64,000 nucleotides of DNA, taken from contig JAJDAH010000161.1 of the NCBI GenBank assembly GCA_029261965.1, forward strand, positions 1 to 64,000, written 5' to 3'. Each line of letters starts with the position of its first letter. Position 1 is the stretch's first letter. This DNA comes from Polyangiaceae bacterium. Its GTDB lineage: Bacteria; Myxococcota_A; Polyangia; Polyangiales; Polyangiaceae. Below the pieces are notes generated by a model. It had not been told where the DNA came from. It ran no database searches and saw only the letters and a list, made by a program, of their open reading frames with translations. A program made the position numbers and the translations under genes. This document shows positions 1-64,000 of the stretch, in pieces.

Positions 1-1
1 C

Positions 2-868
2 AAGGTTTTCTGGCCGGACGAGGGCTACACCAAGGGACAACTTTGCCAGTACTACGCGGCCATCAGCGACACCGCTCTGCCGTTTCTGAAGGATCGGCCC
101 GTCATGCTCGTTCGCTACCCCGACGGCATCGACGGCAAGAGTTTCTACCAGTGGCGGCCGCCGCGCGGGACGCCCGAATGGCTTCGTACGTTCCAGATCA
201 AGAGCGAAGAGCACGACGGGAAAAACGTCAGCGTCTTCATCATGGACAACGCCGACGCGTTGCTCCACATCGCCAACCTCGGGTGCATCCCACTGCACGT
301 ATTGGCCAGTCGCATCGACAGCCTGACGAGCTGCGATTTTCTGACGGTCGACTTCGACCTCGCGGGCAATCCGTTCCGGCATGCCATCGCGCTGGCCCTC
401 ACGCTGAAGGAGGTCCTCGAAGAGCTCGGTTTCGTCGGCTATCCGAAGACCTCCGGGCAGACGGGCATGCACGTTTTGATTCCCGTCGGGCCCGGAGTTC
501 CTTTTGCCGCCGCCAAAATGTTGCTCGAGCTGATCGGTCGCCTCGTGTTGGCCAAGCACGCTGACATCGCCACGATGGAGCGTCGCAAAGAGCGCCGGGA
601 CGGCAAAGTGCTCATCGACATCGGACAAACTGGTCGCTCCCGCACGATCGTTTCGCCCTATTCCGTCCGGGCGACTCAGGGTGCGCGGGTGTCTGCCCCG
701 CTCTCTTGGGACGAGGTCCACCTCGCGCTGGATCCGTCGAAGTTCGACATTTTCAGCATGCCGGGTCGAGCCGCCGAGGTCGGCGACCCTCTGGAAGGCT
801 TGCTCGAGCAGCGTCCGGACGTCCCCGCAGCCGTCGCGTCGATGGAAAAAATGCTCAAGGGCGGCTGA
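2..868 (+). CDS. LigD-type primase-polymerase (NHEJ polymerase domain), 5' truncated
   Basis: The reading frame is open from the window edge; about 288 residues are visible and the start lies upstream. The sequence has the order typical of the LigD polymerase (archaeo-eukaryotic primase) domain: KVFWPDEGYTKGQL near the beginning, RYPDGIDGKSFYQW, the catalytic acidic pair in TVDFD, SGQTGMHVLIPVGPG, and the C-terminal VLID ... YSVRA region. Such domains add ribo- or deoxyribonucleotides to ends during non-homologous end joining with Ku. Whether a ligase or nuclease domain precedes it cannot be seen; the protein ends shortly after the polymerase domain, so a ligase domain, if present, is N-terminal or separate. 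Identity is solid, domain architecture unknown. Confidence 0.9.
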   Translation, partial: KVFWPDEGYTKGQLCQYYAAISDTALPFLKDRPVMLVRYPDGIDGKSFYQWRPPRGTPEWLRTFQIKSEEHDGKNVSVFIMDNADALLHIANLGCIPLHVLASRIDSLTSCDFLTVDFDLAGNPFRHAIALALTLKEVLEELGFVGYPKTSGQTGMHVLIPVGPGVPFAAAKMLLELIGRLVLAKHADIATMERRKERRDGKVLIDIGQTGRSRTIVSPYSVRATQGARVSAPLSWDEVHLALDPSKFDIFSMPGRAAEVGDPLEGLLEQRPDVPAAVASMEKMLKGG

Positions 869-906
869 CGGCTCGTTCCAGACCAAAAATCGCTATACCG
901 ACGCTC

Positions 907-1539
907 GTGTCCGACGAATCGAAACGGCATGCTCGCGTTCCCGTAGCGCTCTTGGTGCTCACGCTCTTGGTGTGCATCCCCTCGGCTTGGTTCGCGCCCG
1001 CTGGCCTGTTCAGCTGGTCGCTCGAGGTCGGACCCGGGCTGATTGGAATCGCGGTCCTCGTGTCGACCTACAGATTCTTCCCGATGTCGCATCTCGTCTA
1101 TTGGTTCGTGTTCGTTCATGTGCTCATCCTCGACTACGGCGGCATCTACACCTACGCCGAGACTCCCCTCGGCAATTGGGCTCGAGACGCGTTCGATCTC
1201 AGTCGCAACCACTACGATCGAGTCGGTCATCTCGCCCTGGGTGTATTTCCCGCGTTCACGATCCGCGAGATCCTGCTCCGGCTCACCCCACTCGCGCGAG
1301 GCGGCTGGCTCTACTTTCTCGTGGTCTGCGTCGTGCTGGCGATTGCAGCCTTCTGGGAGCTACTCGAGTGGTGGGTGGCGCTGCTCGTGGCGTCGGACAC
1401 CGGAACGGCGTTCCTCGGCAGCCAAGGAGACGTTTGGGACGCCCAGTGGGACATGTTCCTCGCTCAGCTTGGAGCGATGATCGTGCTGCCGCTGCTTGGC
1501 GGCGTGCACGATCGCTCGATGGCACGGGTGCCGCACTAG
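907..1539 (+). CDS. YjdF-like inner membrane protein (DUF2238)
   Basis: A 210-residue multi-pass membrane protein, matching the usual length of the DUF2238/YjdF family (E. coli YjdF is about 209). It has hydrophobic segments near residues 10-35, 45-75, 100-125 and 190-205 and the conserved family patches HVLILDYGGIYTYAE, YDRVGHLALG, FWELLEWW and GDVWDAQWDM. The function of the family is not established. The GTG start at 907 is chosen because upstream in-frame codons overlap the LigD gene and do not resemble the family. It follows LigD by 38 bases and may share its transcript. It converges with the lipoprotein gene that ends 4 bases later. Confidence 0.85.
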   Translation: MSDESKRHARVPVALLVLTLLVCIPSAWFAPAGLFSWSLEVGPGLIGIAVLVSTYRFFPMSHLVYWFVFVHVLILDYGGIYTYAETPLGNWARDAFDLSRNHYDRVGHLALGVFPAFTIREILLRLTPLARGGWLYFLVVCVVLAIAAFWELLEWWVALLVASDTGTAFLGSQGDVWDAQWDMFLAQLGAMIVLPLLGGVHDRSMARVPH

Positions 1540-1543
1540 GCAG

Positions 1544-1846
1544 TCACATGAGGCAGATTTCGAGTCTGTCGGCGGTCGGCGCGTCCATGGCGCATTCGTA
1601 CTCGCCCCGGGAGACACGGCGCGAGCATTGCTTGAACGCGGGATCCTGGCGAGCGCGTTCTCGCGCTTTTTTCTGAAAGCTGACGATCTCCACGAGCGAT
1701 TCGTCGTCACTGTAGGACTTCGCCAACAACTCCACGTAGCGATCGAGCAGGTGCTCGCATTCCTGCTCGTTGAGCGGGTCTCGGCAGCCCGTCAGCAGCA
1801 ACGGCAGAGCTGCCACGAGGGTCACGCGGACGATCAGTCGAAGCAA
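1544..1846 (-). CDS. small cysteine-patterned lipoprotein, downstream paralog
   Basis: About 100 residues. The N-terminus is a short signal peptide ending in a lipobox (LLLTGC), so the mature protein is probably lipid-anchored in the envelope. The rest is charged and helical with cysteines in the pattern ECE ... KQC ... YEC ... EIC. The upstream neighbour (1834-2127) has the same pattern, so the two are tandem paralogs. I chose the TTG at 1846 because an AAGGA sequence lies 9 bases before it; an ATG at 1885 is possible but would overlap the upstream gene by 52 bases. No function is known to me; the family appears Myxococcota-like. Confidence 0.65.
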   Translation of the reverse strand: MLRLIVRVTLVAALPLLLTGCRDPLNEQECEHLLDRYVELLAKSYSDDESLVEIVSFQKKARERARQDPAFKQCSRRVSRGEYECAMDAPTADRLEICLM

Positions 1847-2127
1847 CTGGTGACGTCCTTCGGAGTCGGTGCCTGCCGTACGCATTGCATGGCGCCCTCG
1901 GTAATTCGATTGCCGACGCAGTCTTTCATCGTCGATGCACGAACCGATTCCTTCAACCGCGCGATTTCTTCGGCGCGGTCCTCGATGGGCACCTTGCGCG
2001 CGTCGAGCTCGAGGGTTGCGATTCGGGCGACGATTTCTTCGCACTCTTCCACCGTCGCCGGACGGCCGCAGCCGCTCGACCCGACCGCGGTGATCACGAG
2101 AAGAAGGCGCCAGAGTTTTGTCGACAT
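1834..2127 (-). CDS. small cysteine-patterned lipoprotein, upstream paralog
   Basis: A 97-residue predicted lipoprotein: MSTKLWRLLLVITAVGSSGC gives a basic start, a hydrophobic core and a lipobox cysteine at residue 20. The mature part is acidic and helical with EECE near residues 28-31 and a C-terminal pattern of three spaced cysteines (KDC, MQC, TSC) shared with the downstream gene. The two genes overlap by about 13 bases and are likely translated from one mRNA. The start is the only ATG that gives a complete signal peptide. Its function is not recognised. Confidence 0.7.
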   Translation of the reverse strand: MSTKLWRLLLVITAVGSSGCGRPATVEECEEIVARIATLELDARKVPIEDRAEEIARLKESVRASTMKDCVGNRITEGAMQCVRQAPTPKDVTSCFD

Positions 2128-2313
2128 GTGCCCGCGCAGATTGTCCGTCGAAGCGCCGAAGCGCAAACCGCGAACGGCTCGTCCCGAGCCGTTAATGAAG
2201 CGCATGTCGAAACGTCCGGCAAAACCGAAACGGCAGGTGTTTTCGTGTCGAGCGTCCGCCGCGGCGCGCCATCGAAATCTGGACGCCTGTGCAGGTGCTG
2301 CTATGTTTCTCTG

Positions 2314-3102
2314 ATGTCGCGGCCCCGTGCGAGCAGTGCGAAGTCGCATGTCCCAGAGGACATGCTTCGCAAAGCGACGCTTGCTCGGAGCTCGGCCACG
2401 CGAGCGAAGTACGCGAGGCGCGGGCTCGCTTTCGAGGGGCGTGTCGACCGGACCACCCAAGCGATGTTGTTGCGCCAGCTCTATCTTTCGCACATGGAGG
2501 CACGTCGGTTCGACGATGCTTTTGCGATTGCCGAGCAGATGATCGAAGTCGAGGTCATGCCGGATGTTGCACGCCAGGACGCGGCCCGGGCGTGCCTCGG
2601 ATTGCACGACCGCGAGGCGGCGATCGAGCACCTCCGGCTCGCGAGCAGAGTGTGTCCGGGTTCTCGCCGGGCGTTCCATCTCTGGACGTTGGGCAGCGTG
2701 CTCTACCTCGCCGGCCGCCATGCCGAGGCCGTGGGCACGCTCGGCCGAGCCGCTCGATGGGGCACGACGGACAAACCTCTCTACCAAGCTCAAGTCGCCC
2801 TCGCGAAGCTCGCGGGCGGGGACCGTGTTCGCGGTCTCGGTGCCATCAAGGAGCGGTTGGCCGAGGCGCCCTGTGGTCAGGGCTACGGGCAGTTCGTGCT
2901 CGGGGAGCTTTGTTACCGGATGCAGGACAACGCCGCCGCCAAGCAATACCTGCAGCGTTTCGTTAGGCGGTCGACTAGCGGACGCGTCGCTCTCGCCGTT
3001 GCGCTCGAGGGTGAGGTGGCCCACGCTCGTGAGCTGCTGAACCGCATTCGAGAGCAGAGGAAAGTCAGCAAGACGTCATCTGACCAAGGGTCAAAAACCT
3101 GA
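2314..3102 (+). CDS. TPR-type helical repeat protein
   Basis: About 262 residues with no signal peptide, so probably cytoplasmic. Residues 60-220 form alanine/leucine-rich helical pairs of about 34 residues typical of tetratricopeptide repeats, for example around HLWTLGSVLYLAGRHAEAV and QFVLGELCYRMQDNAAAKQYL. The first 40 residues are basic. TPR scaffolds bind partner proteins, but nothing here identifies the partner. It is transcribed divergently from the paired lipoprotein genes, with 186 bases between starts. The ATG at 2314 is the first start after the intergenic region that gives a sensible N-terminus. Confidence 0.6.
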   Translation: MSRPRASSAKSHVPEDMLRKATLARSSATRAKYARRGLAFEGRVDRTTQAMLLRQLYLSHMEARRFDDAFAIAEQMIEVEVMPDVARQDAARACLGLHDREAAIEHLRLASRVCPGSRRAFHLWTLGSVLYLAGRHAEAVGTLGRAARWGTTDKPLYQAQVALAKLAGGDRVRGLGAIKERLAEAPCGQGYGQFVLGELCYRMQDNAAAKQYLQRFVRRSTSGRVALAVALEGEVAHARELLNRIREQRKVSKTSSDQGSKT

Positions 3103-3184
3103 CAATTGGCCGAAAGTTGGGCGCTCACTTCTGCGGTTGAAACCAGAGGCGCGGAGCTACCCTAGAGTCTCAGAGAATGACCAC

Positions 3185-4504
3185 ATGAGTCACCGCTCGC
3201 TCAAAAACGGCTGGCTAGGCCGGTGGCTCTTTGCCACGGCGCTCGGAGCGGCACTCTATTTCTGTTTCGAAGGCACCGCTTCGGCTCAGAGCTCGAACGC
3301 TTTCACCGACGCCTTGGCCAAGGGACCGCTCTACGCTGCCATGGCTGCATTCGCCGGTGGCTTTCTGGTCAGCTTGACCCCTTGCGTCTACCCGATGGTG
3401 GCGGTGACGGTCAGCGTGTTCGGAGCCGGCAAGAGCACGACGCGTGCAAGAGGAGCCGCGCTCAGCGGCTTGTACGTGCTCGGCATTGCCGCGTTTTTCA
3501 CCCCCATGGGCGTGCTCGTGGGGATGAGCGGCAGCGCGATGACCATCAGTCCATGGATGCTCGTCGCTCTGGCGGTCGTTTTCACGATCATGGCCGCGTC
3601 GATGTTCGGGGCTTTCGATCTGGCGCTTCCGTCGAGCATCAACAATCGCCTGGCGGAAATGGGAGGGCTCGGATTCAAGGGTGCGTTCGTGCTCGGGTTG
3701 ATTTGTGGCCCGATCGCGGCGCCATGCACTGGGCCGGTGCTGACGGGGATCTTGGCGTGGATCGGCACCACCGGGGATCCGCTCCTCGGCGCGGGAGCCA
3801 TGCTCGCGTTTTCGCTGGGCTTGGGCATTCCCTTCTTCCTGGTCGGAGCGTTCGCCATGCAGCTGCCGAAGAGCGGCAGTTGGATGATGCACGTCAAGTC
3901 GGTATTCGGAATCGTGCTGTTGGTAGCAGCGCTGTATTTCCTCGGCTCGGCGTATCCGGTGCTCACGAGCTTCGCTCGACCGACGATGGCTTTCTTCCTC
4001 GCGTCGGCGGGGGTCCTGGTTTTTGGGTTGGCGATTGGAGCGGTTCACCAGTCGTTTTCAGGCTCCTTGTCGAGTAAAGCGCGGAAGAGCCTCGGGATCG
4101 CGCTTTCGGTTGGCGCGATGTTCGCGGTGATAACTGGTCTTCTCACCCCCGAGCGCACGCTCGTTTGGGAGAAAACATCCCCCGAAGCCGCCAGAGCGAA
4201 GGCGCTCGGCGAAGGGCGCCCGCTCCTGGTCGACTTCACCGCGGCGTGGTGCATCGCGTGCAAGGAGCTCGACAAGAACACCTTCGCCGACGAGAGCGTG
4301 GCTGCCGAGGCGGGTCGCTTCGTCGCGGTCAAAGTCGATGCCACTGACGACGAGGACCCCGCAGTGGTGAAAGCCATGCAGCAGTTCGAAGTGCTCGGGC
4401 TGCCGACCGTGGTCATCTTCGACTCGAGCGGCAAAGAGGCGGCACGCTTCAACGACTTCGTCGCGGCCGACAGCTTTCTCGATACGATTCGTTCGGTGAA
4501 CTGA
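3185..4504 (+). CDS. dsbD: DsbD-like thiol:disulfide interchange protein (CcdA domain plus thioredoxin domain)
   Basis: A 439-residue protein with a signal or first membrane segment, about eight membrane helices between residues 50 and 320, and a periplasmic thioredoxin-like domain from about 330. The membrane domain carries the paired redox cysteines of the CcdA/DsbD family (LTPCVYP, Cys67; APCTGP, Cys181), and the C-terminal domain has the CXXC in AAWCIACKELDKNTF (Cys356, Cys359). It should pass electrons from cytoplasmic thioredoxin to periplasmic disulfide-reduction or cytochrome c maturation partners. The N-terminal DsbD-alpha domain of E. coli DsbD is absent. Start ATG 3185 gives a normal basic leader; a TTG at 3137 is less likely. 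Confidence 0.88.
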   Translation: MSHRSLKNGWLGRWLFATALGAALYFCFEGTASAQSSNAFTDALAKGPLYAAMAAFAGGFLVSLTPCVYPMVAVTVSVFGAGKSTTRARGAALSGLYVLGIAAFFTPMGVLVGMSGSAMTISPWMLVALAVVFTIMAASMFGAFDLALPSSINNRLAEMGGLGFKGAFVLGLICGPIAAPCTGPVLTGILAWIGTTGDPLLGAGAMLAFSLGLGIPFFLVGAFAMQLPKSGSWMMHVKSVFGIVLLVAALYFLGSAYPVLTSFARPTMAFFLASAGVLVFGLAIGAVHQSFSGSLSSKARKSLGIALSVGAMFAVITGLLTPERTLVWEKTSPEAARAKALGEGRPLLVDFTAAWCIACKELDKNTFADESVAAEAGRFVAVKVDATDDEDPAVVKAMQQFEVLGLPTVVIFDSSGKEAARFNDFVAADSFLDTIRSVN

Positions 4505-4542
4505 GCGGGCGGTCCACGAGTTCTTCCGAGCAGCTTGCCTCG

Positions 4543-5424
4543 CTACGGCTCGAAGTCGCTGGACGGGGGTGGCGGCGGGGGTTTCGGAGCGGGTGCCGGA
4601 CCCGGCGCGGGCGCGGGCGCCGTATCCGGACTCGGAGCTGGAGTCGGAGGCGGCGCTACCGGTCTGGGCGGCGGCGGCGCCGGTTTCGGCGCATCGAAGC
4701 TCGAGAGGTCGGATGCCGCGGCTTTGCGCAGGCGCTTGAGCAGCCGTTTGACGCGGCGTCGCACGGAGTCGGCCCGCTCTTGCATCATCGGCAAGAGCTC
4801 CTTGGCGTCGGCCAGGTTCTTCTTCACCGACTGCAATTGCGCGGCGTCGGGGAAGCTCGTCTCGGCCTTCGCTTCCAGCATCTTCAGCCGTTCCGCCAAG
4901 TCGGTGGTGTTTCGCGTCGAAGCGTTCATCGAAGCTTGAAGCTGCGCCGCCCGACTCGCCGCTTTCTGCACATCCTCGAGCAGGCCAGCAGTCTTGTCGT
5001 CGGTGGTGGCGCCCGCCGTGGCGATTCTTGCGCTGGCTTCTTCGACGGCGGTACCGTCGGCCCCGCTGATCTCGAGACGAACGCCGGTTCCCGCGGCCTC
5101 GAGCTTTTTCGTGATCGCCGCGAGCGCCTTGCCCAGACGTGTCGTTTTGGCGCTCGACTTCACGCCCAGCTTTCGCGCCAACCGTTTGCGAATGTTCTTC
5201 TCCTTGCCCTGGGCGCGGCCGAGGCGGCCTTGCTCTTCGTGCATCAGGTCGAAGAACTCGTCGAAGGACGGCTCGCCGGCACGGAACAGCTCTCCCTGGC
5301 CGACTGCCGATGGGCCGCGCACGGGTCGAGGCACGCAAGCAATGTTGGGCGCGGCTGCCATGACCAGCCAGGCGCCCAAGGCGATACCAGACAAACTTCG
5401 TGAAACCAGCTTCGTTACGGACAT
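4543..5424 (-). CDS. coiled-coil, proline-tailed predicted lipoprotein
   Basis: A 293-residue protein. The N-terminus has a signal peptide with a possible lipobox (NIAC, cysteine 30). Residues 55-235 are rich in alanine, lysine, glutamate and leucine and look like long coiled coils. The last 55 residues are almost entirely proline and alanine (APPPPRPVAPPPTPAPSP and similar), which could span or contact peptidoglycan. The gene overlaps the end of the upstream GYF/membrane protein gene by 10 bases, so the pair is probably translated together. I do not recognise a family. Convergent with dsbD, 38 bases apart. Confidence 0.6.
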   Translation of the reverse strand: MSVTKLVSRSLSGIALGAWLVMAAAPNIACVPRPVRGPSAVGQGELFRAGEPSFDEFFDLMHEEQGRLGRAQGKEKNIRKRLARKLGVKSSAKTTRLGKALAAITKKLEAAGTGVRLEISGADGTAVEEASARIATAGATTDDKTAGLLEDVQKAASRAAQLQASMNASTRNTTDLAERLKMLEAKAETSFPDAAQLQSVKKNLADAKELLPMMQERADSVRRRVKRLLKRLRKAAASDLSSFDAPKPAPPPPRPVAPPPTPAPSPDTAPAPAPGPAPAPKPPPPPPSSDFEP

Positions 5425-7571
5425 TCTATTGCAGCTCCCCAGAGCTCATGGCCTTCCGCAGTCTTGGCGAAATAGAGCGAGACGGCACGTTTTCCGGTAG
5501 CCCAGACTACACCTTGGCCCGCATTGGCGTCGGGCGGCGACACATTGACGGGATCTCCCAAGGCAACGAGGTTCGAATCGAGCGTCTGAACACGCACGCT
5601 GTGCTGACCTCCCGTTCCTTCGGTCCACTGAACGAGCCACTTGCCGCCCGGCAGGCCGGCGGCGCTCGGGGAAATCGCTTGGGATCCGGGGCCTCCTGAC
5701 GGAATCGGGAACCGCTTCGTTTTGGTCGGGTTGGCGCCGTGCTTCGCTTTGGCCATCACGACGCCCCAGTAAGCGTCCTTGTTCGCGCGAGCCGCGAAGG
5801 TGATCAAGACGTCCTCGTCGCCCGCAGCGATCGTCGGCGTACCCACGAACGGAACGGTGTCCACCGCGATGAGGTCAGTTTTCTTGGAGCCGCTGCTGTC
5901 GAGCCAACCGGCGACGACCTTGCCCGACTGGCCGTCGCGCCGGAAGGTGACTGCGTGCCCAACTCCAGAAACGTGAGCCATCCGTGGCGCGGTGATTTTT
6001 TTCGCTCCGATGTTCCAGACGACCTTGGGGGGGCTGTCTCCGGAGACGGTCGCGAACCCGTTCGACGTGAGACCGGCGGTCATCGAAGTGCCGAGTATCG
6101 GCTTCGCGTTTTGTAGCTCGCCGCTTCCCCGGTCGACGGCAAACGACAACTTGCCGCCCTCGATGGCTGGCGCGACGCTGACAATGTCGCGGCCCGCGGC
6201 TTCGAACGGCCGGTCGGCATCCAGGCTCTCCGGATCCAGCGTGATTCCGACTGCGGTCGAACCAGACGCGGCGAAGCCGAGTGCTACTCGTTCGGAGCCA
6301 GGATTGGGCAGTAGCTCTGGCGCGACTCGGATGTAAGCGCGCGGTGCGAGCTTCCGCGGCTTCTTGCTCGACGTGCACCCGACTGGCCTGGTCCGAGGGC
6401 GGGGCGTCGCGCCGACTCCCGTCGCCGGTGCACCGAGCGCCTTGTTTTGGTCGGGCCGCACCGTCACCGTCTTCGGGGCGCCACCCGAGCGGGTCGCCAA
6501 GACGACGATCACCGCGAGCAACAGGAGGCCAATTGCTCCGCCGAGCACGACGAGCACCGTCGGGAACGGCGCGCGGGCCTGATAGGCCATCGACGGGGGA
6601 ATGGTGGGCGCGCTCGCGCGCCCCGGATCGTCTTCGAACGCCGGCAAAGGACCTGGCGGCGCCGCGCCGATTGGATTGGTCGGCGGATCCGGGATCTTGT
6701 CGAAGTCCGGCGGTGGCGGGATGGATGGCTTGCGGCTGCCTGGCGGCGGTGGAGGCGCGCCGGACCGACTTGGGGGCGGTGGCGGAACGCTGCCGAGTGG
6801 CTTGGCGCCCGGCGGGGGTGGAACCGACGCTGGCGTGCTTTCCTTGGCCTCGAGGTCGCTCGGTGTTCCTGGTGGGCCCGGGATCGCGCGCGGCGGAGGT
6901 GGGACTGCGCCGGGAGGGCGAAGAGTGCCGCCAGTCGTCGGACCCGGCTCCGCCAAGGTCGGCATCGGCGGACGTTGCAGCGAGGGGGGCGGCGGTGGGG
7001 CGAACCCCCCAGCCGTCGCCGTACCAGGGGGGGGCGGCGGTGGAGGTGGGCGACTGGCGACCGGGCGAGGAGGTGTGCCGACCGGTGAGGGCGGAACGCT
7101 CGGCGTAGCTCGAGGCGGCGCGGCCATCGAGCCGGCGGCACCGATTAGTCGCGCGGCTGCCGCAGCGCCCTCCTTCTTTTCTCGCTCGGCGTCGGCGCTC
7201 GGTGGCGGCGGCGGGACCGATGCCCGCTTCTCGCTGGCGGTATCGACTTCTTTCGGTTTCGGTGACGCGAGTTTCTTCGCGTCGTCTCGGGAGAGAAAGC
7301 TCTCGTACTTTGTGAGGTTCGGCTCGGGTGGCTCGTCCATCGAGTCGTCCGTTTCGGGCTCGACCGATTTCTGTGCTTTGCCGAGTGGTAGAGCGCTCAC
7401 CAGCTCCGCAACCTCGTAAGCGTGCAGCCAGTCAGTCCAGCCGGTCCTCCAAACGAGGGTGAAGTCGGGCAGCGTTTCGTCGCCGAGCTGAGCGGACAGC
7501 TCCCATTCATCGACGATGTTTTGAACACCATCGAGGTCGGCCCAGCGCCACTCGATTTCGTCGCCTGCCAT
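5415..7571 (-). CDS. GYF-like domain, proline-rich linker, single membrane segment and extracytoplasmic C-terminal domain
   Basis: A 718-residue modular protein. Residues 1-65 resemble the GYF_2/DUF4339 fold (WRWADLDGVQ ... LVWRTGWTDWLHAYEV), a cytoplasmic domain that binds proline-rich peptides. Residues 115-345 are low-complexity proline/glycine repeats. A strong membrane helix follows (around residues 352-378, FPTVLVVLGGAIGLLLLAVIV). The last 310 residues look beta-rich with serine/glycine/threonine turns and lie outside the membrane if the GYF domain is inside. GYF-membrane architectures occur in Myxococcus motility proteins such as GltJ, but the TonB-like C-terminus of GltJ is not evident, so no assignment is made. 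It heads a two-gene unit with the coiled-coil lipoprotein. Confidence 0.65.
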   Translation of the reverse strand: MAGDEIEWRWADLDGVQNIVDEWELSAQLGDETLPDFTLVWRTGWTDWLHAYEVAELVSALPLGKAQKSVEPETDDSMDEPPEPNLTKYESFLSRDDAKKLASPKPKEVDTASEKRASVPPPPPSADAEREKKEGAAAAARLIGAAGSMAAPPRATPSVPPSPVGTPPRPVASRPPPPPPPPGTATAGGFAPPPPPSLQRPPMPTLAEPGPTTGGTLRPPGAVPPPPRAIPGPPGTPSDLEAKESTPASVPPPPGAKPLGSVPPPPPSRSGAPPPPPGSRKPSIPPPPDFDKIPDPPTNPIGAAPPGPLPAFEDDPGRASAPTIPPSMAYQARAPFPTVLVVLGGAIGLLLLAVIVVLATRSGGAPKTVTVRPDQNKALGAPATGVGATPRPRTRPVGCTSSKKPRKLAPRAYIRVAPELLPNPGSERVALGFAASGSTAVGITLDPESLDADRPFEAAGRDIVSVAPAIEGGKLSFAVDRGSGELQNAKPILGTSMTAGLTSNGFATVSGDSPPKVVWNIGAKKITAPRMAHVSGVGHAVTFRRDGQSGKVVAGWLDSSGSKKTDLIAVDTVPFVGTPTIAAGDEDVLITFAARANKDAYWGVVMAKAKHGANPTKTKRFPIPSGGPGSQAISPSAAGLPGGKWLVQWTEGTGGQHSVRVQTLDSNLVALGDPVNVSPPDANAGQGVVWATGKRAVSLYFAKTAEGHELWGAAIECP

Positions 7572-7602
7572 GTTTTCGAGCCCTGCCGGCGAGATCCTAG
7601 AT

Positions 7603-8331
7603 CTACCCCGGCCTCGGCTTGGGAACTTTCTCCGCCGAGCTCGCCGCCACCGGCTGAGAGCGGTCTGCCCGGGCCAAGACCAGCACCATTGTTACCGAAC
7701 CGCCCGCTTCCATAATCGCACGAATGCACGCCTCGGCCGTGGCTCCGGTCGTGAACACGTCGTCGACGAGCAGAACACGGCGGCCGCGCAGGTCGTCGGG
7801 ACGTCGCACGTGAATCGAGCCGTTGACGTTGTGGAGCCGCTGAACCCGCCCCATTCGAGCTTGGGAGGTGGTGTTACGGAACCTTCCGAGTGCCCGGCCG
7901 CGAGAGACGATGTCGAGTCTGCGCGCAACTGCGTTGCAGAGCAGGGCGGACTGGTTGTACCCGCGTTCGCTGAGCCTTCGGGGGTGAAGCGGGACGGGTA
8001 CGGCGCGCGTGCCGAGGCCGGGGGCGCTCGCTCTTGCGGCCTCGGCGAGCAGGCCGCCGAGCGGCTCGGCGAGGTCCGAGCGGCCGAAGTACTTGAGGTT
8101 TCGAATCGCTCGACCCATGGGTCCATCGTAAGGCGCCGCGCTCACCACCAGGTGCGGCGGGTCCTCGCGCGTCAGGACCGGCGGGCGGACGAGTCCGGCC
8201 GAGCATGGAACACAGAAGGCGCGGTCTCCGGCGCAGCGTTCGCCGCAGCTACCGCAGCCGCGCGGTGCGAGCAGATCGAGTGCAACTCCACAGAGCCGTC
8301 GGGACCAGTCGCGAAGCATCGTCTCACCCAT
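7603..8331 (-). CDS. ComF family phosphoribosyltransferase-like protein
   Basis: A 242-residue protein with the two ComFC hallmarks: an N-terminal zinc-binding cluster (CGSC at residues 26-29 with further cysteines at 33, 40 and 43) and a C-terminal type I phosphoribosyltransferase PRPP loop, VLLVDDVFTTGAT at 187-199. The family motif RLSERGYNQS is at 119-128. ComFC homologs are needed for internalising transforming DNA and may act in DNA repair; the exact reaction is not settled. The ATG at 8331 is used; ATG 8319 is an alternative. It lies 31 bases upstream of the GYF gene on the same strand. Confidence 0.88.
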   Translation of the reverse strand: MGETMLRDWSRRLCGVALDLLAPRGCGSCGERCAGDRAFCVPCSAGLVRPPVLTREDPPHLVVSAAPYDGPMGRAIRNLKYFGRSDLAEPLGGLLAEAARASAPGLGTRAVPVPLHPRRLSERGYNQSALLCNAVARRLDIVSRGRALGRFRNTTSQARMGRVQRLHNVNGSIHVRRPDDLRGRRVLLVDDVFTTGATAEACIRAIMEAGGSVTMVLVLARADRSQPVAASSAEKVPKPRPG

Positions 8332-8376
8332 CGGTCCGGGCGCCCGACGGGTTGCTAGGAATTTTTCCGCGGACGC

Positions 8377-8760
8377 TCAGTCGGTCGCGGCGCCGTCCGC
8401 CGGGCCGGAATCCGAGGCGCCGGCGTCCACGCCGGGGCAGGCATTGCTCGGTTCGAGGCCCACCTCGCGATACACCTCGAACGTGCAGTTGCTCCATGCG
8501 AATCGGCAGTCGCCGCCGCATTCCGCACCCGCCGCGCAGGTTTCGCGCCACGATTCGTAGGCCGACTTGAGCCTCGCGGTGCATTCCCCGGCCTTGTCGG
8601 CCTCGATGACCTCTTGGTCTTCCGGACGGCATTCGCGGAAGCATCCGCAGCTGAAGCTTCGAAGTCTTTCGCACTCGCTGACGTCGAGCTCGACTGAAGT
8701 GCAACCCTCGAGCGTCGCGAGCGCTGCGAGAAGAGAGGCAGCTGCCAGGCGCCGAATCAC
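8377..8760 (-). CDS. small cysteine-rich lipoprotein
   Basis: A 127-residue predicted lipoprotein. The GTG at 8760 overlaps the stop of the upstream Nudix gene in a GTGA arrangement and starts a compact signal peptide ending in LATLEGC. The mature part has ten or so cysteines (SFSCGCFREC, CAAGAECGGDC, SNCTF), suggesting disulfides in the periplasm or on the surface, and an acidic serine/alanine/glycine tail. I do not recognise the family. By coupling it belongs to the FHA-Nudix operon. Confidence 0.65.
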   Translation of the reverse strand: MIRRLAAASLLAALATLEGCTSVELDVSECERLRSFSCGCFRECRPEDQEVIEADKAGECTARLKSAYESWRETCAAGAECGGDCRFAWSNCTFEVYREVGLEPSNACPGVDAGASDSGPADGAATD

Positions 8761-9161
8761 CGGAGGCCGAGCAGCTCGTTCATCGAGCGCTCGTCTGCCG
8801 GCGTGAACGGATATTGATCGAACTCCGAGCTCGGCACCCACCGGAACGCGTGCACGTTTTGCTCTATGGGTTCCCCGCCGGTCAGATTGCATTCGTACAG
8901 GTGGAGCTCGACGGTGTAGCGCTCGTAGGGGTGCTTGACGAAGCTGATGAGTTGGCCCGGGGCCACGTCCACCCCCAGCCGGTACTTCACTTCACGCTTT
9001 AGCGCATCCGAGTCGGTTTCGCCGTTTTCGACCCGACCGCCGGGAAACTCCCACATCAGCGGCAACACGGCGGTCGCCCGCCGCTGGGTAACGAGGTACC
9101 CACCGTCACGCTCGATGACGGCAGCGACGACCCGGATCGGCGATCCGCCGGCGTCGCTCAC
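8757..9161 (-). CDS. Nudix (MutT-like) domain protein with altered catalytic box
   Basis: A 134-residue single-domain Nudix protein. WEFPGGRVENGET and the following helix match MutT-type 8-oxo-dGTP pyrophosphatases. The Nudix box G42-V64 keeps Gly42, Glu48, Arg56 and Glu57, but the two glutamates that normally follow (REUXEEXGU) are replaced: the sequence reads REVKYRLGV, with Tyr60 and Arg61. In E. coli MutT the equivalent Glu56 and Glu57 bind the catalytic metal, so activity may be lost or changed. The start ATG overlaps the stop of the FHA gene (ATGA). Fold assignment is secure; enzyme activity is doubtful. Confidence 0.82.
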   Translation of the reverse strand: MSDAGGSPIRVVAAVIERDGGYLVTQRRATAVLPLMWEFPGGRVENGETDSDALKREVKYRLGVDVAPGQLISFVKHPYERYTVELHLYECNLTGGEPIEQNVHAFRWVPSSEFDQYPFTPADERSMNELLGLR

Positions 9162-10222
9162 ATGTCGATCCGGAACAGCTGCTGACCCATGAGCAGCACG
9201 TCACCGGGAGAAACTGTGTATTCCTGCTTGATTCTGACGAATGTGCCGTTCGAGCTTCCGACGTCCGTCAAGTAGACTTTGCCATCCTGCTCTTTGTGAA
9301 CTCGGCAGTGCAGGCCGGAAACGTAGCCATCCTCGGAGAAGAGCACATCGCCACGCTCGCGGCCGCAGTGCACCCCGTTTTCAGGGATGGGGAAGGCGTT
9401 TCCCGTAGTGTCTCTTCCGATGACGAGCGCGAGCCGCCCGATGTACCCCTTCGACGGGCTCCCGAGCCTCTCTACGCCGTCGGAGCTCGGTCCCTGGCCT
9501 TCGAGCGGCTCGAGTCGGATGATTTCCTGGCCGATGCGGAAGACGTCCTTGTACTCGAGCTCATGCGGAGCATTCGGCTTGAGCTTGATGTACACGCCGT
9601 TGAGCGAGTCCTCGTCCTTGATCGACATCTCGCTGCCGCGGATGTTGACCGTGGCATGGCGCGGCGAAAGATAGCTGTCGCCGGCGAAAATCGAGCCGGT
9701 GTCCCGACCGAGCGTGATTACGGGTTGGTCGGACGGAAGCGGATACGAACCCGCTTCGCTCCCGTCGGCGCGCAACGCCGTGAGCACGATGCTCTTTCCC
9801 CCGGCTGCGGGTGCCGCCGCGGGTTGGGCCGAAGGAACGGCGCCACCGCTGAGAGCGCTCATGTTGTAGCCGCACGACGCGCAGAACTTGTTGTTCGTCG
9901 TGTTGTTGTGACCGCACTGCGGGCAGTCGACGGCTGCGCCGCCGGCTGCGGGAGCTGCTGCGGGAGCTGCGGGCGCGGCTGCTACGGGTGCGGCTGCGGC
10001 GGCAGGCGCAGGGTCTGCTTGCGCTGGCGGCGCAGCAGTCGGCACGGGGGCCGGTTGCGCTTCGGGCGCCGGCGCCGGTTTCGACGCCGCGGGAACACCT
10101 TGCGGTGGCGTCTTGGGGGAGAACGGCTTGGGCGCAGCGTCGCGCGGCAGCTCCGCACCACAACCCAGACAGAACTTGTAGTGGTCCTGGTTATCCTTGC
10201 TGCACTTCGAACACGTGATCAC
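9158..10222 (-). CDS. double zinc-ribbon, double FHA-domain protein
   Basis: A 354-residue cytoplasmic protein. Zinc ribbon 1 is at residues 4-21 (CSKC ... CLGC) and zinc ribbon 2 at 100-117 (CPQC ... CASC), separated by an alanine/proline linker. Two FHA domains follow: about 145-238 (LGRD, SPRHATV, SLNGVYI) and 264-353 (HCGRERGD, SGLHCRV, SSNGTFV). FHA domains bind phosphothreonine, so this protein probably reads Ser/Thr kinase signalling, which is abundant in Myxococcota. The GTG start at 10222 has a strong ribosome site (GGGGAGG, 6 bases away). It is the first gene of an operon with the Nudix and lipoprotein genes and has a good promoter at 10290-10317. Confidence 0.85.
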   Translation of the reverse strand: MITCSKCSKDNQDHYKFCLGCGAELPRDAAPKPFSPKTPPQGVPAASKPAPAPEAQPAPVPTAAPPAQADPAPAAAAAPVAAAPAAPAAAPAAGGAAVDCPQCGHNNTTNNKFCASCGYNMSALSGGAVPSAQPAAAPAAGGKSIVLTALRADGSEAGSYPLPSDQPVITLGRDTGSIFAGDSYLSPRHATVNIRGSEMSIKDEDSLNGVYIKLKPNAPHELEYKDVFRIGQEIIRLEPLEGQGPSSDGVERLGSPSKGYIGRLALVIGRDTTGNAFPIPENGVHCGRERGDVLFSEDGYVSGLHCRVHKEQDGKVYLTDVGSSNGTFVRIKQEYTVSPGDVLLMGQQLFRIDM

Positions 10223-10289
10223 TTACGGCCTCCCCAAATGGAAAAAGTCGCGGGGTATTGGGTGCGCAACCCTATCTCGTAACCGCGCG

Positions 10290-10317
10290 ATTATCCACGG
10301 CTTGGTGAGACGGTCAA
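10290..10317 (-). promoter_or_regulatory. sigma-70-type promoter for the FHA operon
   Basis: On the minus strand TTGACC (10317-10312) and GATAAT (10295-10290) are separated by 16 bases; each matches five of six positions of the sigma-70 consensus. The predicted transcript starts near 10283 and leaves a leader of about 60 bases before the GTG start, which has its own strong ribosome site. The rest of the 10223-10464 gap shows no gene. Confidence 0.6.
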
Positions 10318-10464
10318 TACCCGGCGCGAAAGGCGCTCCTCGCTGCCGATTCCAGGGGCAGGCCGAGGGGGGCAGGCCGGGGAAGCCCGGGGCGGTGGGC
10401 ACGAGTGCGCTCTCGGAGGTCCCGGACGCCGCGCGGCTGTCCGGGCGCCCTTCGGGATGGCTGC

Positions 10465-11061
10465 TCAGGGGGCCAGTGCGGCCAGGGCCTCTTTAAGCAA
10501 CTCGGCGACGGGCAATTTCTTCGCGCCATCCCCGAGCTGTGCCACCGCCCTTTCGGCTTCGCCGGGACGGTAGCCCATGTTGGTCAGCGCGCTGATCACG
10601 CGGACGGCGTTGTCCGGTGGCGCCTCGCCGCCGGCGCTACCCGAAAGCTGGAGCTTGGGCAGCTTCTCGCGAAGCTCGAGAACCAGTCGCTCTGCGGTTC
10701 GTTTCCCGATACCGCTGACGGCGTTGAGGCGAGTGACGTCCTTGTCGGCAATCGCTCGAATGAGCTCGGGCGCTGGCAACTCTCCGAGCACTGCCACGGC
10801 GGTCTTGGGGCCGAGGTTCTGCACGGTGAGAAGCAGCCGGAACACCAACTTGTCGTCGGTGCTGGCGAAACCGTAGAGCGAGATGCTCTTCTCGCTGACG
10901 TGGGTGTGCACATGCAGTGTCACCTGGGCGCCATCGCTCGGCGCTCGGCCGAGCGTACCGAGCGGCGTCATGACCTCGTAGCCCACGCCGCCGACCTCGA
11001 CGAGCACGGTGCCGTTCGGCTCCTCCGCCGAGACGGTGCCGGTCAGACGCCCGATGATCAT
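10465..11061 (-). CDS. ruvA: Holliday junction branch migration protein RuvA
   Basis: A 198-residue protein of the usual RuvA length. Domain I (OB fold) begins MIIGRLTGTV and contains GYEVMTPLGTL and SLYGFASTDDKLVFRLLL. Domain II has the two helix-hairpin-helix motifs (VQNLGPKTAVAVLGEL and VSGIGKRTAERLVLEL). Domain III, at about 150-198, carries the NMGYRPGEAERAV segment that contacts RuvB. RuvA tetramers bind four-way junctions and load the RuvB motor. Neither ruvB nor ruvC is next to it; the downstream FHA gene is 242 bases away with its own promoter. Confidence 0.96.
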   Translation of the reverse strand: MIIGRLTGTVSAEEPNGTVLVEVGGVGYEVMTPLGTLGRAPSDGAQVTLHVHTHVSEKSISLYGFASTDDKLVFRLLLTVQNLGPKTAVAVLGELPAPELIRAIADKDVTRLNAVSGIGKRTAERLVLELREKLPKLQLSGSAGGEAPPDNAVRVISALTNMGYRPGEAERAVAQLGDGAKKLPVAELLKEALAALAP

Positions 11062-11137
11062 CGCGCCCTGGATTGCTCGCTTCGAGCCACGGCGTCAACC
11101 GATCCCGGGGCTCCGGCGAGCGGGCGAAACCCCCTGC

Positions 11138-11698
11138 TCAGTTGTTCTTCGCGCCCATCGCAATCCAGTCACGGAAGATCTCCTTCTCGCGATCGGGAAG
11201 CGCGGGTTGCGATTGCGGCATGTCGTCGCCGCACGGGGTGTCGGAAACGGCGCCGCTTTGCACGGTGCAGGTCAACCCCCGGTCGTTTTGACAGCCGTCG
11301 ATCTTGATCATCATCATGCTCTGGGAGGGATTGCCAGGCGTGATCCGAGGCATGCCGCCCACGGTGGTGGATGGCACGAGCAGCATGGTCGTGAAGATCT
11401 CGTTGATGGCCACATCGTCAGGCGGCCCCGCGCTCAGCGACGGGCCCATGTACAGATCGGCTCGCGATCCGACGATGCCCGTCCCGTGACACGTTCGAAG
11501 GTTGCAGGCGCGCTGAATGATTGGGAGCACGTCGGCCCTGAACGACGGGTCGCTCGCGGGGCTGTAGGCGCCGTAATCGTAGGGGCAGGCATTGCCGCCC
11601 GAGTTGCCGTCGTCGGATCCGCCGCTACATCCGCCGGCGATGCCCATCACGGAGAGGGCGGTGAACAAGACACTGATGAGAGTTTTGCGCGTCGACAT
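11138..11698 (-). CDS. cytochrome c-like lipoprotein with CX4CH motif
   Basis: A 186-residue predicted lipoprotein with a lipobox at AGGC (Cys24) followed by a serine/glycine/aspartate spacer. Residues 55-71 read ADVLPIIQRACNLRTCH, ending in C-X4-CH, a wider version of the CXXCH heme c motif found in Planctomycete/Myxococcota-type cytochrome domains (DVxPIxxxxCxxCH). The C-terminus, LPDREKEIFRDWIAMGA, also fits the end of that domain family. Two further cysteine pairs (137/144, 156) may form disulfides. Heme binding is inferred only. The ATG at 11698 gives a clean signal peptide; earlier starts run into the opposite-strand gene. Confidence 0.65.
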   Translation of the reverse strand: MSTRKTLISVLFTALSVMGIAGGCSGGSDDGNSGGNACPYDYGAYSPASDPSFRADVLPIIQRACNLRTCHGTGIVGSRADLYMGPSLSAGPPDDVAINEIFTTMLLVPSTTVGGMPRITPGNPSQSMMMIKIDGCQNDRGLTCTVQSGAVSDTPCGDDMPQSQPALPDREKEIFRDWIAMGAKNN

Positions 11699-11811
11699 GT
11701 GTGGCCTTCTACAGGTTCTTCCCCCGAACGGAATAGCGGTAACCGTAGCAGATCCATGGCACGGGGTGGCGAGACGTGCGTGCCCAGAAACCTCCGTGCT
11801 AGGGATGGAGC

Positions 11812-12132
11812 GTGGAGCAGCGGATGCGAGTGTCCTCACGGTTCGTGGTGTTGGTGCTGTCGGTGGGGCTCGGTGCGTGCGGGAGCTCTTCGAGCGAAAC
11901 TCCGCCGCCTCTAGCTCCCGATCTCAAGCGTCCCCCGCCGTCGTCGCGGGTGGGAGAAACACCCGCGTCCGATGACGCTGACGGCGAAACCGAGTTCAAG
12001 GTCACCGGCGGCGAGGAGATCGAGACCATCGAACCCGACGCGCCGAGCACGTGGGGCGGGAAAAAACAGCCCGCTCGAGCCGTTGATCGACGTCGTCGAC
12101 TCCCTGGTCTCGCCCCGTTGCCGCCTCCATGA
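11812..12132 (+). CDS. small lipoprotein, possibly frameshifted near its 3' end
   Basis: A 106-residue ORF (GTG 11812; ATG 11824 also possible) with a signal peptide and lipobox LGAC, then a proline/acid-rich mature region. Up to the A6 run at 12061-12066 third positions are strongly GC-biased. After that the annotated frame drops to about half GC at third positions and encodes an arginine/proline tail, while the +1 frame stays GC-biased (GKNSPLEPLIDVVDSLVSP) and remains open to 12226. One extra A in the run would explain this. The real C-terminus is therefore uncertain. No function is recognised. Confidence 0.5.
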   Translation: MEQRMRVSSRFVVLVLSVGLGACGSSSSETPPPLAPDLKRPPPSSRVGETPASDDADGETEFKVTGGEEIETIEPDAPSTWGGKKQPARAVDRRRRLPGLAPLPPP

Positions 12133-12170
12133 CGATGGCGCTTTGGCTCAGGCGCTGAAGAGAGTCTCGG

Positions 12171-13046
12171 TCAGAAATTTCCGCTCAACGAGACGCCGGC
12201 GAACCTCGGCGTCACCGCAGCGCTGACGCGTGGACGCTTGCTGACCGCGGCGGAGTCTCCACCGGACTTCGGTTGGAGAAAATACCAAGCGAGCCCTCCG
12301 CCCAGAACCGCCAAGCCGCCAATGGCGAGGCCCCCGCCGATACTCGTCTTCTTGCGGGCGTCGTTCGCCTGGCTGAGAAACCCGTCCGGCGTGCCAGGCG
12401 GGCAATTGCGTCCCATGCAACCGAACTCGCGTTCCCCCTGCTTTTCGAGGGAATCGAGATCAGCGCTGTTCGAAAAAAACATCGCCGCTCCGGCAGCGGT
12501 GAGCACGCCGCCCGCGCCCGCCACGATCAACGGATAGAAGGGGCGTGACCCTCCTTCGTCCGGCGGCGGGTCGTCGACCACCGGAGGCCGCGGATCGACC
12601 GGGTCTTCGGCTACCGGGGGAGGCTCGGTGCCAGGCTGGGCGGCCGCGGCATCCGCAGCGATGCGCCGTTCGAGACCTTGGATCTTCGTCTTGATCTGGG
12701 TGCTCGACGGCGAGTCGGGTTGTCGCTCCAGATACGTCCTCAGCGACAAGAGGGCGTGCTTCCTTTTCCCGGACAGCTCGTAGGCGGTCGCGAGGTTCCG
12801 GAGGAGCGCGTGGGCCGTGCAGTCTCGTCGATAAGCATCACTCCAATAAGTGATGGCTCGCTCGTAGTCCCCCTCGTTGTAGGCCGCTTGGCCCGCGGCG
12901 AACGCGCCCTTGGCCGCATTCGTATCCGCCTCGGCCGTCTGTTTGGTGCACGCCGGGTACGGCGGGGGCTCGTCCTCGGCCGATGCGACGGATGTCGCCA
13001 AAACCATCGCGAGTCCCACGCTGGCAATTCTAAGTGGTTTCAACAT
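12171..13046 (-). CDS. secreted TPR protein with membrane-spanning segments
   Basis: A 291-residue protein with a cleavable signal peptide (residues 1-24, ending SVASA). Residues 35-125 form TPR-like helices (AFAAGQAAYNEGDYERAITYW and the following repeat), then a proline-rich stretch (140-170), a hydrophobic glycine/alanine segment (PLIVAGAGGVLTAAGAAMFF) and another at GGGLAIGGLAVLGGGLAWYFL. The last residues RFAGVSLSGNF look like a final barrel strand. Similar TPR-plus-glycine-helix proteins are numerous in Polyangia, with unknown roles in the envelope. ATG 13046 is preferred over 13082 because it begins directly with the signal peptide. Confidence 0.65.
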   Translation of the reverse strand: MLKPLRIASVGLAMVLATSVASAEDEPPPYPACTKQTAEADTNAAKGAFAAGQAAYNEGDYERAITYWSDAYRRDCTAHALLRNLATAYELSGKRKHALLSLRTYLERQPDSPSSTQIKTKIQGLERRIAADAAAAQPGTEPPPVAEDPVDPRPPVVDDPPPDEGGSRPFYPLIVAGAGGVLTAAGAAMFFSNSADLDSLEKQGEREFGCMGRNCPPGTPDGFLSQANDARKKTSIGGGLAIGGLAVLGGGLAWYFLQPKSGGDSAAVSKRPRVSAAVTPRFAGVSLSGNF

Positions 13047-13077
13047 CTTTCCGGTCTCGGTGGGCTTGGGTCGGCGG

Positions 13078-13107
13078 ATCATAGAAGCACTCCGCCCCGC
13101 ACCTCAA
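13078..13107 (-). promoter_or_regulatory. candidate promoter for the secreted TPR gene
   Basis: On the minus strand TTGAGG (13107-13102) is followed after 18 bases by TATGAT (13083-13078). The minus-10 box matches five of six consensus bases, the minus-35 four. The predicted start of transcription is about 25 bases before the ATG at 13046. This is a by-eye match only. Confidence 0.35.
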
Positions 13108-13279
13108 ACTATCTTCGACAGCCGCGGGCCGAGCGCAACCCGCGGCGCCAGAACCCCGGGAGCCGGGCCGGGGGCCCTTTGGCCGGTGGTTTCGGGGAGA
13201 TTTCGCAGCTAGAACGACCGGGTTGTACGCGAGTAGCGATATGGGCATTGTTAGCCGCCAAAGCGAGAGGAAACGCCGC

Positions 13280-15040
13280 GTGAAGGACCGCCACCTGCGC
13301 ATTCGTTCGATATTGTGGCTATTCGCGCTCCTGGTTGCGGGTGCCCTGGCGCCGGCGACTGCGGACGCGCAGCAATCGACCACCCAGAAGCTCGAGGCGA
13401 TTCGTGCCCAAATGGAGAAGGGCCAGGCGTTCTATATCGCCGGCCAGTACGAGAAGGCCATCCAGGAGTTCGATACGGGGTACGCGCAGTACAAGTACTC
13501 GGCGTTCCTGTTCAACGCCGGCGTCTGCGCAACCAAGCTGAACAACGTCGACAAGGCGCTCGAAAAGTTTCGCCGATACGTTCAGGTGGATCCTGGCGCG
13601 CCGGACATCGAAAAGGTGAAGGAGCGTATCGGCAAGCTCGAGGCGGCGAAGGCCGCGGCCGTGCCCGCGCCGCCGGTAGCCACCGACGGAGGGATCGAGG
13701 GAGGCGCCACCGGCGTCGAGGGCGGCGTCGTGGACGCGGGCCCCGCGAAGATCAACATCACGGACCAGGTCGACGACATGCGCTCGCTGGTGGTGATCGA
13801 GACCGATCCCACGGGCGCCCCACTCACCCTGTTCCGTAAGACGACCGCGTCGGCCCCCGAGTTCAAGGTCGGCGCCGCGAACGCGGGTTGGACTCGCGTC
13901 ACGAGCGTCAGGGCGCCAGCGAACGTCACCCTCGCCGTCGGCGACTACCACGTCGTCGTCGAGAAATTCAGGGACTTCAACGTCAGCAGTACCGAGGTGC
14001 GCATCGAGCCAGGCAAAGTGCTGCACTTCAAAGCGAACCTGTCTCAGGGCGCCTTCATGGCCTTCCTGCGCGTTTCGGCGAACACCGACGGCGCGCACAT
14101 CTACCTCGACGACGACCGAAAGAAGCGGCCCGAGTGGGGTCGCACTCCCTACGGCGAATTGATTCCCGCTGGCGAGCACTCTCTCCTCGTCGAGAAACCC
14201 GGCTTTCAGTCGTTGCGGCGCAAAGTCATGGTCAAACACGGTGACCAGACCGAAATCCAGGTCAAGCTCGAGCGGGTGCCTTACGGCATCGTTCGGGTAA
14301 TCTCTCAGGTCCCCAAGTTCAGCGTGAGCATCGATGAAGAGCCGGTCGGCGTGTGGAACAACGGCGAACCGGTTTTCGAGCGCCAGGTCGACGCGGGGCA
14401 GCACAAGATCAAAATCACCAGCAGCGGCCGGAAGACGTGGAAAGGCCTCATCGATGTGCCACGTGGCCAGGTGCTTCCGGTCCGAGCGACCTTGATTCCA
14501 AAGCAACCACGCGGAGGGGCGTGGACGTTCGCGCTCCTGAGCGCCGCGTCGATCGGTACGGGCGTGTATCTCGGGATCACCTCGGACGACTTGCACAAGG
14601 AGCTCAAGTCGGACCGGGAGGCCGGTGTGCTCGACCAGAACGACAGCCGTGTGGACAAAGGCCGATTCCTCGCGCTCGGCGCCGATGGTGCCTTCGCCAT
14701 AGGCGGGCTGTTCGCTGTCGTTTCGGCGATCAATTTCATCAAGGACCCGCTGCCCGAGTCATCTGCCCAGTACGACGAGCTCGCGGACTTTCACGACCCT
14801 CTCGTCGACCCTCCGAAAGAGCAACCGGATCCGGCCGGCATCCGTCGTCCGCCGCACATGCGGGGAGCGCCTCCAGGCCCCGCGGCTCCTGGTGCGATGA
14901 ACCACGTGAAACGAGGCAAGCTGGCCCGCAAGAACCGAGCGCCAGAGCGGCAAAAGAAACCGAAGAAGCCACCGCGCATTTCGATCGCGCCGGGCGTTTC
15001 GAATCGGGGCGGTGGTATCGTGCTCGGAGGGACGTTCTGA
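13280..15040 (+). CDS. PEGA-domain TPR envelope protein
   Basis: A 586-residue protein: signal peptide (ending TADAQ), a TPR region at about 25-120 (KGQAFYIAGQYEKAIQEF and NVDKALEKFRRYV), a linker, then several PEGA-type surface repeats, the clearest at HIYLDDDRKKRPEWGRTPYGELIPAGEHSLLVEKPGF and the following VSIDEEPVGVW segment, a hydrophobic pair of helices (TFALLSAASIGTGVYLG and GADGAFAIGGLFAVVSAI), and a basic tail ending in a barrel-strand-like sequence. PEGA domains are found in surface-layer and envelope proteins. GTG 13280 is chosen for the upstream GAGAGGAAA; the ORF could start at 13223 or 13241. The next gene overlaps by one base (TGATG). Confidence 0.7.
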   Translation: MKDRHLRIRSILWLFALLVAGALAPATADAQQSTTQKLEAIRAQMEKGQAFYIAGQYEKAIQEFDTGYAQYKYSAFLFNAGVCATKLNNVDKALEKFRRYVQVDPGAPDIEKVKERIGKLEAAKAAAVPAPPVATDGGIEGGATGVEGGVVDAGPAKINITDQVDDMRSLVVIETDPTGAPLTLFRKTTASAPEFKVGAANAGWTRVTSVRAPANVTLAVGDYHVVVEKFRDFNVSSTEVRIEPGKVLHFKANLSQGAFMAFLRVSANTDGAHIYLDDDRKKRPEWGRTPYGELIPAGEHSLLVEKPGFQSLRRKVMVKHGDQTEIQVKLERVPYGIVRVISQVPKFSVSIDEEPVGVWNNGEPVFERQVDAGQHKIKITSSGRKTWKGLIDVPRGQVLPVRATLIPKQPRGGAWTFALLSAASIGTGVYLGITSDDLHKELKSDREAGVLDQNDSRVDKGRFLALGADGAFAIGGLFAVVSAINFIKDPLPESSAQYDELADFHDPLVDPPKEQPDPAGIRRPPHMRGAPPGPAAPGAMNHVKRGKLARKNRAPERQKKPKKPPRISIAPGVSNRGGGIVLGGTF

Positions 15041-16398
15041 TGAAGCTCCGTTGGCGTACCGGTTTCGTGTGCGTGCTCGCGATGACAGCGAGCGCGTGCT
15101 CGTGGGCGAGGTTTGATGAAGTCGCGAAAGACGCGCCGGTCGAGGTCATCGACAAACCCGACGAGCTCGGCCAGGGATTTGGTGTCGGTCTGGCCACCGC
15201 CTCGTTGGCGGACAAGGTCCGTCTTTTCGTCGGTGGTAACGACGTCAACTCGCCGGGCGCGATCTACGAGCTCGGCACGGCAGACACGCCGAATCTCGAA
15301 CCCATCGACGTCGGCTCGTGCGACCAGGACCCACAGAGCAATCCCTGTTTCCTGGGTTTTCAGGTGGCTGGCGCGGCGCGACTCACCGGCCCCGACGGCG
15401 AGAGCCACGACCTTTGTTTCGTGCTCGGCATCGGTTCGACGCCGAACACCGGGGACGGAGTGCTGGTCCGTTGTGAAGACAACACCGAGTACGCCATGCC
15501 CGCGCCACCCGACGCGAACGACGATGTCATCGCTCCGGCGATCGACCTCGGTGACTTCGACCGGCTGCGCATCACCGCGGACCGCACGCCGGATCCGGCG
15601 ATTCTCGTCGGCGCCCCGCGTGGCCTCCACGCCTGGTACTACGGGCCGAACAGCTTGAACCCCGTGGAGCTTCGACCAGGCAGCCTCGACCCCGAGCTCA
15701 CTTACGGTTCGGCGGTCGGCATTGCGCTCGTCGGCTCGACCCGGGTGCTGGCGGTGTCCGCACCCGAAGCCGAACAGCTCTGGCTCTTTCGTTCGGACGA
15801 CAACGACAGTGCAGAGCTCCTGGGGTGCATCGGCGGCACGCCGGGCTTCGGGCGCGCCGTCGCGGCCGGAGTCGTCAACGCCGACGCCAACGACGACCTG
15901 GTCGTCGCTGACGCGCGCAACGTTCACGTATTCGATGCCGCGCGGCTGCTCGAGCTCGAGCCTCCGGCGTTCGGTGTCACCGAGTGTTCTCTCGGCTCCT
16001 TGCCACCCGGGGCGCTCATCGCTTCTTTCGGGTGCGGGACCAACATCGACACCGCGGACTGTGACAACTCGGATTTCGGTACCTCGCTCGCCGTCGGCGA
16101 TCTCGACGGTGACGGCGACGGCGAGGTACTCGTTGGCGCTCCGAACATGACCGCTCGGACGCAGACAGGAGCCGGCGCCGTGCTGGTGTACGACGTCGAG
16201 GGCGAGCGCCTCGAGAGAGCGAACGACGTGAAGTTCGTCGCCTCGATCGGAAAGGACGACCGACTCGGAGCCTCGATCACGGCTCCGAATCTCGGGGAGC
16301 GGAGCATCATCGCCGCAGGCATTCCCGGCGACGGCAAGACGGCGCTTTTCTACTGCGGGGCCGTAGTTCCGAAGGAAGCCAGCGCTCGGTGCCAATAG
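15040..16398 (+). CDS. FG-GAP/VCBS repeat lipoprotein
   Basis: A 452-residue predicted lipoprotein (signal peptide ending ASAC). It contains repeated beta-propeller-type blades, with the best calcium-binding FG-GAP unit at SLAVGDLDGDGDGEVLVGAPN (DxDxDG loop) and weaker ones at RLRITADRTPDPAILVGAP and VVNADANDDLVVADARN. These resemble integrin-alpha N-terminal propellers, which mediate adhesion or ligand binding outside the cell. It begins on the stop codon of the PEGA gene, so the two are probably made together and may act together at the surface. Confidence 0.72.
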   Translation: MKLRWRTGFVCVLAMTASACSWARFDEVAKDAPVEVIDKPDELGQGFGVGLATASLADKVRLFVGGNDVNSPGAIYELGTADTPNLEPIDVGSCDQDPQSNPCFLGFQVAGAARLTGPDGESHDLCFVLGIGSTPNTGDGVLVRCEDNTEYAMPAPPDANDDVIAPAIDLGDFDRLRITADRTPDPAILVGAPRGLHAWYYGPNSLNPVELRPGSLDPELTYGSAVGIALVGSTRVLAVSAPEAEQLWLFRSDDNDSAELLGCIGGTPGFGRAVAAGVVNADANDDLVVADARNVHVFDAARLLELEPPAFGVTECSLGSLPPGALIASFGCGTNIDTADCDNSDFGTSLAVGDLDGDGDGEVLVGAPNMTARTQTGAGAVLVYDVEGERLERANDVKFVASIGKDDRLGASITAPNLGERSIIAAGIPGDGKTALFYCGAVVPKEASARCQ

Positions 16399-16428
16399 GG
16401 CGCGATCCGTCGGGTACGTGACAAGGTC

Positions 16429-17859
16429 ATGCTCCCCGAGCGCAAGCAGATTCTCGTCGTTGATGACGAGCCGAACCTCAGACGGGTCCTGAGCGCTCAG
16501 CTCGAACGGGACGGGTGGGAGGTTCACACCGCCGAGGACGGCGCCATGGGGCTCGAAATGCTCCGCGACAACCACATCGACCTGGTCATCACCGATCTCC
16601 GCATGCCCAAAGTCGACGGGATGGAGCTGCTTCGTCAGGCTCGTGCACTCGACGCGGAGCTCCCGGTGGTGATGATCACCGCGCACGGTACGGTCGACAA
16701 CGCCGTCGAGGCGTTGAAGACAGGGGCGTTCGACTACATCACCAAACCGTTCGATCAGGGCGAAGTGCGAGCAATCGTTCGCAAGGCGCTCAAGACGCGC
16801 GACCTTTCCGCCACCGACGCCACGCCGCAAGACCACGCCAACCAGGAGGGGTTCAGATACGGGATCATCGGGCACAGTCCCGCGATCAAGGAACTCTACG
16901 CCATCTTGGATCGCGTGGCGGATACACCGACCACGGTTCTAATCACTGGAGCCAGCGGCACCGGCAAAGAGCTCGTTGCCCGTGCGCTGCACGAGAACTC
17001 GTCGCGTCGCGACATGCCCTTCATCAAGGTCAACTGCGCCGCGATCCCCAAGGATCTGATGGAGAGCGAGCTCTTCGGTTACGAGCGCGGGGCGTTCACC
17101 GGCGCGGTCACATCGAAGCCGGGTCGCTTCGAGCTCGCCAGCGGCGGTACGCTCTTTCTCGACGAGATCGGAAACATCCCCGTCGAAATGCAGGTGAAAC
17201 TACTCCGGGCCCTGCAAGAGAGCGAGTTCGAGCGGGTGGGCGGAATCAAGACCATCAAGGTCGACGTTCGCGTCGTCGCTGCCACGAACAGCGACCTCAA
17301 AAAGGAAATCGCCTCCGGCGGGTTCCGAGAAGACCTGTACTACCGACTGAACGTCGTCCCGCTCCGGCTTCCCCCGCTCTGCGAACGCGGGGCGGAGGAC
17401 ACGCTCTTGCTCGCCCAACATTTCATCCAGAAGTTCAACGCTCGCCTCAAAAAGAACATCGTCGACGCAGACGCCGAAGCGAAAAAACGGCTCACGGAAT
17501 ATCCGTGGCAAGGCAACATTCGTGAACTCGAGAACGTTGTCGAGCGAGCCGTGCTCTTCTGCGACACCACCCAATTGAGGGTTGGTGATCTACCGGCGGA
17601 AGTTCGCGAGGGGCGCGCAGCGCCAGATCCCACGGCCGCGACGGAAGCTGCGAGCTCTGATGGTCTCAAGGAGCAGGTCAAAGCCGCCATGAGCCGGCTG
17701 GAACGCGAGCTCATCGTCAAAGCGCTCGAGCAAACGAAGGGCAACGTGACCCACGCCGCACGATTGCTCAAGATCTCGCGCAAAGGCCTTCAGCTCAAAA
17801 TGAAGGAGCTCGGCTTGCGGGAGTCTGCCGAAACGAAGGAACCGAAAAAGCTGGCGTAG
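16429..17859 (+). CDS. NtrC-family sigma-54 activator with receiver domain
   Basis: A 476-residue response regulator. The receiver domain (1-125) has the acidic pocket Asp12/Asp13, phosphoacceptor Asp56 (VITDLRMPK) and Lys106. The AAA+ domain (145-390) has Walker A GASGTGKE (174-181), the sigma-54-contacting GAFTGA (221-226) intact, Walker [10 protein letters not shown] and the arginine-finger region [12 protein letters not shown] Fis-type helix-turn-helix ends the protein (about 440-462, [17 protein letters not shown]). It should activate sigma-54 promoters when phosphorylated. No histidine kinase is nearby, so it is an orphan regulator here. Confidence 0.95.
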
Positions 17860-17877
17860 AAGTTTCGTCGGCGTCGC

Positions 17878-19134
17878 GTGATGGGATCCGGGTTGTTGGC
17901 GGTACGGTCCCAGCAGGGTCACACTCGGCTCGTGCTTCGCGTTTTGCGCTTCGGGACTGTCATGTTGCCGCTGACGCTCTCGACAGCTCTCGCTTGTCGC
18001 GACCGGGCACAGCCGGAAGTGACGAGCAGCCCGGCGCCGGGGTCCGTGCTCGTGCGGCCGGACGCCGGGATGCCACCGCCTCCTCCTCGCAAGGGCATGG
18101 TTTGGATCCACCCCGGCGCTCTGGTTGCGGGGACGGCGCCGGATCAGCTTCCCCGAATAGCGGACGAAGAAATGCCCGGCGAGCAAGTGATCATGACGGG
18201 TTTTTTCATCGACGTTTTTCCCTACCCCAACGAGGAGGGGGCGATCCCTCACACGAGCGTTTCGCGCGAGGGTGCCGCAGCCTTGTGCGCCGAAATCGGC
18301 AAACGTTTGTGCACCGAGCTCGAATGGGAGCGCGCGTGCAAGGGGCCGAAAAACACGACCTACGAATACGGCAACCGCTACCGGCCGGAGATCTGCGGAA
18401 CCGGAGCAAAACCCGCGCTACTCCCGAGCGGGCTCCGGTTCAGTTGTGCCAGCGAATTCGGCGTTCACGACATGCACGGGGGGGTCTGGGAATGGACGAG
18501 CAGCGATTGGGGTCGAGACTCGAAGCGAGAATTGGCCACCGCGCGCGGCGGCAACGCGCCGGCGGGTGAGCTCGCCGGACGATGCGCGAACGGCATGGGC
18601 AGATCCCCGGACGAGGTCTCGGGCATCGCGGGTTTTCGCTGCTGTGTCGGGCCAGTCAACGAGCAGGAAGTCAACTTGCACGTCAAGCGTGGCCGTCGAC
18701 TCGAAAGGAAGGAACCGATCGACCGCGACTTGGGAAGATCGCTCGAGTCCCTCCTGCCCGAACAAGCCAAACAAGAGCTGCCGAAAAGTCACGATTTCAA
18801 GATCGACCGGATGTGGTTCTGGCGCCCGATAGGCAACGAGGAGCTCGTCGTTGCGGGAGGCTGCGCGGGCGTGGGTAAACAACCCGCCTGCGGGATCCTG
18901 ATCGCCCGCGTGGTGCTTGACCGTCCCAAGATCTTGGCGTGGGTGTCGAGCGGCCATTGGGCAGCCACCATGCATACGGATCGCGACGCTCGGGACCTAT
19001 GGCTGTTCGCCGGCGACGACATGGGCTCGTTTCGCCGACTCGTGGGTTACGTCTGGGGCCGCGTCAGCGTCGGTCCGAAAGAGCGACGGTTCCTTCCGCC
19101 GAAGCGGACAACGAGAAAAAAGAACAAGCGCTGA
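17878..19134 (+). CDS. FGE-sulfatase-domain-like lipoprotein
   Basis: A 418-residue predicted lipoprotein (lipobox ALAC at about residue 39). Residues 75-270 resemble the formylglycine-generating-enzyme fold: KGMVWIHPGA, GFFIDVFPYPNEE, AAALCAEIGKRLCTELEWERACKGP, VHDMHGGVWEWTSSDWG and GIAGFRCC. The catalytic cysteine pair of true FGE is not apparent in the usual place, so this is more likely a ligand-binding or surface protein of the same fold. The last 150 residues look beta-rich with no recognised domain, followed by a basic tail. It starts 18 bases after the sigma-54 activator gene; co-expression is plausible. Confidence 0.65.
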   Translation: MMGSGLLAVRSQQGHTRLVLRVLRFGTVMLPLTLSTALACRDRAQPEVTSSPAPGSVLVRPDAGMPPPPPRKGMVWIHPGALVAGTAPDQLPRIADEEMPGEQVIMTGFFIDVFPYPNEEGAIPHTSVSREGAAALCAEIGKRLCTELEWERACKGPKNTTYEYGNRYRPEICGTGAKPALLPSGLRFSCASEFGVHDMHGGVWEWTSSDWGRDSKRELATARGGNAPAGELAGRCANGMGRSPDEVSGIAGFRCCVGPVNEQEVNLHVKRGRRLERKEPIDRDLGRSLESLLPEQAKQELPKSHDFKIDRMWFWRPIGNEELVVAGGCAGVGKQPACGILIARVVLDRPKILAWVSSGHWAATMHTDRDARDLWLFAGDDMGSFRRLVGYVWGRVSVGPKERRFLPPKRTTRKKNKR

Positions 19135-19137
19135 CGG

Positions 19138-19569
19138 TCAGCGTTTGCATACGCTGTTGAGCCGCGCCACTAGGAGTTTTTCCTGGCCGCGGATTCGGTC
19201 GATCTCACGCTTCTGGCTCGAGACCGCTCGCTTCCAGTGCCTTTTTCGCTTCTTCTGGTCGCGCAATGCCTTCGCGGTGCGCTCGGTGGCCACCGCCGTG
19301 CGCTCGGCGAGCGCGACGTATTCCTGCACGTGCTTCTTGATACGTGGGTGGCGGATTTCCAACGCCGTGATCCCGGCGGCCATCGCCTTGTAGCGCTTCG
19401 TCACGTCGTCGAAGGTTTCGGGCGTGCGCGCTCTCACGTCGGTCCCATATGTTTGCTCGATGCCCTCGAGGTCCGCGTTCACTGCCTGGACGAACCGTTC
19501 ACACTGGCGAGTCTTGCCACACCCGACGAGCCCGAGGGTGAGACCCACTACGACGATTCGATGCCACAC
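19138..19569 (-). CDS. small helical lipoprotein
   Basis: A 143-residue predicted lipoprotein. Starting from the GTG at 19569 gives a short signal peptide ending GLVGC. The mature region is charged and helical (residues 25-135), rich in lysine, arginine and alanine toward the end, and likely coiled-coil. The ORF is open further upstream but that part would overlap the divergent gene at 19655 and is very arginine-rich, as in a shadow frame. It converges with the FGE-like gene, three bases apart. No family is recognised. Confidence 0.55.
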   Translation of the reverse strand: MWHRIVVVGLTLGLVGCGKTRQCERFVQAVNADLEGIEQTYGTDVRARTPETFDDVTKRYKAMAAGITALEIRHPRIKKHVQEYVALAERTAVATERTAKALRDQKKRKRHWKRAVSSQKREIDRIRGQEKLLVARLNSVCKR

Positions 19570-19654
19570 GGCGCCGCAACGGTTAGCGCCGATTCGGCGC
19601 CGACGCCAGAGTTCGCGCGCCCGGGGGACATCGCGTCGTGCTAGACGGACCTCG

Positions 19655-20779
19655 ATGGGGCGCGCGCTCGTCCGTACGATGCTCTCTCTGAGTCTCGTCG
19701 TTGCTTGCGATGACCAGCCAGAGCCAGACTTCGCCGAGCCGGCTCCTCGCCCGCCCATGCCGGCGTTCGACGCCATGTTGCGAATTTCGGACGGCGGGTC
19801 CGCGAGAGCCGAGCGCAAGCCCATTGCTCGCGTGTCACTGCCGCCGCGGCCAGCTCCGGCGCAACGCGTAGCGTTTGCTCGGGGTCGTTTGGGCCGGCTC
19901 ACCGCAGACGAGCTGGTGGTCCACGACGTCCGAAGCTGGAAGCTGGTGACCCGGATCTCGCTGGCAAACCCTCGGCGTCTCGTTCGTACGGCTGATGGCG
20001 GGTTCGCGGTGGCTGATCTGACGAAGCTCGTCCGACTCGCGCCCCGTCGAACCGAGCCCGAGACATTTTCTCGCGTCGCCCTGTTTCCGCGGTCGCGTTT
20101 GTTCGGCGACGAGCGGTTTTTCGATCGTGTCTGGGTTCATCACGCTGGCGACTCGGCCCTGTACCGATACGACTACGCCGACGATGCGGGTCCTTTGCAG
20201 GGCGTAGGGAACTCGCTCGACTTTTCCGGCTTCGACGGACGAGCGCTCGGTGCTTTGCCCGATGGAGCGTTCGTGGCCACCGAACAAGGCAAGTTGCGAA
20301 GGTTCTTTCCTGATGGAAAGTCCGTCGGTCTCGCGCTGCCCGATCTCGAGACGGATGTCTGGAGATTGGTTCGCGCGCGGAGGATCGACCGCGTTTGGGT
20401 GGCGACGAAGTCTGGGAAGATGTCGCTCGTCGAGCTGGGCCAGACCGCTCGGCGAGTTCGAAAAATCGATCTCGGCATGGTCCCGTTCGAGCTGGCCTCG
20501 AGTGTTCGGTACGTCGCCGCTCTGGGAGTCGAGCCAGGTGAAAAACACCCGACGAAGTGGCGGCTCGTGGTTCACGGTCACGACGGCCAGCTCGTGTTCC
20601 GCCAAGAGCTTTCCGCAGAGCCGGGCACTCCCCCGCCGGGCACGTCATGGCTCGCCCATTGGGTTGGTAATCGAGACCTGGCCATCGCCAGGGACAAGCC
20701 CCTCGTGGCCGTCGGCGGAGCGACCTCCGTCGAGGTGTGGGACGTCAAAAAGCGAAGCCGGGTCTTTTTGCAGCCTTGA
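19655..20779 (+). CDS. beta-propeller-like lipoprotein
   Basis: A 374-residue predicted lipoprotein with signal peptide and lipobox VVAC (Cys18), then a proline-rich spacer. From about residue 75 the protein has repeated short strand-turn-strand units (GRLGRLTADELVVHDVRSWKLV, LGALPDGAFVATEQGKLRRFF, RIDRVWVATKSGKMSLVEL), which look like WD-type blades of a propeller. Function unknown. It lies directly upstream of the Clp ATPase gene with 172 bases between them, and is divergent from the small lipoprotein gene. Confidence 0.6.
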   Translation: MGRALVRTMLSLSLVVACDDQPEPDFAEPAPRPPMPAFDAMLRISDGGSARAERKPIARVSLPPRPAPAQRVAFARGRLGRLTADELVVHDVRSWKLVTRISLANPRRLVRTADGGFAVADLTKLVRLAPRRTEPETFSRVALFPRSRLFGDERFFDRVWVHHAGDSALYRYDYADDAGPLQGVGNSLDFSGFDGRALGALPDGAFVATEQGKLRRFFPDGKSVGLALPDLETDVWRLVRARRIDRVWVATKSGKMSLVELGQTARRVRKIDLGMVPFELASSVRYVAALGVEPGEKHPTKWRLVVHGHDGQLVFRQELSAEPGTPPPGTSWLAHWVGNRDLAIARDKPLVAVGGATSVEVWDVKKRSRVFLQP

Positions 20780-20880
20780 GGTTCGCGGCCGCCGTCCGAA
20801 GGCGCGAAAACTTGGCCGATATCGCGCCATTCGAGCATTCCTCGGGTGCGCCAATCTCCCCCGGTGCCGTACCCATTCTC

Positions 20881-20950
20881 CCCGGAACCGCGCCGACCTC
20901 CCAGAACCGCACCGACCCCCGGAACCGCACCGACCCGCCCCGCAACCGCC
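20881..20950 (+). repeat. imperfect GC-rich tandem repeat upstream of the Clp gene
   Basis: Three and a half imperfect copies of a unit of 18-21 bases built on AACCGCRCCGACC sit immediately before the ATG at 20952. The repeat is in frame with the Clp gene and has no stop, so it could instead encode a PEPHRP-type N-terminal extension. No ribosome site is visible before ATG 20952. Confidence 0.5.
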
Positions 20951-20951
20951 C

Positions 20952-23456
20952 ATGCGCCCGCGTACCGAGTCTGAGCTGATTTCTCTCAAGAAGGTGTGCG
21001 AGGCGCTCGCCGCCTCACGCAAAGAGAGGGTGACCAGCGCGCACCTACTCGCGGCGATGGCGGGGCGGCCAGGGCCCGCCGCGGACTTGCTTGGTGACTT
21101 CGGATTGAGCGAGGCACGGCTGCTCACCGCAGCGCGCGCGTCCACTGACGATGTCGAGGATCCGCTCCGCAAGTCCTTCCAGAGGGCGCGGGATGTAGCG
21201 GCACGCACCCGGGCGCCCGAGCCGGCAGCGATTCACCTGCTCGTCGCCCTGCTCAACGACGCCGGTTTCGCCGCTCGCAAAGCCCTCGAGCAGTGTGGTG
21301 TCGACGTGAGCAAGCTGCGGGTTCGAGCACTCAATCTCGGCCTGGGTCTGGTGGGACGCCGGCGAATCGTCACGAGGCGAGATCCCGATCCGGGACGTCA
21401 GGCGACCGCGGCGACCTCGAGCGCCTCTCGTCGGGCAACGGCGATCCCCGTTTTTCCGCCATCGCCGGTCCCGCCGTCGGAGTCCCGTGACGAACCGAGC
21501 GAGCGTCCGTCGCAGGTGATGCGCGCTCTGCCCGCCGTCGCGCCGTCGCCAGTGGAGCCGCCCGCCAAGCCGAGCGCGGCCCAGAAACCCCCAAAGTCGT
21601 CGCCCGCCGCGAAACCGCTGGTCCGCGCCAAGGCGCGCGGATCGAGGTTCGACCTCGATCCCGCGAAGTTTCCGACTCTCCGCGAGCTCGGCCACAATCT
21701 CACCCTCGCGGAGTCGCTTTCTGCGCCGGATCGCGTCGTCGGGCGCGAGACCGAAATCGAACAAACCCTCGACGTGCTCGCGAAGCGCCAGGGGAACAAC
21801 CCGATGCTGGTTGGCGCGCCCGGGGTGGGCAAGACGAGCATCGTCCGCGGGCTGGCGCAGCGGATTGCGACCGGTGATGGCGTGGCGTCGTTGGACGACC
21901 GCGTCATCATCGAGATCCCGGTCACCGATCTCATCGCTGGGACCGGAGTGCGAGGGGCGCTGGCTCAGCGAATGAGCCAAATCCGCAAGGAGACGCTCGC
22001 TGCAGAGGGCAGGGTGGTGGTCTTTTTCGACGAGATTCACCAACTGTTCCTCGGAGACGCCGCCGAAGAGCTGTCGGGGGAGCTCAAAGTCGCGCTCGCG
22101 CGAGGCGAGCTCCCGTGCATCGGCGCCACGACGCCGGAAGACTACAAGAAGCTGATCGATGCCGATGGCGCCCTCGTTCGTCGTTTCTCCGTCGTGGAGG
22201 TCGACGAGCTGTCGAGAGAGGACGCGTTCCTCGTACTCGAGGCACTCGCGCCGACCTTTCAAAAGCACCATCAGGTCGAGTTCGACATGGACGCCCTCGC
22301 CCTCGCCGTGGGGTGGACGGTACGCTACCTGCCTGGTCGAGCGCTGCCGGACAAGGCCGTGTCGGTCATCGATCTCGCCGGAGCGCGGGTGCGGCGTCGC
22401 GGTGGCTCGAGCGTCGCCGCTGAGCACGTCGCCGAGGTGGTGTCGGAAATGGCGGACATCCCCATCGACCGGTTACTCGAAACCGACCGCGAGCGGATGC
22501 TCAAGCTCGAGGAGCTGTTGGCCGGTCGGGTCGTGGGACACGAATCGCAACTTCGCCGTATCGCGAGCATTCTCCGTCGCAACGCCGCGGGTCTCGGCTC
22601 GCGACGACCCATCGGCACGTTTCTGCTGCTCGGCCCCACCGGGGTCGGAAAAACGGAAACGGCAAAAGCCGTCGCAGAGGTGCTTTTTTTCTGCGAAAGC
22701 GCCATGACGCGCATCGACCTCTCCGAGTTCGGCGAAGCGCACTCGGTGGCGCGACTGATAGGGGCCCCGCCCGGCTACGTCGGACACGAGGCCGGTGGGC
22801 AGCTCACCGAAGCCGTTCGCAAGCGGCCGTACCAAGTGATTCTCCTCGACGAAGTCGAGAAAGCGCATCCCGAGGTGCTCGAGACGTTTCTTGGAGTGTT
22901 CGACGAAGGCCGGCTCACCGATGGACGTGGGCGAACGGTCGACTTCACCAATACGGTGATCATGATAACGTCGAATATCGGCGCGGACGAGTCTGGCGCC
23001 TCGACGAAGCGCCGGGTCGGCTTCGGAAATGAGTCGAAGAGCAACGACTCCATCGAACGCGGTGTCACCGCCGCAGCCCGCGGCTCGTTGGCTCCGGAGA
23101 TGTACAACCGCATCGACGAAGTGCTCGTGTTCTCGCCGCTCACGAAGGACGACGTTCGCGAAATTGCCCGTCGGCTGCTGAGCGAGCTCGGCGTTAGACT
23201 GCGCGCGAGCCGTCGGGTGCACGTCGAGTTCGACGGTGCCGCGATCGAGGCGTTGCTCGAAGCAGGCGGATACGACCTTTCCCTCGGCGCTCGCCCCATG
23301 AAACGAACGATCGCGCGCCTGATCGAAGCTCCACTGGCCGAACGAATTCTGACGGGCGATTTGGCGGAAGGGGACACGGCGTTGCTCAGCGCGACGGGCG
23401 GAGAGCTCGACATCGACGTTTTGAGCTCGACCCGAGCCGGAGACGCTGCCGAATAA
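20952..23456 (+). CDS. Clp/Hsp100 AAA+ unfoldase, ClpA/ClpC-like
   Basis: An 834-residue two-ring ATPase. A weak Clp N-domain (1-130) is followed by a proline/alanine linker (150-230). D1 has Walker A GAPGVGKT (288-295) and Walker B VVVFFDE; D2 has Walker A GPTGVGKT (561-568), Walker B ILLDEVEKAH and the pore motif GYVGHE (608-613). The ClpB middle domain is missing, as in ClpA. A VGF tripeptide at 689-691, in the loop where ClpC has VGF, suggests docking to ClpP. The D1 pore loop reads GTGVRG instead of the usual GTKYRG/GAKYRG, so the aromatic is lost. It should unfold proteins for degradation; substrates are unknown. The start could be further upstream in the repeat. Confidence 0.85.
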   Translation: MRPRTESELISLKKVCEALAASRKERVTSAHLLAAMAGRPGPAADLLGDFGLSEARLLTAARASTDDVEDPLRKSFQRARDVAARTRAPEPAAIHLLVALLNDAGFAARKALEQCGVDVSKLRVRALNLGLGLVGRRRIVTRRDPDPGRQATAATSSASRRATAIPVFPPSPVPPSESRDEPSERPSQVMRALPAVAPSPVEPPAKPSAAQKPPKSSPAAKPLVRAKARGSRFDLDPAKFPTLRELGHNLTLAESLSAPDRVVGRETEIEQTLDVLAKRQGNNPMLVGAPGVGKTSIVRGLAQRIATGDGVASLDDRVIIEIPVTDLIAGTGVRGALAQRMSQIRKETLAAEGRVVVFFDEIHQLFLGDAAEELSGELKVALARGELPCIGATTPEDYKKLIDADGALVRRFSVVEVDELSREDAFLVLEALAPTFQKHHQVEFDMDALALAVGWTVRYLPGRALPDKAVSVIDLAGARVRRRGGSSVAAEHVAEVVSEMADIPIDRLLETDRERMLKLEELLAGRVVGHESQLRRIASILRRNAAGLGSRRPIGTFLLLGPTGVGKTETAKAVAEVLFFCESAMTRIDLSEFGEAHSVARLIGAPPGYVGHEAGGQLTEAVRKRPYQVILLDEVEKAHPEVLETFLGVFDEGRLTDGRGRTVDFTNTVIMITSNIGADESGASTKRRVGFGNESKSNDSIERGVTAAARGSLAPEMYNRIDEVLVFSPLTKDDVREIARRLLSELGVRLRASRRVHVEFDGAAIEALLEAGGYDLSLGARPMKRTIARLIEAPLAERILTGDLAEGDTALLSATGGELDIDVLSSTRAGDAAE

Positions 23457-23489
23457 GCCTCGACCGCGCGGCGTCCGGACCTCCGAGTT

Positions 23490-24227
23490 GTGGCAGTCTG
23501 TCGCCGTCCGTTGGAACTCTCCGTGCTTCTCCTCGCGTGCGGCATCGTGGCCGTCGGTGCCTTGTTGCAGGGTTCCGTCGGGTTCGGCATGGCGCTCGTC
23601 TCGGCGCCGTTCTTGTTGCTGCTCGAGCCCAAACTCGTGCCGGGGCCCCTTCTCTGCGCGGCGTTGTTGCTGACCTCGTTGGTTGCGGCACGCGAGCATC
23701 GACACATGGACAAGTTCAAGGTCCTCTGGGCGCTGGGCGGTCGCCTCCCAGGCACCGTGCTAGGCGCCGTCGCGTTGGCGATGATTGAGCCTCGCGCCAT
23801 GAGCATTTTTCTCGCGGCGGTGATTCTCATCGCCGTGGCGATGAGCGGATCGGGACTTAGAATCGAGCCTCGTCGGCTCACGCTGGTCCTGGTCGGGATC
23901 GTTTCGGGGATCATGGGCACGACCTCGTCGATCGGCGGGCCGCCCGTGGCGATGGTGTTCCAGCACTCCGGGGGTCCGACTCTGAGAGGGACGCTGGCTG
24001 GCTACTTCGTCTGTTCTGCGACGATGTCGCTCATTGCCGTCGTTGCGGTCGGTCATTTCGACCGGCAGCAGCTGACTTGGGCCGCGGCGTTGCTCCCCGG
24101 GGTCGTCGTGGGTTTCTCGTTGTCGGCGCGGACGGCGAAGGTGCTAGACAAGGGTTACACGCGCCCGGCGGTGTTGGCGACCTCCGCAGTTGGTGCGGTT
24201 GCCGTCATCTTGCGGCAAGTGCTGTGA
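23490..24227 (+). CDS. TSUP (TauE/SafE) family membrane permease
   Basis: A 245-residue membrane protein with about seven to eight hydrophobic helices and the two related halves typical of TSUP transporters: GALLQGSVGFGMALVSAPFLLL in the first half and GIVSGIMGTTSSIGGPPVAMVF in the second. The family exports sulfite, sulfoacetate or related organosulfur anions; the substrate is not predictable here. GTG 23490 is the only start that keeps the first helix. The next gene overlaps its stop (GTGA). Confidence 0.85.
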   Translation: MAVCRRPLELSVLLLACGIVAVGALLQGSVGFGMALVSAPFLLLLEPKLVPGPLLCAALLLTSLVAAREHRHMDKFKVLWALGGRLPGTVLGAVALAMIEPRAMSIFLAAVILIAVAMSGSGLRIEPRRLTLVLVGIVSGIMGTTSSIGGPPVAMVFQHSGGPTLRGTLAGYFVCSATMSLIAVVAVGHFDRQQLTWAAALLPGVVVGFSLSARTAKVLDKGYTRPAVLATSAVGAVAVILRQVL

Positions 24228-25642
24228 CGGATACGGACGCCGACGAGGACTTTTCTCGGAACCCACCGAGCTTCCTCGCGCGGCCGACGAGCTCCACGCG
24301 CTATCTCCTGTACGCACGGGCCTTCGCTTTCGCTTCGGCGGTGCGGTTGACGCTACCGGACGCGCTTCGGGACGACTGGCTCGCCCCGACTCTGTTGCAC
24401 TGGGTTGGCGCTTTCATACTGGCGCTAAACGGGGCGCTCTTGGGGTGGCTCCTGTGCGCGCTAGGCATCAGCATTCCGCTGTTCTTTCTGGCGGACCAAT
24501 TGACCCAACCCGTCTTCCTCCTCGGGTGTGCCCTGGGCGCCATTGGCTGCTGGGTCGGGCCAGCTTCCGGTCGCAATCGTCGGATGGCGCTGGGTCTGCC
24601 GTTCGTCGTCCGGCCGTTGACGGTCGGCACGTACTTCGTCGCGGCCATTCACAAGCTCAACCGCGACTTTTTCAACCCTGAGGTGAGCTGCGCCAGCGGC
24701 GGCGTGCGCCTCCTCGGAGAAGATTGGGGGGTCGCGTCGTTGACGTCGCTCTCGTCTTGGCCGGGTTGGCCGTGGCTGTTCGTTTTCGCAGAGCTGTCGC
24801 TCGTCGTCATGTTGATTCTCCGCCCGGCGGCGGGTTTTCTACTCGGCCTGTTCGTGCACTTGCCTTTGACGATCGTGTTCGCGCCTGCGTTCGCGTTCAC
24901 CATGATGTCGGGGTGGGTGATGCTACTCCGCGAGGAGGACATTCATCACCTCGGCCGCACGTTCGTTCGCCGCTACAGGTGGGTCGTGCCCTTGGGTTCG
25001 ATTGCCGCAGTCACGAGCGTCTCGCGCTACCCGGCGGAGCGGTGGCGCACCGACCCCGACTGGTGCCTCAAGGAAGCGCTGCTCTGGATCGCACTCGCCT
25101 GGGTGTTCGCGGCTTGGATCGAGCGTCGGCCAAGAGGGGTTTTCGATTGGTTCGCCGCGTGGTCCGAGCGACCGCCCAAGGCGCCCCGGTGGATCGGCGT
25201 GGGGCTCGGGACGGCGTGGATGGTCAACGGGTTCATGCCGTACACGGGTTTGCAATTCCAACATTCGGCCGCGATGCTCAGCAATCTGCGCATCGACTCC
25301 GGTTGTTGGAACAGTCTGGTGTTCCCGGAGGCGCTCCGGCTGCGTGATGCCTACGTACGAATCGACCGGGCGAGCATCGGTCCGGCCCCCGGTCGACCCG
25401 AGCTCGAGGGCCAGGTGACCGGGATCTTGTGGAACACCGAGTCGCTCCGATCGGCGCGGGAGCGCTGGTGCCGCAGCCTGCCGCAGCCGATCGCCATAGC
25501 GGGATCGTTCGAGGGGGGTAGCTTCGTCGTCGCCGACTTTTGCGAGCCGGAGGGATGGCGCTTTGGCCAATCAGCGCTGCCGCGCTACCGCGCGTTTCAG
25601 GTCAACCTCTCGCGTGAGTGTCCCCAGGCCTGCGTGCATTGA
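24224..25642 (+). CDS. multi-pass membrane protein, possibly HTTM/VKGC-like
   Basis: A 472-residue protein with at least eight hydrophobic helices between residues 25 and 360 and a soluble C-terminal portion of about 100 residues. The segment TYFVAAIHKLNRDFFNPEVSC resembles the membrane core of HTTM (vitamin K-dependent carboxylase-related) proteins, but no catalytic residues can be assigned, so this is a weak link. Cysteines at the very end (CPQACVH) are unusual. The GTG start overlaps the TSUP stop (GTGA), suggesting coupled translation and possibly joint function. Confidence 0.55.
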   Translation: MTDTDADEDFSRNPPSFLARPTSSTRYLLYARAFAFASAVRLTLPDALRDDWLAPTLLHWVGAFILALNGALLGWLLCALGISIPLFFLADQLTQPVFLLGCALGAIGCWVGPASGRNRRMALGLPFVVRPLTVGTYFVAAIHKLNRDFFNPEVSCASGGVRLLGEDWGVASLTSLSSWPGWPWLFVFAELSLVVMLILRPAAGFLLGLFVHLPLTIVFAPAFAFTMMSGWVMLLREEDIHHLGRTFVRRYRWVVPLGSIAAVTSVSRYPAERWRTDPDWCLKEALLWIALAWVFAAWIERRPRGVFDWFAAWSERPPKAPRWIGVGLGTAWMVNGFMPYTGLQFQHSAAMLSNLRIDSGCWNSLVFPEALRLRDAYVRIDRASIGPAPGRPELEGQVTGILWNTESLRSARERWCRSLPQPIAIAGSFEGGSFVVADFCEPEGWRFGQSALPRYRAFQVNLSRECPQACVH

Positions 25643-25657
25643 GTCGAGAAAGACGGT

Positions 25658-28216
25658 TCAGGGCGTGGCTTCGATGGCGCGCCGGTAACGTTCTCGTCGT
25701 ACTTGGTCGCTGAGGATCTCGTACGCCTCGTCGAGCACTTCGAGGACCACGTCGAGGTCGTCTGCGAGATCCGCGGTGAGTCCGGTCAGTATGCGACCCG
25801 GCTCGAGCTCCCGACGCAGGTCGAGGTAAGCGCGCTTGATGTCGTAGGCCGTGGCCATGTGCGCGACGCCGAGAAGCGCGAAGTAGTCTCCGTCAGCGAC
25901 CAGAGCCCGGCGAGTTTCGATGCGGGCGCGCACTGCCTCGGCGTCGAGCTCGTCCAGAGGCTCGGCCGGCTGCGACTGCTCGGCTTTTCCGACGCTAGCC
26001 GCCGCGTGGGCGTCGTTTTTGTCGGCGGGCTCGACGATTCCGAGCTCCCAGAGAGCGTACAACGTGGACGCGAGCTCGGGGCTGGCGCCCGAAAGCAGCT
26101 CCCGGACGGTGCCTCCGAGCCCGGTGGTCACGAGGTTCATGTCCTCTGGCGCGAGCGCGCATTCGCTGAGCAGGTTGGCGGTCGGACCCTCCTGGAGCCG
26201 GGAGCTGCCACCGTTCAAACGCTGTAGTGCTTCCGACGGCGGGATCACCCGTCGCACCATTTCCACGAACACTTCGGCGCCAGTAGCGCCACCGAACACT
26301 GCGGGCTCGGCTTCGAGTCGAGCCGGGATCGACTTTTCCACACTCGCGGCGCCGCGGTTGATGTTGAGCGCTCGACCGATGATCCACTCGGCGTGGGAGC
26401 GCAGTACGTTCCACAAGGCGTCTTGAGGCAGATGCCCGTGGGCGATCAGCGCGGCGCCGGCGTGGCGTCCGAATTGTGCGATCTTGCGCCCGAGGGCCTG
26501 CCCGACGTCGGCGGGCAGATCACCTCGCGCTACGAGAAACGCAACCAAGGACTCGCCGTCGACGCTCGATGCTGCCGTCACGAAGTCGCCGTCCCGCAAC
26601 ACGACGCGGCGAATGCCGCCGTCGGCTTCGAAGGCCAGCGCGCCGGAGTATCGCGCTCGAATCACCCTGGCGAGCGCGCGAATGGCCTCGCCACGCCCGA
26701 GCACGCTTGGGATGCCCGGCGGCGGGCGAGTGCTCGGTTCATTGCTCGCCGGCTTTGGCGGGGCGGTGGATGCGTCGCGCGATTCCCGGATGATCGGGCC
26801 CTCCGCGGGTCCAGGATGGCCTGGCGGCTCCCATTGGGTAGCGGGCGGTGGGATCTGTGAGTCGCTGAGCTGCTGCACGGCGATAGGCGCGCCCGCCGCG
26901 GTCACGGCGTCCATGGGTGCCGCGTCGCCGGTCGACGACGGGGGCGCGGGAGGGAGCCTGGCTGCGTCGACGCCCACGGGCTCCGACGAGGGAGCTTCGG
27001 TCCCCATGGCGAGCGAAATCCCCGAGTCCAGCGCGCCCGAATGTGTCGCGGGAGCCGCGCCCACGATGTTGGTGCCGACCCCCGTGCCGAGGCTGCTGTC
27101 ACCCGCCTGTCCCGCGTCCGAGCCTGCTGCCGAGCCTCCGCCCCACCCCGTACCGGCGCCCGTGCCCAACCCGGTGCCTGTTCCGGCCGACGTTCCGATC
27201 GAGCGGCCGGCCCCGGTTCCAACGCCGGTCGCCCCTCGGCCCGTACCGTGCGATTCGCTGCCCTCGTCGCCGTCGATGTCCTCGTCGTCGAGTGGCTCGT
27301 CGAGCGCAGCGAGCACGTCCGCGGGCAGCACCGTCTCGACCTCCTCCTCCGGCGACATGCGATCCGAAGGTGGTGGCGCTGCGCGGACGGCGTTCGATGC
27401 TCTTTCCTCGGCTGTCGCGAGCAGCTGCTCGAGCTGCGGGCTCATCACCGCATGCGGTTGCTTCTCGTCACGATCGTCGCCCTCGCCCGCCCCCAGTGGG
27501 ATTGCCGGTGGTAGCTCGGGTGGACTCGAAGTGTCGTGAGGGGCGTCGCTCGGAACGCTCGATGTCGAGCGTACGTCCGGCGATCGCTCCGGCCTTTGTG
27601 ACAACGGCGGTGCGGATGCCCGCGTCGCCGGCGGCCGCGACGATCGCGATTCGTCGTCGTCCATCGACGGGGGAGGTGGGCGCGACGAGACGCGTGGTTT
27701 CGAAGGTCGAGCGCTCGGCGGGGGACGCGAGCGGCTGGGCGGATTGCTCGACGAGAGCCGTTGTGACGGGGGCAGACTGAGTCGACTCGATGGGCGCGCG
27801 GAACCCTTTGGGGGACCGACCAGCGCCTCGACTTTGCGCAAGAGTGCGTAAACGTCGACGGGGCGGACGAAAAACCCGCTGCCCTCGTGGAATACGGCGT
27901 CGGGCATGTTGTCGAGCGTCTTGCCGGATTCCCCGAGAAAGATGATGTCGACTTCGTTGGCTTCGGGCACGTCACGAAGCTGCGCGGTAGTGTCGAGCGC
28001 GCCTTCGGCGTCCACGTCGCAGAGAATCAGCGCGGGCTTCTGGACCGAGACGCGGTTGACCAGGAGCGAAAGCGGAACGTCGACGACGCGGTAGCCGCGC
28101 GCGCGAAGGCCATCGGTGAGCCGCTCGGCTTCCGCTGACGCGTCGCTCACGAAGATCGGCGGCTCGAGCGAGTCGGCCTCCGAAGCGTCTTCCTTGTCGT
28201 CGTCGGCCTCGACCAC
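25658..28216 (-). CDS. REC-like / Gly-Thr-rich / DUF4388 / J-like modular protein
   Basis: An 852-residue cytoplasmic protein. Residues 20-133 resemble a response-regulator receiver (IFVSDASAEAERLTDGLRARG, LILCDVD around Asp67, IIFLGE, FFVRPVDVYALLRKV). Residues 135-320 are proline/serine-rich, 324-382 a glycine-threonine repeat (GTGAG, GTGTGLG), and about 505-625 a DUF4388/PatA-like domain (IRARYSGALAFEADGGIRRVVLRDGDFVTA). Residues 778-846 look like a J domain (YFALLGVAHMATAYDIKRAYLDL ... YEILSDQVRRERYR), but the HPD tripeptide reads LEP, so it may not stimulate DnaK. Probably a signalling or scaffold protein; role unknown. Confidence 0.72.
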   Translation of the reverse strand: MVEADDDKEDASEADSLEPPIFVSDASAEAERLTDGLRARGYRVVDVPLSLLVNRVSVQKPALILCDVDAEGALDTTAQLRDVPEANEVDIIFLGESGKTLDNMPDAVFHEGSGFFVRPVDVYALLRKVEALVGPPKGSARPSSRLSLPPSQRLSSSNPPSRSRPPPSARPSKPRVSSRPPPPSMDDDESRSSRPPATRASAPPLSQRPERSPDVRSTSSVPSDAPHDTSSPPELPPAIPLGAGEGDDRDEKQPHAVMSPQLEQLLATAEERASNAVRAAPPPSDRMSPEEEVETVLPADVLAALDEPLDDEDIDGDEGSESHGTGRGATGVGTGAGRSIGTSAGTGTGLGTGAGTGWGGGSAAGSDAGQAGDSSLGTGVGTNIVGAAPATHSGALDSGISLAMGTEAPSSEPVGVDAARLPPAPPSSTGDAAPMDAVTAAGAPIAVQQLSDSQIPPPATQWEPPGHPGPAEGPIIRESRDASTAPPKPASNEPSTRPPPGIPSVLGRGEAIRALARVIRARYSGALAFEADGGIRRVVLRDGDFVTAASSVDGESLVAFLVARGDLPADVGQALGRKIAQFGRHAGAALIAHGHLPQDALWNVLRSHAEWIIGRALNINRGAASVEKSIPARLEAEPAVFGGATGAEVFVEMVRRVIPPSEALQRLNGGSSRLQEGPTANLLSECALAPEDMNLVTTGLGGTVRELLSGASPELASTLYALWELGIVEPADKNDAHAAASVGKAEQSQPAEPLDELDAEAVRARIETRRALVADGDYFALLGVAHMATAYDIKRAYLDLRRELEPGRILTGLTADLADDLDVVLEVLDEAYEILSDQVRRERYRRAIEATP

Positions 28217-28292
28217 GGTGGCGGAGTGTAGCGCGTGCCGGGGCTTTCGAGACCTTCTGGGTCAGGAATCGAGCTTTCCCTCGGCGGCAGCC

Positions 28293-28442
28293 TCAGTCCT
28301 CGTCGCTTTCGGGGCCAGCCTCGGGCCGTCCGGCCAACATCTCTGCCACCGCCTCTCCCATCCTGGGCCACCAGCTGGCGGTGAGGACCGCCACGACCAC
28401 GAAGACGACGATGAACAACTCGCCGTTCGTGAGTCCCAGCAT
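28293..28442 (-). CDS. TatA-like single-membrane-segment small protein
   Basis: A 49-residue ORF starting at the ATG at 28442. The sequence MLGLTNGELFIVVFVVVAVL followed by WWPRMGEAVAEMLAG and an acidic tail matches the layout of TatA/TatB: a short N-terminal GLxxxEL motif, one membrane helix, a hinge, then an amphipathic helix (LGRALG-like) and a charged end. The KxxP hinge is replaced by SWWPRMG. It could be a Tat component or an unrelated membrane microprotein. It is divergent from folK with 39 bases between starts, and lies 76 bases upstream of the REC-like gene on the same strand. Confidence 0.55.
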   Translation of the reverse strand: MLGLTNGELFIVVFVVVAVLTASWWPRMGEAVAEMLAGRPEAGPESDED

Positions 28443-28481
28443 CCAGACGGGAATAGCACAACGTAGTATCGTCTGCGTGGC

Positions 28482-29003
28482 GTGTCCCCACTCACGAGAT
28501 ACGTCATCGGACTGGGAGCCAACTTGGGCGATGCACGGAGCACGCTCCGCCACGCCGTTCAGTCGTTGCTCGGCTTGGAGCACGCGGGTGGCGGAGCGCG
28601 GTGTTCGGTTTCTGCGCTCTACCGAACCGAGCCGGTCGGTGGGCCGCCTCAGCCGGAGTATCTCAATGCCGCCGTAGGGCTTTGCCTCTCGACACCGCCA
28701 GCCGCCGTGCTCCTGAGCCTGATGTCGATCGAGCGCGGGGCGGGCCGGGTGCGGGCCGAGCGTTGGGGCGCAAGGACGCTCGACCTCGACATGCTCTGGA
28801 TCGAAGGCATCGCGGTCGATTCGCCAGAGTTGACCGTTCCGCATCCCAGGCTCCAACATCGGGCGTTTGCGCTCGTCCCCTTGCTCGACGTCGCGCCGGA
28901 TGCGACCGATCCGGGCACCGGCGAGGCCTATGCGGAGGTGGCCCGCCGCGTCGGAAACGCGGGAGTGCTGCGGGTTGCCGATTCCGGGTGGCACTTGCCT
29001 TAG
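28482..29003 (+). CDS. folK: 2-amino-4-hydroxy-6-hydroxymethyldihydropteridine pyrophosphokinase
   Basis: A 173-residue FolK. Conserved features are GLGANLGD at the start, YRTEPVGGPPQPEYLNAAV, the ERGAGRVRAERWGARTLDLDMLW block with the HPPK signature (RTLDLDML), and VPHPRLQHRAFALVPL. It transfers pyrophosphate from ATP to 6-hydroxymethyl-dihydropterin in folate synthesis. The GTG at 28482 is the only start that precedes the first strand. It is followed 113 bases later by the ATP synthase operon and is probably a separate unit. Confidence 0.95.
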   Translation: MSPLTRYVIGLGANLGDARSTLRHAVQSLLGLEHAGGGARCSVSALYRTEPVGGPPQPEYLNAAVGLCLSTPPAAVLLSLMSIERGAGRVRAERWGARTLDLDMLWIEGIAVDSPELTVPHPRLQHRAFALVPLLDVAPDATDPGTGEAYAEVARRVGNAGVLRVADSGWHLP

Positions 29004-29032
29004 CGCCGCCGGAGCAGCCAAACGCGTGCCGC

Positions 29033-29061
29033 TAGACAGCCAAACGCCAAGATGGTACGTG
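29033..29061 (+). promoter_or_regulatory. weak candidate promoter for the ATP synthase operon
   Basis: TAGACA (29033-29038), like the minus-35 box of the Myxococcus vegA promoter, is followed after 17 bases by TACGTG (29056-29061). The minus-10 box is poor. Another possible minus-10 box, TATAGA, overlaps the ATG at 29117. Low confidence. Confidence 0.25.
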
Positions 29062-29116
29062 GCGCGCCGTCACGCGCTGTGTCAATTCAGCGCAATACCC
29101 CCGCAAATTCGTATAG

Positions 29117-29617
29117 ATGACCACGCTCGCGTCCCTCGGCGCCAACGTCGACTCCGTGCTCGGTGCCGGTGTGCTCGGCGGAGCCGTCAACGTCGATTTC
29201 GACAATACGGTTTTCCTCCAGGCCGTCCTGTTCTTCGCGCTGATGTTTCTGCTGGACCCGCTCTTGTTCCAACCGGTTCTCCGGATTTTCGAGGAGCGTG
29301 AAAAGCGAACCGAGGGGGCGAAGGACGAAGCGCGGGCGATGCAGGAAAAAGCCGGCGAGCTGCTTCGTCGCTACGAGGGCGAGCTCGAACGGATAAACCG
29401 CGTCGCGGCCGAAGAACGGGAAAAGCTCCGCGTGGAGACCGCCAAGCTCGAAGCGAAGATCCTCGACGACGCCCGAGCCGTGTCGACTCGGATCGTCGAC
29501 GAAGGCCGCCAACAAATCGAAGAGGAGCTGCACTCCATCCGGTTCGAACTTGGCCGAGAGTCAGAGAAAATCGCCGAGGAAATCGTGCGTCGTGTTCTCG
29601 GCAAGGAGGCCGCGTGA
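29117..29617 (+). CDS. ATP synthase Fo subunit b' (first b-type subunit)
   Basis: A 166-residue b-type stator subunit: a short N-terminal stretch, one membrane helix (about 29-49, NTVFLQAVLFFALMFLL) with the family's PLLFQPVL exit, then a long charged coiled coil to the end. b and b' form the peripheral stalk that holds F1 against rotation. The first 25 residues before the membrane helix are longer than usual, and no ribosome site precedes the ATG, so the true start may be downstream (GTG 29156 or 29171). It overlaps the next gene by four bases (GTGA). Confidence 0.88.
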   Translation: MTTLASLGANVDSVLGAGVLGGAVNVDFDNTVFLQAVLFFALMFLLDPLLFQPVLRIFEEREKRTEGAKDEARAMQEKAGELLRRYEGELERINRVAAEEREKLRVETAKLEAKILDDARAVSTRIVDEGRQQIEEELHSIRFELGRESEKIAEEIVRRVLGKEAA

Positions 29618-30339
29618 TGGCCGTGTCCCGAAGAGCGCGCCGGGCCCTCGCGATGGCTGCGGCGCTGACTCTGCTGACGGCGGCACTCGTCGCGGCTCCG
29701 GCGTCCGGCGGTCCTGGGGGCGGTGCAGCAGAATCGGGCGATGACGCGCATGGCGGGCACGCCGAGTGGAACCTGCACCACGGGTTCATCGGCGAAAAGG
29801 ACGGGGTCGAGCCCGGACTCCTGTGGCGCAAGCCCGGCACGCCGCCGCCGTTCTTCGGCTTGCTCCTCAACTACGGCTTGCTTTTCTACATCCTGGTGCG
29901 CTTTGCTCGAAAGCCCGTCACCGAAGCGTTGAAGAAGCGCAAGAGCACCATCATGGGGGGCATGCAGGAAGCCTCGACCATGAAAGACGATGCGGCCAAA
30001 CGCCTCGCCGACTACGAGGACAAGCTCGCGCACGTCGACGAAGAGATCGAGCGCGTCCGGCGAGAGATGCGAGAAACGGGACAGCGCGAGCGCGAACGGA
30101 TTCTAGCAGAAGCCAAAGAGCGGCAGGTTCGCATGGAGCGCGATGCGCGATTGCTCATCGAGCAGGAGCTGAAGGCCGCCCACGAACGTCTGTTGAAAGA
30201 GACGATTCGAACCGCGGTGAAGTCTGCCGAAGAAAAAGTCACGAAGCAGGCTGTCGCGTCCGACCATCGGCGTCTGGCCGACAACTATCTGGCCGGGCTC
30301 GGAACCGCGCTCGAGCAAACCGGGGTGGGGCGAGCATGA
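29614..30339 (+). CDS. atpF: ATP synthase Fo subunit b (second b-type subunit)
   Basis: A 241-residue b subunit with an unusual N-terminus: a signal-peptide-like hydrophobic stretch (about 10-30), then a glycine- and histidine-rich segment (DDAHGGHAEWNLHHGF) before the canonical membrane helix (FFGLLLNYGLLFYILVRFA, about 79-97) and a long coiled coil. The extra leader may be cleaved so that the histidine-rich part faces the periplasm. Starts are GTG 29614 or ATG 29617. With the preceding gene it supplies a b/b' stalk pair. ATGA overlap with atpH. Confidence 0.9.
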   Translation: MMAVSRRARRALAMAAALTLLTAALVAAPASGGPGGGAAESGDDAHGGHAEWNLHHGFIGEKDGVEPGLLWRKPGTPPPFFGLLLNYGLLFYILVRFARKPVTEALKKRKSTIMGGMQEASTMKDDAAKRLADYEDKLAHVDEEIERVRREMRETGQRERERILAEAKERQVRMERDARLLIEQELKAAHERLLKETIRTAVKSAEEKVTKQAVASDHRRLADNYLAGLGTALEQTGVGRA

Positions 30340-30887
30340 GCGGCTATGGCGCCATAGCGGATCGCTACGCCCGCGCGATCTTCGAGCTTGGCGTGGAGGC
30401 CAACCAGCTCAGCCAGATTTCTCTGCAGATTCGGAACGTCGCGGATGCCTATGCCGGGAGTCGGGAGCTTCGAGTCGTGCTCGACAATCCGCTCGTCGAA
30501 GAAAGCAAGCGCGACAGCATCTTGCAGGAGGTCGCCCGTCGGCTCGGTCTCGGGCAACTCGCCGTCAACGCGATCCGGCTGCTCGCCTCACGGCACAAAC
30601 TTCGAGTGCTCCCCGACATCGCCAAGCGACTCTCCCAGTTCGTCGACGAGAAGGAGGGGATTCTGCGCGCGACGGTCACGACCGCCCAGCCGCTGGGGGA
30701 GGACTACTTCCGAAAACTTCAACAACAGCTCGAAACGGCGACCAAAAAGAAGATTGTGCTCGAGCGCAAGGAAGATCCTTCACTGATTGCGGGCGTGGTG
30801 ACACGCATCGGAGACAACACGATCGATGGCAGCATCAAGGGCCGCCTTCGTGAGATGGAGCGACAGCTTTTGTCCGCCAGCGCTTGA
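30336..30887 (+). CDS. atpH: ATP synthase F1 subunit delta
   Basis: A 183-residue delta subunit. It starts with the family's [12 protein letters not shown], has the helical N-terminal domain (to about 110) and the C-terminal [24 protein letters not shown] ... [21 protein letters not shown] signature that binds subunit b. Delta caps the F1 head and joins it to the peripheral stalk. The ATG overlaps the atpF stop (ATGA), and atpA follows 31 bases later. Confidence 0.95.
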
Positions 30888-30918
30888 ACGCCGGCTGACG
30901 CAAGAGGACGAGACGACC

Positions 30919-32651
<1,733 letters not shown>

Positions 32652-32652
<1 letters not shown>

Positions 32653-33563
32653 TGGCGAATCTCAAGGCCATCCGCAAGCGCATCGGAAGCGTCAAGTCGA
32701 CGCAGAAGATCACGCGTGCCATGAAAATGGTCGCCGGGGCACGACTCGCCAAGGCCCAGGACCGAATCGTCGCTCTGCGGCCGTACGCCGTTAAGTCGGG
32801 AGAGGTCCTGGGAGAGGTTGCGGCCGGCTCGACTAGCGGAGATGCCGCAGCGCCCGACCATCCGCTTCTCGCCCAGCGTCCGGAAAAGAGTGTGTTGATC
32901 GTCGTCGTGACCAGCGACCGCGGTCTCTGCGGTCCGTTCAACACGAACATCAACCGGACTGCCGAACGCGCGTGGAAAGAGCACGTCGGCGAGGGCCGGG
33001 ACGTGCAGATAGCCACAATCGGCAGAAAAGGTCGCGATTATTTCCGTCGACGGAATGCGCCCATCTTCCACGTGTTCGAGGGGGTGTGGGGCAAGCTGGA
33101 CATCGACCAGGCCCGGGCAGTATCCGCCCACATTCTCAAACCGTTTTTGGCGAGAGAAGTCGACAGCATCTATCTCGCGTACAACGAGTTCAAGAGTGCG
33201 ATGAGCCAGGAGGTCGTGCTCGAATCCATGCTCCCGGTGGCAAGAGCGGTCGAAGAGGCGAAGCGACTCGCTGCAGATGCCGGGAGCGAAGAGCGCCTGC
33301 AGGAGGAGTTCATTTTCGAGCCCGGCAAGCGGGCGCTGCTCGAGCGGCTCGTGCCGATGTACATCGAGATCACGATTCTGCGTGCACTTTACGAATCGAT
33401 GGCGTCGGAACTCGGGGCTCGGATGACCGCGATGGACGCAGCAACGAAAAACGCGAGCGAAATGATCGATTCGCTCACGCTGCAATACAACCGCGCACGC
33501 CAGGCGGCGATCACGACCGAGCTGATGGAGATCATCGGCGGTGCTGAGGCGCTCAACGACTGA
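32652..33563 (+). CDS. atpG: ATP synthase F1 subunit gamma
   Basis: A 303-residue gamma subunit, the rotor shaft. The N-terminal helix begins NLKAIRKRIGSVKSTQKITRAMKMVAGA, the central Rossmann-like part has VVVTSDRGLCGPFNTNI, and the C-terminal helix ends ARQAAITTELMEIIGGAEAL, all typical. It starts on the last base of atpA. In the usual bacterial order atpD and atpC would follow; instead a basic, proline-rich membrane protein gene follows 17 bases later. Confidence 0.96.
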
Positions 33564-33580
33564 GCCCCGAGAGACCTCGC

Positions 33581-34327
33581 GTGGCGAAGAAGAAAGCGAC
33601 TCGGAAAAGGCGGAGACAGCAGCGGGAGCGTAGCGAGCGCGCCGCGAGCAAAGGGCTGCCCGGCAAAGAAGTCGTTCGCCCGAAGAAAAAGAAGAGCGTC
33701 GAATCTCCGACCCCGGCGCGCAAACGAACGACCGAAAGCGAAGACGCCGCGCCGGCCGCTCCGGCGTTGCCGATGGCGCCGTCGCTACTCGATCGCGTGC
33801 TCGGGTTGCCCGATTTCGTGAAGTTCGGGGGCCTTGCGGCCATCGGGTTGGCGGGGGCCTGGATATTCCTTCGGGAGCCGACGCCGACCCGAGGCGGGCG
33901 CGATGAGCCGAGTCCCGTGGAGCAGCCCGTCGCAGCTCCGTCGGCGAGCGCGGTTGCGGCTCCGAGTGCCGAAGCACCGCCAGAGCCCGACTCGGACGCG
34001 GCGGCAGCCAAAGCTCTAAAGAGCGATTCGGCGGCGCCGCAGGCAAAAGAACCGCTGGCCGAAGAAGAATCGGTCGCGCCCCCGGCCGCCAAGGCAAAGC
34101 CCGAGCCGCCGGTCACGCCGCGGCCAGTGGTCCCGGCGCCCCGGCCTGCCGCGCCGGTGCCGGTGGCTCCCGCACCTCGACCCGCAGCACCCGCGCCCCC
34201 GACGCCCCCGCAGCCGAGCCCACCCCAACCTCCGCCACCACCTGTTGTCCCGGCGCCCCCTGCCCCTGCCGCGCCCCCATCGCCGGCACCCGCCCCGCCC
34301 CAGCCCGGCGGAGACAATCCGTATTGA
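33581..34327 (+). CDS. lysine-rich, proline-rich single-pass membrane protein
   Basis: A 248-residue low-complexity protein. The first 45 residues are very basic (KKKATRKRRRQQRER and PKKKKS), residues 75-98 hold one weak membrane helix (FVKFGGLAAIGLAGAWIFL), and residues 100-240 are alanine/proline/glutamate repeats ending in nearly pure proline/alanine. With an inside-basic orientation the proline tail would be periplasmic. It sits where atpD would normally be, directly after atpG and probably on the same mRNA, but no functional link is known. It is real judging by its codon pattern and spacing. Confidence 0.6.
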   Translation: MAKKKATRKRRRQQRERSERAASKGLPGKEVVRPKKKKSVESPTPARKRTTESEDAAPAAPALPMAPSLLDRVLGLPDFVKFGGLAAIGLAGAWIFLREPTPTRGGRDEPSPVEQPVAAPSASAVAAPSAEAPPEPDSDAAAAKALKSDSAAPQAKEPLAEEESVAPPAAKAKPEPPVTPRPVVPAPRPAAPVPVAPAPRPAAPAPPTPPQPSPPQPPPPPVVPAPPAPAAPPSPAPAPPQPGGDNPY

Positions 34328-34402
34328 GCGCGAGTCTGCCGGTTCCTCGCTTCGAATTGGGCCAGTTGAATCTCGCGCTGCCACAAGGAATCTGAAGAGT
34401 CC

Positions 34403-36235
34403 ATGTGTGGAATAGTCGGCTACGTCGGGGCCCGTACCTGCGGCCCCATCCTTCTCGAGGGCCTGCGCAAGCTCGAGTATCGCGGTTATGACTCCGCCGG
34501 CCTCGCCGTGCACGACGGCGAGAAGATCGAGATCGTGCGCGCCGTCGGCAAACTGGACAACCTGGCTCGCGCCCTCGAGCAAAATTCGCTCGAGGGCGTC
34601 ACCGGTCTCGGCCACACGCGCTGGGCGACTCACGGCCGGCCGTCCGAGGCCAACGCGCACCCGCACGCTGCCGGAGAGGTCGCGGTGGTGCACAACGGGA
34701 TCATCGAGAATCACCTCGAGCTAAAGCAGCAACTCGAATCCGAAGGGATCGAATTCTCCAGCGACACCGACACCGAGATCGTCGCTCATCTCGTCGACAG
34801 CGCGTTGTCCGCGGGCGCTCCGTCGTTGATGGAGGCGGTGCGCTCCGCGTTGAAGCGCGTGCGCGGGGCGTACGCTTTGGCCGTGCTGTGCAATCGCGAG
34901 CCAGACCGAATCGTGGTCGCGAAAAGCGCATCTCCACTCGTGATCGGGATTGGTGAAGACGAAACGCTCTGCGGCAGCGACATTCCCGCGATGCTCGGTC
35001 ACACCAAGCACATGATCTTTCTCGAAGACGGGGAGATGGCCGAGCTCACGCCGGCTAGCGCGTCCATCGAAACCATCGAGGGCGATCCGGTACAGCGAGA
35101 GCCTCTGCACATCGACTGGAGTCCAGTGATGGCAGAGAAGGGCGGCTTCAAGCACTTCATGCTGAAGGAAATCTTCGAGCAGCCTCGGGCCATCGAGGAC
35201 ACTCTGCGAGGTCGCATCGACCTCGAGCAAGCGGACGTGCTCGACGAGGAGATGGGGCTGGATGCCGAGACTGCTCGGCGCATCCGGCGCGTGTCGATTC
35301 TGGCGTGCGGTACGAGCTACCACGCCGCCCTAGCCGGACGGTATTGGATCGAGAGGCTCGCGCGTGTTCCGGCGACGGCGGAGCACGCGAGCGAGGTGCG
35401 CTATCGCGATCCGGTGTTCACCGAGGACGATCTCGTCGTTGCTGTGAGCCAGTCGGGTGAAACTGCAGACACCCTGGCCGCGGTGCGTGCGGCCCGAGAG
35501 GGTGGGGCGCACGTGCTCGCTGTTGCCAACGTCTTGGGGAGCGCGATCCCTCGCGCGAGCCACGGTGCGTTCTATACGCACGCAGGTCCCGAAATCGGAG
35601 TGGCTTCGACGAAGTGTTTCACCACGCAGCTCGTCGGTTTGCTTCTTCTCGCCATCCAGCTCGGGCGCAGGCGCGGGACTCTGTCGGCGGATCGGGCTCG
35701 CCCGATACTGCAAGAGTTGCTCCGGGTTCCGAACGAGATCCGCGCGGCTCTCGATTACAAGGACGACGTTTTCACGGTGGCCCGCCACTGGCAGCACGCC
35801 CAGCACATGTTGTTTCTCGGGCGGGGCCTCGGTTTTCCCATCGCCCTCGAAGGCGCGCTCAAGCTCAAGGAAATCTCCTACGCGCATGCGGAGGGCTACG
35901 CCGCGGGGGAAATGAAACACGGCCCGATTGCCCTGATCGACGCGGACATGCCGGTCGTCGTGGTGATGCCGGAGGACGAGCAATACGAAAAAACGATGTC
36001 CAACGTGCAGGAGGTCCGCGCGCGCGATGGAAAGGTCATCGCGGTGGTCACGGATTCCGATACGAAAGCAAAGCAGGTCGCAGATTTTCTCTTGAAGATC
36101 CCGCCGTGCGGGTCGACGGTTCTCCCGTTGATTACCGTCATTCCGCTGCAGCTCTTGGCGTACTACATCGCCGACTTGAAGGGCACGGATGTCGATCAGC
36201 CCCGCAATCTCGCGAAGACCGTGACAGTCGAGTAG
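34403..36235 (+). CDS. glmS: glutamine-fructose-6-phosphate aminotransferase (isomerizing)
   Basis: A 610-residue GlmS of standard length. The N-terminal glutaminase domain begins MCGIVGYVG with Cys2 as nucleophile and has HTRWATHGRPSEANAHPH; the two SIS sugar-isomerase domains carry ACGTSYHAAL, SQSGETADTLAA and KEISYAHAEGYAAGEMKHGPIALI. It makes glucosamine-6-phosphate for peptidoglycan and lipopolysaccharide. No glmS ribozyme-like leader is apparent in the 75-base gap. An AAGGAA lies 12 bases before the ATG. Confidence 0.98.
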   Translation: MCGIVGYVGARTCGPILLEGLRKLEYRGYDSAGLAVHDGEKIEIVRAVGKLDNLARALEQNSLEGVTGLGHTRWATHGRPSEANAHPHAAGEVAVVHNGIIENHLELKQQLESEGIEFSSDTDTEIVAHLVDSALSAGAPSLMEAVRSALKRVRGAYALAVLCNREPDRIVVAKSASPLVIGIGEDETLCGSDIPAMLGHTKHMIFLEDGEMAELTPASASIETIEGDPVQREPLHIDWSPVMAEKGGFKHFMLKEIFEQPRAIEDTLRGRIDLEQADVLDEEMGLDAETARRIRRVSILACGTSYHAALAGRYWIERLARVPATAEHASEVRYRDPVFTEDDLVVAVSQSGETADTLAAVRAAREGGAHVLAVANVLGSAIPRASHGAFYTHAGPEIGVASTKCFTTQLVGLLLLAIQLGRRRGTLSADRARPILQELLRVPNEIRAALDYKDDVFTVARHWQHAQHMLFLGRGLGFPIALEGALKLKEISYAHAEGYAAGEMKHGPIALIDADMPVVVVMPEDEQYEKTMSNVQEVRARDGKVIAVVTDSDTKAKQVADFLLKIPPCGSTVLPLITVIPLQLLAYYIADLKGTDVDQPRNLAKTVTVE

Positions 36236-36313
36236 TCCTTCGCGCGCGCCGTCACTCTCGCTGCTCGTGCGTCCGGTCTTGACGCGCGGAGGTGTCTGGA
36301 CGAGCGTGAGCCC

Positions 36314-37078
36314 GTGCACCGACTCACAGTTGCGCTGGCTTGCGTTCTGACCGCCTGTGGTGGCGCGACTCCAGCGGCCGTAGCCCCGGACGAGGCGGAC
36401 GAGACCGCGAACCTGAAAAAGACCACGCCCGGCGAAAGCGAAGGCGACGAAGAAGAGGAGGAGGAGGCCGAAGAGGAAGCGATCGCCGGGATCCCGACGA
36501 AATGCCGGTCGACCAAAGATGGCAAGGTCTGCGTGCCACCCAAAAAGTTCGTCGAGAAGCTCTGTCAGGACGTCTATCCGAACACGGCGTTGGTGATGTT
36601 CCGCGAGGGTACCCCTTGGGTCCGCGGATATCTCACGCGCAAAACGAAGGCCTGGAACGCATCGGGTGGCGCGTCTGCGGACGACATGCTGCCGCGAGAC
36701 GAAGAAGTGATCATCGTGCGGTATCGACCACCGCCCAAAGGCGGCATGCAGGTCAGTGGCGCCGGTGGCTACGACGCGCTTCGGTGGGATGGATCGTGCG
36801 TGACGCTCGCCATGGAGGAGGTCACGATGGACCTGCCGCCAAAGAAGAAGACGCCGATTCTGCGGTGGCGCGTCATCAATCCGAACCTCCGCGAGGCGCT
36901 TCGAACCGACGAGGAGATCACCGCGACTTATCGGGCTCGCAAGAAAGAGTGCAAGGGCGTCGAGATGGGAGCGGTCAGCAAGAAGTGCGAGAAATTGACG
37001 ATCAAGTTGAGTGACCTGATCGTGGCGTATGTGCGCGGCGGCGGTGCGCTTCCGACGCCCGAGCGACTACCAGAATGA
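36314..37078 (+). CDS. acidic-spacer lipoprotein of unknown function
   Basis: A 254-residue predicted lipoprotein: GTG start, hydrophobic leader and lipobox VLTAC (Cys15). Residues 16-55 form an acidic spacer with a run of glutamates (EGDEEEEEEAEEEA), followed by a globular domain with paired cysteines (TKCRSTKDGKVCV; later CKGVEMGAVSKKC). The folded region reads as alpha/beta with no family I recognise. It follows glmS by 78 bases on the same strand. Confidence 0.6.
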   Translation: MHRLTVALACVLTACGGATPAAVAPDEADETANLKKTTPGESEGDEEEEEEAEEEAIAGIPTKCRSTKDGKVCVPPKKFVEKLCQDVYPNTALVMFREGTPWVRGYLTRKTKAWNASGGASADDMLPRDEEVIIVRYRPPPKGGMQVSGAGGYDALRWDGSCVTLAMEEVTMDLPPKKKTPILRWRVINPNLREALRTDEEITATYRARKKECKGVEMGAVSKKCEKLTIKLSDLIVAYVRGGGALPTPERLPE

Positions 37079-37138
37079 GTCACTGCCCCAGAGGCTAGGC
37101 TGCCCAAAGGCGCAGCCCGTCATGCGGAGGAATTTTTC

Positions 37139-37906
37139 ATGAAGATCGATGGGAAAGTTGCACTGATCACCGGCGGAGCGTCCGGTCTAGGCGCCGCAAC
37201 GGCGCGACTGCTTCTCGAGCGCGGGGCAAAGGTCGTGCTTGCGGACAAGAACAAGGATGTGGGCACGGCGTTGGCGAAAGAGCTCGGCGAAAAAGCTACG
37301 TTCGTCGAAACCGATGTGACGAGCGAGAAAGACATGCAGGCGGCCATCGACGTCGCCAAGCGGGAGTTCGGTGGGCTACACGTCGCCGTCGGGTGTGCGG
37401 GCATCGGTACAGCGTCGCGAGTGTCCGGCAAGCACGGGCCGTTTCCGCTCGAGCTCTTCGAAGTGACCATCAGGGTAAATCTCGTCGGGATGTTCAACAT
37501 GATCCGACTTGCGGCGGTGGCGATGGGTGAAAACGAACCCAATGACGACGGTGAACGGGGCGTGTTGATCACCACGGCGTCGATCGCCGCGTTCGATGGC
37601 CAGATCGGCCAGGCCGCATACAGCGCGTCGAAGGCGGGCGTCGTCGGCATGACGCTCCCCATCGCGCGAGAGCTGGCGCGATTCGGGATCCGAGTGCTGA
37701 CGATCGCGCCGGGCACGTTCGATACGCCGATGCTCGCGGCGCTTCCCGAAGAGAGTCGAACCGCGCTCGGGGCGCAGATTCCGTTTCCGCCACGGCTCGG
37801 CCAACCCTCGGAGTTCGCCGCGCTCGCCGCTCACATGGTGGAAAACGCCATGCTCAACGGCGAGACGGTTCGGCTCGACGGCGCGCTCCGGATGGCGCCC
37901 AAGTAG
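37139..37906 (+). CDS. SDR-family 3-hydroxyacyl-CoA dehydrogenase (HSD17B10-like)
   Basis: A 255-residue short-chain dehydrogenase. The NAD(P) glycine motif is TGGASGLG (11-18), the acidic residue of NAD-binding enzymes is at the end of strand 2 (LADK), the catalytic serine sits in ITTASIAAF and the YxxxK in YSASK. The overall pattern ([42 protein letters not shown]) matches type II 3-hydroxyacyl-CoA dehydrogenases that act in fatty-acid and isoleucine breakdown. A good ribosome site (GGAGGA, 7 bases) precedes the ATG. It appears to be a monocistronic unit. Confidence 0.88.
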
Positions 37907-37970
37907 GACGAAACTCTCGGATGAGCGAAGCTCGGGCGTGCTCGGGCGCATCCGTGTATTCTCTGCGACC

Positions 37971-38993
37971 ATGGAGACGGACGACCGCGCCCCGCGCTCC
38001 GCTCCGGCACCGTTCTCTTTGCCTCCGGGACCCAAGGAAGAGCCGGAGCCAGCTCCAGCTGTGCTCGTCGTGGATGACGATGATGCCACGCGCAGGCTCA
38101 TTCGAATGTGGGTCGAGCGCGCCGAAGTAGAGGTCATCGAGGCCGAAAACGGAAAGAGCGGCCTCGAGCTTGCTCGTCAGCATGTCGCCCGCCTGGACGC
38201 GATCATCCTCGACGTGATGATGCCTGGAATGGATGGATTTGCGGTTCTCAATGCGCTTCAAGAAGAACCGAGCACGGCCGAGGTGCCCGTCGTGCTTCTG
38301 ACGGCGCATGCCAACGAGGAAGGCGACGTCGTGCGCGGCATCGAACGTGGCGCCATCGACCACGTGGCCAAGCCTTTCCGCGGTCCGGTGTTGCTCGCTC
38401 GCGTCCGGGCGCTGTCCGAGCAGCGTCGAGCCCAACGTCAGATGCGCGCCCGGCTCCAGGTCGCCGAAACTCTGGCCACCAAGGACCCGCTCACCGGTCT
38501 TTCGAATCGACGAGATTTCGACCTCCAGCTCGAGAAGGAATCTTCCTACGCGTCTCGTCACCAGTCGCCTTTTGCGCTCCTGCTCGTCGACATCGACCAC
38601 TTCAAGTCGATCAACGACCTCTATGGGCATCCCGAGGGCGACCGGGTGCTGCAATTCTTCTCGGAGCAGGTGAGTCAGTGTCTTCGGCGGAGCGACCGTG
38701 CATTCCGCGTCGGCGGGGAGGAGTTTGCGCTCTTGCTGCGCGGGGCGGACCGAGCCTCCGCTGTAGTCGTGGCCGAGAGATTGGAGCGAGCTCTCGAGAC
38801 CAATCCGGTCTTTTTCGAGGGAGGGGATTCGCGTTCGGTGACGTTCAGTGGAGGGGTTGCTACGGCAGAGGCCAGCAACGCGTTTCGAATCGCCGGGATG
38901 ATGGATCGCGCCGACGAAGCCCTCTATCGCGCCAAACGAACCGGCCGTGCACGCACCTGCGTCGAAGGTGACGATCGCGAGCAGACGGGATGA
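37971..38993 (+). CDS. response regulator with GGDEF diguanylate cyclase domain
   Basis: A 340-residue PleD-like regulator. Receiver domain (about 30-150): VLVVDDDDATRR, phosphoacceptor aspartate in IILDVMMPGMDG, lysine in HVAKPFRG. GGDEF domain (about 170-330): DPLTGLSNRRDFD, LLVDIDHFKSIND, the active-site GGEEF and an allosteric I-site RRSD five residues before it. It should make cyclic di-GMP and be product-inhibited. ATG 37971 is preferred, GTG 37938 possible. Its stop overlaps the next gene (ATGA), which links c-di-GMP synthesis to a small envelope operon. Confidence 0.93.
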   Translation: METDDRAPRSAPAPFSLPPGPKEEPEPAPAVLVVDDDDATRRLIRMWVERAEVEVIEAENGKSGLELARQHVARLDAIILDVMMPGMDGFAVLNALQEEPSTAEVPVVLLTAHANEEGDVVRGIERGAIDHVAKPFRGPVLLARVRALSEQRRAQRQMRARLQVAETLATKDPLTGLSNRRDFDLQLEKESSYASRHQSPFALLLVDIDHFKSINDLYGHPEGDRVLQFFSEQVSQCLRRSDRAFRVGGEEFALLLRGADRASAVVVAERLERALETNPVFFEGGDSRSVTFSGGVATAEASNAFRIAGMMDRADEALYRAKRTGRARTCVEGDDREQTG

Positions 38994-39445
38994 GGCGGTT
39001 TTTCATGCTCACTGTCGCTGCTGGGGTTATCGCCTGCGCTTCGGCGCGAACCTCGGCGGAAGTCCCCGACGCCGCCGACACCCTACTTTCGAGCGACGTG
39101 ATTGCACGTTGGGACGCCGACACACAACGCTCCGCGCCTAGCGCCCATCGTCTCGCCGCTCGCGAGAAGACGAGAGTCATTCGTGCGCCCGATTCGCCAA
39201 AACCTCGGCCTCTCGGGACGCGCCGCCGAGTTGACGTGCGGTTTCGAAAGGCTGATCTCGACAACGCCTTGCGCTTCTTGGCCGATGCGGGTGGTTTTGC
39301 GCTGGTGACCGGTGAGGGGTTGACTGGGCGGGTGGATCTCGACCTGCGCCGGGTACGGCCGTACGAGGCCCTCGTCGCCGTAGCACGGGCACATGGCGCC
39401 GTCGTCCACAACGACGGCAAGGTGGTGCTGGTCACTCGTGAGTGA
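38990..39445 (+). CDS. secretin/TonB short N-terminal (STN)-like envelope protein
   Basis: A 151-residue protein with a signal peptide and a possible lipobox (VIAC, Cys16). Residues 80-150 (VDVRFRKADLDNALRFLADAGGFALVTGEGLTGRVDLDLRRVRPYEALVAV) match the STN/secretin N-terminal fold seen in PilQ and TonB-dependent receptors. Here the domain stands alone, without a secretin barrel, so it could be a periplasmic partner of one. Translation is coupled to the GGDEF gene (ATGA) and to the following DUF2752 gene. Confidence 0.7.
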   Translation: MRRFFMLTVAAGVIACASARTSAEVPDAADTLLSSDVIARWDADTQRSAPSAHRLAAREKTRVIRAPDSPKPRPLGTRRRVDVRFRKADLDNALRFLADAGGFALVTGEGLTGRVDLDLRRVRPYEALVAVARAHGAVVHNDGKVVLVTRE

Positions 39446-39869
39446 GCACCGGAGTGACGCTTCGGCGACACGCGGAGCCGAGCCCTCTTCGACCCCGGCG
39501 CGATCGAGAGTCGAGTTGTTGCGATTCGACGCGACGTTGCGGCTGGGCGTCTACGTTTTTGTGTTGCTTCCACTCGTCGGCGCGCTGTTGGTCTCGTTCG
39601 TCGTGTCGCCAGAAGACGTCGAGGCTGGACGAATAGTGCTGTCGCCCGAGTGCATGGTGAAGCAGCTTTTCGGTCACGGCTGCCCGACTTGTGGAATGAC
39701 GCGAGCGTTCATGGCGCTGAGCCATGGTCGCGTGGCCGACGCCGCGGCGTACAACATCGCCTCCCCGGTCATCTATGCGCTGTGGTGGTTTCTGACGGGC
39801 GCCATGTTGGTCGGTGCCGTGCGGGCGTCGAGCGAGCGCCGCCGCTGGGCGCCACGAGGAAGCGGTTGA
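39438..39869 (+). CDS. DUF2752 membrane protein
   Basis: A 143-residue membrane protein with two to three hydrophobic helices (about 35-58 and 105-130) and the DUF2752 signature CPTCGMTRAFMALSHG between them. The family has no settled function. The GTG at 39438 overlaps the STN gene by eight bases, and the stop shares one base with the next start (TGATG), so it lies in the middle of a coupled operon. Confidence 0.8.
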   Translation: MSEHRSDASATRGAEPSSTPARSRVELLRFDATLRLGVYVFVLLPLVGALLVSFVVSPEDVEAGRIVLSPECMVKQLFGHGCPTCGMTRAFMALSHGRVADAAAYNIASPVIYALWWFLTGAMLVGAVRASSERRRWAPRGSG

Positions 39870-40252
39870 TGCAGCCGCCGGGCCCCGGACCCGTTGGCCC
39901 GCCAGGCGGATACGGTACTGGTCTTCCGCCGGGCACAGAGCAGCCAGCGCACTCGGCCGGCGGCGGCGCGCAGAACGACCCTTTGGGTCTCGCGGCGGTT
40001 GGTGCCGCCGTCGCCGCTCTACCGCTGAACTGTTGTTGTGGTCCGCTTGCGATTGCCCTCAGCATTACTGCGGCTGTTCTCGGAGTCGTCAGCGTGACGC
40101 GGATTAGCGCTCAGCCGACGCGTTTCAAGGGACGCGGCATTGCCATCACCGGCATCGTCGTTGGGGCGCTCGGTGTGCTCATTTACCCGCTGCTGTTGGT
40201 CTTTTCGGTCGCGCTGCCGTTCGCGACGTCCGCGCCTAGTTGGCCACCGTGA
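39869..40252 (+). CDS. DUF4190-like membrane protein
   Basis: A 127-residue protein. The first 45 residues are proline/glycine-rich (PPGPGPVGPPGGYGTG) and probably cytoplasmic. Two membrane helices follow, with the DUF4190 pattern of a first helix containing cysteines (LPLNCCCGPLAIALSITAAVLG), a short basic loop with GRGIAITGIVVG and a second helix. The function is unknown. Last gene of the GGDEF-STN-DUF2752 operon, converging with a minus-strand gene one base away. Confidence 0.7.
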   Translation: MQPPGPGPVGPPGGYGTGLPPGTEQPAHSAGGGAQNDPLGLAAVGAAVAALPLNCCCGPLAIALSITAAVLGVVSVTRISAQPTRFKGRGIAITGIVVGALGVLIYPLLLVFSVALPFATSAPSWPP

Positions 40253-40253
40253 A

Positions 40254-40454
40254 TCACCCTTTCGGTTTGGCCCTCGGCGGCTGACCGTGGATGAAACTCG
40301 GGACGACTTCGGGCTCGTCTTCCGGGCCCCACGCGCGCCAGGAGAGCACGATGGCAACGACCATCACCGCAATCGCGACCAGCAGCGCGGCCAGCAGCTT
40401 GGCGAGATAGCGGTGGACCTCGCGGGCGTGGGATTTGGGCGAGGGCTCGTCCAC
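40254..40454 (-). CDS. small single-pass membrane protein
   Basis: A 66-residue ORF beginning at the GTG at 40454, seven bases after the stop of the solute-binding protein gene. It has a short polar N-terminus, one strong membrane helix (about 19-38, LLAALLVAIAVMVVAIVLSW) and a proline/charged tail. The close spacing supports co-translation with the upstream two genes. No homolog comes to mind. Confidence 0.5.
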   Translation of the reverse strand: MDEPSPKSHAREVHRYLAKLLAALLVAIAVMVVAIVLSWRAWGPEDEPEVVPSFIHGQPPRAKPKG

Positions 40455-40461
40455 GGTTCGG

Positions 40462-41742
40462 TCACCGCCAGGCGGCTCCGAGATCCCAGTTCTGGAGGTG
40501 AATGCCGCCGACGTGAAATCCACTGACACGCAGCTCGCCCACCACGCCGAGGGACATCGTCCGGGCGATGCGGCGAGGCTCGAAAGATCCCAGCTCGGGG
40601 GGGTGTCTTGCGCGGCGGGGGTCCAGCGACGCGGCCAGCGCGTACCAGCTGTCACGACCCGCGGGGCCGATGTGTCTCACGATGTCGACGAGCATGCCGA
40701 ACCTTTTCGAGCGCCTCCGCTGGTTGATGTCGTTTCGCGGACGCGGTGAGACCCGTAGCTCGTGCCCGGGGCGAGCCAGCACCGAGGCCACCGTATTGGC
40801 AACCTCGCGCAGGTGAGGCGAGTCGTTCGGCACGATGATGTCGATGGGCGGTCCACCCCACTGGGCGTGGCCGCGGGCCCGAGGTAGCTTGCCGAGCTTG
40901 AGATGCGCGAGCCTCTCGGGGGGGATCGCGTCAATCAGGCCCTGTGCCACTCCGGGTCCGCCCCAAGAGCCGGCTTCCGTTCCGGTCGCCAGCACGACCC
41001 AGCCCACGGCACCGGCATCGAAACGCACGGCGCCTCGTCTTTTTTTGTGCAGGCCACTACCCAGCCAGCCGATGTCGACGTCGCCAACTTCGAAGGACCT
41101 CAGGGCGTCGGCCAGATCGCTCGCGCGATGCACCACGATACGCTCGAGGAACGCCGCGCCGCGGGCGGCGTTGGGGTTGCGAGACAATACGAGCTGATTC
41201 GACGTCACGCGCGCGGAGAACGCCCCGGTGCCGTCCGGACGACTCGGGTGGAACGTGCTCGGAAGGATGGCCGTCACCGGGCTCGAGAGAGCTCGTGCCA
41301 CACGCTTGGCATCGGTCGAGCCGATCGCGACGGTGAGCGGGTCGGTGGCGTCGAATCGTCCGAGCTCAGAAAGAGGTCCGGCGCCAGCGCGTTTGCGAGC
41401 ACGGGTCAGTGAAAAAACGACGTCTCGAGACGTGATGGAACGCCCCCGTGCGGTGCGGAGGTCGGGTCGGAGGCTGACGAGTAGGCGCTGTCCGTCACGT
41501 TTGGGCATGCTCGCGGCGAGGGCCGCATAGGCGTTCCCGGTTCGGTCCAGCGAATATAGCGGGTCGGATATCGCGCTGCCGAAGAGCGCAGCGGTAGGAT
41601 CGTCGAGCGAGTGCGGATCGATGGAGTCGACTGGCCACGGCAGCTTCATCGTGAACCGGCCGTCGATGGGGGTTCGGCCGAGGGCGTACGCGGGCGCGGC
41701 CGATGCCACCGCCATGAGCCACGCTCGCCGGCCCAACTTCAT
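40462..41742 (-). CDS. Tat-type solute-binding protein (SBP family 5-like)
   Basis: A 426-residue exported protein. The leader MKLGRRAWLMAVASAAPAYALG contains a twin-arginine (GRRAWL), so Tat export is likely. The body has the order of oligopeptide/dipeptide-type binding proteins: WPVDSIDPHSLDDPTAAL, ISDPLYSLDRTG, LRPDLRTARGRSITSRDVVFSL, TGAFSARVTSNQLVLSRNP and IVVHRASDLADALRSFEVGDVDIGWLG. No ABC permease or ATPase gene is close, so it may have become a sensor or accessory protein. The ATG overlaps the upstream FG-GAP gene stop (ATGA). Confidence 0.75.
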   Translation of the reverse strand: MKLGRRAWLMAVASAAPAYALGRTPIDGRFTMKLPWPVDSIDPHSLDDPTAALFGSAISDPLYSLDRTGNAYAALAASMPKRDGQRLLVSLRPDLRTARGRSITSRDVVFSLTRARKRAGAGPLSELGRFDATDPLTVAIGSTDAKRVARALSSPVTAILPSTFHPSRPDGTGAFSARVTSNQLVLSRNPNAARGAAFLERIVVHRASDLADALRSFEVGDVDIGWLGSGLHKKRRGAVRFDAGAVGWVVLATGTEAGSWGGPGVAQGLIDAIPPERLAHLKLGKLPRARGHAQWGGPPIDIIVPNDSPHLREVANTVASVLARPGHELRVSPRPRNDINQRRRSKRFGMLVDIVRHIGPAGRDSWYALAASLDPRRARHPPELGSFEPRRIARTMSLGVVGELRVSGFHVGGIHLQNWDLGAAWR

Positions 41743-43124
41743 CGCACGATCCACAATTCGGTGTTCGTGGCGATTGCGACAGGGTTCGGGCCGTGGTCTT
41801 CGGGTGGGCACACCGCCACGGCGCGCACGCCCGTTGGCACGGCCATCCTGAAACGTTCGAATACCGTTCCGTCGTCCTTCCAGGTGTGCACGATCAAGGC
41901 GTCCGATTTGGCGTGTCGAACGTTGGCTCCACTCACGAGCTCCGGCTGTCCATCGCGGTCGAGGTCGCCAACCGCGAGTTGCGCGCCGACGCCCGGTACG
42001 CTCGCTGCGCGATTCTTTTCGTCCCAAAGCGTAGCGACACCGTCGAATCGGCGTGCGGCGCGCACGAGGATTCTTTGACCCGCCCGCGTAGAGACTTGGG
42101 CTCCGGCAACCGCGTCGGAGGAGGCTTCATGAACGCGGCTGCCCGGAGCCGAGTCGGTCGGCATGCACGCGGCGAGTTCGCCCTCCACGCCCATGGCGGC
42201 GATTTTCGAGCAGCCTCCGCCGGGCCAAGGGATTGCGCGGCTGAGCTCCCCGAGTTTGTTCAGATCGGGCGCGAAGCGCACTCCTCGGGCGCGGTCGCTC
42301 GATCCGATGTCCAGGTGGCGCCCCTCGACGATCGAGACCGACGCGATCGGCTCGCGGAGCGGTGATGGCGCGATGGGTGAGTGTTTTTCCCAGTCGGTCG
42401 TGGCAACCGAGACGAATCTCCTGGAACGGATCCGCCCGATGTGGATCCGCCGACGTGCGACCAGAACGAGCTCGAGAGCACCATCGGCGTCGACGTCTCC
42501 GCAGGCCAACGCCACCGCATCCGACTCGGGAGACTTGGCTCGTACTGTCTTCCTGGCAACGAGAGGAACCACCGGGAGGAACGACTGGACCTCTGCATCG
42601 ATGCGCCGCTCGACGAAGACGTGTCGGACCGGGCTCGGTTTCGGGTCTCGCACGCGGTCCCAGAAACCCTTCGGCACCGGGTACAGGTCCGCCGTGATTC
42701 GCACGTGACCGCCTTTGAGCTCTATGTCGAGATGCAGAAGATTCCCCGCGGAGCTCGCGAGCGCTCGGCCGCGCTCGAGCTTGACGGGCTCATCGGTGCT
42801 CTTGGCGCCCTTGCCGAGCACGCCGGCCAGGACTTTGGCGACCCGTGCCGTCAGGCGTCCCGGCTCATCGACCGGGCGGTCGCTACGCAGAGGCGCGGCC
42901 GCGACGAGCACGGCCGGAGGAGCGTCGCCGAGGCCTTGTTGAAGCTCGCAGCCGAGCGCCCCGATCGCGCCCTGGGGCATCGGTGAACACGGCGGCTTGG
43001 GCTCTTTGGCCGCTGGTGGCGGGTCTGCGGCTCCCGGCCGTGGAAGCATCATGAGCGCCCCGATGGCCAGGCACATAGCGGAGATTTTCCAGCCGGAGCG
43101 CGGGTTTGAAGAATCGGACCGCAT
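41739..43124 (-). CDS. secreted FG-GAP-type protein
   Basis: A 461-residue exported protein with a signal peptide (about 1-33). The C-terminal half carries propeller-like blades with calcium-loop patterns (ALACGDVDADGALELVLVARR and LAVGDLDRDGQPELVSGAN). The N-terminal half has a mixed fold with one cysteine pair (PPCSPM, ALGC) and no recognised family. It is the first gene of a unit with the solute-binding protein and the small membrane protein, and its start lies only 22 bases from the divergent barrel gene. Confidence 0.65.
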   Translation of the reverse strand: MRSDSSNPRSGWKISAMCLAIGALMMLPRPGAADPPPAAKEPKPPCSPMPQGAIGALGCELQQGLGDAPPAVLVAAAPLRSDRPVDEPGRLTARVAKVLAGVLGKGAKSTDEPVKLERGRALASSAGNLLHLDIELKGGHVRITADLYPVPKGFWDRVRDPKPSPVRHVFVERRIDAEVQSFLPVVPLVARKTVRAKSPESDAVALACGDVDADGALELVLVARRRIHIGRIRSRRFVSVATTDWEKHSPIAPSPLREPIASVSIVEGRHLDIGSSDRARGVRFAPDLNKLGELSRAIPWPGGGCSKIAAMGVEGELAACMPTDSAPGSRVHEASSDAVAGAQVSTRAGQRILVRAARRFDGVATLWDEKNRAASVPGVGAQLAVGDLDRDGQPELVSGANVRHAKSDALIVHTWKDDGTVFERFRMAVPTGVRAVAVCPPEDHGPNPVAIATNTELWIVR

Positions 43125-43146
43125 CGAGGGGCACCTATGATAATCG

Positions 43147-43842
43147 ATGAGCGCGTTGGCTCCCCGATTCCGCCTCCTCGTACCAGTCGCCGCGACGTTT
43201 GTGGCAGTTTGGCTAGCTTCTGCGCCTGCTCGGGCCCAGTGCGTCGACGAGGAGCTGAAACAACAGCTCATCGGCCGCCGGGCATATCGCGGCGTGGTGC
43301 CCCGGCTTTTCAAGAAATCGCTCCGTCACGAGCTTTCCCCGATGGGGGGGTGGTACGCGGCTGACCTTTCGTCCGGGGCTCCGGTCTACGGCGCCGCCTA
43401 CACGTTTCACCTGACCGAAGAGCTGGGACTCGAAGCGAGCTATTTTCGCACGCAGGAGAAGTCAGAGCTTCTCGACGCTATCATCGACCGCCAACAAGGC
43501 CTGGTGGGCATCGTCAACGAGCCCACCGCCGACGTGAACATTTTCCTCGGTCACCTGGTTTGGTCTCTCGCCTACGGCAAAGTGCGTTGGATGGGCGGCG
43601 GGATCAGTCGATTCGACTTCTATCTGTCTCTCGGGGCTGGTGCGACCGAGCAGCCCGGTTCCCTGGGAGTCACGGGCTCTGGCGGATTCGGATTGAAGTT
43701 CTACATTGCCCAGTGGTTCGCGTTTCGACTGGACGTGCGCGATCACGTGCGAGCCCAACGTGCGGCCCTCGGCGTCGACAAGGTCGTCAACGACGTATCG
43801 CTCATGGGCGGGCTGAGTCTTTTCATTCCATTCAAGAGCTAG
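43147..43842 (+). CDS. outer membrane beta-barrel protein (Myxococcota OMP type)
   Basis: A 231-residue exported protein: signal peptide ending ARAQ, then amphipathic strands ([56 protein letters not shown]) and a terminal strand ending in LSLFIPFKS. This fits the small outer-membrane barrel family common in Myxococcota, which includes the GltA/GltB/GltH and NfsA/NfsB type of proteins; closer assignment is not possible by eye. TATGAT lies five bases before the ATG, so the mRNA may be nearly leaderless. Confidence 0.7.
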
Positions 43843-43886
43843 ACTCGCCCCGGGGCGTTTTCGCGAGTGTCCGACCCAGGTTCAAA

Positions 43887-44630
43887 ATGCACAAACTCGT
43901 TCTTCTTCGGCACGGCCAAAGCACCTGGAACCAGGAGAATCGTTTCACCGGATGGGTAGACGTTCCGCTCAGCGAGCAGGGCGTCGAGGAGGCCGGACGC
44001 GCCGGCAAGCTCCTCCGGGAGGAGGGGTTCGTGTTTGACGTCGCCTACACGTCGGTCCTGAAGCGCGCCATAAAGACGCTGTGGATCGTTCTCGAAGAGC
44101 TCGACTCGATGTGGATCCCGGTTCGGCGACACTGGCGCATCAACGAGCGCATGTATGGCGGTTTGCAAGGGCTCGACAAGGCGGAGACCGCCCAGAAGCA
44201 CGGCGACGAGCAGGTCCTCGTCTGGAGACGAAGCTACAGCACGCGCCCACCACCGCTCGACCCTGAGAGCGACATGTGGCCGGCGAAAGACCGCCGCTAT
44301 GCGCAGCTGCGCGAGAGCGACCTTCCGGCGGCGGAGTGCCTGGCGGACACGGTGGCGCGATTTCTTCCTTACTGGGAGGAGGAGATTGCCCCGGTGGTTC
44401 GTAGCGGCAAACGAGTCATCATCACCGCTCACGGCAACAGTCTACGGGCCCTCGTGAAGCACCTGGATTCGGTGAGCGACGACGACATCGTGGGGCTCAA
44501 CATCCCGACCGGGATCCCGCTCGTGTACGAGCTCGACGAGGACCTCAAACCCATCCGGAGTCGCTACTTGGGCGACAGTGCCGCCGCCGAGCGGGCCGCG
44601 GCGGCCGTCGCCGCGCAGGGTAAGGCCTGA
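43887..44630 (+). CDS. gpmA: 2,3-bisphosphoglycerate-dependent phosphoglycerate mutase
   Basis: A 247-residue cofactor-dependent mutase of standard length. Catalytic RHGQSTWN near the N-terminus supplies the phosphohistidine, RRAIKTLW-type sequence ([15 protein letters not shown]) follows, [18 protein letters not shown] is the substrate-binding block, and the second histidine is in [15 protein letters not shown], with [13 protein letters not shown] after it. It interconverts 3- and 2-phosphoglycerate in glycolysis. The ATG at 43887 is 44 bases after the barrel gene. Confidence 0.97.
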
Positions 44631-44655
44631 TACGCCGAGCTCGCTGGTCCCCGCC

Positions 44656-46356
44656 TCAGCGACGCCGTCGGCGCATGCCGAAGCCCACCAGGCCGATACC
44701 CACGAGTGCGGCGAGCGCGCCCGGTGTGGTCGAGCTGGACGAGTTGGCTCCGGGAACCGAGCACGCGCATCCAGAGTCGGAGCCCGGGCCACGGAAGCCC
44801 AGTCTCGCATTGTTGCGCTCGAGCTCGTTGTCGACGTCGGTCGCGTGACTGGTCAGGATGCGCACGGTGCCGTCCTCCTCGAACTCTTCGAGCCGTTCGA
44901 CCCAGGGCATGCTCTCGTCGTCGAACTGGGGCCAGGTGTTGGCATCGGGCATCGCGACCATGCGCCCGTCCGGCAGCTCCATCACGTTGCTGCCGTTGCA
45001 GAGCGTTCGTCGATTGGCGAACGTCGGCGCTGCCACGTCCTCGAGCCCGGCTACCTCGGCGAACTTCGGGTCCATGGTCATCTCATCGGCCGAAATCGTC
45101 GTGAACATACGCGTCAGGTAGGGATTTCGGGCGAAGATGTCCTGCGCGTGTAGCCCCGGGGCGATGATGCGCTCTTGGAGAGCGGCGGCGAATGCGACTC
45201 CGTCCCACGCCGTCTGGTCGATCTGGTCCGTGTAGCAGGACAGGCAACTGTAGAAGTCGTCGCCACTCACACCAGCGGGCCGCGGCAGATACTCCTCGAG
45301 GATCGGCTCGACCAACGGGTGGTTGTATTGGCAGAAGCCCGGCGAACACGAAGCCAGCCCCTGGACCTGCAGCTCGTCGAGCACGAGCATGGGGTCGATC
45401 TCCGTGAACAGGGTCGAATCCCACTCGGTGCTGAAGACTCCGCCGAGGCCGATGATGTTGCTTGGCCCGGCGTACTCCGTGGCGAAGGCATGACCGTCGG
45501 CCATGGCCGAGTCGGCGCCGCCCGAAACGACGTCCGTGTAGTTACTGCCGAAGTTCGCCCAGTCGATGCGGACCGAGTTGAGCACCATGTGGCGGTAGTT
45601 GGTCGGCACGACGCGCTCCTGGCTCAGGAAGAACGTCCGCACTCCCATGTCCGGCGTGGCCGCGATCGCCGTCAGCTTGATCGGGATAGCCGGGGTCGTT
45701 CCTTCGTACCGGAACATGATCGGGTGGATCTCGTCGAGGCCGGCTCCAGCGACCAACTTGACGGCTGCAAAGACCGACCCTTGGTCGACGTAGGGCTGCA
45801 GCATCGCCGGCGCAGACTCCGTCGTCTGGTAGTTGTTTGCGACCAGCCATTCGGTCACCTCGGCCGCAGTGCCGCCCTCGAGCACGACGACATCGAACAC
45901 GCCGACGGTCTTGCGTAGCGCGACGGTGGGGCCTTCCGGCGCTCCTGACATTCCGCCACTGCCATCGTTGAACGAGCCTGGGGCGCCCGTCGCGACACCG
46001 CCGCGCTGTTGGCCAGCGCACATGTCGAAGCTCGTGTTGAACCCGTACGTGGGCACCGTGCCCTGAAGCAGGTTGGAGAACAGCTGGCTGGAGCTGACTT
46101 CGATCTCCGGAATCGACGGCATCGGCACGACCCACGCGAATCGTTCAGGATCGCCCGTGTACTGGATCTGCACGTGAGCTTCGGTCTTGCCGTCGTCGAC
46201 GACGAACAGAATGTTCTCGCCGCTCTGATCGACCGGCATGGCCTGCGGGCCGGAATCGCAGAAGGTGCCTCCGCAAGCGTCGGCCTCGTTGGGGGAAAGG
46301 GCCGTGGCGAGCACGGCGCCGGCCAGGAAGAGTCGAGAGAAGTTTTTCGAGCGCAT
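44656..46356 (-). CDS. DUF2330 protein with MYXO-CTERM-type tail
   Basis: A 566-residue secreted protein. After a signal peptide (ending EADA) the mature protein begins with the DUF2330 hallmark CGGTFCDSGPQAMPVDQ and continues with ILFVVDDGKTEAHVQIQYTG and FAWVVPMPSIPEIEV. Near the C-terminus a cysteine-containing GCACSVPG precedes a hydrophobic helix (LAALVGIGLVGFGM) and an arginine cluster. That layout is the MYXO-CTERM sorting signal, thought to direct processing and surface anchoring in Myxococcota. The ATG at 46356 has an excellent ribosome site (GGAGGA, 8 bases). The function of DUF2330 is unknown. Confidence 0.88.
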   Translation of the reverse strand: MRSKNFSRLFLAGAVLATALSPNEADACGGTFCDSGPQAMPVDQSGENILFVVDDGKTEAHVQIQYTGDPERFAWVVPMPSIPEIEVSSSQLFSNLLQGTVPTYGFNTSFDMCAGQQRGGVATGAPGSFNDGSGGMSGAPEGPTVALRKTVGVFDVVVLEGGTAAEVTEWLVANNYQTTESAPAMLQPYVDQGSVFAAVKLVAGAGLDEIHPIMFRYEGTTPAIPIKLTAIAATPDMGVRTFFLSQERVVPTNYRHMVLNSVRIDWANFGSNYTDVVSGGADSAMADGHAFATEYAGPSNIIGLGGVFSTEWDSTLFTEIDPMLVLDELQVQGLASCSPGFCQYNHPLVEPILEEYLPRPAGVSGDDFYSCLSCYTDQIDQTAWDGVAFAAALQERIIAPGLHAQDIFARNPYLTRMFTTISADEMTMDPKFAEVAGLEDVAAPTFANRRTLCNGSNVMELPDGRMVAMPDANTWPQFDDESMPWVERLEEFEEDGTVRILTSHATDVDNELERNNARLGFRGPGSDSGCACSVPGANSSSSTTPGALAALVGIGLVGFGMRRRRR

Positions 46357-46667
46357 GGTTGCGTTCCTCCGCCACAAAGGGGTGTGCTCGCTCTAGAGCA
46401 ATGCACGTGCCACCCGCACGCCGATGGCAATCCGTGTATTTTCAGTCAGATACGAGCACTAGGGATGACACAAAGTGGCACATTCTCGCGCCAATATGGA
46501 CGGTTCTGCCGCACCTCCCGCGCGCGGCGCTTGCCGGCCGCCCGGCCCGACCGCGGGTGACCTGACCTGAGGCGCGGAGCGGCGCGGCGCCGGCGGCGGT
46601 GGTGGCGGAACGGGGACGCTCCCGGGCGCGTTCACGGTGGCGGCGAATGTTAGGCTCGGAGCAACCC
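46357..46667. other. divergent intergenic region
   Basis: This 311-base gap separates the DUF2330 gene (minus) and the envelope operon (plus). I see no ORF with coding character. It contains a 10-base palindrome GCTCTAGAGC at 46390-46399 and, on the minus strand, a weak TTGTGT-15-TATCTG promoter-like pair upstream of the DUF2330 gene. The right part is extremely GC-rich. A GGAG lies 6 bases before the ATG at 46668. Confidence 0.5.
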
Positions 46668-47411
46668 ATGCGACCGAGAACGACAGCGTTTCTAGTCATC
46701 GCGCCGTTGATCCTTCTCTTGGCCCTCGTGGCGACCGGTCAACCCGCTGGCAAGGCGGACACCGAGTCGACCTCGAAGGAAGCCAAGGAAGAAACAACCG
46801 AGGAACAGGCCGAACCGCTCGACGCCGGATCGGTGGCGATTCCGGATGTCGGCCCCGCGCCGCCAACCATCGCGCGCCGAGATTCGGGGCCTAAGTCCTC
46901 GCCGCTCAATCCGCGGCCGAACGAATTTCCAGACGGGTCGGCGGGCGCGCCGCCGCCAGAGTTCGACAAGATCCTCGGAGACATTGCGGCACTGCGCGCG
47001 CGGGTGGCCGCGCTCACGACGACGATGTTTGCGAGCAAGCTACGCGTCATCGTGCAGACCGACGATGCGGAGTACGCCCGGATTCAGTCGTTCGTCGTGA
47101 CGCTCGACGACGGCGTCGTGTTTCGAGCTCCACCGAAGTTCACCGCGGAAGACGAGAAGACGGTGTTCGAGCACGCGGTCGCGCCGGGGCATCACGTGAT
47201 TGGCGTCGAAATCGAGCGCACCGACGCGCGCAACCGCGCATACAAGACCTACCAAGCGACCAAGCTCTCGGTCATCGTGCCCGAAGGAAAGCACCTCGAG
47301 GCTCACGTCGAGGTCGAAGAGGATTCGGACATGGCGGAGGACTTTCCGGACGACGAAGACGGCGAGTACGACCTTCGCGTTCAAATGCGCGCACGAGTGA
47401 TCAGCGACTGA
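46668..47411 (+). CDS. membrane-anchored protein heading the TPR operon
   Basis: A 247-residue protein with an N-terminal signal anchor (about 5-25, TAFLVIAPLILLLALVATG), an acidic and proline-rich spacer (26-90), and a folded C-terminal domain (about 95-247) with beta-type sequence (LRVIVQTDDAEYARIQSFVVTLDDGVVF, VIGVEIERTDARNR, HLEAHVEVEED). I do not recognise a family. The stop overlaps the next start (TGATG), so it is translated with the three TPR genes and may anchor or cap their complex. Confidence 0.6.
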   Translation: MRPRTTAFLVIAPLILLLALVATGQPAGKADTESTSKEAKEETTEEQAEPLDAGSVAIPDVGPAPPTIARRDSGPKSSPLNPRPNEFPDGSAGAPPPEFDKILGDIAALRARVAALTTTMFASKLRVIVQTDDAEYARIQSFVVTLDDGVVFRAPPKFTAEDEKTVFEHAVAPGHHVIGVEIERTDARNRAYKTYQATKLSVIVPEGKHLEAHVEVEEDSDMAEDFPDDEDGEYDLRVQMRARVISD

Positions 47412-49495
47412 TGCACTTGCGAGGTGTAGTTTCGGTATTGGCCGCGGGCACGACGCTGCTTCTGGCTGGAGTGCCTCGTGCTCAGCCCGCGGACCCGCCG
47501 GTCGAGCCGCCGCCCGCCGCCGCCGACACCGACACCGCGTCGCCTCCCACGACGCCAGCGCCTCCGGACGCGCCCCCAGAGTCTGCCAGACCGACTCCGA
47601 AGAGCAAACCAGCACACAAGAGCAAACCCGACACGCGCTCGGACGCGATGAAGGCCTATGACGAGGCACTCAAAGCGCGGCGCCTCGCGGCGACGGCGCC
47701 ACTCAGTCGTCCACGCCTGCGCGCCGAGCTCGAAAAGGCGGAACAGAAGCTCTCTACCGGGAGGCGAGACGAGGCCATCGGTGACCTGGTCACGCTCGTC
47801 GAGTCGCCTCGATTCCAGGCATTCCGGCGCTCCGACGAGGGGCGGGCGATGCTGTTCTTGCTTGGTGACGCGCTTGGTCGTGCCGGCGCCTACGAACCAG
47901 CACGTGGGTACCTGACCGAGCTGCTCACCGGTGACCCCAAGGACGTTTGGTATCGCCGAGCGGTACGCACGCTCGTGGATCTCGGGCTCGAGAGCGGGCG
48001 GCCCCAGATGTTCCTCGCGGATCTCGCCAAGGTTCCGGCGAACGCGCCCGAGGAGGCGCGCGGTGACATCGCCTATCTGTCGGGGCGGAGCCTCGAAAAG
48101 CGCCGGCGATCGCGCTCGGCCCTCGCCGAATACGCGAAGGTGACGCCGCGGTCCCGTTTCTGGGCGCAGGCGACTTACCTATCGGGGCTCATCGAAGTCG
48201 AGAGACGAAGGTTCAAGGCGGGCGAGAACCTATTTTGCAAAGTTGCAAACCCGAAGCTCACGCCACGCATGGCGCCACTCTTCGGCGGGAGTGACTTTTT
48301 CAAAATTCGTGACCTGGCGCGCCTCGCCCTCGGCCGCGTTGCCCACGAAGAGTTTCGTTTCGACGACGCCCGCTACTACTACTACCTGGTTCCGAGCGAC
48401 TCCGAACGCTTGCCCGAGGCGCTGTACGAATCTGCGACGTCTCGCTACGAAAAAAAGGACTACGGTTCCGCAAGAGACCTGATGAACGAGCTGAAAGCGC
48501 TCGATCGCAACCACGCCTACGAGGACGAAGCATGGTTGCTCGACGCGTTCATCGACCTGGCGACCTGCGAGTTTCCTGCTGCCGACGTCAAGCTCGAGCA
48601 GTTCCTTTCGCGATACGAGCCGGTTCGAGACGCTGCCCGGCGGTTGTCGAAGGGCAACCGGGCCATGCAGCAACTCGTCGAGGCCGTCAGAGTCGGAGCG
48701 GACCCGGCAGCGGCCGGTACTGGCGTCAACGCACCAGTAGCGCGCGCATTGGGCGCGCTTCTGCGGCTCGATGCCGAATACGCGACGGCGTCGCGTCAGG
48801 TTGCCCAGGTCGAGCACCAAATCAGCGGTCTGCGCCGCACGATGGAGGAGCTGGACGACACGGGTCGCCGGTTGACGAACCCAAAAGAGATCCGCGCCCA
48901 ACACGAGGGACCTCTCGGCGCGTCGCCGACGGAAAAGGCCGAGCGCATCGAGGCGCAGCTCGCCGAGCTTCGGCGTTTGATTCGCGCAGCTGAACGGGCT
49001 TCGGCCGGAGGCAAGAAGGGCGGAGGTCAGGTTGGCGATTTGCGAAAACAGCTCGAGGCACTGGAGATCCGGGCGCGTGCTGCTCGTGCCGCCATTGCAC
49101 CGAATGCTCGCGGGGCTCCGAGCAACGAGGGCAAGGATCTGGCGAGTGTGATCAGCGCGGACCGAGCCCGCGCGACCGAGCTCTACGCCGAAGCCGAAAA
49201 GCTTCGCCGCCGACTCGTCGCCGAGCAGCTCGACCTGGCCAAGGACGCGCTGGTTCGGCTCGACCGCCGGCTGAGCCGACTGCTATCGCGGGCCAGGCTC
49301 GGGAAGATCGAGACGGTGCTCGGAAAGAAGCGCGCACTCGAGGTCGAAGTCGAAGCTCTCAGCCAGGGGTACCTGCCGCAGGCGGCGATCGACTCGCTCG
49401 ACGCGGCGCGATACCTGAAAGACGACGAAGAGTACTGGCCGTTCGACGGTGAAGACTGGGCCGACGAATACGTCGGCGGAGAAGGCTTGCGATGA
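47411..49495 (+). CDS. periplasmic TPR/coiled-coil protein, GltC/NfsC-like
   Basis: A 694-residue exported protein: signal peptide (1-24, ending PRAQ), a proline/alanine/lysine segment (27-75), TPR-type helices from about 90 to 430 (DEAIGDLVTLVESPRF, LFLLGDALGRAGAYEPA, ALYESATSRYEKKDYGSARDL), then coiled coil (about 450-640). Length and position, directly before the two next TPR genes, resemble GltC (about 670 residues) of the Myxococcus gliding machinery and its paralog NfsC. The assignment is by architecture and order, not by alignment. ATGA overlap with the next gene. Confidence 0.6.
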   Translation: MHLRGVVSVLAAGTTLLLAGVPRAQPADPPVEPPPAAADTDTASPPTTPAPPDAPPESARPTPKSKPAHKSKPDTRSDAMKAYDEALKARRLAATAPLSRPRLRAELEKAEQKLSTGRRDEAIGDLVTLVESPRFQAFRRSDEGRAMLFLLGDALGRAGAYEPARGYLTELLTGDPKDVWYRRAVRTLVDLGLESGRPQMFLADLAKVPANAPEEARGDIAYLSGRSLEKRRRSRSALAEYAKVTPRSRFWAQATYLSGLIEVERRRFKAGENLFCKVANPKLTPRMAPLFGGSDFFKIRDLARLALGRVAHEEFRFDDARYYYYLVPSDSERLPEALYESATSRYEKKDYGSARDLMNELKALDRNHAYEDEAWLLDAFIDLATCEFPAADVKLEQFLSRYEPVRDAARRLSKGNRAMQQLVEAVRVGADPAAAGTGVNAPVARALGALLRLDAEYATASRQVAQVEHQISGLRRTMEELDDTGRRLTNPKEIRAQHEGPLGASPTEKAERIEAQLAELRRLIRAAERASAGGKKGGGQVGDLRKQLEALEIRARAARAAIAPNARGAPSNEGKDLASVISADRARATELYAEAEKLRRRLVAEQLDLAKDALVRLDRRLSRLLSRARLGKIETVLGKKRALEVEVEALSQGYLPQAAIDSLDAARYLKDDEEYWPFDGEDWADEYVGGEGLR

Positions 49496-52400
49496 GACGC
49501 GTCATCGCCGCGGCCGCGCTCGTTTTCGTCCTGCCGGGCGTTGCTCTCGCCCAAGATGCGCCGAGCGACATCGGTACGGCAACGACCGCCGCAGGCGAAA
49601 AATCGACGATCAAGCCCGTCGGCGAACGCAAGATCGGAAAGCGCAAGCGGCCGACGGTCGAAAAGCGTGGCGACAAAAAGGCCCGGAAGAAGCGGGCAAT
49701 ACAGGTCAGCTACCAAATTCCCGCACGGCTCCGCGCGGCGCTCGAGAGAAAGATCGACGCCCGCATTTCCCGCAATGTCGCCGAAGCCAAGAGGCTCCGT
49801 AAGGTGGCGATTCGTCTTCTCCGCAAGTTCCTCCGCGAGACGCCGAAGGACGTGCCGGAAGTGCCCGAGGCGCTGCTGCGTCTTGGTGAGCTCGAATGGG
49901 AGCATGCCCGCGACCAATTCCTCCTCGATTTCAACCGCTGGGAGAAGACACCCGCGGACCAACGCGGGGCTCCGCCGAGTCCGAAGTATTCGCAACCGCG
50001 AAAGCGATTCGCGCGCGTGTTGTCCGACTACAAGTCGTTTCGTGACTACGATCTCGCGCTCTACGTCGATGGTTTCCTAGCGCAGGAGGAGGGCAAGCTC
50101 GAAGAGTCGCTCGACCGCTTCAACAAGATCCTCGCGTGGTTCCCCGGAAGTCGCTTCGTGCCGGATGCGCACATGGTCCGAGCCGAGTTCGAGTTCACGA
50201 AGGAGTACCCCAACTATTCGATTGCCTTTGCGGAGTACGAGCGCGTGCTCAAGCACAAGGACACGGGTCTGCACGATATCGCGCTATTCAAGAGTGCGTG
50301 GTGCCTCTGGCGCATGGGTCAGAGCGACGAAGCGGCCCGCCGCTTTTTGGGTGTTTTCAAGCGGACCGACGAGGCCGGGAAAACGGCCAAGGGCCGCCAA
50401 AGCGAGCTGGACGAGCTCCAACAAGAGGCGCTGAAGAATCTCGTCGCGGTGTTCGTGGAGGACGAGCGTCACTCCGCCCGCGACATGCACCGCTTCCTCG
50501 TGAAAGCGGGTGGCGAGAAGTTTGCTGGTCGGATCGTCAAGGCGCTGGCCGAAGCTTTCTACGACCAGTCGCACTACGAGCGCGGAGTGGAGGCGTACCG
50601 GTTGCTGCTCAAGCTCGAGCCGAGCGATCCAGAAGGCTACAAGTGGGCGCTCGCCGTAGCTCAAGGTCACTCCACGATGGAGGACTGGAAGCAGCTAGAG
50701 AAAGATTATCGATGGGTGCTCAAGGAGTTCACGGTACCCGCCAGCAAACCCGGTCAGCCCCCGAAGCAGGGCGGCGCATGGACGCGAGTGCAAAAAGCTC
50801 CGACGCTCAAACGCGCCGAAGACGCGATTGAGCAACAGCTACGTGACGACGGCATCGGGCTGCATGCAAAGGCTCAGGACGACAAGACGAGTCGCGCGGA
50901 ATACGACGGAGCTTCGAGGCTCTACTCAGCCTACCTGAGCCATTTTTCGAAGCACCCCAAGGCCTACGAAGTTTTTTTCAACCATGGGGAAATCAACTTC
51001 TACCACCTGGAGAATGACGAAGCGGCGGCCGACAGCTACCTGGCCGCCGTGCGGTTGCAGCCTCAGGGCAAGTATTCTCGGGACGCGCTCTACAACGCCC
51101 TGGCAGCGCTCGAGCAAGCACGCGTCAACGAGTTCGAGGCGGCGAAGAAGAAGGGTGAGAAGCAGAAGGAATCGCCGACGGACAAGAAGCTCACCGAAGC
51201 GATGGAGCTCTACGTCGCGACGTATCCGAACGACAAGGACGTGCCCGAGCTCCTCTTTCGGCAAGGAAAGCTCTACTACGACTACGAGGTTTACGATCCG
51301 GCCGTTCGGCAGTGGGGTTTGCTGCTAGAAAAGTACCCCAACAGCAAGTTCGCCGGCGGTGCCGGCGAGCTCATTCTCGATTCGTTCAACAAGAGCAAGG
51401 ACTACGACAACATCGAGACGTGGGCGAGGCGGCTCAAGTCGGCACCTTCGTTTCAAACGCCGCAGCAGCAGAAGCGGCTCGACACGCTCATCGTTCAAGC
51501 GGTCTTCAAGCTCGGCGAGCAGCATGGGGAGCGCGGCGAGCACAAGCTGGCTGCAGCGGCATACCTGCGCGCAGCGCGAGAGTTTCCCCAGGAGCCCCGC
51601 GCGGCCCAGGCCGCGGTCAACGCCGAGGTCAGCGCGCGTAAAGCGGGGGATCTGGCGACCCTCGACGCGGCTGCAGCTCTGTTGATCCGGGATCACAAGG
51701 CGCGGGACGAAGCCGCTCAGGGCGTCTGGATCGCCGCCACCACGTATCAATCCGTGGGCCTTTTCTCGCGGGCTGCCGAGTATCACGAGGTGATCGTCGC
51801 CACCTGGCCGAAGTACGAGCACCACAAGGACGCGGCCTACAACGCCGTGCTGCTTCGCACGACCACCGGAGATCACGCCAAGGCGATCGAGGACGGCAAC
51901 CAGTACAAGAAGCACTACCCGCGCGAAAAGGAAGTCGAAGAAGTCACTTTCCTCATGGGCAAAGCCCACGAGAAGGCCGAAAAATGGAAGGACGCCGAGC
52001 GCCTGTACTCGCGCTATTCCCGCTCGGCTCGAAGTAAGAGTGCAGAGGTCGAGGCGCTGGTGCGCTTGGCCACCGTTCGCGTCGAGCTCTCGGATGATCG
52101 GGGGGCCAAGTCCGCGCTCTCGATGGCCGTGCGTGTCGGCCGAGGGCACAAGAAGTCCCTGGACGAAGATGGGAAGTACTTCGCGGCGAAAGCCCGCTAC
52201 ATGCAGGGTGAGCGCATTCTGGCCGACTTCGAAAAGGTGAAAATCGAAGGGAGCGTCGAGCAGCTCAAGACGCGGCTGAAGAAGAAGAGCAAGTTGCTCA
52301 AACAAGCCGCCGACACGTTTCTGGATGCAGTGGAGATGGGGGTAGCCGAATGGACGACCGCCTCGCTCTACCAAATCGGGTTCACCTACGAATCGTTCTC

Positions 52401-52929
52401 GCAGGCGCTGCTCAACTCGCCACCACCTGAAAGTCTGAGCCCTCCGCAAGCGGAGCTCTACCGTCAGCAGATCGACGAGTTCGTCATCCCGATCGAGGAG
52501 CGAAGCATCGAGGCCTACGAAAGTGGCTGGTTGAAGGCCGTCGAGCTCGGCATCTTCAATTCCTGGACGGCCAAGATGCGCGCCGCGCTCGGACGTCTCA
52601 CCTCCGAAATGTATCCCCCGATGAAAGAGATCGGGTTCAAGCTGCTCTCGAAGGGGCCGTCCCCGATGCCGGCGCTGATCGAAGGCCCTCGACGCGGAAA
52701 GGATGGTCGCAGCCTTCACTATTTCGTCGGTCAGGAGCCACCCGAGGAGAAAGACGCGGAGGAGGAAGCGGAGACGGGAGAGAAGCCCACGGCCGGTGAA
52801 AAAGCCGCGCCTGAGCCGGAAAAGGCCGATGCCGCCGGCGCGGAGAAACCCGCGGCGGAAAGCCCAGCACCGGCGAAACCAGCGAAGCCGGCACCTGCGA
52901 AGAAGAAGCGCCGCGGGAGGGCACGGTGA
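49492..52929 (+). CDS. large periplasmic TPR protein, GltD (AgmU)/NfsD-like
   Basis: A 1145-residue exported protein: signal peptide (1-21, ending ALAQ), a basic segment (30-65), then a long array of TPR-like units to about residue 1040 (for example QEEGKLEESLDRFNKILAWFPGSRF, YERGVEAYRLLLKLEPSDPEG, LLFRQGKLYYDYEVYDPAVRQW, FLMGKAHEKAEKWKDAERLY), ending in a lysine/alanine/glutamate/proline tail. AgmU/GltD, a periplasmic TPR protein of about 1200 residues in the gliding complex, and NfsD have the same build. Role by analogy: bridging inner-membrane motor and outer-membrane complex. It is coupled to both neighbours by four-base overlaps. Confidence 0.65.
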   Translation: MRRVIAAAALVFVLPGVALAQDAPSDIGTATTAAGEKSTIKPVGERKIGKRKRPTVEKRGDKKARKKRAIQVSYQIPARLRAALERKIDARISRNVAEAKRLRKVAIRLLRKFLRETPKDVPEVPEALLRLGELEWEHARDQFLLDFNRWEKTPADQRGAPPSPKYSQPRKRFARVLSDYKSFRDYDLALYVDGFLAQEEGKLEESLDRFNKILAWFPGSRFVPDAHMVRAEFEFTKEYPNYSIAFAEYERVLKHKDTGLHDIALFKSAWCLWRMGQSDEAARRFLGVFKRTDEAGKTAKGRQSELDELQQEALKNLVAVFVEDERHSARDMHRFLVKAGGEKFAGRIVKALAEAFYDQSHYERGVEAYRLLLKLEPSDPEGYKWALAVAQGHSTMEDWKQLEKDYRWVLKEFTVPASKPGQPPKQGGAWTRVQKAPTLKRAEDAIEQQLRDDGIGLHAKAQDDKTSRAEYDGASRLYSAYLSHFSKHPKAYEVFFNHGEINFYHLENDEAAADSYLAAVRLQPQGKYSRDALYNALAALEQARVNEFEAAKKKGEKQKESPTDKKLTEAMELYVATYPNDKDVPELLFRQGKLYYDYEVYDPAVRQWGLLLEKYPNSKFAGGAGELILDSFNKSKDYDNIETWARRLKSAPSFQTPQQQKRLDTLIVQAVFKLGEQHGERGEHKLAAAAYLRAAREFPQEPRAAQAAVNAEVSARKAGDLATLDAAAALLIRDHKARDEAAQGVWIAATTYQSVGLFSRAAEYHEVIVATWPKYEHHKDAAYNAVLLRTTTGDHAKAIEDGNQYKKHYPREKEVEEVTFLMGKAHEKAEKWKDAERLYSRYSRSARSKSAEVEALVRLATVRVELSDDRGAKSALSMAVRVGRGHKKSLDEDGKYFAAKARYMQGERILADFEKVKIEGSVEQLKTRLKKKSKLLKQAADTFLDAVEMGVAEWTTASLYQIGFTYESFSQALLNSPPPESLSPPQAELYRQQIDEFVIPIEERSIEAYESGWLKAVELGIFNSWTAKMRAALGRLTSEMYPPMKEIGFKLLSKGPSPMPALIEGPRRGKDGRSLHYFVGQEPPEEKDAEEEAETGEKPTAGEKAAPEPEKADAAGAEKPAAESPAPAKPAKPAPAKKKRRGRAR

Positions 52930-54044
52930 GCCGAGGGCGCCGTTGGGTGCCGCTGCTGCGTCGCGTGACGCTGCTGGCCGCTCTCGGCCTCGGCGCCTGT
53001 GGTGGTGCTGCAGCCGTGCAAAAGGCGCCCGACTTGCCGCCAGCCAACCCCCAGGCCGTCAACAAGATGATGCAGGCGGTGGCTGCTGCGAAAGAGAGCG
53101 ACGGCGTGGACCGTGCGATCAAGCTCCTGCGCGAAGCCATCAAGACCGATCCGCGTCTCTGGGAGGCGGAATACGATCTCGGTCTACTGCTCGTTCGAAC
53201 CGGCGATCTGACGGCGAGTGAAAAGCACTTGGCCAAGGCATTCGATCTGGCGCCGAACGCCGAGGACGTCGCCGTAGCGCTGGCCGAAGTGCGTCGACGT
53301 CTGGGCAACGCGAAAGGCGCCGCGGAGGTGCTCGAGCCCTTCGTGCGCGCGAACCCGAAGGCGCTGACGGCGAGGATCGCCCTGGTGAGCGCTTTGCGCG
53401 AGAGCGGGCGCGTGGACGAGGCCATCGTGCAAGCTCGCGAGGTCCTCGTGCGGCGCTCGGACGATCCGAACGCCCTGGCGGAGCTGGCGATGAGCCATCT
53501 CGCGCGAGGTGAAATCGACACGGCCCAACTCTTGGCGGAGGAGGCCCTCAAGCAGTCCGAAGGCAGTGCGATTGCTGAACGCACCGCGGGAATGGTCGCG
53601 CTCAAGCGAGGGGACGACGCGATCGCGTTCCAGCACTTCGCCAAAGCGTCGCAGCTCGATCCCAAGGACACGACCGCCAGACTCAACACCGGGACCGTCT
53701 TGTTGCAGGCTGGGGTCTACGACAGAGCGGGCGAGCAGTTTCAAGCGGTGCTCGAGATCAAACCCAACGACGTCCTCGCGAAGCTCGGACTAGCGGCGGC
53801 GCTGCGCGGGGTGGGGACCCGCGAGAAGTCGGGTCCGTGGACCGAGGCGGAAAAGCTGCTCGAGGACGTCCTCGCCAAGGAGCCGAACAATTTCGCTGCG
53901 GCTTTCAATCTCGCGGTCCTTTACGCCGATTTCATGCAGCGGCCGGCCGAAGCGAAGGTTCACTACGAGAATTTTCTCGACAATTCTCCGAGTGACCATC
54001 CCCGGCGAGCCGATGCACAAAAAGCCCTCGCCGGCATGAAATAG
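52926..54044 (+). CDS. TPR lipoprotein, GltE (AglT)/NfsE-like
   Basis: A 372-residue outer-membrane lipoprotein candidate: signal peptide with lipobox LGAC (Cys25), then at least seven TPR units (AIKLLREAIKTDPRLWEAEYDLGLLLVRTGDL, ASEKHLAKAFDLAPNAEDV, RAGEQFQAVLEIKPNDVLAKLGL, AAFNLAVLYADFMQRPAEAK). TPR lipoproteins next to the large TPR protein are the GltD-GltE (AgmU-AglT) and NfsD-NfsE pattern. GTG start overlapping the previous stop (GTGA). Last gene of the operon; motor proteins AglR/Q/S and GltF-J are not nearby. Confidence 0.65.
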   Translation: MSRGRRWVPLLRRVTLLAALGLGACGGAAAVQKAPDLPPANPQAVNKMMQAVAAAKESDGVDRAIKLLREAIKTDPRLWEAEYDLGLLLVRTGDLTASEKHLAKAFDLAPNAEDVAVALAEVRRRLGNAKGAAEVLEPFVRANPKALTARIALVSALRESGRVDEAIVQAREVLVRRSDDPNALAELAMSHLARGEIDTAQLLAEEALKQSEGSAIAERTAGMVALKRGDDAIAFQHFAKASQLDPKDTTARLNTGTVLLQAGVYDRAGEQFQAVLEIKPNDVLAKLGLAAALRGVGTREKSGPWTEAEKLLEDVLAKEPNNFAAAFNLAVLYADFMQRPAEAKVHYENFLDNSPSDHPRRADAQKALAGMK

Positions 54045-54060
54045 ATCCCCGCACTGGGCA

Positions 54061-55083
54061 TCAGCGCGGCTCTCGCGGACGGGTGAGGTGGAGCGCAAAA
54101 ATGACTCCCGACAACCCCCCGCCGCCTCCGCCGACGGCGAGCATCCATCCGTCCACCGAGTCTCCGAGCTCGAGGACTCCCAAGAGCAGTCCCACCGCCC
54201 CGAACAAGGCCATGCCGAGCAACCACCCCGTCGTTGCGCCGATCCACGCGGCGGCGACTCGACCGCGGGTACTCGAGAACCAGCTCGTCGTCGGTGCGTG
54301 AGCGGCAGCGTCTCGCCGTGCCAGTTCTTGGAGGTCGGCCGGCTGTGACTCGAGCCCGAGCAAGTCTCGTAGCTCGCGTTCAGCACGCAGGTGCACGCCG
54401 TGGCCTTGAAAATGAACCTCGGAGAGCGCTCGCCCGCCGCTCCGGGTGACGAGCAGCAAGCGAGCGCGGGTCTCGCCGGGGTGGCCACGTCGGTCCCAAA
54501 AGCTCGCGCCGCGGGTCCACTCGATCTTCAAGTCCGTCGCGCCGTCGATAGGCACCAGCTTCTCGCTCCACCTTGCCGCCAGACAGTGCCTGGTCACGAC
54601 CAGGCATCGGCGGTCAGGGTCGATCTCGACTCGCAAGCGTCCGATGGTCCTGAGCGCGCTGGCCGTCAGTCCGACGCCGCAAACGAGACCGATGATCGTC
54701 GCGAGCAGCAGCCAGCGGGTCGAACGCAGCTCTACGTCGAGGGCCGGCTCTGCTCCGTGGATCCAAGCGTTGACGGCGTCGGCGAAGTGGCGCGCCTCGT
54801 CGGGACTCACGCGTCGCATGTTTCGCCGCTCGGCGCCGAGCACGAGAACGGGCATCCCGTACTCGCGATTCTTGCTACCCCGGCCGAGCTCGACCTCCAC
54901 GTTGTCGAGCTCCGAGGCGTCGAACGCGAGCCGTCCCGGACCACCGCTCGAGAGAGCATTTTCGATGCGGCAACGGTCGGCCGGTCGATCGCACAGGAGG
55001 CGCTGATCATCGAACGCCGCCCACAAGGTGATTGCTGCAACGACGTAGGCGCCCATGGCACCCAAGAGGCGGCCCCATCTCAA
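54061..55083 (-). CDS. membrane protein with central soluble domain
   Basis: A 340-residue protein. Hydrophobic helices lie at about 7-24, 124-148, 275-300 and 305-330, with a soluble portion between helices 1 and 2 containing a CDRPADRC cysteine pair and another between helices 2 and 3 that looks like a PH-type beta domain (RLRVEIDPDRRCLVVTRHCLAARWSEKLVPIDGATDLKIEW). No family is recognised. The start is TTG 55083; ATG 55056 is an alternative that shortens the first segment. Its gene converges with the TPR lipoprotein gene. Confidence 0.55.
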   Translation of the reverse strand: MRWGRLLGAMGAYVVAAITLWAAFDDQRLLCDRPADRCRIENALSSGGPGRLAFDASELDNVEVELGRGSKNREYGMPVLVLGAERRNMRRVSPDEARHFADAVNAWIHGAEPALDVELRSTRWLLLATIIGLVCGVGLTASALRTIGRLRVEIDPDRRCLVVTRHCLAARWSEKLVPIDGATDLKIEWTRGASFWDRRGHPGETRARLLLVTRSGGRALSEVHFQGHGVHLRAERELRDLLGLESQPADLQELARRDAAAHAPTTSWFSSTRGRVAAAWIGATTGWLLGMALFGAVGLLLGVLELGDSVDGWMLAVGGGGGGLSGVIFALHLTRPREPR

Positions 55084-55154
55084 CGCGAACGGCCCGTATT
55101 CGACGGTGCCTCGACGACCGACGGCCTGATTTTTACGGTAGTCGATGCCAGATC

Positions 55155-55907
55155 CTACGATGCGTCTTTTGGCGTTTCGGCTGAGAGTTCTCGTGCCCGG
55201 TCGGCGAGCGCCGCCATGCGAGCTCTCGCCGACTCGACGAGCTTGGCCACATCACCCTTCGAAGCGCCGTGGGTTTCGATCGGTTCGCCGAACAGCAAAA
55301 CGATCGTGCCGGCCCGCCCGACACGACCTCCAGGGGCGAGGATTTCACCGGCTCCCTCGATCCAAGCGGGGACGATCGGCACGCCGGCTTCGATCGCGAG
55401 CTCGAACGCGCCGCGCTTGAAAGGCAGTAGCTCGTCGGTTTTCGATCTGGTGCCTTCGGGGAACACGAGCACAGTCCTGCCCTCGCGCACGGCCTGAGCT
55501 GCTCTTTTCAAACTCATTGCCGCCTTGCCGCGGTCCGACCGGTTGACGAAAATGTGCCCCATCTCCCGTAGCGCCCTCCCGAAAATCGGATAGCGACCGA
55601 GGGTGTGCTTGGCGAGGAACCTGAGCGGCACCGGGGAGTGGTGCATGAGAACGGCCGGATCGAGCAGGCTGCGATGATTGGCGACCACGACGGCAGGTCG
55701 GTTCGGATCGAGGCGGTCTGCGCCCTCGACCAAGAGCCGACGGGCGCCTGAGACTCGGAGCAGGCCAGCGGAGCCCCACCGAGAGATGGGCCACCAGACA
55801 CGCCCCTCGCGGTCGCCCAAGAGCGCGCTGACGAGTGCGGCGCCACCGAAAGCCCCGCCGGCGCTGACCAGGTACCCGTATATGGCTGCCTTGCGGAGAG
55901 CACTCAT
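55155..55907 (-). CDS. PlsC-type 1-acyl-glycerol-3-phosphate acyltransferase
   Basis: A 250-residue membrane-associated acyltransferase. Motif I is NHRSLLD (HX4D), followed by FLAKHTLGRYPIFGRALREMGHIFVNRSD, motif III FPEGTRS with FKRGAFELAIEAGVPIVPAWIEGAGE after it. It adds the second acyl chain in phosphatidic-acid synthesis or acts on lysophospholipids. One hydrophobic segment near the N-terminus anchors it. It diverges from the RlmI-like gene with 20 bases between starts. Confidence 0.9.
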   Translation of the reverse strand: MSALRKAAIYGYLVSAGGAFGGAALVSALLGDREGRVWWPISRWGSAGLLRVSGARRLLVEGADRLDPNRPAVVVANHRSLLDPAVLMHHSPVPLRFLAKHTLGRYPIFGRALREMGHIFVNRSDRGKAAMSLKRAAQAVREGRTVLVFPEGTRSKTDELLPFKRGAFELAIEAGVPIVPAWIEGAGEILAPGGRVGRAGTIVLLFGEPIETHGASKGDVAKLVESARARMAALADRARELSAETPKDAS

Positions 55908-55927
55908 CGGCGGGAGGAATCTAGCAA

Positions 55928-57121
55928 ATGCCGAGTCATCCTTCCGAGCCCCGGGCCGGGCCGACGTCGATCCTGCACCTCGAGTTGCCGAGCTCGCTCG
56001 AAAACACGCTGGCTGGTGGTCACCCGTGGATCTATCGCGACCACGTCCCCGATCGATTCAGTGCCGCTGGCGGCAGTTGGGTCAGAGTTTGTGCTGGACG
56101 TTTCGAAGCGTACGCGCTTTGGGATTCGCGTTCTCCCATCGCGCTTCGGGTCTTCGCTCGCACCCAGCCCCCGGACGCGGAATGGATCACCGAGCGAGTC
56201 CGCCGAGCGTGGAGCCTCCGACAGCGGTTGCGTGACGTCGGTCAGTCTGCGTATCGACTCGTCAACGGCGAAGGTGACGGGATGCCGGGGGTCGTCGTGG
56301 ACGTCTATGCCGACTTTGCGGTGCTCGTGACCTATGCGGATTCTCTCGACGTGCTCGTCGATTCACTGACTCGCGCGATCGAGGAGGTCACCGGAATTCG
56401 GAATGTCGTTCGGCGTACCCCCGGGGCGGGCGGACTCTCACAACTTTCGGGGCGCACGCCGCCGAAGCAGGTGGTGGTCGAGGAGAACGGTTTGCGCATG
56501 CCGGTGAGCTTGCACGACGGGCAGAAGACGGGTTTGTTCCTGGACCAACGCGACAATCGAGCCCGTGTCGAATCGTTCGCTCGCGGCAAGACCTTGAACC
56601 TGTTTGCGTACAATGGCGGTTTTTCGCTCTATGCCGTACGCGGGGGCGCAACTCGCGTCACGAGCGTGGACTCCTCCACGGGCGCGCTGTCGGATGCGCG
56701 AGAGGCTTTTCGGCTCAATGGTTTCGACGCCGACGAGCACGAGTTCGAAGCCGCGGATGTTTTCGAGTCTCTCGAGCGGCGACATTCGCGGAGCGAGGAG
56801 TTCGATGTCGTGATCTCGGATCCCCCGAGCTTTGCGCGGAACAAGAGCCAACTGAAGACCGCGAAGAAAGCGTATGTGCGGCTCAATGCAGCCGGGTTGA
56901 GACTGTGTCCGGCCGGGGGCGTCTATGCTGCGGCCAGCTGCACGGCGCAGCTTTCTCCGACGGAGTTTCACGCCACGCTGGCCGAGAGTGCCCGCCGCGC
57001 CAAACGCCGCCTGCAAATCTTCCACGAAGCCGGGCAGCCCGAAGACCATCCGGTGATGGCGGGACACCCCGAGGGGCGTTATCTCAAGTTCGTCGCAGCG
57101 AGGGTGCTCGACCTCGAGTAG
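55928..57121 (+). CDS. rlmI: RlmI-like 23S rRNA (cytosine-5)-methyltransferase
   Basis: A 397-residue protein of RlmI length. A PUA-like N-terminal domain (about 15-90, LENTLAGGHPWIYRDHV) precedes the linker strand region and the SAM-dependent methyltransferase domain, with KTLNLFAYNGGFSLYAVRGGA, DPPSFARNKSQ and SCTAQLSPTEF, where the cysteine is the expected catalytic residue. RlmI makes m5C1962 in 23S rRNA; substrate position is inferred from family. GGAGGA before the ATG is a good ribosome site. Confidence 0.88.
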   Translation: MPSHPSEPRAGPTSILHLELPSSLENTLAGGHPWIYRDHVPDRFSAAGGSWVRVCAGRFEAYALWDSRSPIALRVFARTQPPDAEWITERVRRAWSLRQRLRDVGQSAYRLVNGEGDGMPGVVVDVYADFAVLVTYADSLDVLVDSLTRAIEEVTGIRNVVRRTPGAGGLSQLSGRTPPKQVVVEENGLRMPVSLHDGQKTGLFLDQRDNRARVESFARGKTLNLFAYNGGFSLYAVRGGATRVTSVDSSTGALSDAREAFRLNGFDADEHEFEAADVFESLERRHSRSEEFDVVISDPPSFARNKSQLKTAKKAYVRLNAAGLRLCPAGGVYAAASCTAQLSPTEFHATLAESARRAKRRLQIFHEAGQPEDHPVMAGHPEGRYLKFVAARVLDLE

Positions 57122-57139
57122 GCCGCCAGAAAAACGGCC
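57121..57139. terminator. candidate stem-loop between convergent genes
   Basis: GGCCG and CGGCC form a five-base stem around the loop CCAGAAAAA, placed in the 25-base gap between the converging RlmI-like gene and the barrel gene. There is no T-run, so this is at best a weak bidirectional terminator. Confidence 0.3.
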
Positions 57140-57146
57140 GGCTACG

Positions 57147-57890
57147 CTAGCGCGTGGCGAAAGCGTACCGGAGGCTCAACCCGCCCATCCAGCCCAGGGC
57201 CGGCTCGGTGCTTCGAACGCGTTCGAACGTCGCACCGAAGTTGCGCACACCCCCCGTGGCAGCGATCGCGTAGTGCGGGTTTTTCATGTACCACTCGAAC
57301 CCCAGCATCCCGCCGTAGTACAGGTTCAGTTGGTCCGAATCTGGAAAGCCGTAGACACGCAGGGCGTCTTGCTTGACGCGGGCAAAGCCGCCGCTTGCCT
57401 GAAGATACATGCCGAAGCGATCGGCTGGCCGGATCGTGAACCTGAGCCCCGCTCCGAACCCGAACCCGACGTAGGCACGGGGCTCCGGTGGTGGGTTGGC
57501 GAAGTGCGTGTCGGAGAAGAAGATGTCGCCTTCCGCGAACGGCATGAACCAGTCCCAAACCTCGTAACCCGATGCGAGCCGGATCCACGGTCCCCCGGGG
57601 GAGACCTCGCTCATCGTGCCGATGTGGCCGAGCGCGCCGGTGGTCATCTCGATGACGATGCCGCGATAGGCGGGCGGGGGCGGTGGCGCATCGTCCACGC
57701 TCGAGCCGGTATCTCGGGTGTCGGTGACGGCCCGGGCGTCGAGCCATGCCTCGATTTCCTCCTGCGACGGATCCCCCGCGGCGTCGTCATCCGCGGCCTG
57801 CACCGGTGCGGCGACGCTCAGGATCGCGGCGGCAAGGCCCAGCGCGGTCGGGAGGCGAACCAGCGCGGTCGGAAGGGGAAACACAGCCAT
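57147..57890 (-). CDS. outer membrane beta-barrel-like protein
   Basis: A 247-residue exported protein: signal peptide (1-32, ending PVQAA), an acidic segment and a proline run (DDAPPPPPAY), then barrel-type strands (GIVIEMTTGALGHIG, RAYVGFGFGAGLRFTIRPAD, GMYLQASGGFARV, LYYGGMLGFEWYM, WMGGLSLRYAFATR) ending with an aromatic-containing terminal strand. A short repeat in the signal peptide comes from a 21-base duplication. No family is assigned. It is 35 bases downstream of pyrE on the same strand. Confidence 0.65.
   Translation of the reverse strand: MAVFPLPTALVRLPTALGLAAAILSVAAPVQAADDDAAGDPSQEEIEAWLDARAVTDTRDTGSSVDDAPPPPPAYRGIVIEMTTGALGHIGTMSEVSPGGPWIRLASGYEVWDWFMPFAEGDIFFSDTHFANPPPEPRAYVGFGFGAGLRFTIRPADRFGMYLQASGGFARVKQDALRVYGFPDSDQLNLYYGGMLGFEWYMKNPHYAIAATGGVRNFGATFERVRSTEPALGWMGGLSLRYAFATR
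57839..57880 (-). repeat. 21-base tandem duplication in a signal peptide
   Basis: Two adjacent 21-base copies (57839-57859 and 57860-57880) differ at two positions and encode the repeated LPTAL block of the barrel protein's leader. The repeat is a multiple of three and keeps the frame. Confidence 0.75.
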
Positions 57891-57925
57891 CGGAGTCCCC
57901 AAGCTAGCGCGGCTGGCACGCGAGG

Positions 57926-58486
57926 TCAGCCCATGAAATCCGTGCGGTTGGCCAGGGTCTCGAGCGGAAGGCCGGCTTTTTGGATCGCCTCCGCCCCGCC
58001 CTCGAGCCGGTCGACGAGGGCGATGATGCCGACGACTTTGGCTCCTGCGTGCCCGAGCGCCTCCACGGCTCGGAGCGATGAGCCGCCGGTGGTCACGACG
58101 TCCTCCAAAAGCACGACCCGGGTCCCCGGTTTCATGGCCTTGTCGCCTTCGACCAGCTTGGCGCTGCCATGGTCCTTCTTGGCCTTGCGGACGTAGAGCG
58201 CCGGGAGAGGCCGCCCTTTCTGAAAGCTCACCAGAGACACGGCGCTGGCCAGCGGACATCCCCCGAGCTCCACGCCGCCGACGGCATCACACTTCGGTAG
58301 GTCGGCCAGCATCTGGAACATGAGCTCGCCCACGAGGGCGTGCCCCTCGGCGGTGAGCACCGCTTGCTTGCAGTCGATGAAGAAGTCGCTCTCCTTGCCT
58401 GAGGCGAGCACGACCTTTTTCCTCTCGAAGCTCCGTTGGCGCAGCAGCTCGACGAGGCGCGCTCGCTTTTCCGGGTCGAGCGCCAT
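57926..58486 (-). CDS. pyrE: orotate phosphoribosyltransferase
   Basis: A 186-residue PyrE. Characteristic segments are SGKESDFFIDCKQAVL near the N-terminus, GGVELGGCPLASAVSL, the LYVRKAKKDHG flexible loop, and the PRPP-binding loop VVLLEDVVTTGGSSL. It converts orotate to OMP in pyrimidine synthesis. The start lies three bases after the stop of the basic-tailed bactofilin, so pyrE is probably read through from the bactofilin operon. Confidence 0.95.
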   Translation of the reverse strand: MALDPEKRARLVELLRQRSFERKKVVLASGKESDFFIDCKQAVLTAEGHALVGELMFQMLADLPKCDAVGGVELGGCPLASAVSLVSFQKGRPLPALYVRKAKKDHGSAKLVEGDKAMKPGTRVVLLEDVVTTGGSSLRAVEALGHAGAKVVGIIALVDRLEGGAEAIQKAGLPLETLANRTDFMG

Positions 58487-58489
58487 CGC

Positions 58490-59017
58490 TCAGCGCCGTC
58501 GGCTCTTCTTTTTCTTGCCGCGGGCGCCCTTGCGAAGCGCGGGCACCACGGGGGGCGGTGGTCGCCGCTTGCCGGTTTTCCTCTTGGACTTTTTCGCCGA
58601 GGCCTTCGGGGCTTTTCTTGCCGGAGCCGCTTTCGGCGCGGGCTTGGCTTTCGGGCGCGCCGCTTTCCCGGCGGTGGCCTTTCGCGATGCTACTTCCGGT
58701 TCGCCGTCGGTTTGGACTTGCCCGCGCACCAGGGCGCCCACTGCAATTCCGATTTGCGGCGCGGAGAGGTCACCAACGACACGACCGGCGGCCTCGACGA
58801 CCACCGCTGTCGTGCCTCGGATGTCGCCGGATACCGAGCCGTTGATGCTCACATGCGCGCCGCTGACGGTTCCGAGCACTGCGGAGCCGTCTTCGAGCAC
58901 GACGTCGCCACTGACGCTGAGGTCCCCCTCGATCCGGCCTCCGACTCGCACACTGCCGTCGCCGTGCACATTGCCGCGCACGACCGTTCCGGGACCAATC
59001 ACTGAATCTTGGGCCAT
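58490..59017 (-). CDS. bactofilin with long basic tail
   Basis: About 175 residues. Residues 5-105 are the bactofilin right-handed beta-helix with regular six-residue turns (GPGTVVRGNVHGDGSVRVGG, GDLSVSGDVVLEDGSAVLG, VSGDIRGTTAVVVEAAG). The tail (about 110-175) is rich in lysine, arginine, proline and alanine and could bind DNA, membrane or a partner. Bactofilins polymerise without nucleotide into scaffolds. ATG 59017 has GAGGGA just upstream; GTG 59029 would overlap the previous stop (GTGA). Confidence 0.88.
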   Translation of the reverse strand: MAQDSVIGPGTVVRGNVHGDGSVRVGGRIEGDLSVSGDVVLEDGSAVLGTVSGAHVSINGSVSGDIRGTTAVVVEAAGRVVGDLSAPQIGIAVGALVRGQVQTDGEPEVASRKATAGKAARPKAKPAPKAAPARKAPKASAKKSKRKTGKRRPPPPVVPALRKGARGKKKKSRRR

Positions 59018-59025
59018 GGGTTCCC

Positions 59026-59340
59026 TCACACATCCATGTCGACGTTGCCCTTGAACGAGGCACCGTCTGCAATGGTCAATCGGGCCGCCTTGACGTCCCC
59101 GATGAGGCGTCCGCCGGCTTGGATGTCGACTCGCTCCTGGGCGGTGACGCTGCCAGTGACCTGGCCGGCAACCGTCAGCGACGAGCCAGTCACGTCGCTT
59201 TCGACGACACCGTCGGCGCCTACGGAGATCGCGTCCGAGCTCGTCAGAGCCCCGCGTACCGTTCCATGAACCACGACTTCTTCGTCGCTGCTCAGCTCCC
59301 CTTCAACCGTCAACCCGCTGCCGATCACCGTGCCTGCCAT
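59026..59340 (-). CDS. bactofilin (middle gene)
   Basis: A 104-residue minimal bactofilin, almost entirely beta-helix: VIGSGLTVEGELSSDEEVVV, HGTVRGALTSSDAISVGADG, VAGQVTGSVTAQERVDIQAG, RLIGDVKAARLTIADG. Short tails at both ends suggest a core filament subunit. ATG 59340 is chosen because it starts directly at the first strand. The gene overlaps or abuts the next bactofilin. Confidence 0.9.
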   Translation of the reverse strand: MAGTVIGSGLTVEGELSSDEEVVVHGTVRGALTSSDAISVGADGVVESDVTGSSLTVAGQVTGSVTAQERVDIQAGGRLIGDVKAARLTIADGASFKGNVDMDV

Positions 59341-59372
59341 TTTTCGCTTCTCCAAAGGGTGAGCCCGGGGGC

Positions 59373-59714
59373 TCACAGTTCGAGGTCGAACCTCGCGTCG
59401 AGCACCACCGCAACGCGGGCGCCCTGTTCGATCGAGATTTCTGATCCCGTGAGCTCTCCCCGAACGACGGCGCTCGAGCGCACGCGGATGGGGCCTTCCG
59501 TATTCGCGTTGCCGATGAGCGACCCCGAGATGTCGAGAGCACCCGCTCGAAAGTCGCCTTCGACGACGCCGCCATCGGCGATTTCGCTCGGCCCGTCGAC
59601 CGAGATGTCACCGCGTACCGTTCCCTCGACCCGAACGCCCCCGTCGCCGGAAACGTGCCCGATGAGGCGGGTGGACGCACCGATGACACTCAGATTCGAA
59701 GTTGCTCTAGCCAT
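59373..59714 (-). CDS. bactofilin (first gene)
   Basis: A 113-residue bactofilin with a short leader and beta-helix turns VIGASTRLIGHVSGDGGVRVEG, DISVDGPSEIADGGVVEGDF, RAGALDISGSLIGNANTEGP and VRGELTGSEISIEQGA. Three bactofilins in one operon recall bacN-bacO-bacP of Myxococcus xanthus, which together form scaffolds that position the ParABC/PadC chromosome-segregation system. No par genes are seen here. Confidence 0.9.
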   Translation of the reverse strand: MARATSNLSVIGASTRLIGHVSGDGGVRVEGTVRGDISVDGPSEIADGGVVEGDFRAGALDISGSLIGNANTEGPIRVRSSAVVRGELTGSEISIEQGARVAVVLDARFDLEL

Positions 59715-59815
59715 GAAACCGCGGCGCGACGCTAGTACAGGCGGCGCCGTGTGTCACCGGGAGCGCTGAGGGCCTCAAATCGGGCCGCGGGCCACGACCG
59801 AGCGGCCCGACAGCG

Positions 59816-60559
59816 TCACGATTCGGCGTTTCCGGTCGATCCCGGGGTCCCAGGGATCCCCGCCGCGTCGACGACCTCGGCGGCTCTCGGAACCGTGCGG
59901 AACAGGCCGCGAGCGTACAGCCGACGTCGTTCGGTTTCGTTCAGATCACCGGGGCGATCGCGGGTCGAAGCTTCGAGCAAAATGGCGGCGGACACGCTCA
60001 TGTTCAGGCTCTCCACCATGCCTCGCATCGGAACGCGCACGTTTCGCGAGATGGCCCGACCGAGCTCGGTGCCGATGCCTTCGTGCTCGTTGCCGAGCAC
60101 GAGCGCGAAGCGCGGGATGGCGGCGAGCTCCGCCGGTAGGAGCTCACCTTTGGGATGTGTGCCAACGAGCTCGTGGCCAGTTCTTGCCAGCTCGTCGAGC
60201 GCTTTCGCCGAGCTGGCGTGCACGATGACGTCGACCCAGCGCTCCGTGCCTTTCGTGACGCCTGAGGAAACGAGAAACTCCTCGGTCCGCGGAACGACGT
60301 GCACGTTCTGGACACCGAAGGCGTCGCACGAGCGAATGACCGCGGCGCCGTTGTGTGGATCGTGAGGCGCGTCCATCACGACGGTGACGTTGGCGATGCG
60401 GGCCTCGACGACCGAGAGAATGCGACGTCGTCGCCGTTCGATGACCATCGGCTCGAGAAGCTCGATTATCGACTCGTCTGTCCACCCTTTCGGCCACCCA
60501 TTGCCCCACGCGTCGGCGGCGGTCAGCGGATCGATTGCACGCTCGTCGTCGCGGTCCAC
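59816..60559 (-). CDS. trmH: tRNA (guanosine-2'-O)-methyltransferase TrmH
   Basis: A 247-residue SPOUT methyltransferase. RRRRILSVVEARIANVTVVMDAPHDPHNGAAVIRSCDAFGVQNVHVV matches TrmH motif 1 and the conserved arginine; the knotted SAM site is formed by LVLGNEHEGIGTEL and VPMRGMVESLNMSVSAAILL. It methylates Gm18 in the tRNA D-loop. GTG start at 60559. It is 46 bases downstream of the DAHP synthase gene and 101 bases upstream of the first bactofilin. Confidence 0.9.
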   Translation of the reverse strand: MDRDDERAIDPLTAADAWGNGWPKGWTDESIIELLEPMVIERRRRRILSVVEARIANVTVVMDAPHDPHNGAAVIRSCDAFGVQNVHVVPRTEEFLVSSGVTKGTERWVDVIVHASSAKALDELARTGHELVGTHPKGELLPAELAAIPRFALVLGNEHEGIGTELGRAISRNVRVPMRGMVESLNMSVSAAILLEASTRDRPGDLNETERRRLYARGLFRTVPRAAEVVDAAGIPGTPGSTGNAES

Positions 60560-60605
60560 GCGGGCGGGTTGGTTGAGGGTCAGCGGTTCTGTCGGAGCTC
60601 GGGGC

Positions 60606-61679
60606 TCACGCGCGCGCTTCGTCGTGCGCGCTAGTCGATGGTGTCTTGCTCGGGGTGGAGAGCTGGGCGACTGGCTGGCCGATGGCCCCGGCTACCTTGG
60701 AGACCTCGGCCATCAACGTCTCGAACATCGGGAAAGTGAGGGCTTGGGGCCCGTCACTGAGCGCCTTTGCGGGCTCTGGATGAACCTCGACCATGATTCC
60801 GTCCACGCCGACGGCGGTCGCCGCTCGAGCCAGTGGTGTCACCGCGGCAGCCACTCCCGTGCCGTGCGATGGGTCGACGATGATCGGCAAATGCGTCATG
60901 CCGCGGAGGAGCGGAATGATGCCGAGGTCGAGCGTGTTTCGTGTAGCGGTTTCGAACGTTCGAATGCCGCGTTCGCACAACACCACGTTGAGGTTTCCCC
61001 GAGACACGATGTACTCGGCGGCCATTAGCCATTCTTTGACCGACGCGCTCATTCCACGCTTCAGCATGACCGGCTTGTCGAGCCCGCCGATGGCTTCGAG
61101 CAAAGTGAAGTTTTGCATGTTGCGCGCACCGACTTGGAGAATGTCGGCGTAGCGAGCCACGAGCGGCAGCGTCTCCGTGTCCTTGACCTCGGTGATGATC
61201 GGCATGCCGGTGGCTTCGCGCGCTTCGGCCAGGAGCTCGAGGCCCTCTTCTCGCAGTCCTTGAAAATCGTATGGGCTCGTACGTGGCTTGAAGGCGCCGC
61301 CGCGTAAGATCGTGGCCCCGAGACTCCTGACGTGCCGTGCCGTCGACAAGACTTGATCGCGGCTCTCCACCGAGCAGGGGCCGGCCATGACCGTCAGCTC
61401 TCCGCCGCCGATTCTCGTGCCGGCGACCTCGACGATGGTGCCTTCGGGGTTCACTTCTCGACCGACCAGCTTGTAGGGCCGGCTGACGGCGACGGCGTCG
61501 TGCACGCCATCGAGCCGCTTGAAATGGCCCGGGTCGATTCCGCCCTTGTTGCCGGTGACCCCGATGGCGACTCGTTGCGCACCCGGCATTTCGTGTGGCG
61601 CGTACCCGAGCTCACGAACCCGGTCACAAACCCGATCGATTTGGGCTCGGGTAGCCTCGGCTTCCATCAAAATGAGCAT
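60606..61679 (-). CDS. aroF: 3-deoxy-7-phosphoheptulonate (DAHP) synthase
   Basis: A 357-residue DAHP synthase of the Thermotoga/Bacillus-like type. An N-terminal ferredoxin-like regulatory domain (1-70, [21 protein letters not shown]) precedes the TIM barrel, with [62 protein letters not shown] and VDPSHGTG. It condenses phosphoenolpyruvate and erythrose-4-phosphate at the entry to aromatic amino-acid synthesis, and the regulatory domain suggests feedback inhibition. It diverges from the thioredoxin gene. Confidence 0.95.
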
Positions 61680-61824
61680 GGCTGTTCTTTCGGTTCGGGG
61701 CTCGGGAGCGGCGCTGGCGAGGGGTCGGCTGGAGTAGCACGGAATCGGCCGAAGGTCCGTGGGGAGCCTCGCTCTGGCACGATTCGCGCCGGAACTCCGA
61801 GGTGGCTCCGAAAGCCCCCTGGTG

Positions 61825-61852
61825 TTGACGGGACCCCGACAGGCACTATGTT
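61825..61852 (+). promoter_or_regulatory. sigma-70-type promoter placing +1 at the thioredoxin start
   Basis: TTGACG (61825-61830), 16 bases, then TATGTT (61847-61852). The minus-35 matches five of six and the minus-10 four of six consensus bases. Transcription is predicted to start at about 61859-61860, where the ATG of the thioredoxin gene lies, so the message would be leaderless. The in-frame ATG at 61848 is inside the minus-10 box and cannot be used if this promoter is right. Confidence 0.55.
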
Positions 61853-61859
61853 TGGTGCG

Positions 61860-62183
61860 ATGGCATCCCCCAAAGTCAAGGCATTCAACGACATCAACTT
61901 CGACGACGAGGTTCTCAAGTCGGACGTGACCGTTCTGGTGGACTTCACGGCTACCTGGTGTGGCCCTTGTAAGGCCCTCGCGCCGATCGTCGACCAGGTC
62001 GCCGACGAGCTCGACGGCAAAGTGAAGGTCGGCAAGCTCGATATCGACGAATCCCCGGTGACAGCCGGCAAGTTCGGAGTGCGAGGTGTGCCTACGCTCA
62101 TGGTGTTCAAGAACGGCGAGCGTGCGGCGCAGCATGTCGGGTTGACGACCAAGAACAAGGTCATCGACCTCGTCGCCGATTGA
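61860..62183 (+). CDS. trxA: thioredoxin
   Basis: A 107-residue thioredoxin: [27 protein letters not shown] with the WCGPC active site (Cys34, Cys37), [29 protein letters not shown] with the cis-proline. It reduces protein disulfides in the cytoplasm and could feed the DsbD-like protein at 3.2 kb. ATG 61860 is preferred to 61848 because of the promoter position; no ribosome site precedes either. The last bases overlap the TTG start of the next gene. Confidence 0.95.
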
Positions 62184-63379
62184 TCCGAGCGCGATCCACG
62201 ACTCCACGTCCGGCGTCGCCCGAGAAACCAGGCGACAAGAAGAGCGTTTGGGCGCTCCGTAGGCGCCAGTACCTGCTCGGCGCACACGCATTCACGGCCG
62301 CCGCGCACGCGGTGTTGTTTCCGGTCGCTGCCCACTTCGTTGCGTGGCCCGCCGCCTTGGGCATTGCCGTCGTCGTTTGGTTGGCGACGGCTTTGCGCCT
62401 TCATCAATTGGCGTTCGACCGACGGCGTCCCCGCTGGGTGACGGAGCTCCTCGATCGTCCGCTCTACTGGCATTGGGGCGGGGTGGCGATGGGCACACCG
62501 GCCTACGGCGTCGCGCTCATCGTCCTAGGCGTAGGCCGCTTCGCCGAGATCGGCGCTCTCGGTGACGTGAGCCTCACCGGCGCCGGTGTGTGGTGTTATG
62601 CGTTTGCTTTGCTGGTTTCGGCGTGGGCGATTTGGATTCGCCCGCGTTGGCCTCGAGTGCGTCGCTACGATCTGTCCGTCCGCGGCCTGAGCCCGGCGCT
62701 CGAAGGTTTCAGGGTCGTGCACCTGAGCGATCTGCACCTCGGGAACTTCGCGCCGGCGAGCTGGGGCCGACGCTGGGTCGACCGCGCAAATCGTCTCGGG
62801 CCGGATGCCGTCGCCGTGACCGGGGATCTCGTCGTGAGCGGAACCGATTTCTACCCCGATGTCGCCGAGGTCTTGTCGGACCTTCGAGCGAAACACGGGG
62901 TGTTCCTTTGCCTGGGCAATCACGATCAGTGGGACGAGCCGCGCTTGGTGCGCGAGCTCGAAGCTCGCGATCTCGCGGTGCTCAAGAACGCTACCCGCGA
63001 GATTGAGCACCGCGAGGGGCGATTGGTTTTTGGCGGGATCGACGACCTTTACACGAAAAAAGGGGATCTCGAGCGCGTGATCGGGACGCGGTCCGACGTG
63101 CCGATGATCCTTCTCGCTCACTATCCGGACGTCGGGATCGAAAGTGCTGAACGCGGCGTGGAAGTCACTCTCAGCGGCCATACTCATGGTGGTCAGATTG
63201 GAGTGCCGTTTCTCGCCAAGTGGTTGAACGTGGCGACTCTCTCCGGACAGCTTGGCGCGGACACCTTCGTGTTCGGTTCCGGGCAATTGGTCGTGAGCGC
63301 CGGGCTCGGAACGACCGGGCCACCCATGCGGCTCGGCGTGCCGCCCGAGATCGGCCTGGTCGTGCTACACGCGGCGTGA
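62180..63379 (+). CDS. membrane-bound metallophosphoesterase (YkuE-like)
   Basis: A 399-residue protein: about four membrane helices in the first 165 residues, then a calcineurin-type phosphoesterase domain with [39 protein letters not shown] and [10 protein letters not shown], which supply all the metal ligands. Relatives (YkuE, YaeI) act on lipid or cell-wall phosphoesters, but the substrate here is unknown. The start is TTG 62180, overlapping the thioredoxin stop (TTGA); no ATG or GTG precedes the first helix, so translational coupling is likely. Confidence 0.88.
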
Positions 63380-63451
63380 ATCACGCGTGAGGGCTCGGAT
63401 GGGAAAACAGAGCCAAGCCGGCCCGGTTGCGCGGGGTCCATCCGGGATACC

Positions 63452-64000
63452 ATGCACGGCGTGACTCCGAAGCTCGGCTCTGCCCTCATGCTCGCTGCCA
63501 TCGGTGTCGCGTGTTCCGGTGAGCCCACGCGCGTCGAGCAGCCGCGAGCTTCCTTGTTGAGTCAGAAGGACCCGGCGATGACGTTCCGGTCGCCCGCGGA
63601 TTGGAGCTACCACCCGAAAAAGGAAGCCGCGCTCAACGCGCGTCACGAGATCGAGCCGGGCAAAGTCGTGTTCGCCGGTGGCCGCGGCGAACGTTGGCTC
63701 GTCGACGAGAAGAGCGGCAAGGTTCGTGCGGCCGCTCGGCTCGCGCCGGAGGACATCGTCGCCATCCTCCGTCCCGAGGGCGGGGGTTGGCTGTTCCTCG
63801 GAGAGACCGGCACGACCTACGAAGCGGATGAGCCTCTCGGCGCCTTCACACGGTCGAGCGCACCTCTCGATCCTCTGGTGAGGCTCGACGCGACCAACGC
63901 CGCCGTGCTCGGCGTGCGCTCGGACGGCACGCTGGCTCGCAGCGAAGGGTCTTCGGCGGTGTGGCAACGGGTGGGACCCGAGAACACTCGATTCGTTGCA
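63452..64000 (+). CDS. predicted lipoprotein, cut by the window end
   Basis: An open frame of 183 codons from the ATG at 63452 to the window edge, with no stop. The leader ends in a lipobox (IGVAC, Cys21). The visible mature part has strand-turn-strand repeats (VVFAGGRGERWLVDEKSGKVRAAARL and WLFLGETGTTYEADEPLGAF) that suggest a propeller, similar in style to the lipoprotein at 19655. The opposite strand is also open for about 200 codons, but that frame lacks a convincing start and protein character. Confidence 0.65.
   Translation, partial: MHGVTPKLGSALMLAAIGVACSGEPTRVEQPRASLLSQKDPAMTFRSPADWSYHPKKEAALNARHEIEPGKVVFAGGRGERWLVDEKSGKVRAAARLAPEDIVAILRPEGGGWLFLGETGTTYEADEPLGAFTRSSAPLDPLVRLDATNAAVLGVRSDGTLARSEGSSAVWQRVGPENTRFVA

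Follow-up and report, generated by a model that had tools for sequence, protein, structure and literature searches.

A Glt/Nfs-like operon with an additional conserved first gene in a Polyangiaceae genome, a putative part of a second Agl-Glt-type envelope machine

Gene content of the locus

The window (the whole 64,000-nucleotide stretch of Polyangiaceae DNA analysed here) belongs to a genome assembly of 480 contigs that is 96% complete and 3.5% contaminated; the host is a soil-type myxobacterium. Four coupled open reading frames were found again at 46668-54044, and the features of the locus are as follows.

43147..43842, + strand: outer-membrane beta-barrel, 231 aa, GltA/B-type partner (NCBIfam TIGR04565, synteny)
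43887-44630: gpmA, between the barrel gene and g1
44656-46377, reverse strand: DUF2330/MYXO-CTERM gene, between the barrel gene and g1
46668..47411, + strand: g1, 247 aa (no Pfam or NCBIfam match; AF2 model; 29-row orthologue alignment)
47411..49495, + strand: GltC/NfsC-like TPR/coiled-coil protein, exported, 694 aa (NCBIfam NF033756, profile-profile comparison)
49492..52929, + strand: GltD/NfsD-like TPR protein, exported, 1145 aa (profile-profile comparison, orthologues)
52926..54044, + strand: GltE/NfsE-like TPR lipoprotein, 372 aa (profile-profile comparison, NCBIfam GltE)

The g1 and gltC-like genes overlap by one base (TGATG at 47409-47413), and the gltC-like/gltD-like and gltD-like/gltE-like joins are four-base overlaps (49492-49495 and 52926-52929, respectively); the gltE-like gene has a GTG start and encodes the lipobox LGAC. 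The predicted four-gene operon is borne out at these coordinates. All four genes were also called by an independent codon-usage gene finder, which placed the starts of genes 2 and 4 further downstream. TPR repeats, which had been expected in proteins 2 to 4, were detected by Pfam in proteins 3 and 4 and stayed below threshold in protein 2. The gene order is kept in dozens of genomes and is therefore not a product of chance. A sigma-70 promoter scan of the operon gave no matches and was uninformative.

The upstream gene at 43147, originally described as a barrel of the GltA/B type, scored 88.5 bits against TIGR04565 (cut-off 60) and proved to be part of the module in relatives, where the order is barrel-g1-C-D-E-F-G-lipoprotein. 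In most of these genomes the barrel gene lies immediately 5' of g1 (L036, L047-L050, L062, L100 and others), whereas in the window gpmA and the reverse DUF2330/MYXO-CTERM gene are interposed. Barrels of the TIGR04565 type adjoin gltC in other set types too (L165, L185 and L190). The module is conserved in Polyangiales and other Myxococcota; a search for GltD-like proteins on plasmids found none.

Homology of C, D and E to Glt and Nfs proteins

When the three TPR proteins were checked by profile-profile comparison, each matched its own Glt counterpart, with E values of 8e-40 for the GltC-like protein (C2) against canonical GltC (C1), 7e-97 over 1021 columns for the GltD-like protein (D2) against canonical GltD (D1) and 1e-52 for the GltE-like protein (E2) against canonical GltE (E1); the alignments were near full length for D and E. 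Control pairs of unlike TPR profiles reached 7e-10 or weaker over at most 260 columns, with one exception, the pairing of E2 with a family of TPR lipoproteins (2e-30), the best TPR control for E2. The Glt/Nfs homology first proposed for C-D-E is thus upheld, most unrelated TPR pairings being far weaker, and the like-with-like versus off-diagonal comparison rules out, at the level of sequence, a generic-TPR identity for the three proteins. By these profiles, the homology of C, D and E to GltC/NfsC, GltD/NfsD and GltE/NfsE is genuine, if distant. Orthologues of the GltD-like protein at 52 named loci share 31-70% identity.

Against NCBIfam models, the GltC-like protein scored 90.2 bits with NF033756 (GltC; E 1.3e-25), not reaching the cut-off of 450. 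The GltE-like protein scored 74 bits with the GltE model, under the cut-off of 225, and was outscored by a generic TPR model; this single-sequence score is not decisive by itself. Overall, the window set missed the equivalog cut-offs for C (90/450 bits), E (74/225) and G (50/650). Because the canonical set of the same genome likewise falls under the GltC, GltE and GltG cut-offs, these thresholds may be set for close relatives of Myxococcus.

Unlinked partners and motors

The original prediction had noted no motor or GltG gene nearby, and indeed none is present on the window contig. Elsewhere in the genome the picture is different: F2, G2 and the lipoprotein gene are adjacent to one another on contig C271, a GltJ-like gene lies unlinked on C79, and two TolQ-ExbD-ExbD motors of the AglRQS type are found at C179. 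The notion that the genome has no GltF or GltG is accordingly ruled out, and the module is split in this genome, its putative inner-membrane arm being encoded apart from the periplasmic core. The split is unlikely to be an assembly artefact, because in G020 the D2 and G2 genes lie about 1 Mb apart on a single contig of 1.19 Mb, and the picture in L038 and L099 is consistent with this.

D2 and G2 are both present in 17 of 39 genomes and both missing in 22 of 39, so that co-occurrence is 17/17; in relatives, the GltG homologue adjoins F. G2 matched canonical G1 with a profile-profile E value of 1e-58, and the protein comprises an FHA-like domain, one transmembrane helix, a Gly-rich linker and a TonB-like C-terminal domain. 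In the model of a GltG2 orthologue, the FHA-like domain gave Z scores of 6-7.5 and the TonB-CTD-like domain up to 8.7; the FHA-like domain is under Pfam detection. The likeness of F2 to GltF is weak (profile probability 39%).

Both C179 motors group with the motor of G039, a distant relative, with a support of 0.94 and apart from Tol-Pal and Ton motors. In G039 the genes g1-C-D-E-F-TolQ-ExbD-ExbD-G form one run, the only case in which a motor stands in the same run as a g1-type set; no motor genes lie beside the set in the window genome or its close relatives.

The additional first protein

The first gene had been described as having no known family, and Pfam and NCBIfam searches agree. Searches with the 29 family members against Pfam, and against PDB sequences and PDB folds, gave no confident relative; the best structural matches were sandwiches of the widespread transthyretin/Ig-like type, whose Z of about 8 equals the tool's stated noise level for models lacking a clear match. 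The layout, from an AF2 model, is a signal peptide, a disordered Pro-rich stretch, a helix at 99-120 and a beta-sandwich at 124-245. The protein had been taken as anchored; the 29-row alignment instead contains an AxA-Q type cleavage site in the orthologues, which points to export, a cleaved signal peptide being more likely than a membrane anchor. Among the loci compared, g1 marks one clade (support 99.5/100).

Other Glt-type sets in the genome

Apart from the window set, the genome has a canonical gltC-D-E-F-G set on contig C475 and a third Glt-type set on C74. The canonical set is closer to M. xanthus GltC and GltG (273 and 325 bits) than the window set is (90 and 50 bits). As this canonical set and two motors are also in the genome, the window operon is an extra paralogous set and not the canonical Glt core. 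In a tree of the loci compared, Myxococcus xanthus not among them, the window set falls in a separate clade (support 99.5/100). Since this clade is a derived one, the suggestion of an ancestral version finds no support; that of a repurposed version is possible.

A proposed motor-driven envelope machine

We propose, with a probability of roughly 0.6, that the operon encodes the outer-membrane and periplasmic half of a second, motor-driven envelope machine of the Agl-Glt/Nfs type (g1-type, set 2). GltG2 would reside in the inner membrane and rest on a proton motor of the AglRQS type, the choice of motor being inferred, and its TonB-like tip would touch the periplasmic TPR rods D and C, with g1 as a putative beta-sandwich adaptor alongside. 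From the rods the path may lead through lipoprotein E to the barrel, so that motor strokes could be relayed to the cell surface and there move an adhesin or surface polymer or set its position, by analogy with the parts that Glt plays in gliding and Nfs in wrapping the spore coat. Most likely the complex is an envelope transducer that is driven by a proton motor and works on surface material; canonical gliding and the canonical Nfs role are both improbable as its function. Points that weigh against this reading are that motor genes are unlinked to the set in the window genome and its close relatives, that the GltC and GltE scores fall well short of the equivalog cut-offs, that F2 is only weakly like GltF, that no GltH, GltI or GltK counterpart is assigned, and that the assembly is fragmented.

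The strongest competitor, which we nevertheless consider improbable, is a Glt-derived scaffold without a motor, that is, a static trans-envelope complex for a process such as outer-membrane or polysaccharide assembly. It would fit the placement of motor genes beside a related set only in distant G039, and an FHA-like domain too weak for Pfam. Against it, GltG2, the homologue of an AglR-binding M. xanthus protein, is kept in every genome that keeps C-D-E, and the genome has two AglRQS-type motors; moreover, the M. xanthus motor is likewise unlinked and serves both Glt and Nfs (PMC3858216).

That the operon is the organism's own gliding (Glt) or spore-coat (Nfs) system is less probable still. 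The component types are the same and the nfs gene order, barrel-C-D-E-F-G, is similar (PMC2875238), but the genome has the separate canonical set nearer to M. xanthus GltC and GltG, the window set belongs to a different, well-supported clade in the tree without M. xanthus sequences, the protein sizes are unlike those of Nfs and Glt (E, 372 versus 471-499 aa; G, about 458 versus 640-682 aa) and the set has g1. An unrelated TPR envelope system of the BamD/YbgF/PilW kind, alike merely in its repeats, is very hard to sustain: generic TPR models outscore GltE for protein 4 and YbgF is over its cut-off for protein 3, but the like-with-like profile matches far exceed the unlike ones and the non-TPR partners, the barrel and GltG2, belong to the same conserved module.

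Returning to the motor-driven machine, a more far-reaching version is tentative, at slightly under even odds: g1 may be the undescribed defining subunit of a separate motor-driven Glt-type branch, dedicated to neither gliding nor spore-coat wrapping, with at least two such machines (the window set and the C74 set) that share the AglRQS-type motors and operate alongside the canonical one within one cell.

Comparison with known systems

With the Agl-Glt machine of M. xanthus (GltA-K, AglRQS), the window set shares homologues of GltC, GltD and GltE and a GltA/B-type barrel, and the genome adds the unlinked GltG with its FHA-like/TM/TonB-like layout and an AglRQS-type motor. It differs in scoring under the NCBIfam equivalog cut-offs, in its separate clade (tree without M. 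xanthus), in its extra g1 and shorter E and G, and in coexisting with a separate canonical set; no counterpart of GltH, GltI or GltK is assigned to it from searches that used no models specific to these three. The C-D-E order that the original prediction ascribed to Myxococcus holds for nfs but not for glt, as M. xanthus gltC lies in a separate G2 cluster away from gltD-E (PMC3169522); the order is also found in the canonical sets of relatives.

The intact modules of relatives resemble Nfs (M. xanthus nfsA-H, G3 cluster) in their barrel-C-D-E-F-G order, a likeness judged by gene order. In contrast to Nfs, the g1-type module has g1 between barrel and C, other protein sizes and a terminal lipoprotein where Nfs has the NfsH barrel.

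In Gammaproteobacteria, Geobacter and Fibrobacter, a core complex has been described that combines aglRQS with gltC, D, E, G and an additional unnamed gene, and Glt-type sets are multi-copy, M. xanthus G4, G5 and motor M2 being without assigned function (Luciano et al. 2011, PMC3169522). One paper mentions the G5 locus tag MXAN_1327 just within a 'Tad-like pilus' list. The g1-type set has the same core composition as this complex and the G4/G5 sets, and in G039 g1-C-D-E-F, the three motor genes and G stand in one run, an arrangement resembling that of the published complex, whereas in the window genome the pieces are scattered. One set of these multi-copy systems is now defined by g1, gene content, phylogeny and co-occurrence with an unlinked GltG, which names gene targets for learning what else AglRQS-type motors move on bacterial surfaces. 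Together, these comparisons mark the window set as a so far undescribed relative of the Myxococcus gliding and spore-wrapping machine with one extra conserved part.

Glt/Nfs homology of the operon

The four ORFs of the operon at 46668–54044 (g1, C, D and E, encoding proteins 1–4) were re-derived from the window sequence, and their originally proposed sizes and overlaps all agreed. By-eye inspection identified signal sequences in proteins 1–3; a lipobox is present in protein 4, and Pfam TPR matches were consistent with the proteins as described. Protein 1 had been called anchored; because by-eye inspection of an alignment of its orthologues revealed a conserved AxA-Q type cleavage context, it is more likely an exported periplasmic protein.

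In NCBIfam searches, protein 2 matched the GltC model NF033756 (90 bits, E = 1.3e-25). The GltE model gave a weak match to protein 4, and both scores lie well under the equivalog cut-offs. Even canonical GltD gave no GltD match, and NCBIfam therefore seems to be without such a model. To look beyond generic TPR similarity, family profiles of the window-type set (set 2) were compared by hhalign with those of the canonical Glt type (set 1), using unlike TPR families as controls. Like-with-like comparisons gave E values of 8e-40 for GltC, 7e-97 over 1021 columns for GltD, 1e-52 for GltE and 1e-58 for GltG. Control pairs gave 7e-10 or weaker over at most 260 columns, with one exception, set-2 GltE against a TPR lipoprotein family (2e-30). 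Because the like-with-like matches for C, D and E mostly lie far beyond those of unlike TPR pairs, profile similarity upholds the original prediction that these are Glt/Nfs homologues.

A conserved module with a separately located F–G pair

Orthologous set-2 loci occur in 17 of 39 genomes of the window's family and order. In named assemblies the loci belong to Myxococcota, namely Polyangiaceae, Labilithrix and Sandaracinaceae as well as unclassified MAGs, some labelled just Deltaproteobacteria or Proteobacteria. When genes were called and matched across the loci, a conserved order emerged: one barrel gene or a pair of them, followed by g1, C, D, E, F, G and a lipoprotein gene. C lies immediately upstream of D in 35/49 loci with an upstream gene on the contig, g1 upstream of C in 27/30, F downstream of E in 28/41 and G downstream of F in 20/25. 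The outer-membrane beta-barrel gene at 43147 had been linked to the operon, and since a barrel directly precedes g1 in 18 of 25 loci, conserved order places it in the module. In the window, gpmA and a reverse DUF2330 gene are inserted between barrel and g1; gpmA alone occupies this position in relatives L038 and L099, an intermediate state. In outgroup modules (L102, L106, L109, L113 and L200), the divergent gene upstream of the barrels encodes a second GltG/GltJ-like protein with a TonB-like tail.

Other window genes were recorded separately:

57147–57890, minus strand: small outer-membrane protein gene; weak match to gliding protein CglE (NF033755; 30 bits, E = 4e-7, cut-off 70); RlmI is a conserved neighbour in L036 and L038, pyrE in L036
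58490–59714, minus strand: three consecutive small bactofilin-like genes (by eye), adjoining pyrE
13241–17859: exported TPR protein, possible lipoprotein and response regulator in a row; weak generic TPR matches and nothing else

No GltF–GltJ genes had originally been noted near the operon. In a genome search, a GltG-type query from a relative retrieved an orthologue on contig C271 (E = 2.7e-122), where the set-2 partners F2 and G2, joined by a four-base overlap, are grouped with a gene for a 276-aa lipoprotein-like product. Set 2 is likewise split in genome G020, its parts ~1 Mb apart on a single 1.19 Mb contig. Of 39 genomes, 17 carry both set-2 GltD (E <= 1e-57) and set-2 GltG (E <= 1e-45) and the other 22 carry neither. 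Simple counting, ignoring kinship, puts the chance of this at 1/C(39,17), ~2e-11; the genomes in which the two are unlinked are the informative cases. In the structure predicted for a GltG2 orthologue, an FHA-like domain (Pfam detected no FHA domain) is followed by a single TM helix, then by a Gly-rich linker that is disordered, and finally by a TonB-CTD-like domain; this modelled order is the GltG/NfsG layout.

The g1 product is predicted to contain a signal peptide, a low-complexity stretch, a helix (99–120) and a beta-sandwich (124–245; pLDDT mostly >90). No Pfam family was common to 29 members and no sequence relative was found in the PDB; the fold search returned just transthyretin/PepT2-like matches with Z ~8, which the tool itself rates as noise level. 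Export, fold and constant position adjoining C suggest a periplasmic adaptor.

Other sets, motors and phylogeny

The window's genome also carries a canonical gltC-D-E-F-G run on contig C475 (GltC 273, GltG 325 and CglF 23 bits), a GltJ-like gene on contig C79 and six MotA/TolQ genes. Further loci, in this genome (G000) and in G039, from another class of the phylum, are:

G000, C74 (L188), 81–11290: third Glt-type set (set 3), g1-C-D-E-...-G by gene order
G000, C179 (L164), 2–4255: a head-to-head pair of TolQ genes, with two ExbD/TolR partners apiece
G039, C78 (L186), 5442–18003: g1-C-D-E-(F)-TolQ-ExbD-ExbD-G by gene order

The third set adjoins genes resembling, by eye, an ECF sigma factor and an anti-sigma factor, and its arrangement recurs in another genome (L191). 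C179 holds two AglRQS-type motors side by side; one ExbD/TolR partner runs to the contig edge. This TolQ pair clusters with glt-linked motors of G039 (support 0.94), not with the Tol-Pal or Ton-type TolQ of its own genome. At C78, which resembles an intact core complex, an AglRQS-type motor shares one run with a g1-type set.

In a tree of concatenated C, D and E (47 loci), set 2 was monophyletic (100/100). All loci with g1 (those of set 2 and set 3, plus C78) formed one clade (SH-aLRT 99.5, UFBoot 100) with set 1 outside; g1 homologues of set 3 and G039 gave E values between 1e-10 and 2e-21 against the g1 profile, and none was found in any set-1 locus examined.

Relation to known machines

In M. 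xanthus, AglRQS drives GltG/NfsG, whose coupling to the cell surface runs through the remaining Glt/Nfs proteins; the cargo moved is slime or spore-coat polymer (PMC3858216, PMC3169522). GltA, GltB and GltC form an outer-membrane/periplasm subcomplex (PMC4488436). Because corresponding core parts of this motor-to-surface chain exist in the genome for set 2, the best reading, at a probability of roughly 0.6, is that set 2 would be a motor-driven machine acting on surface cargo. Its main rival, a scaffold without a motor, appears unlikely.

By homology, set 2 belongs to the Agl-Glt/Nfs-type core family. We do not file it as Glt or Nfs proper, since it falls short of the NCBIfam equivalog cut-offs for Glt, the canonical set is separate and its clade is distinct, in a comparison that M. 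xanthus sequences lay outside. The core complex published for other bacteria matches the G039 locus on C78 in composition and adds one unnamed gene, reportedly without homologues in Myxococcales (PMC3169522).
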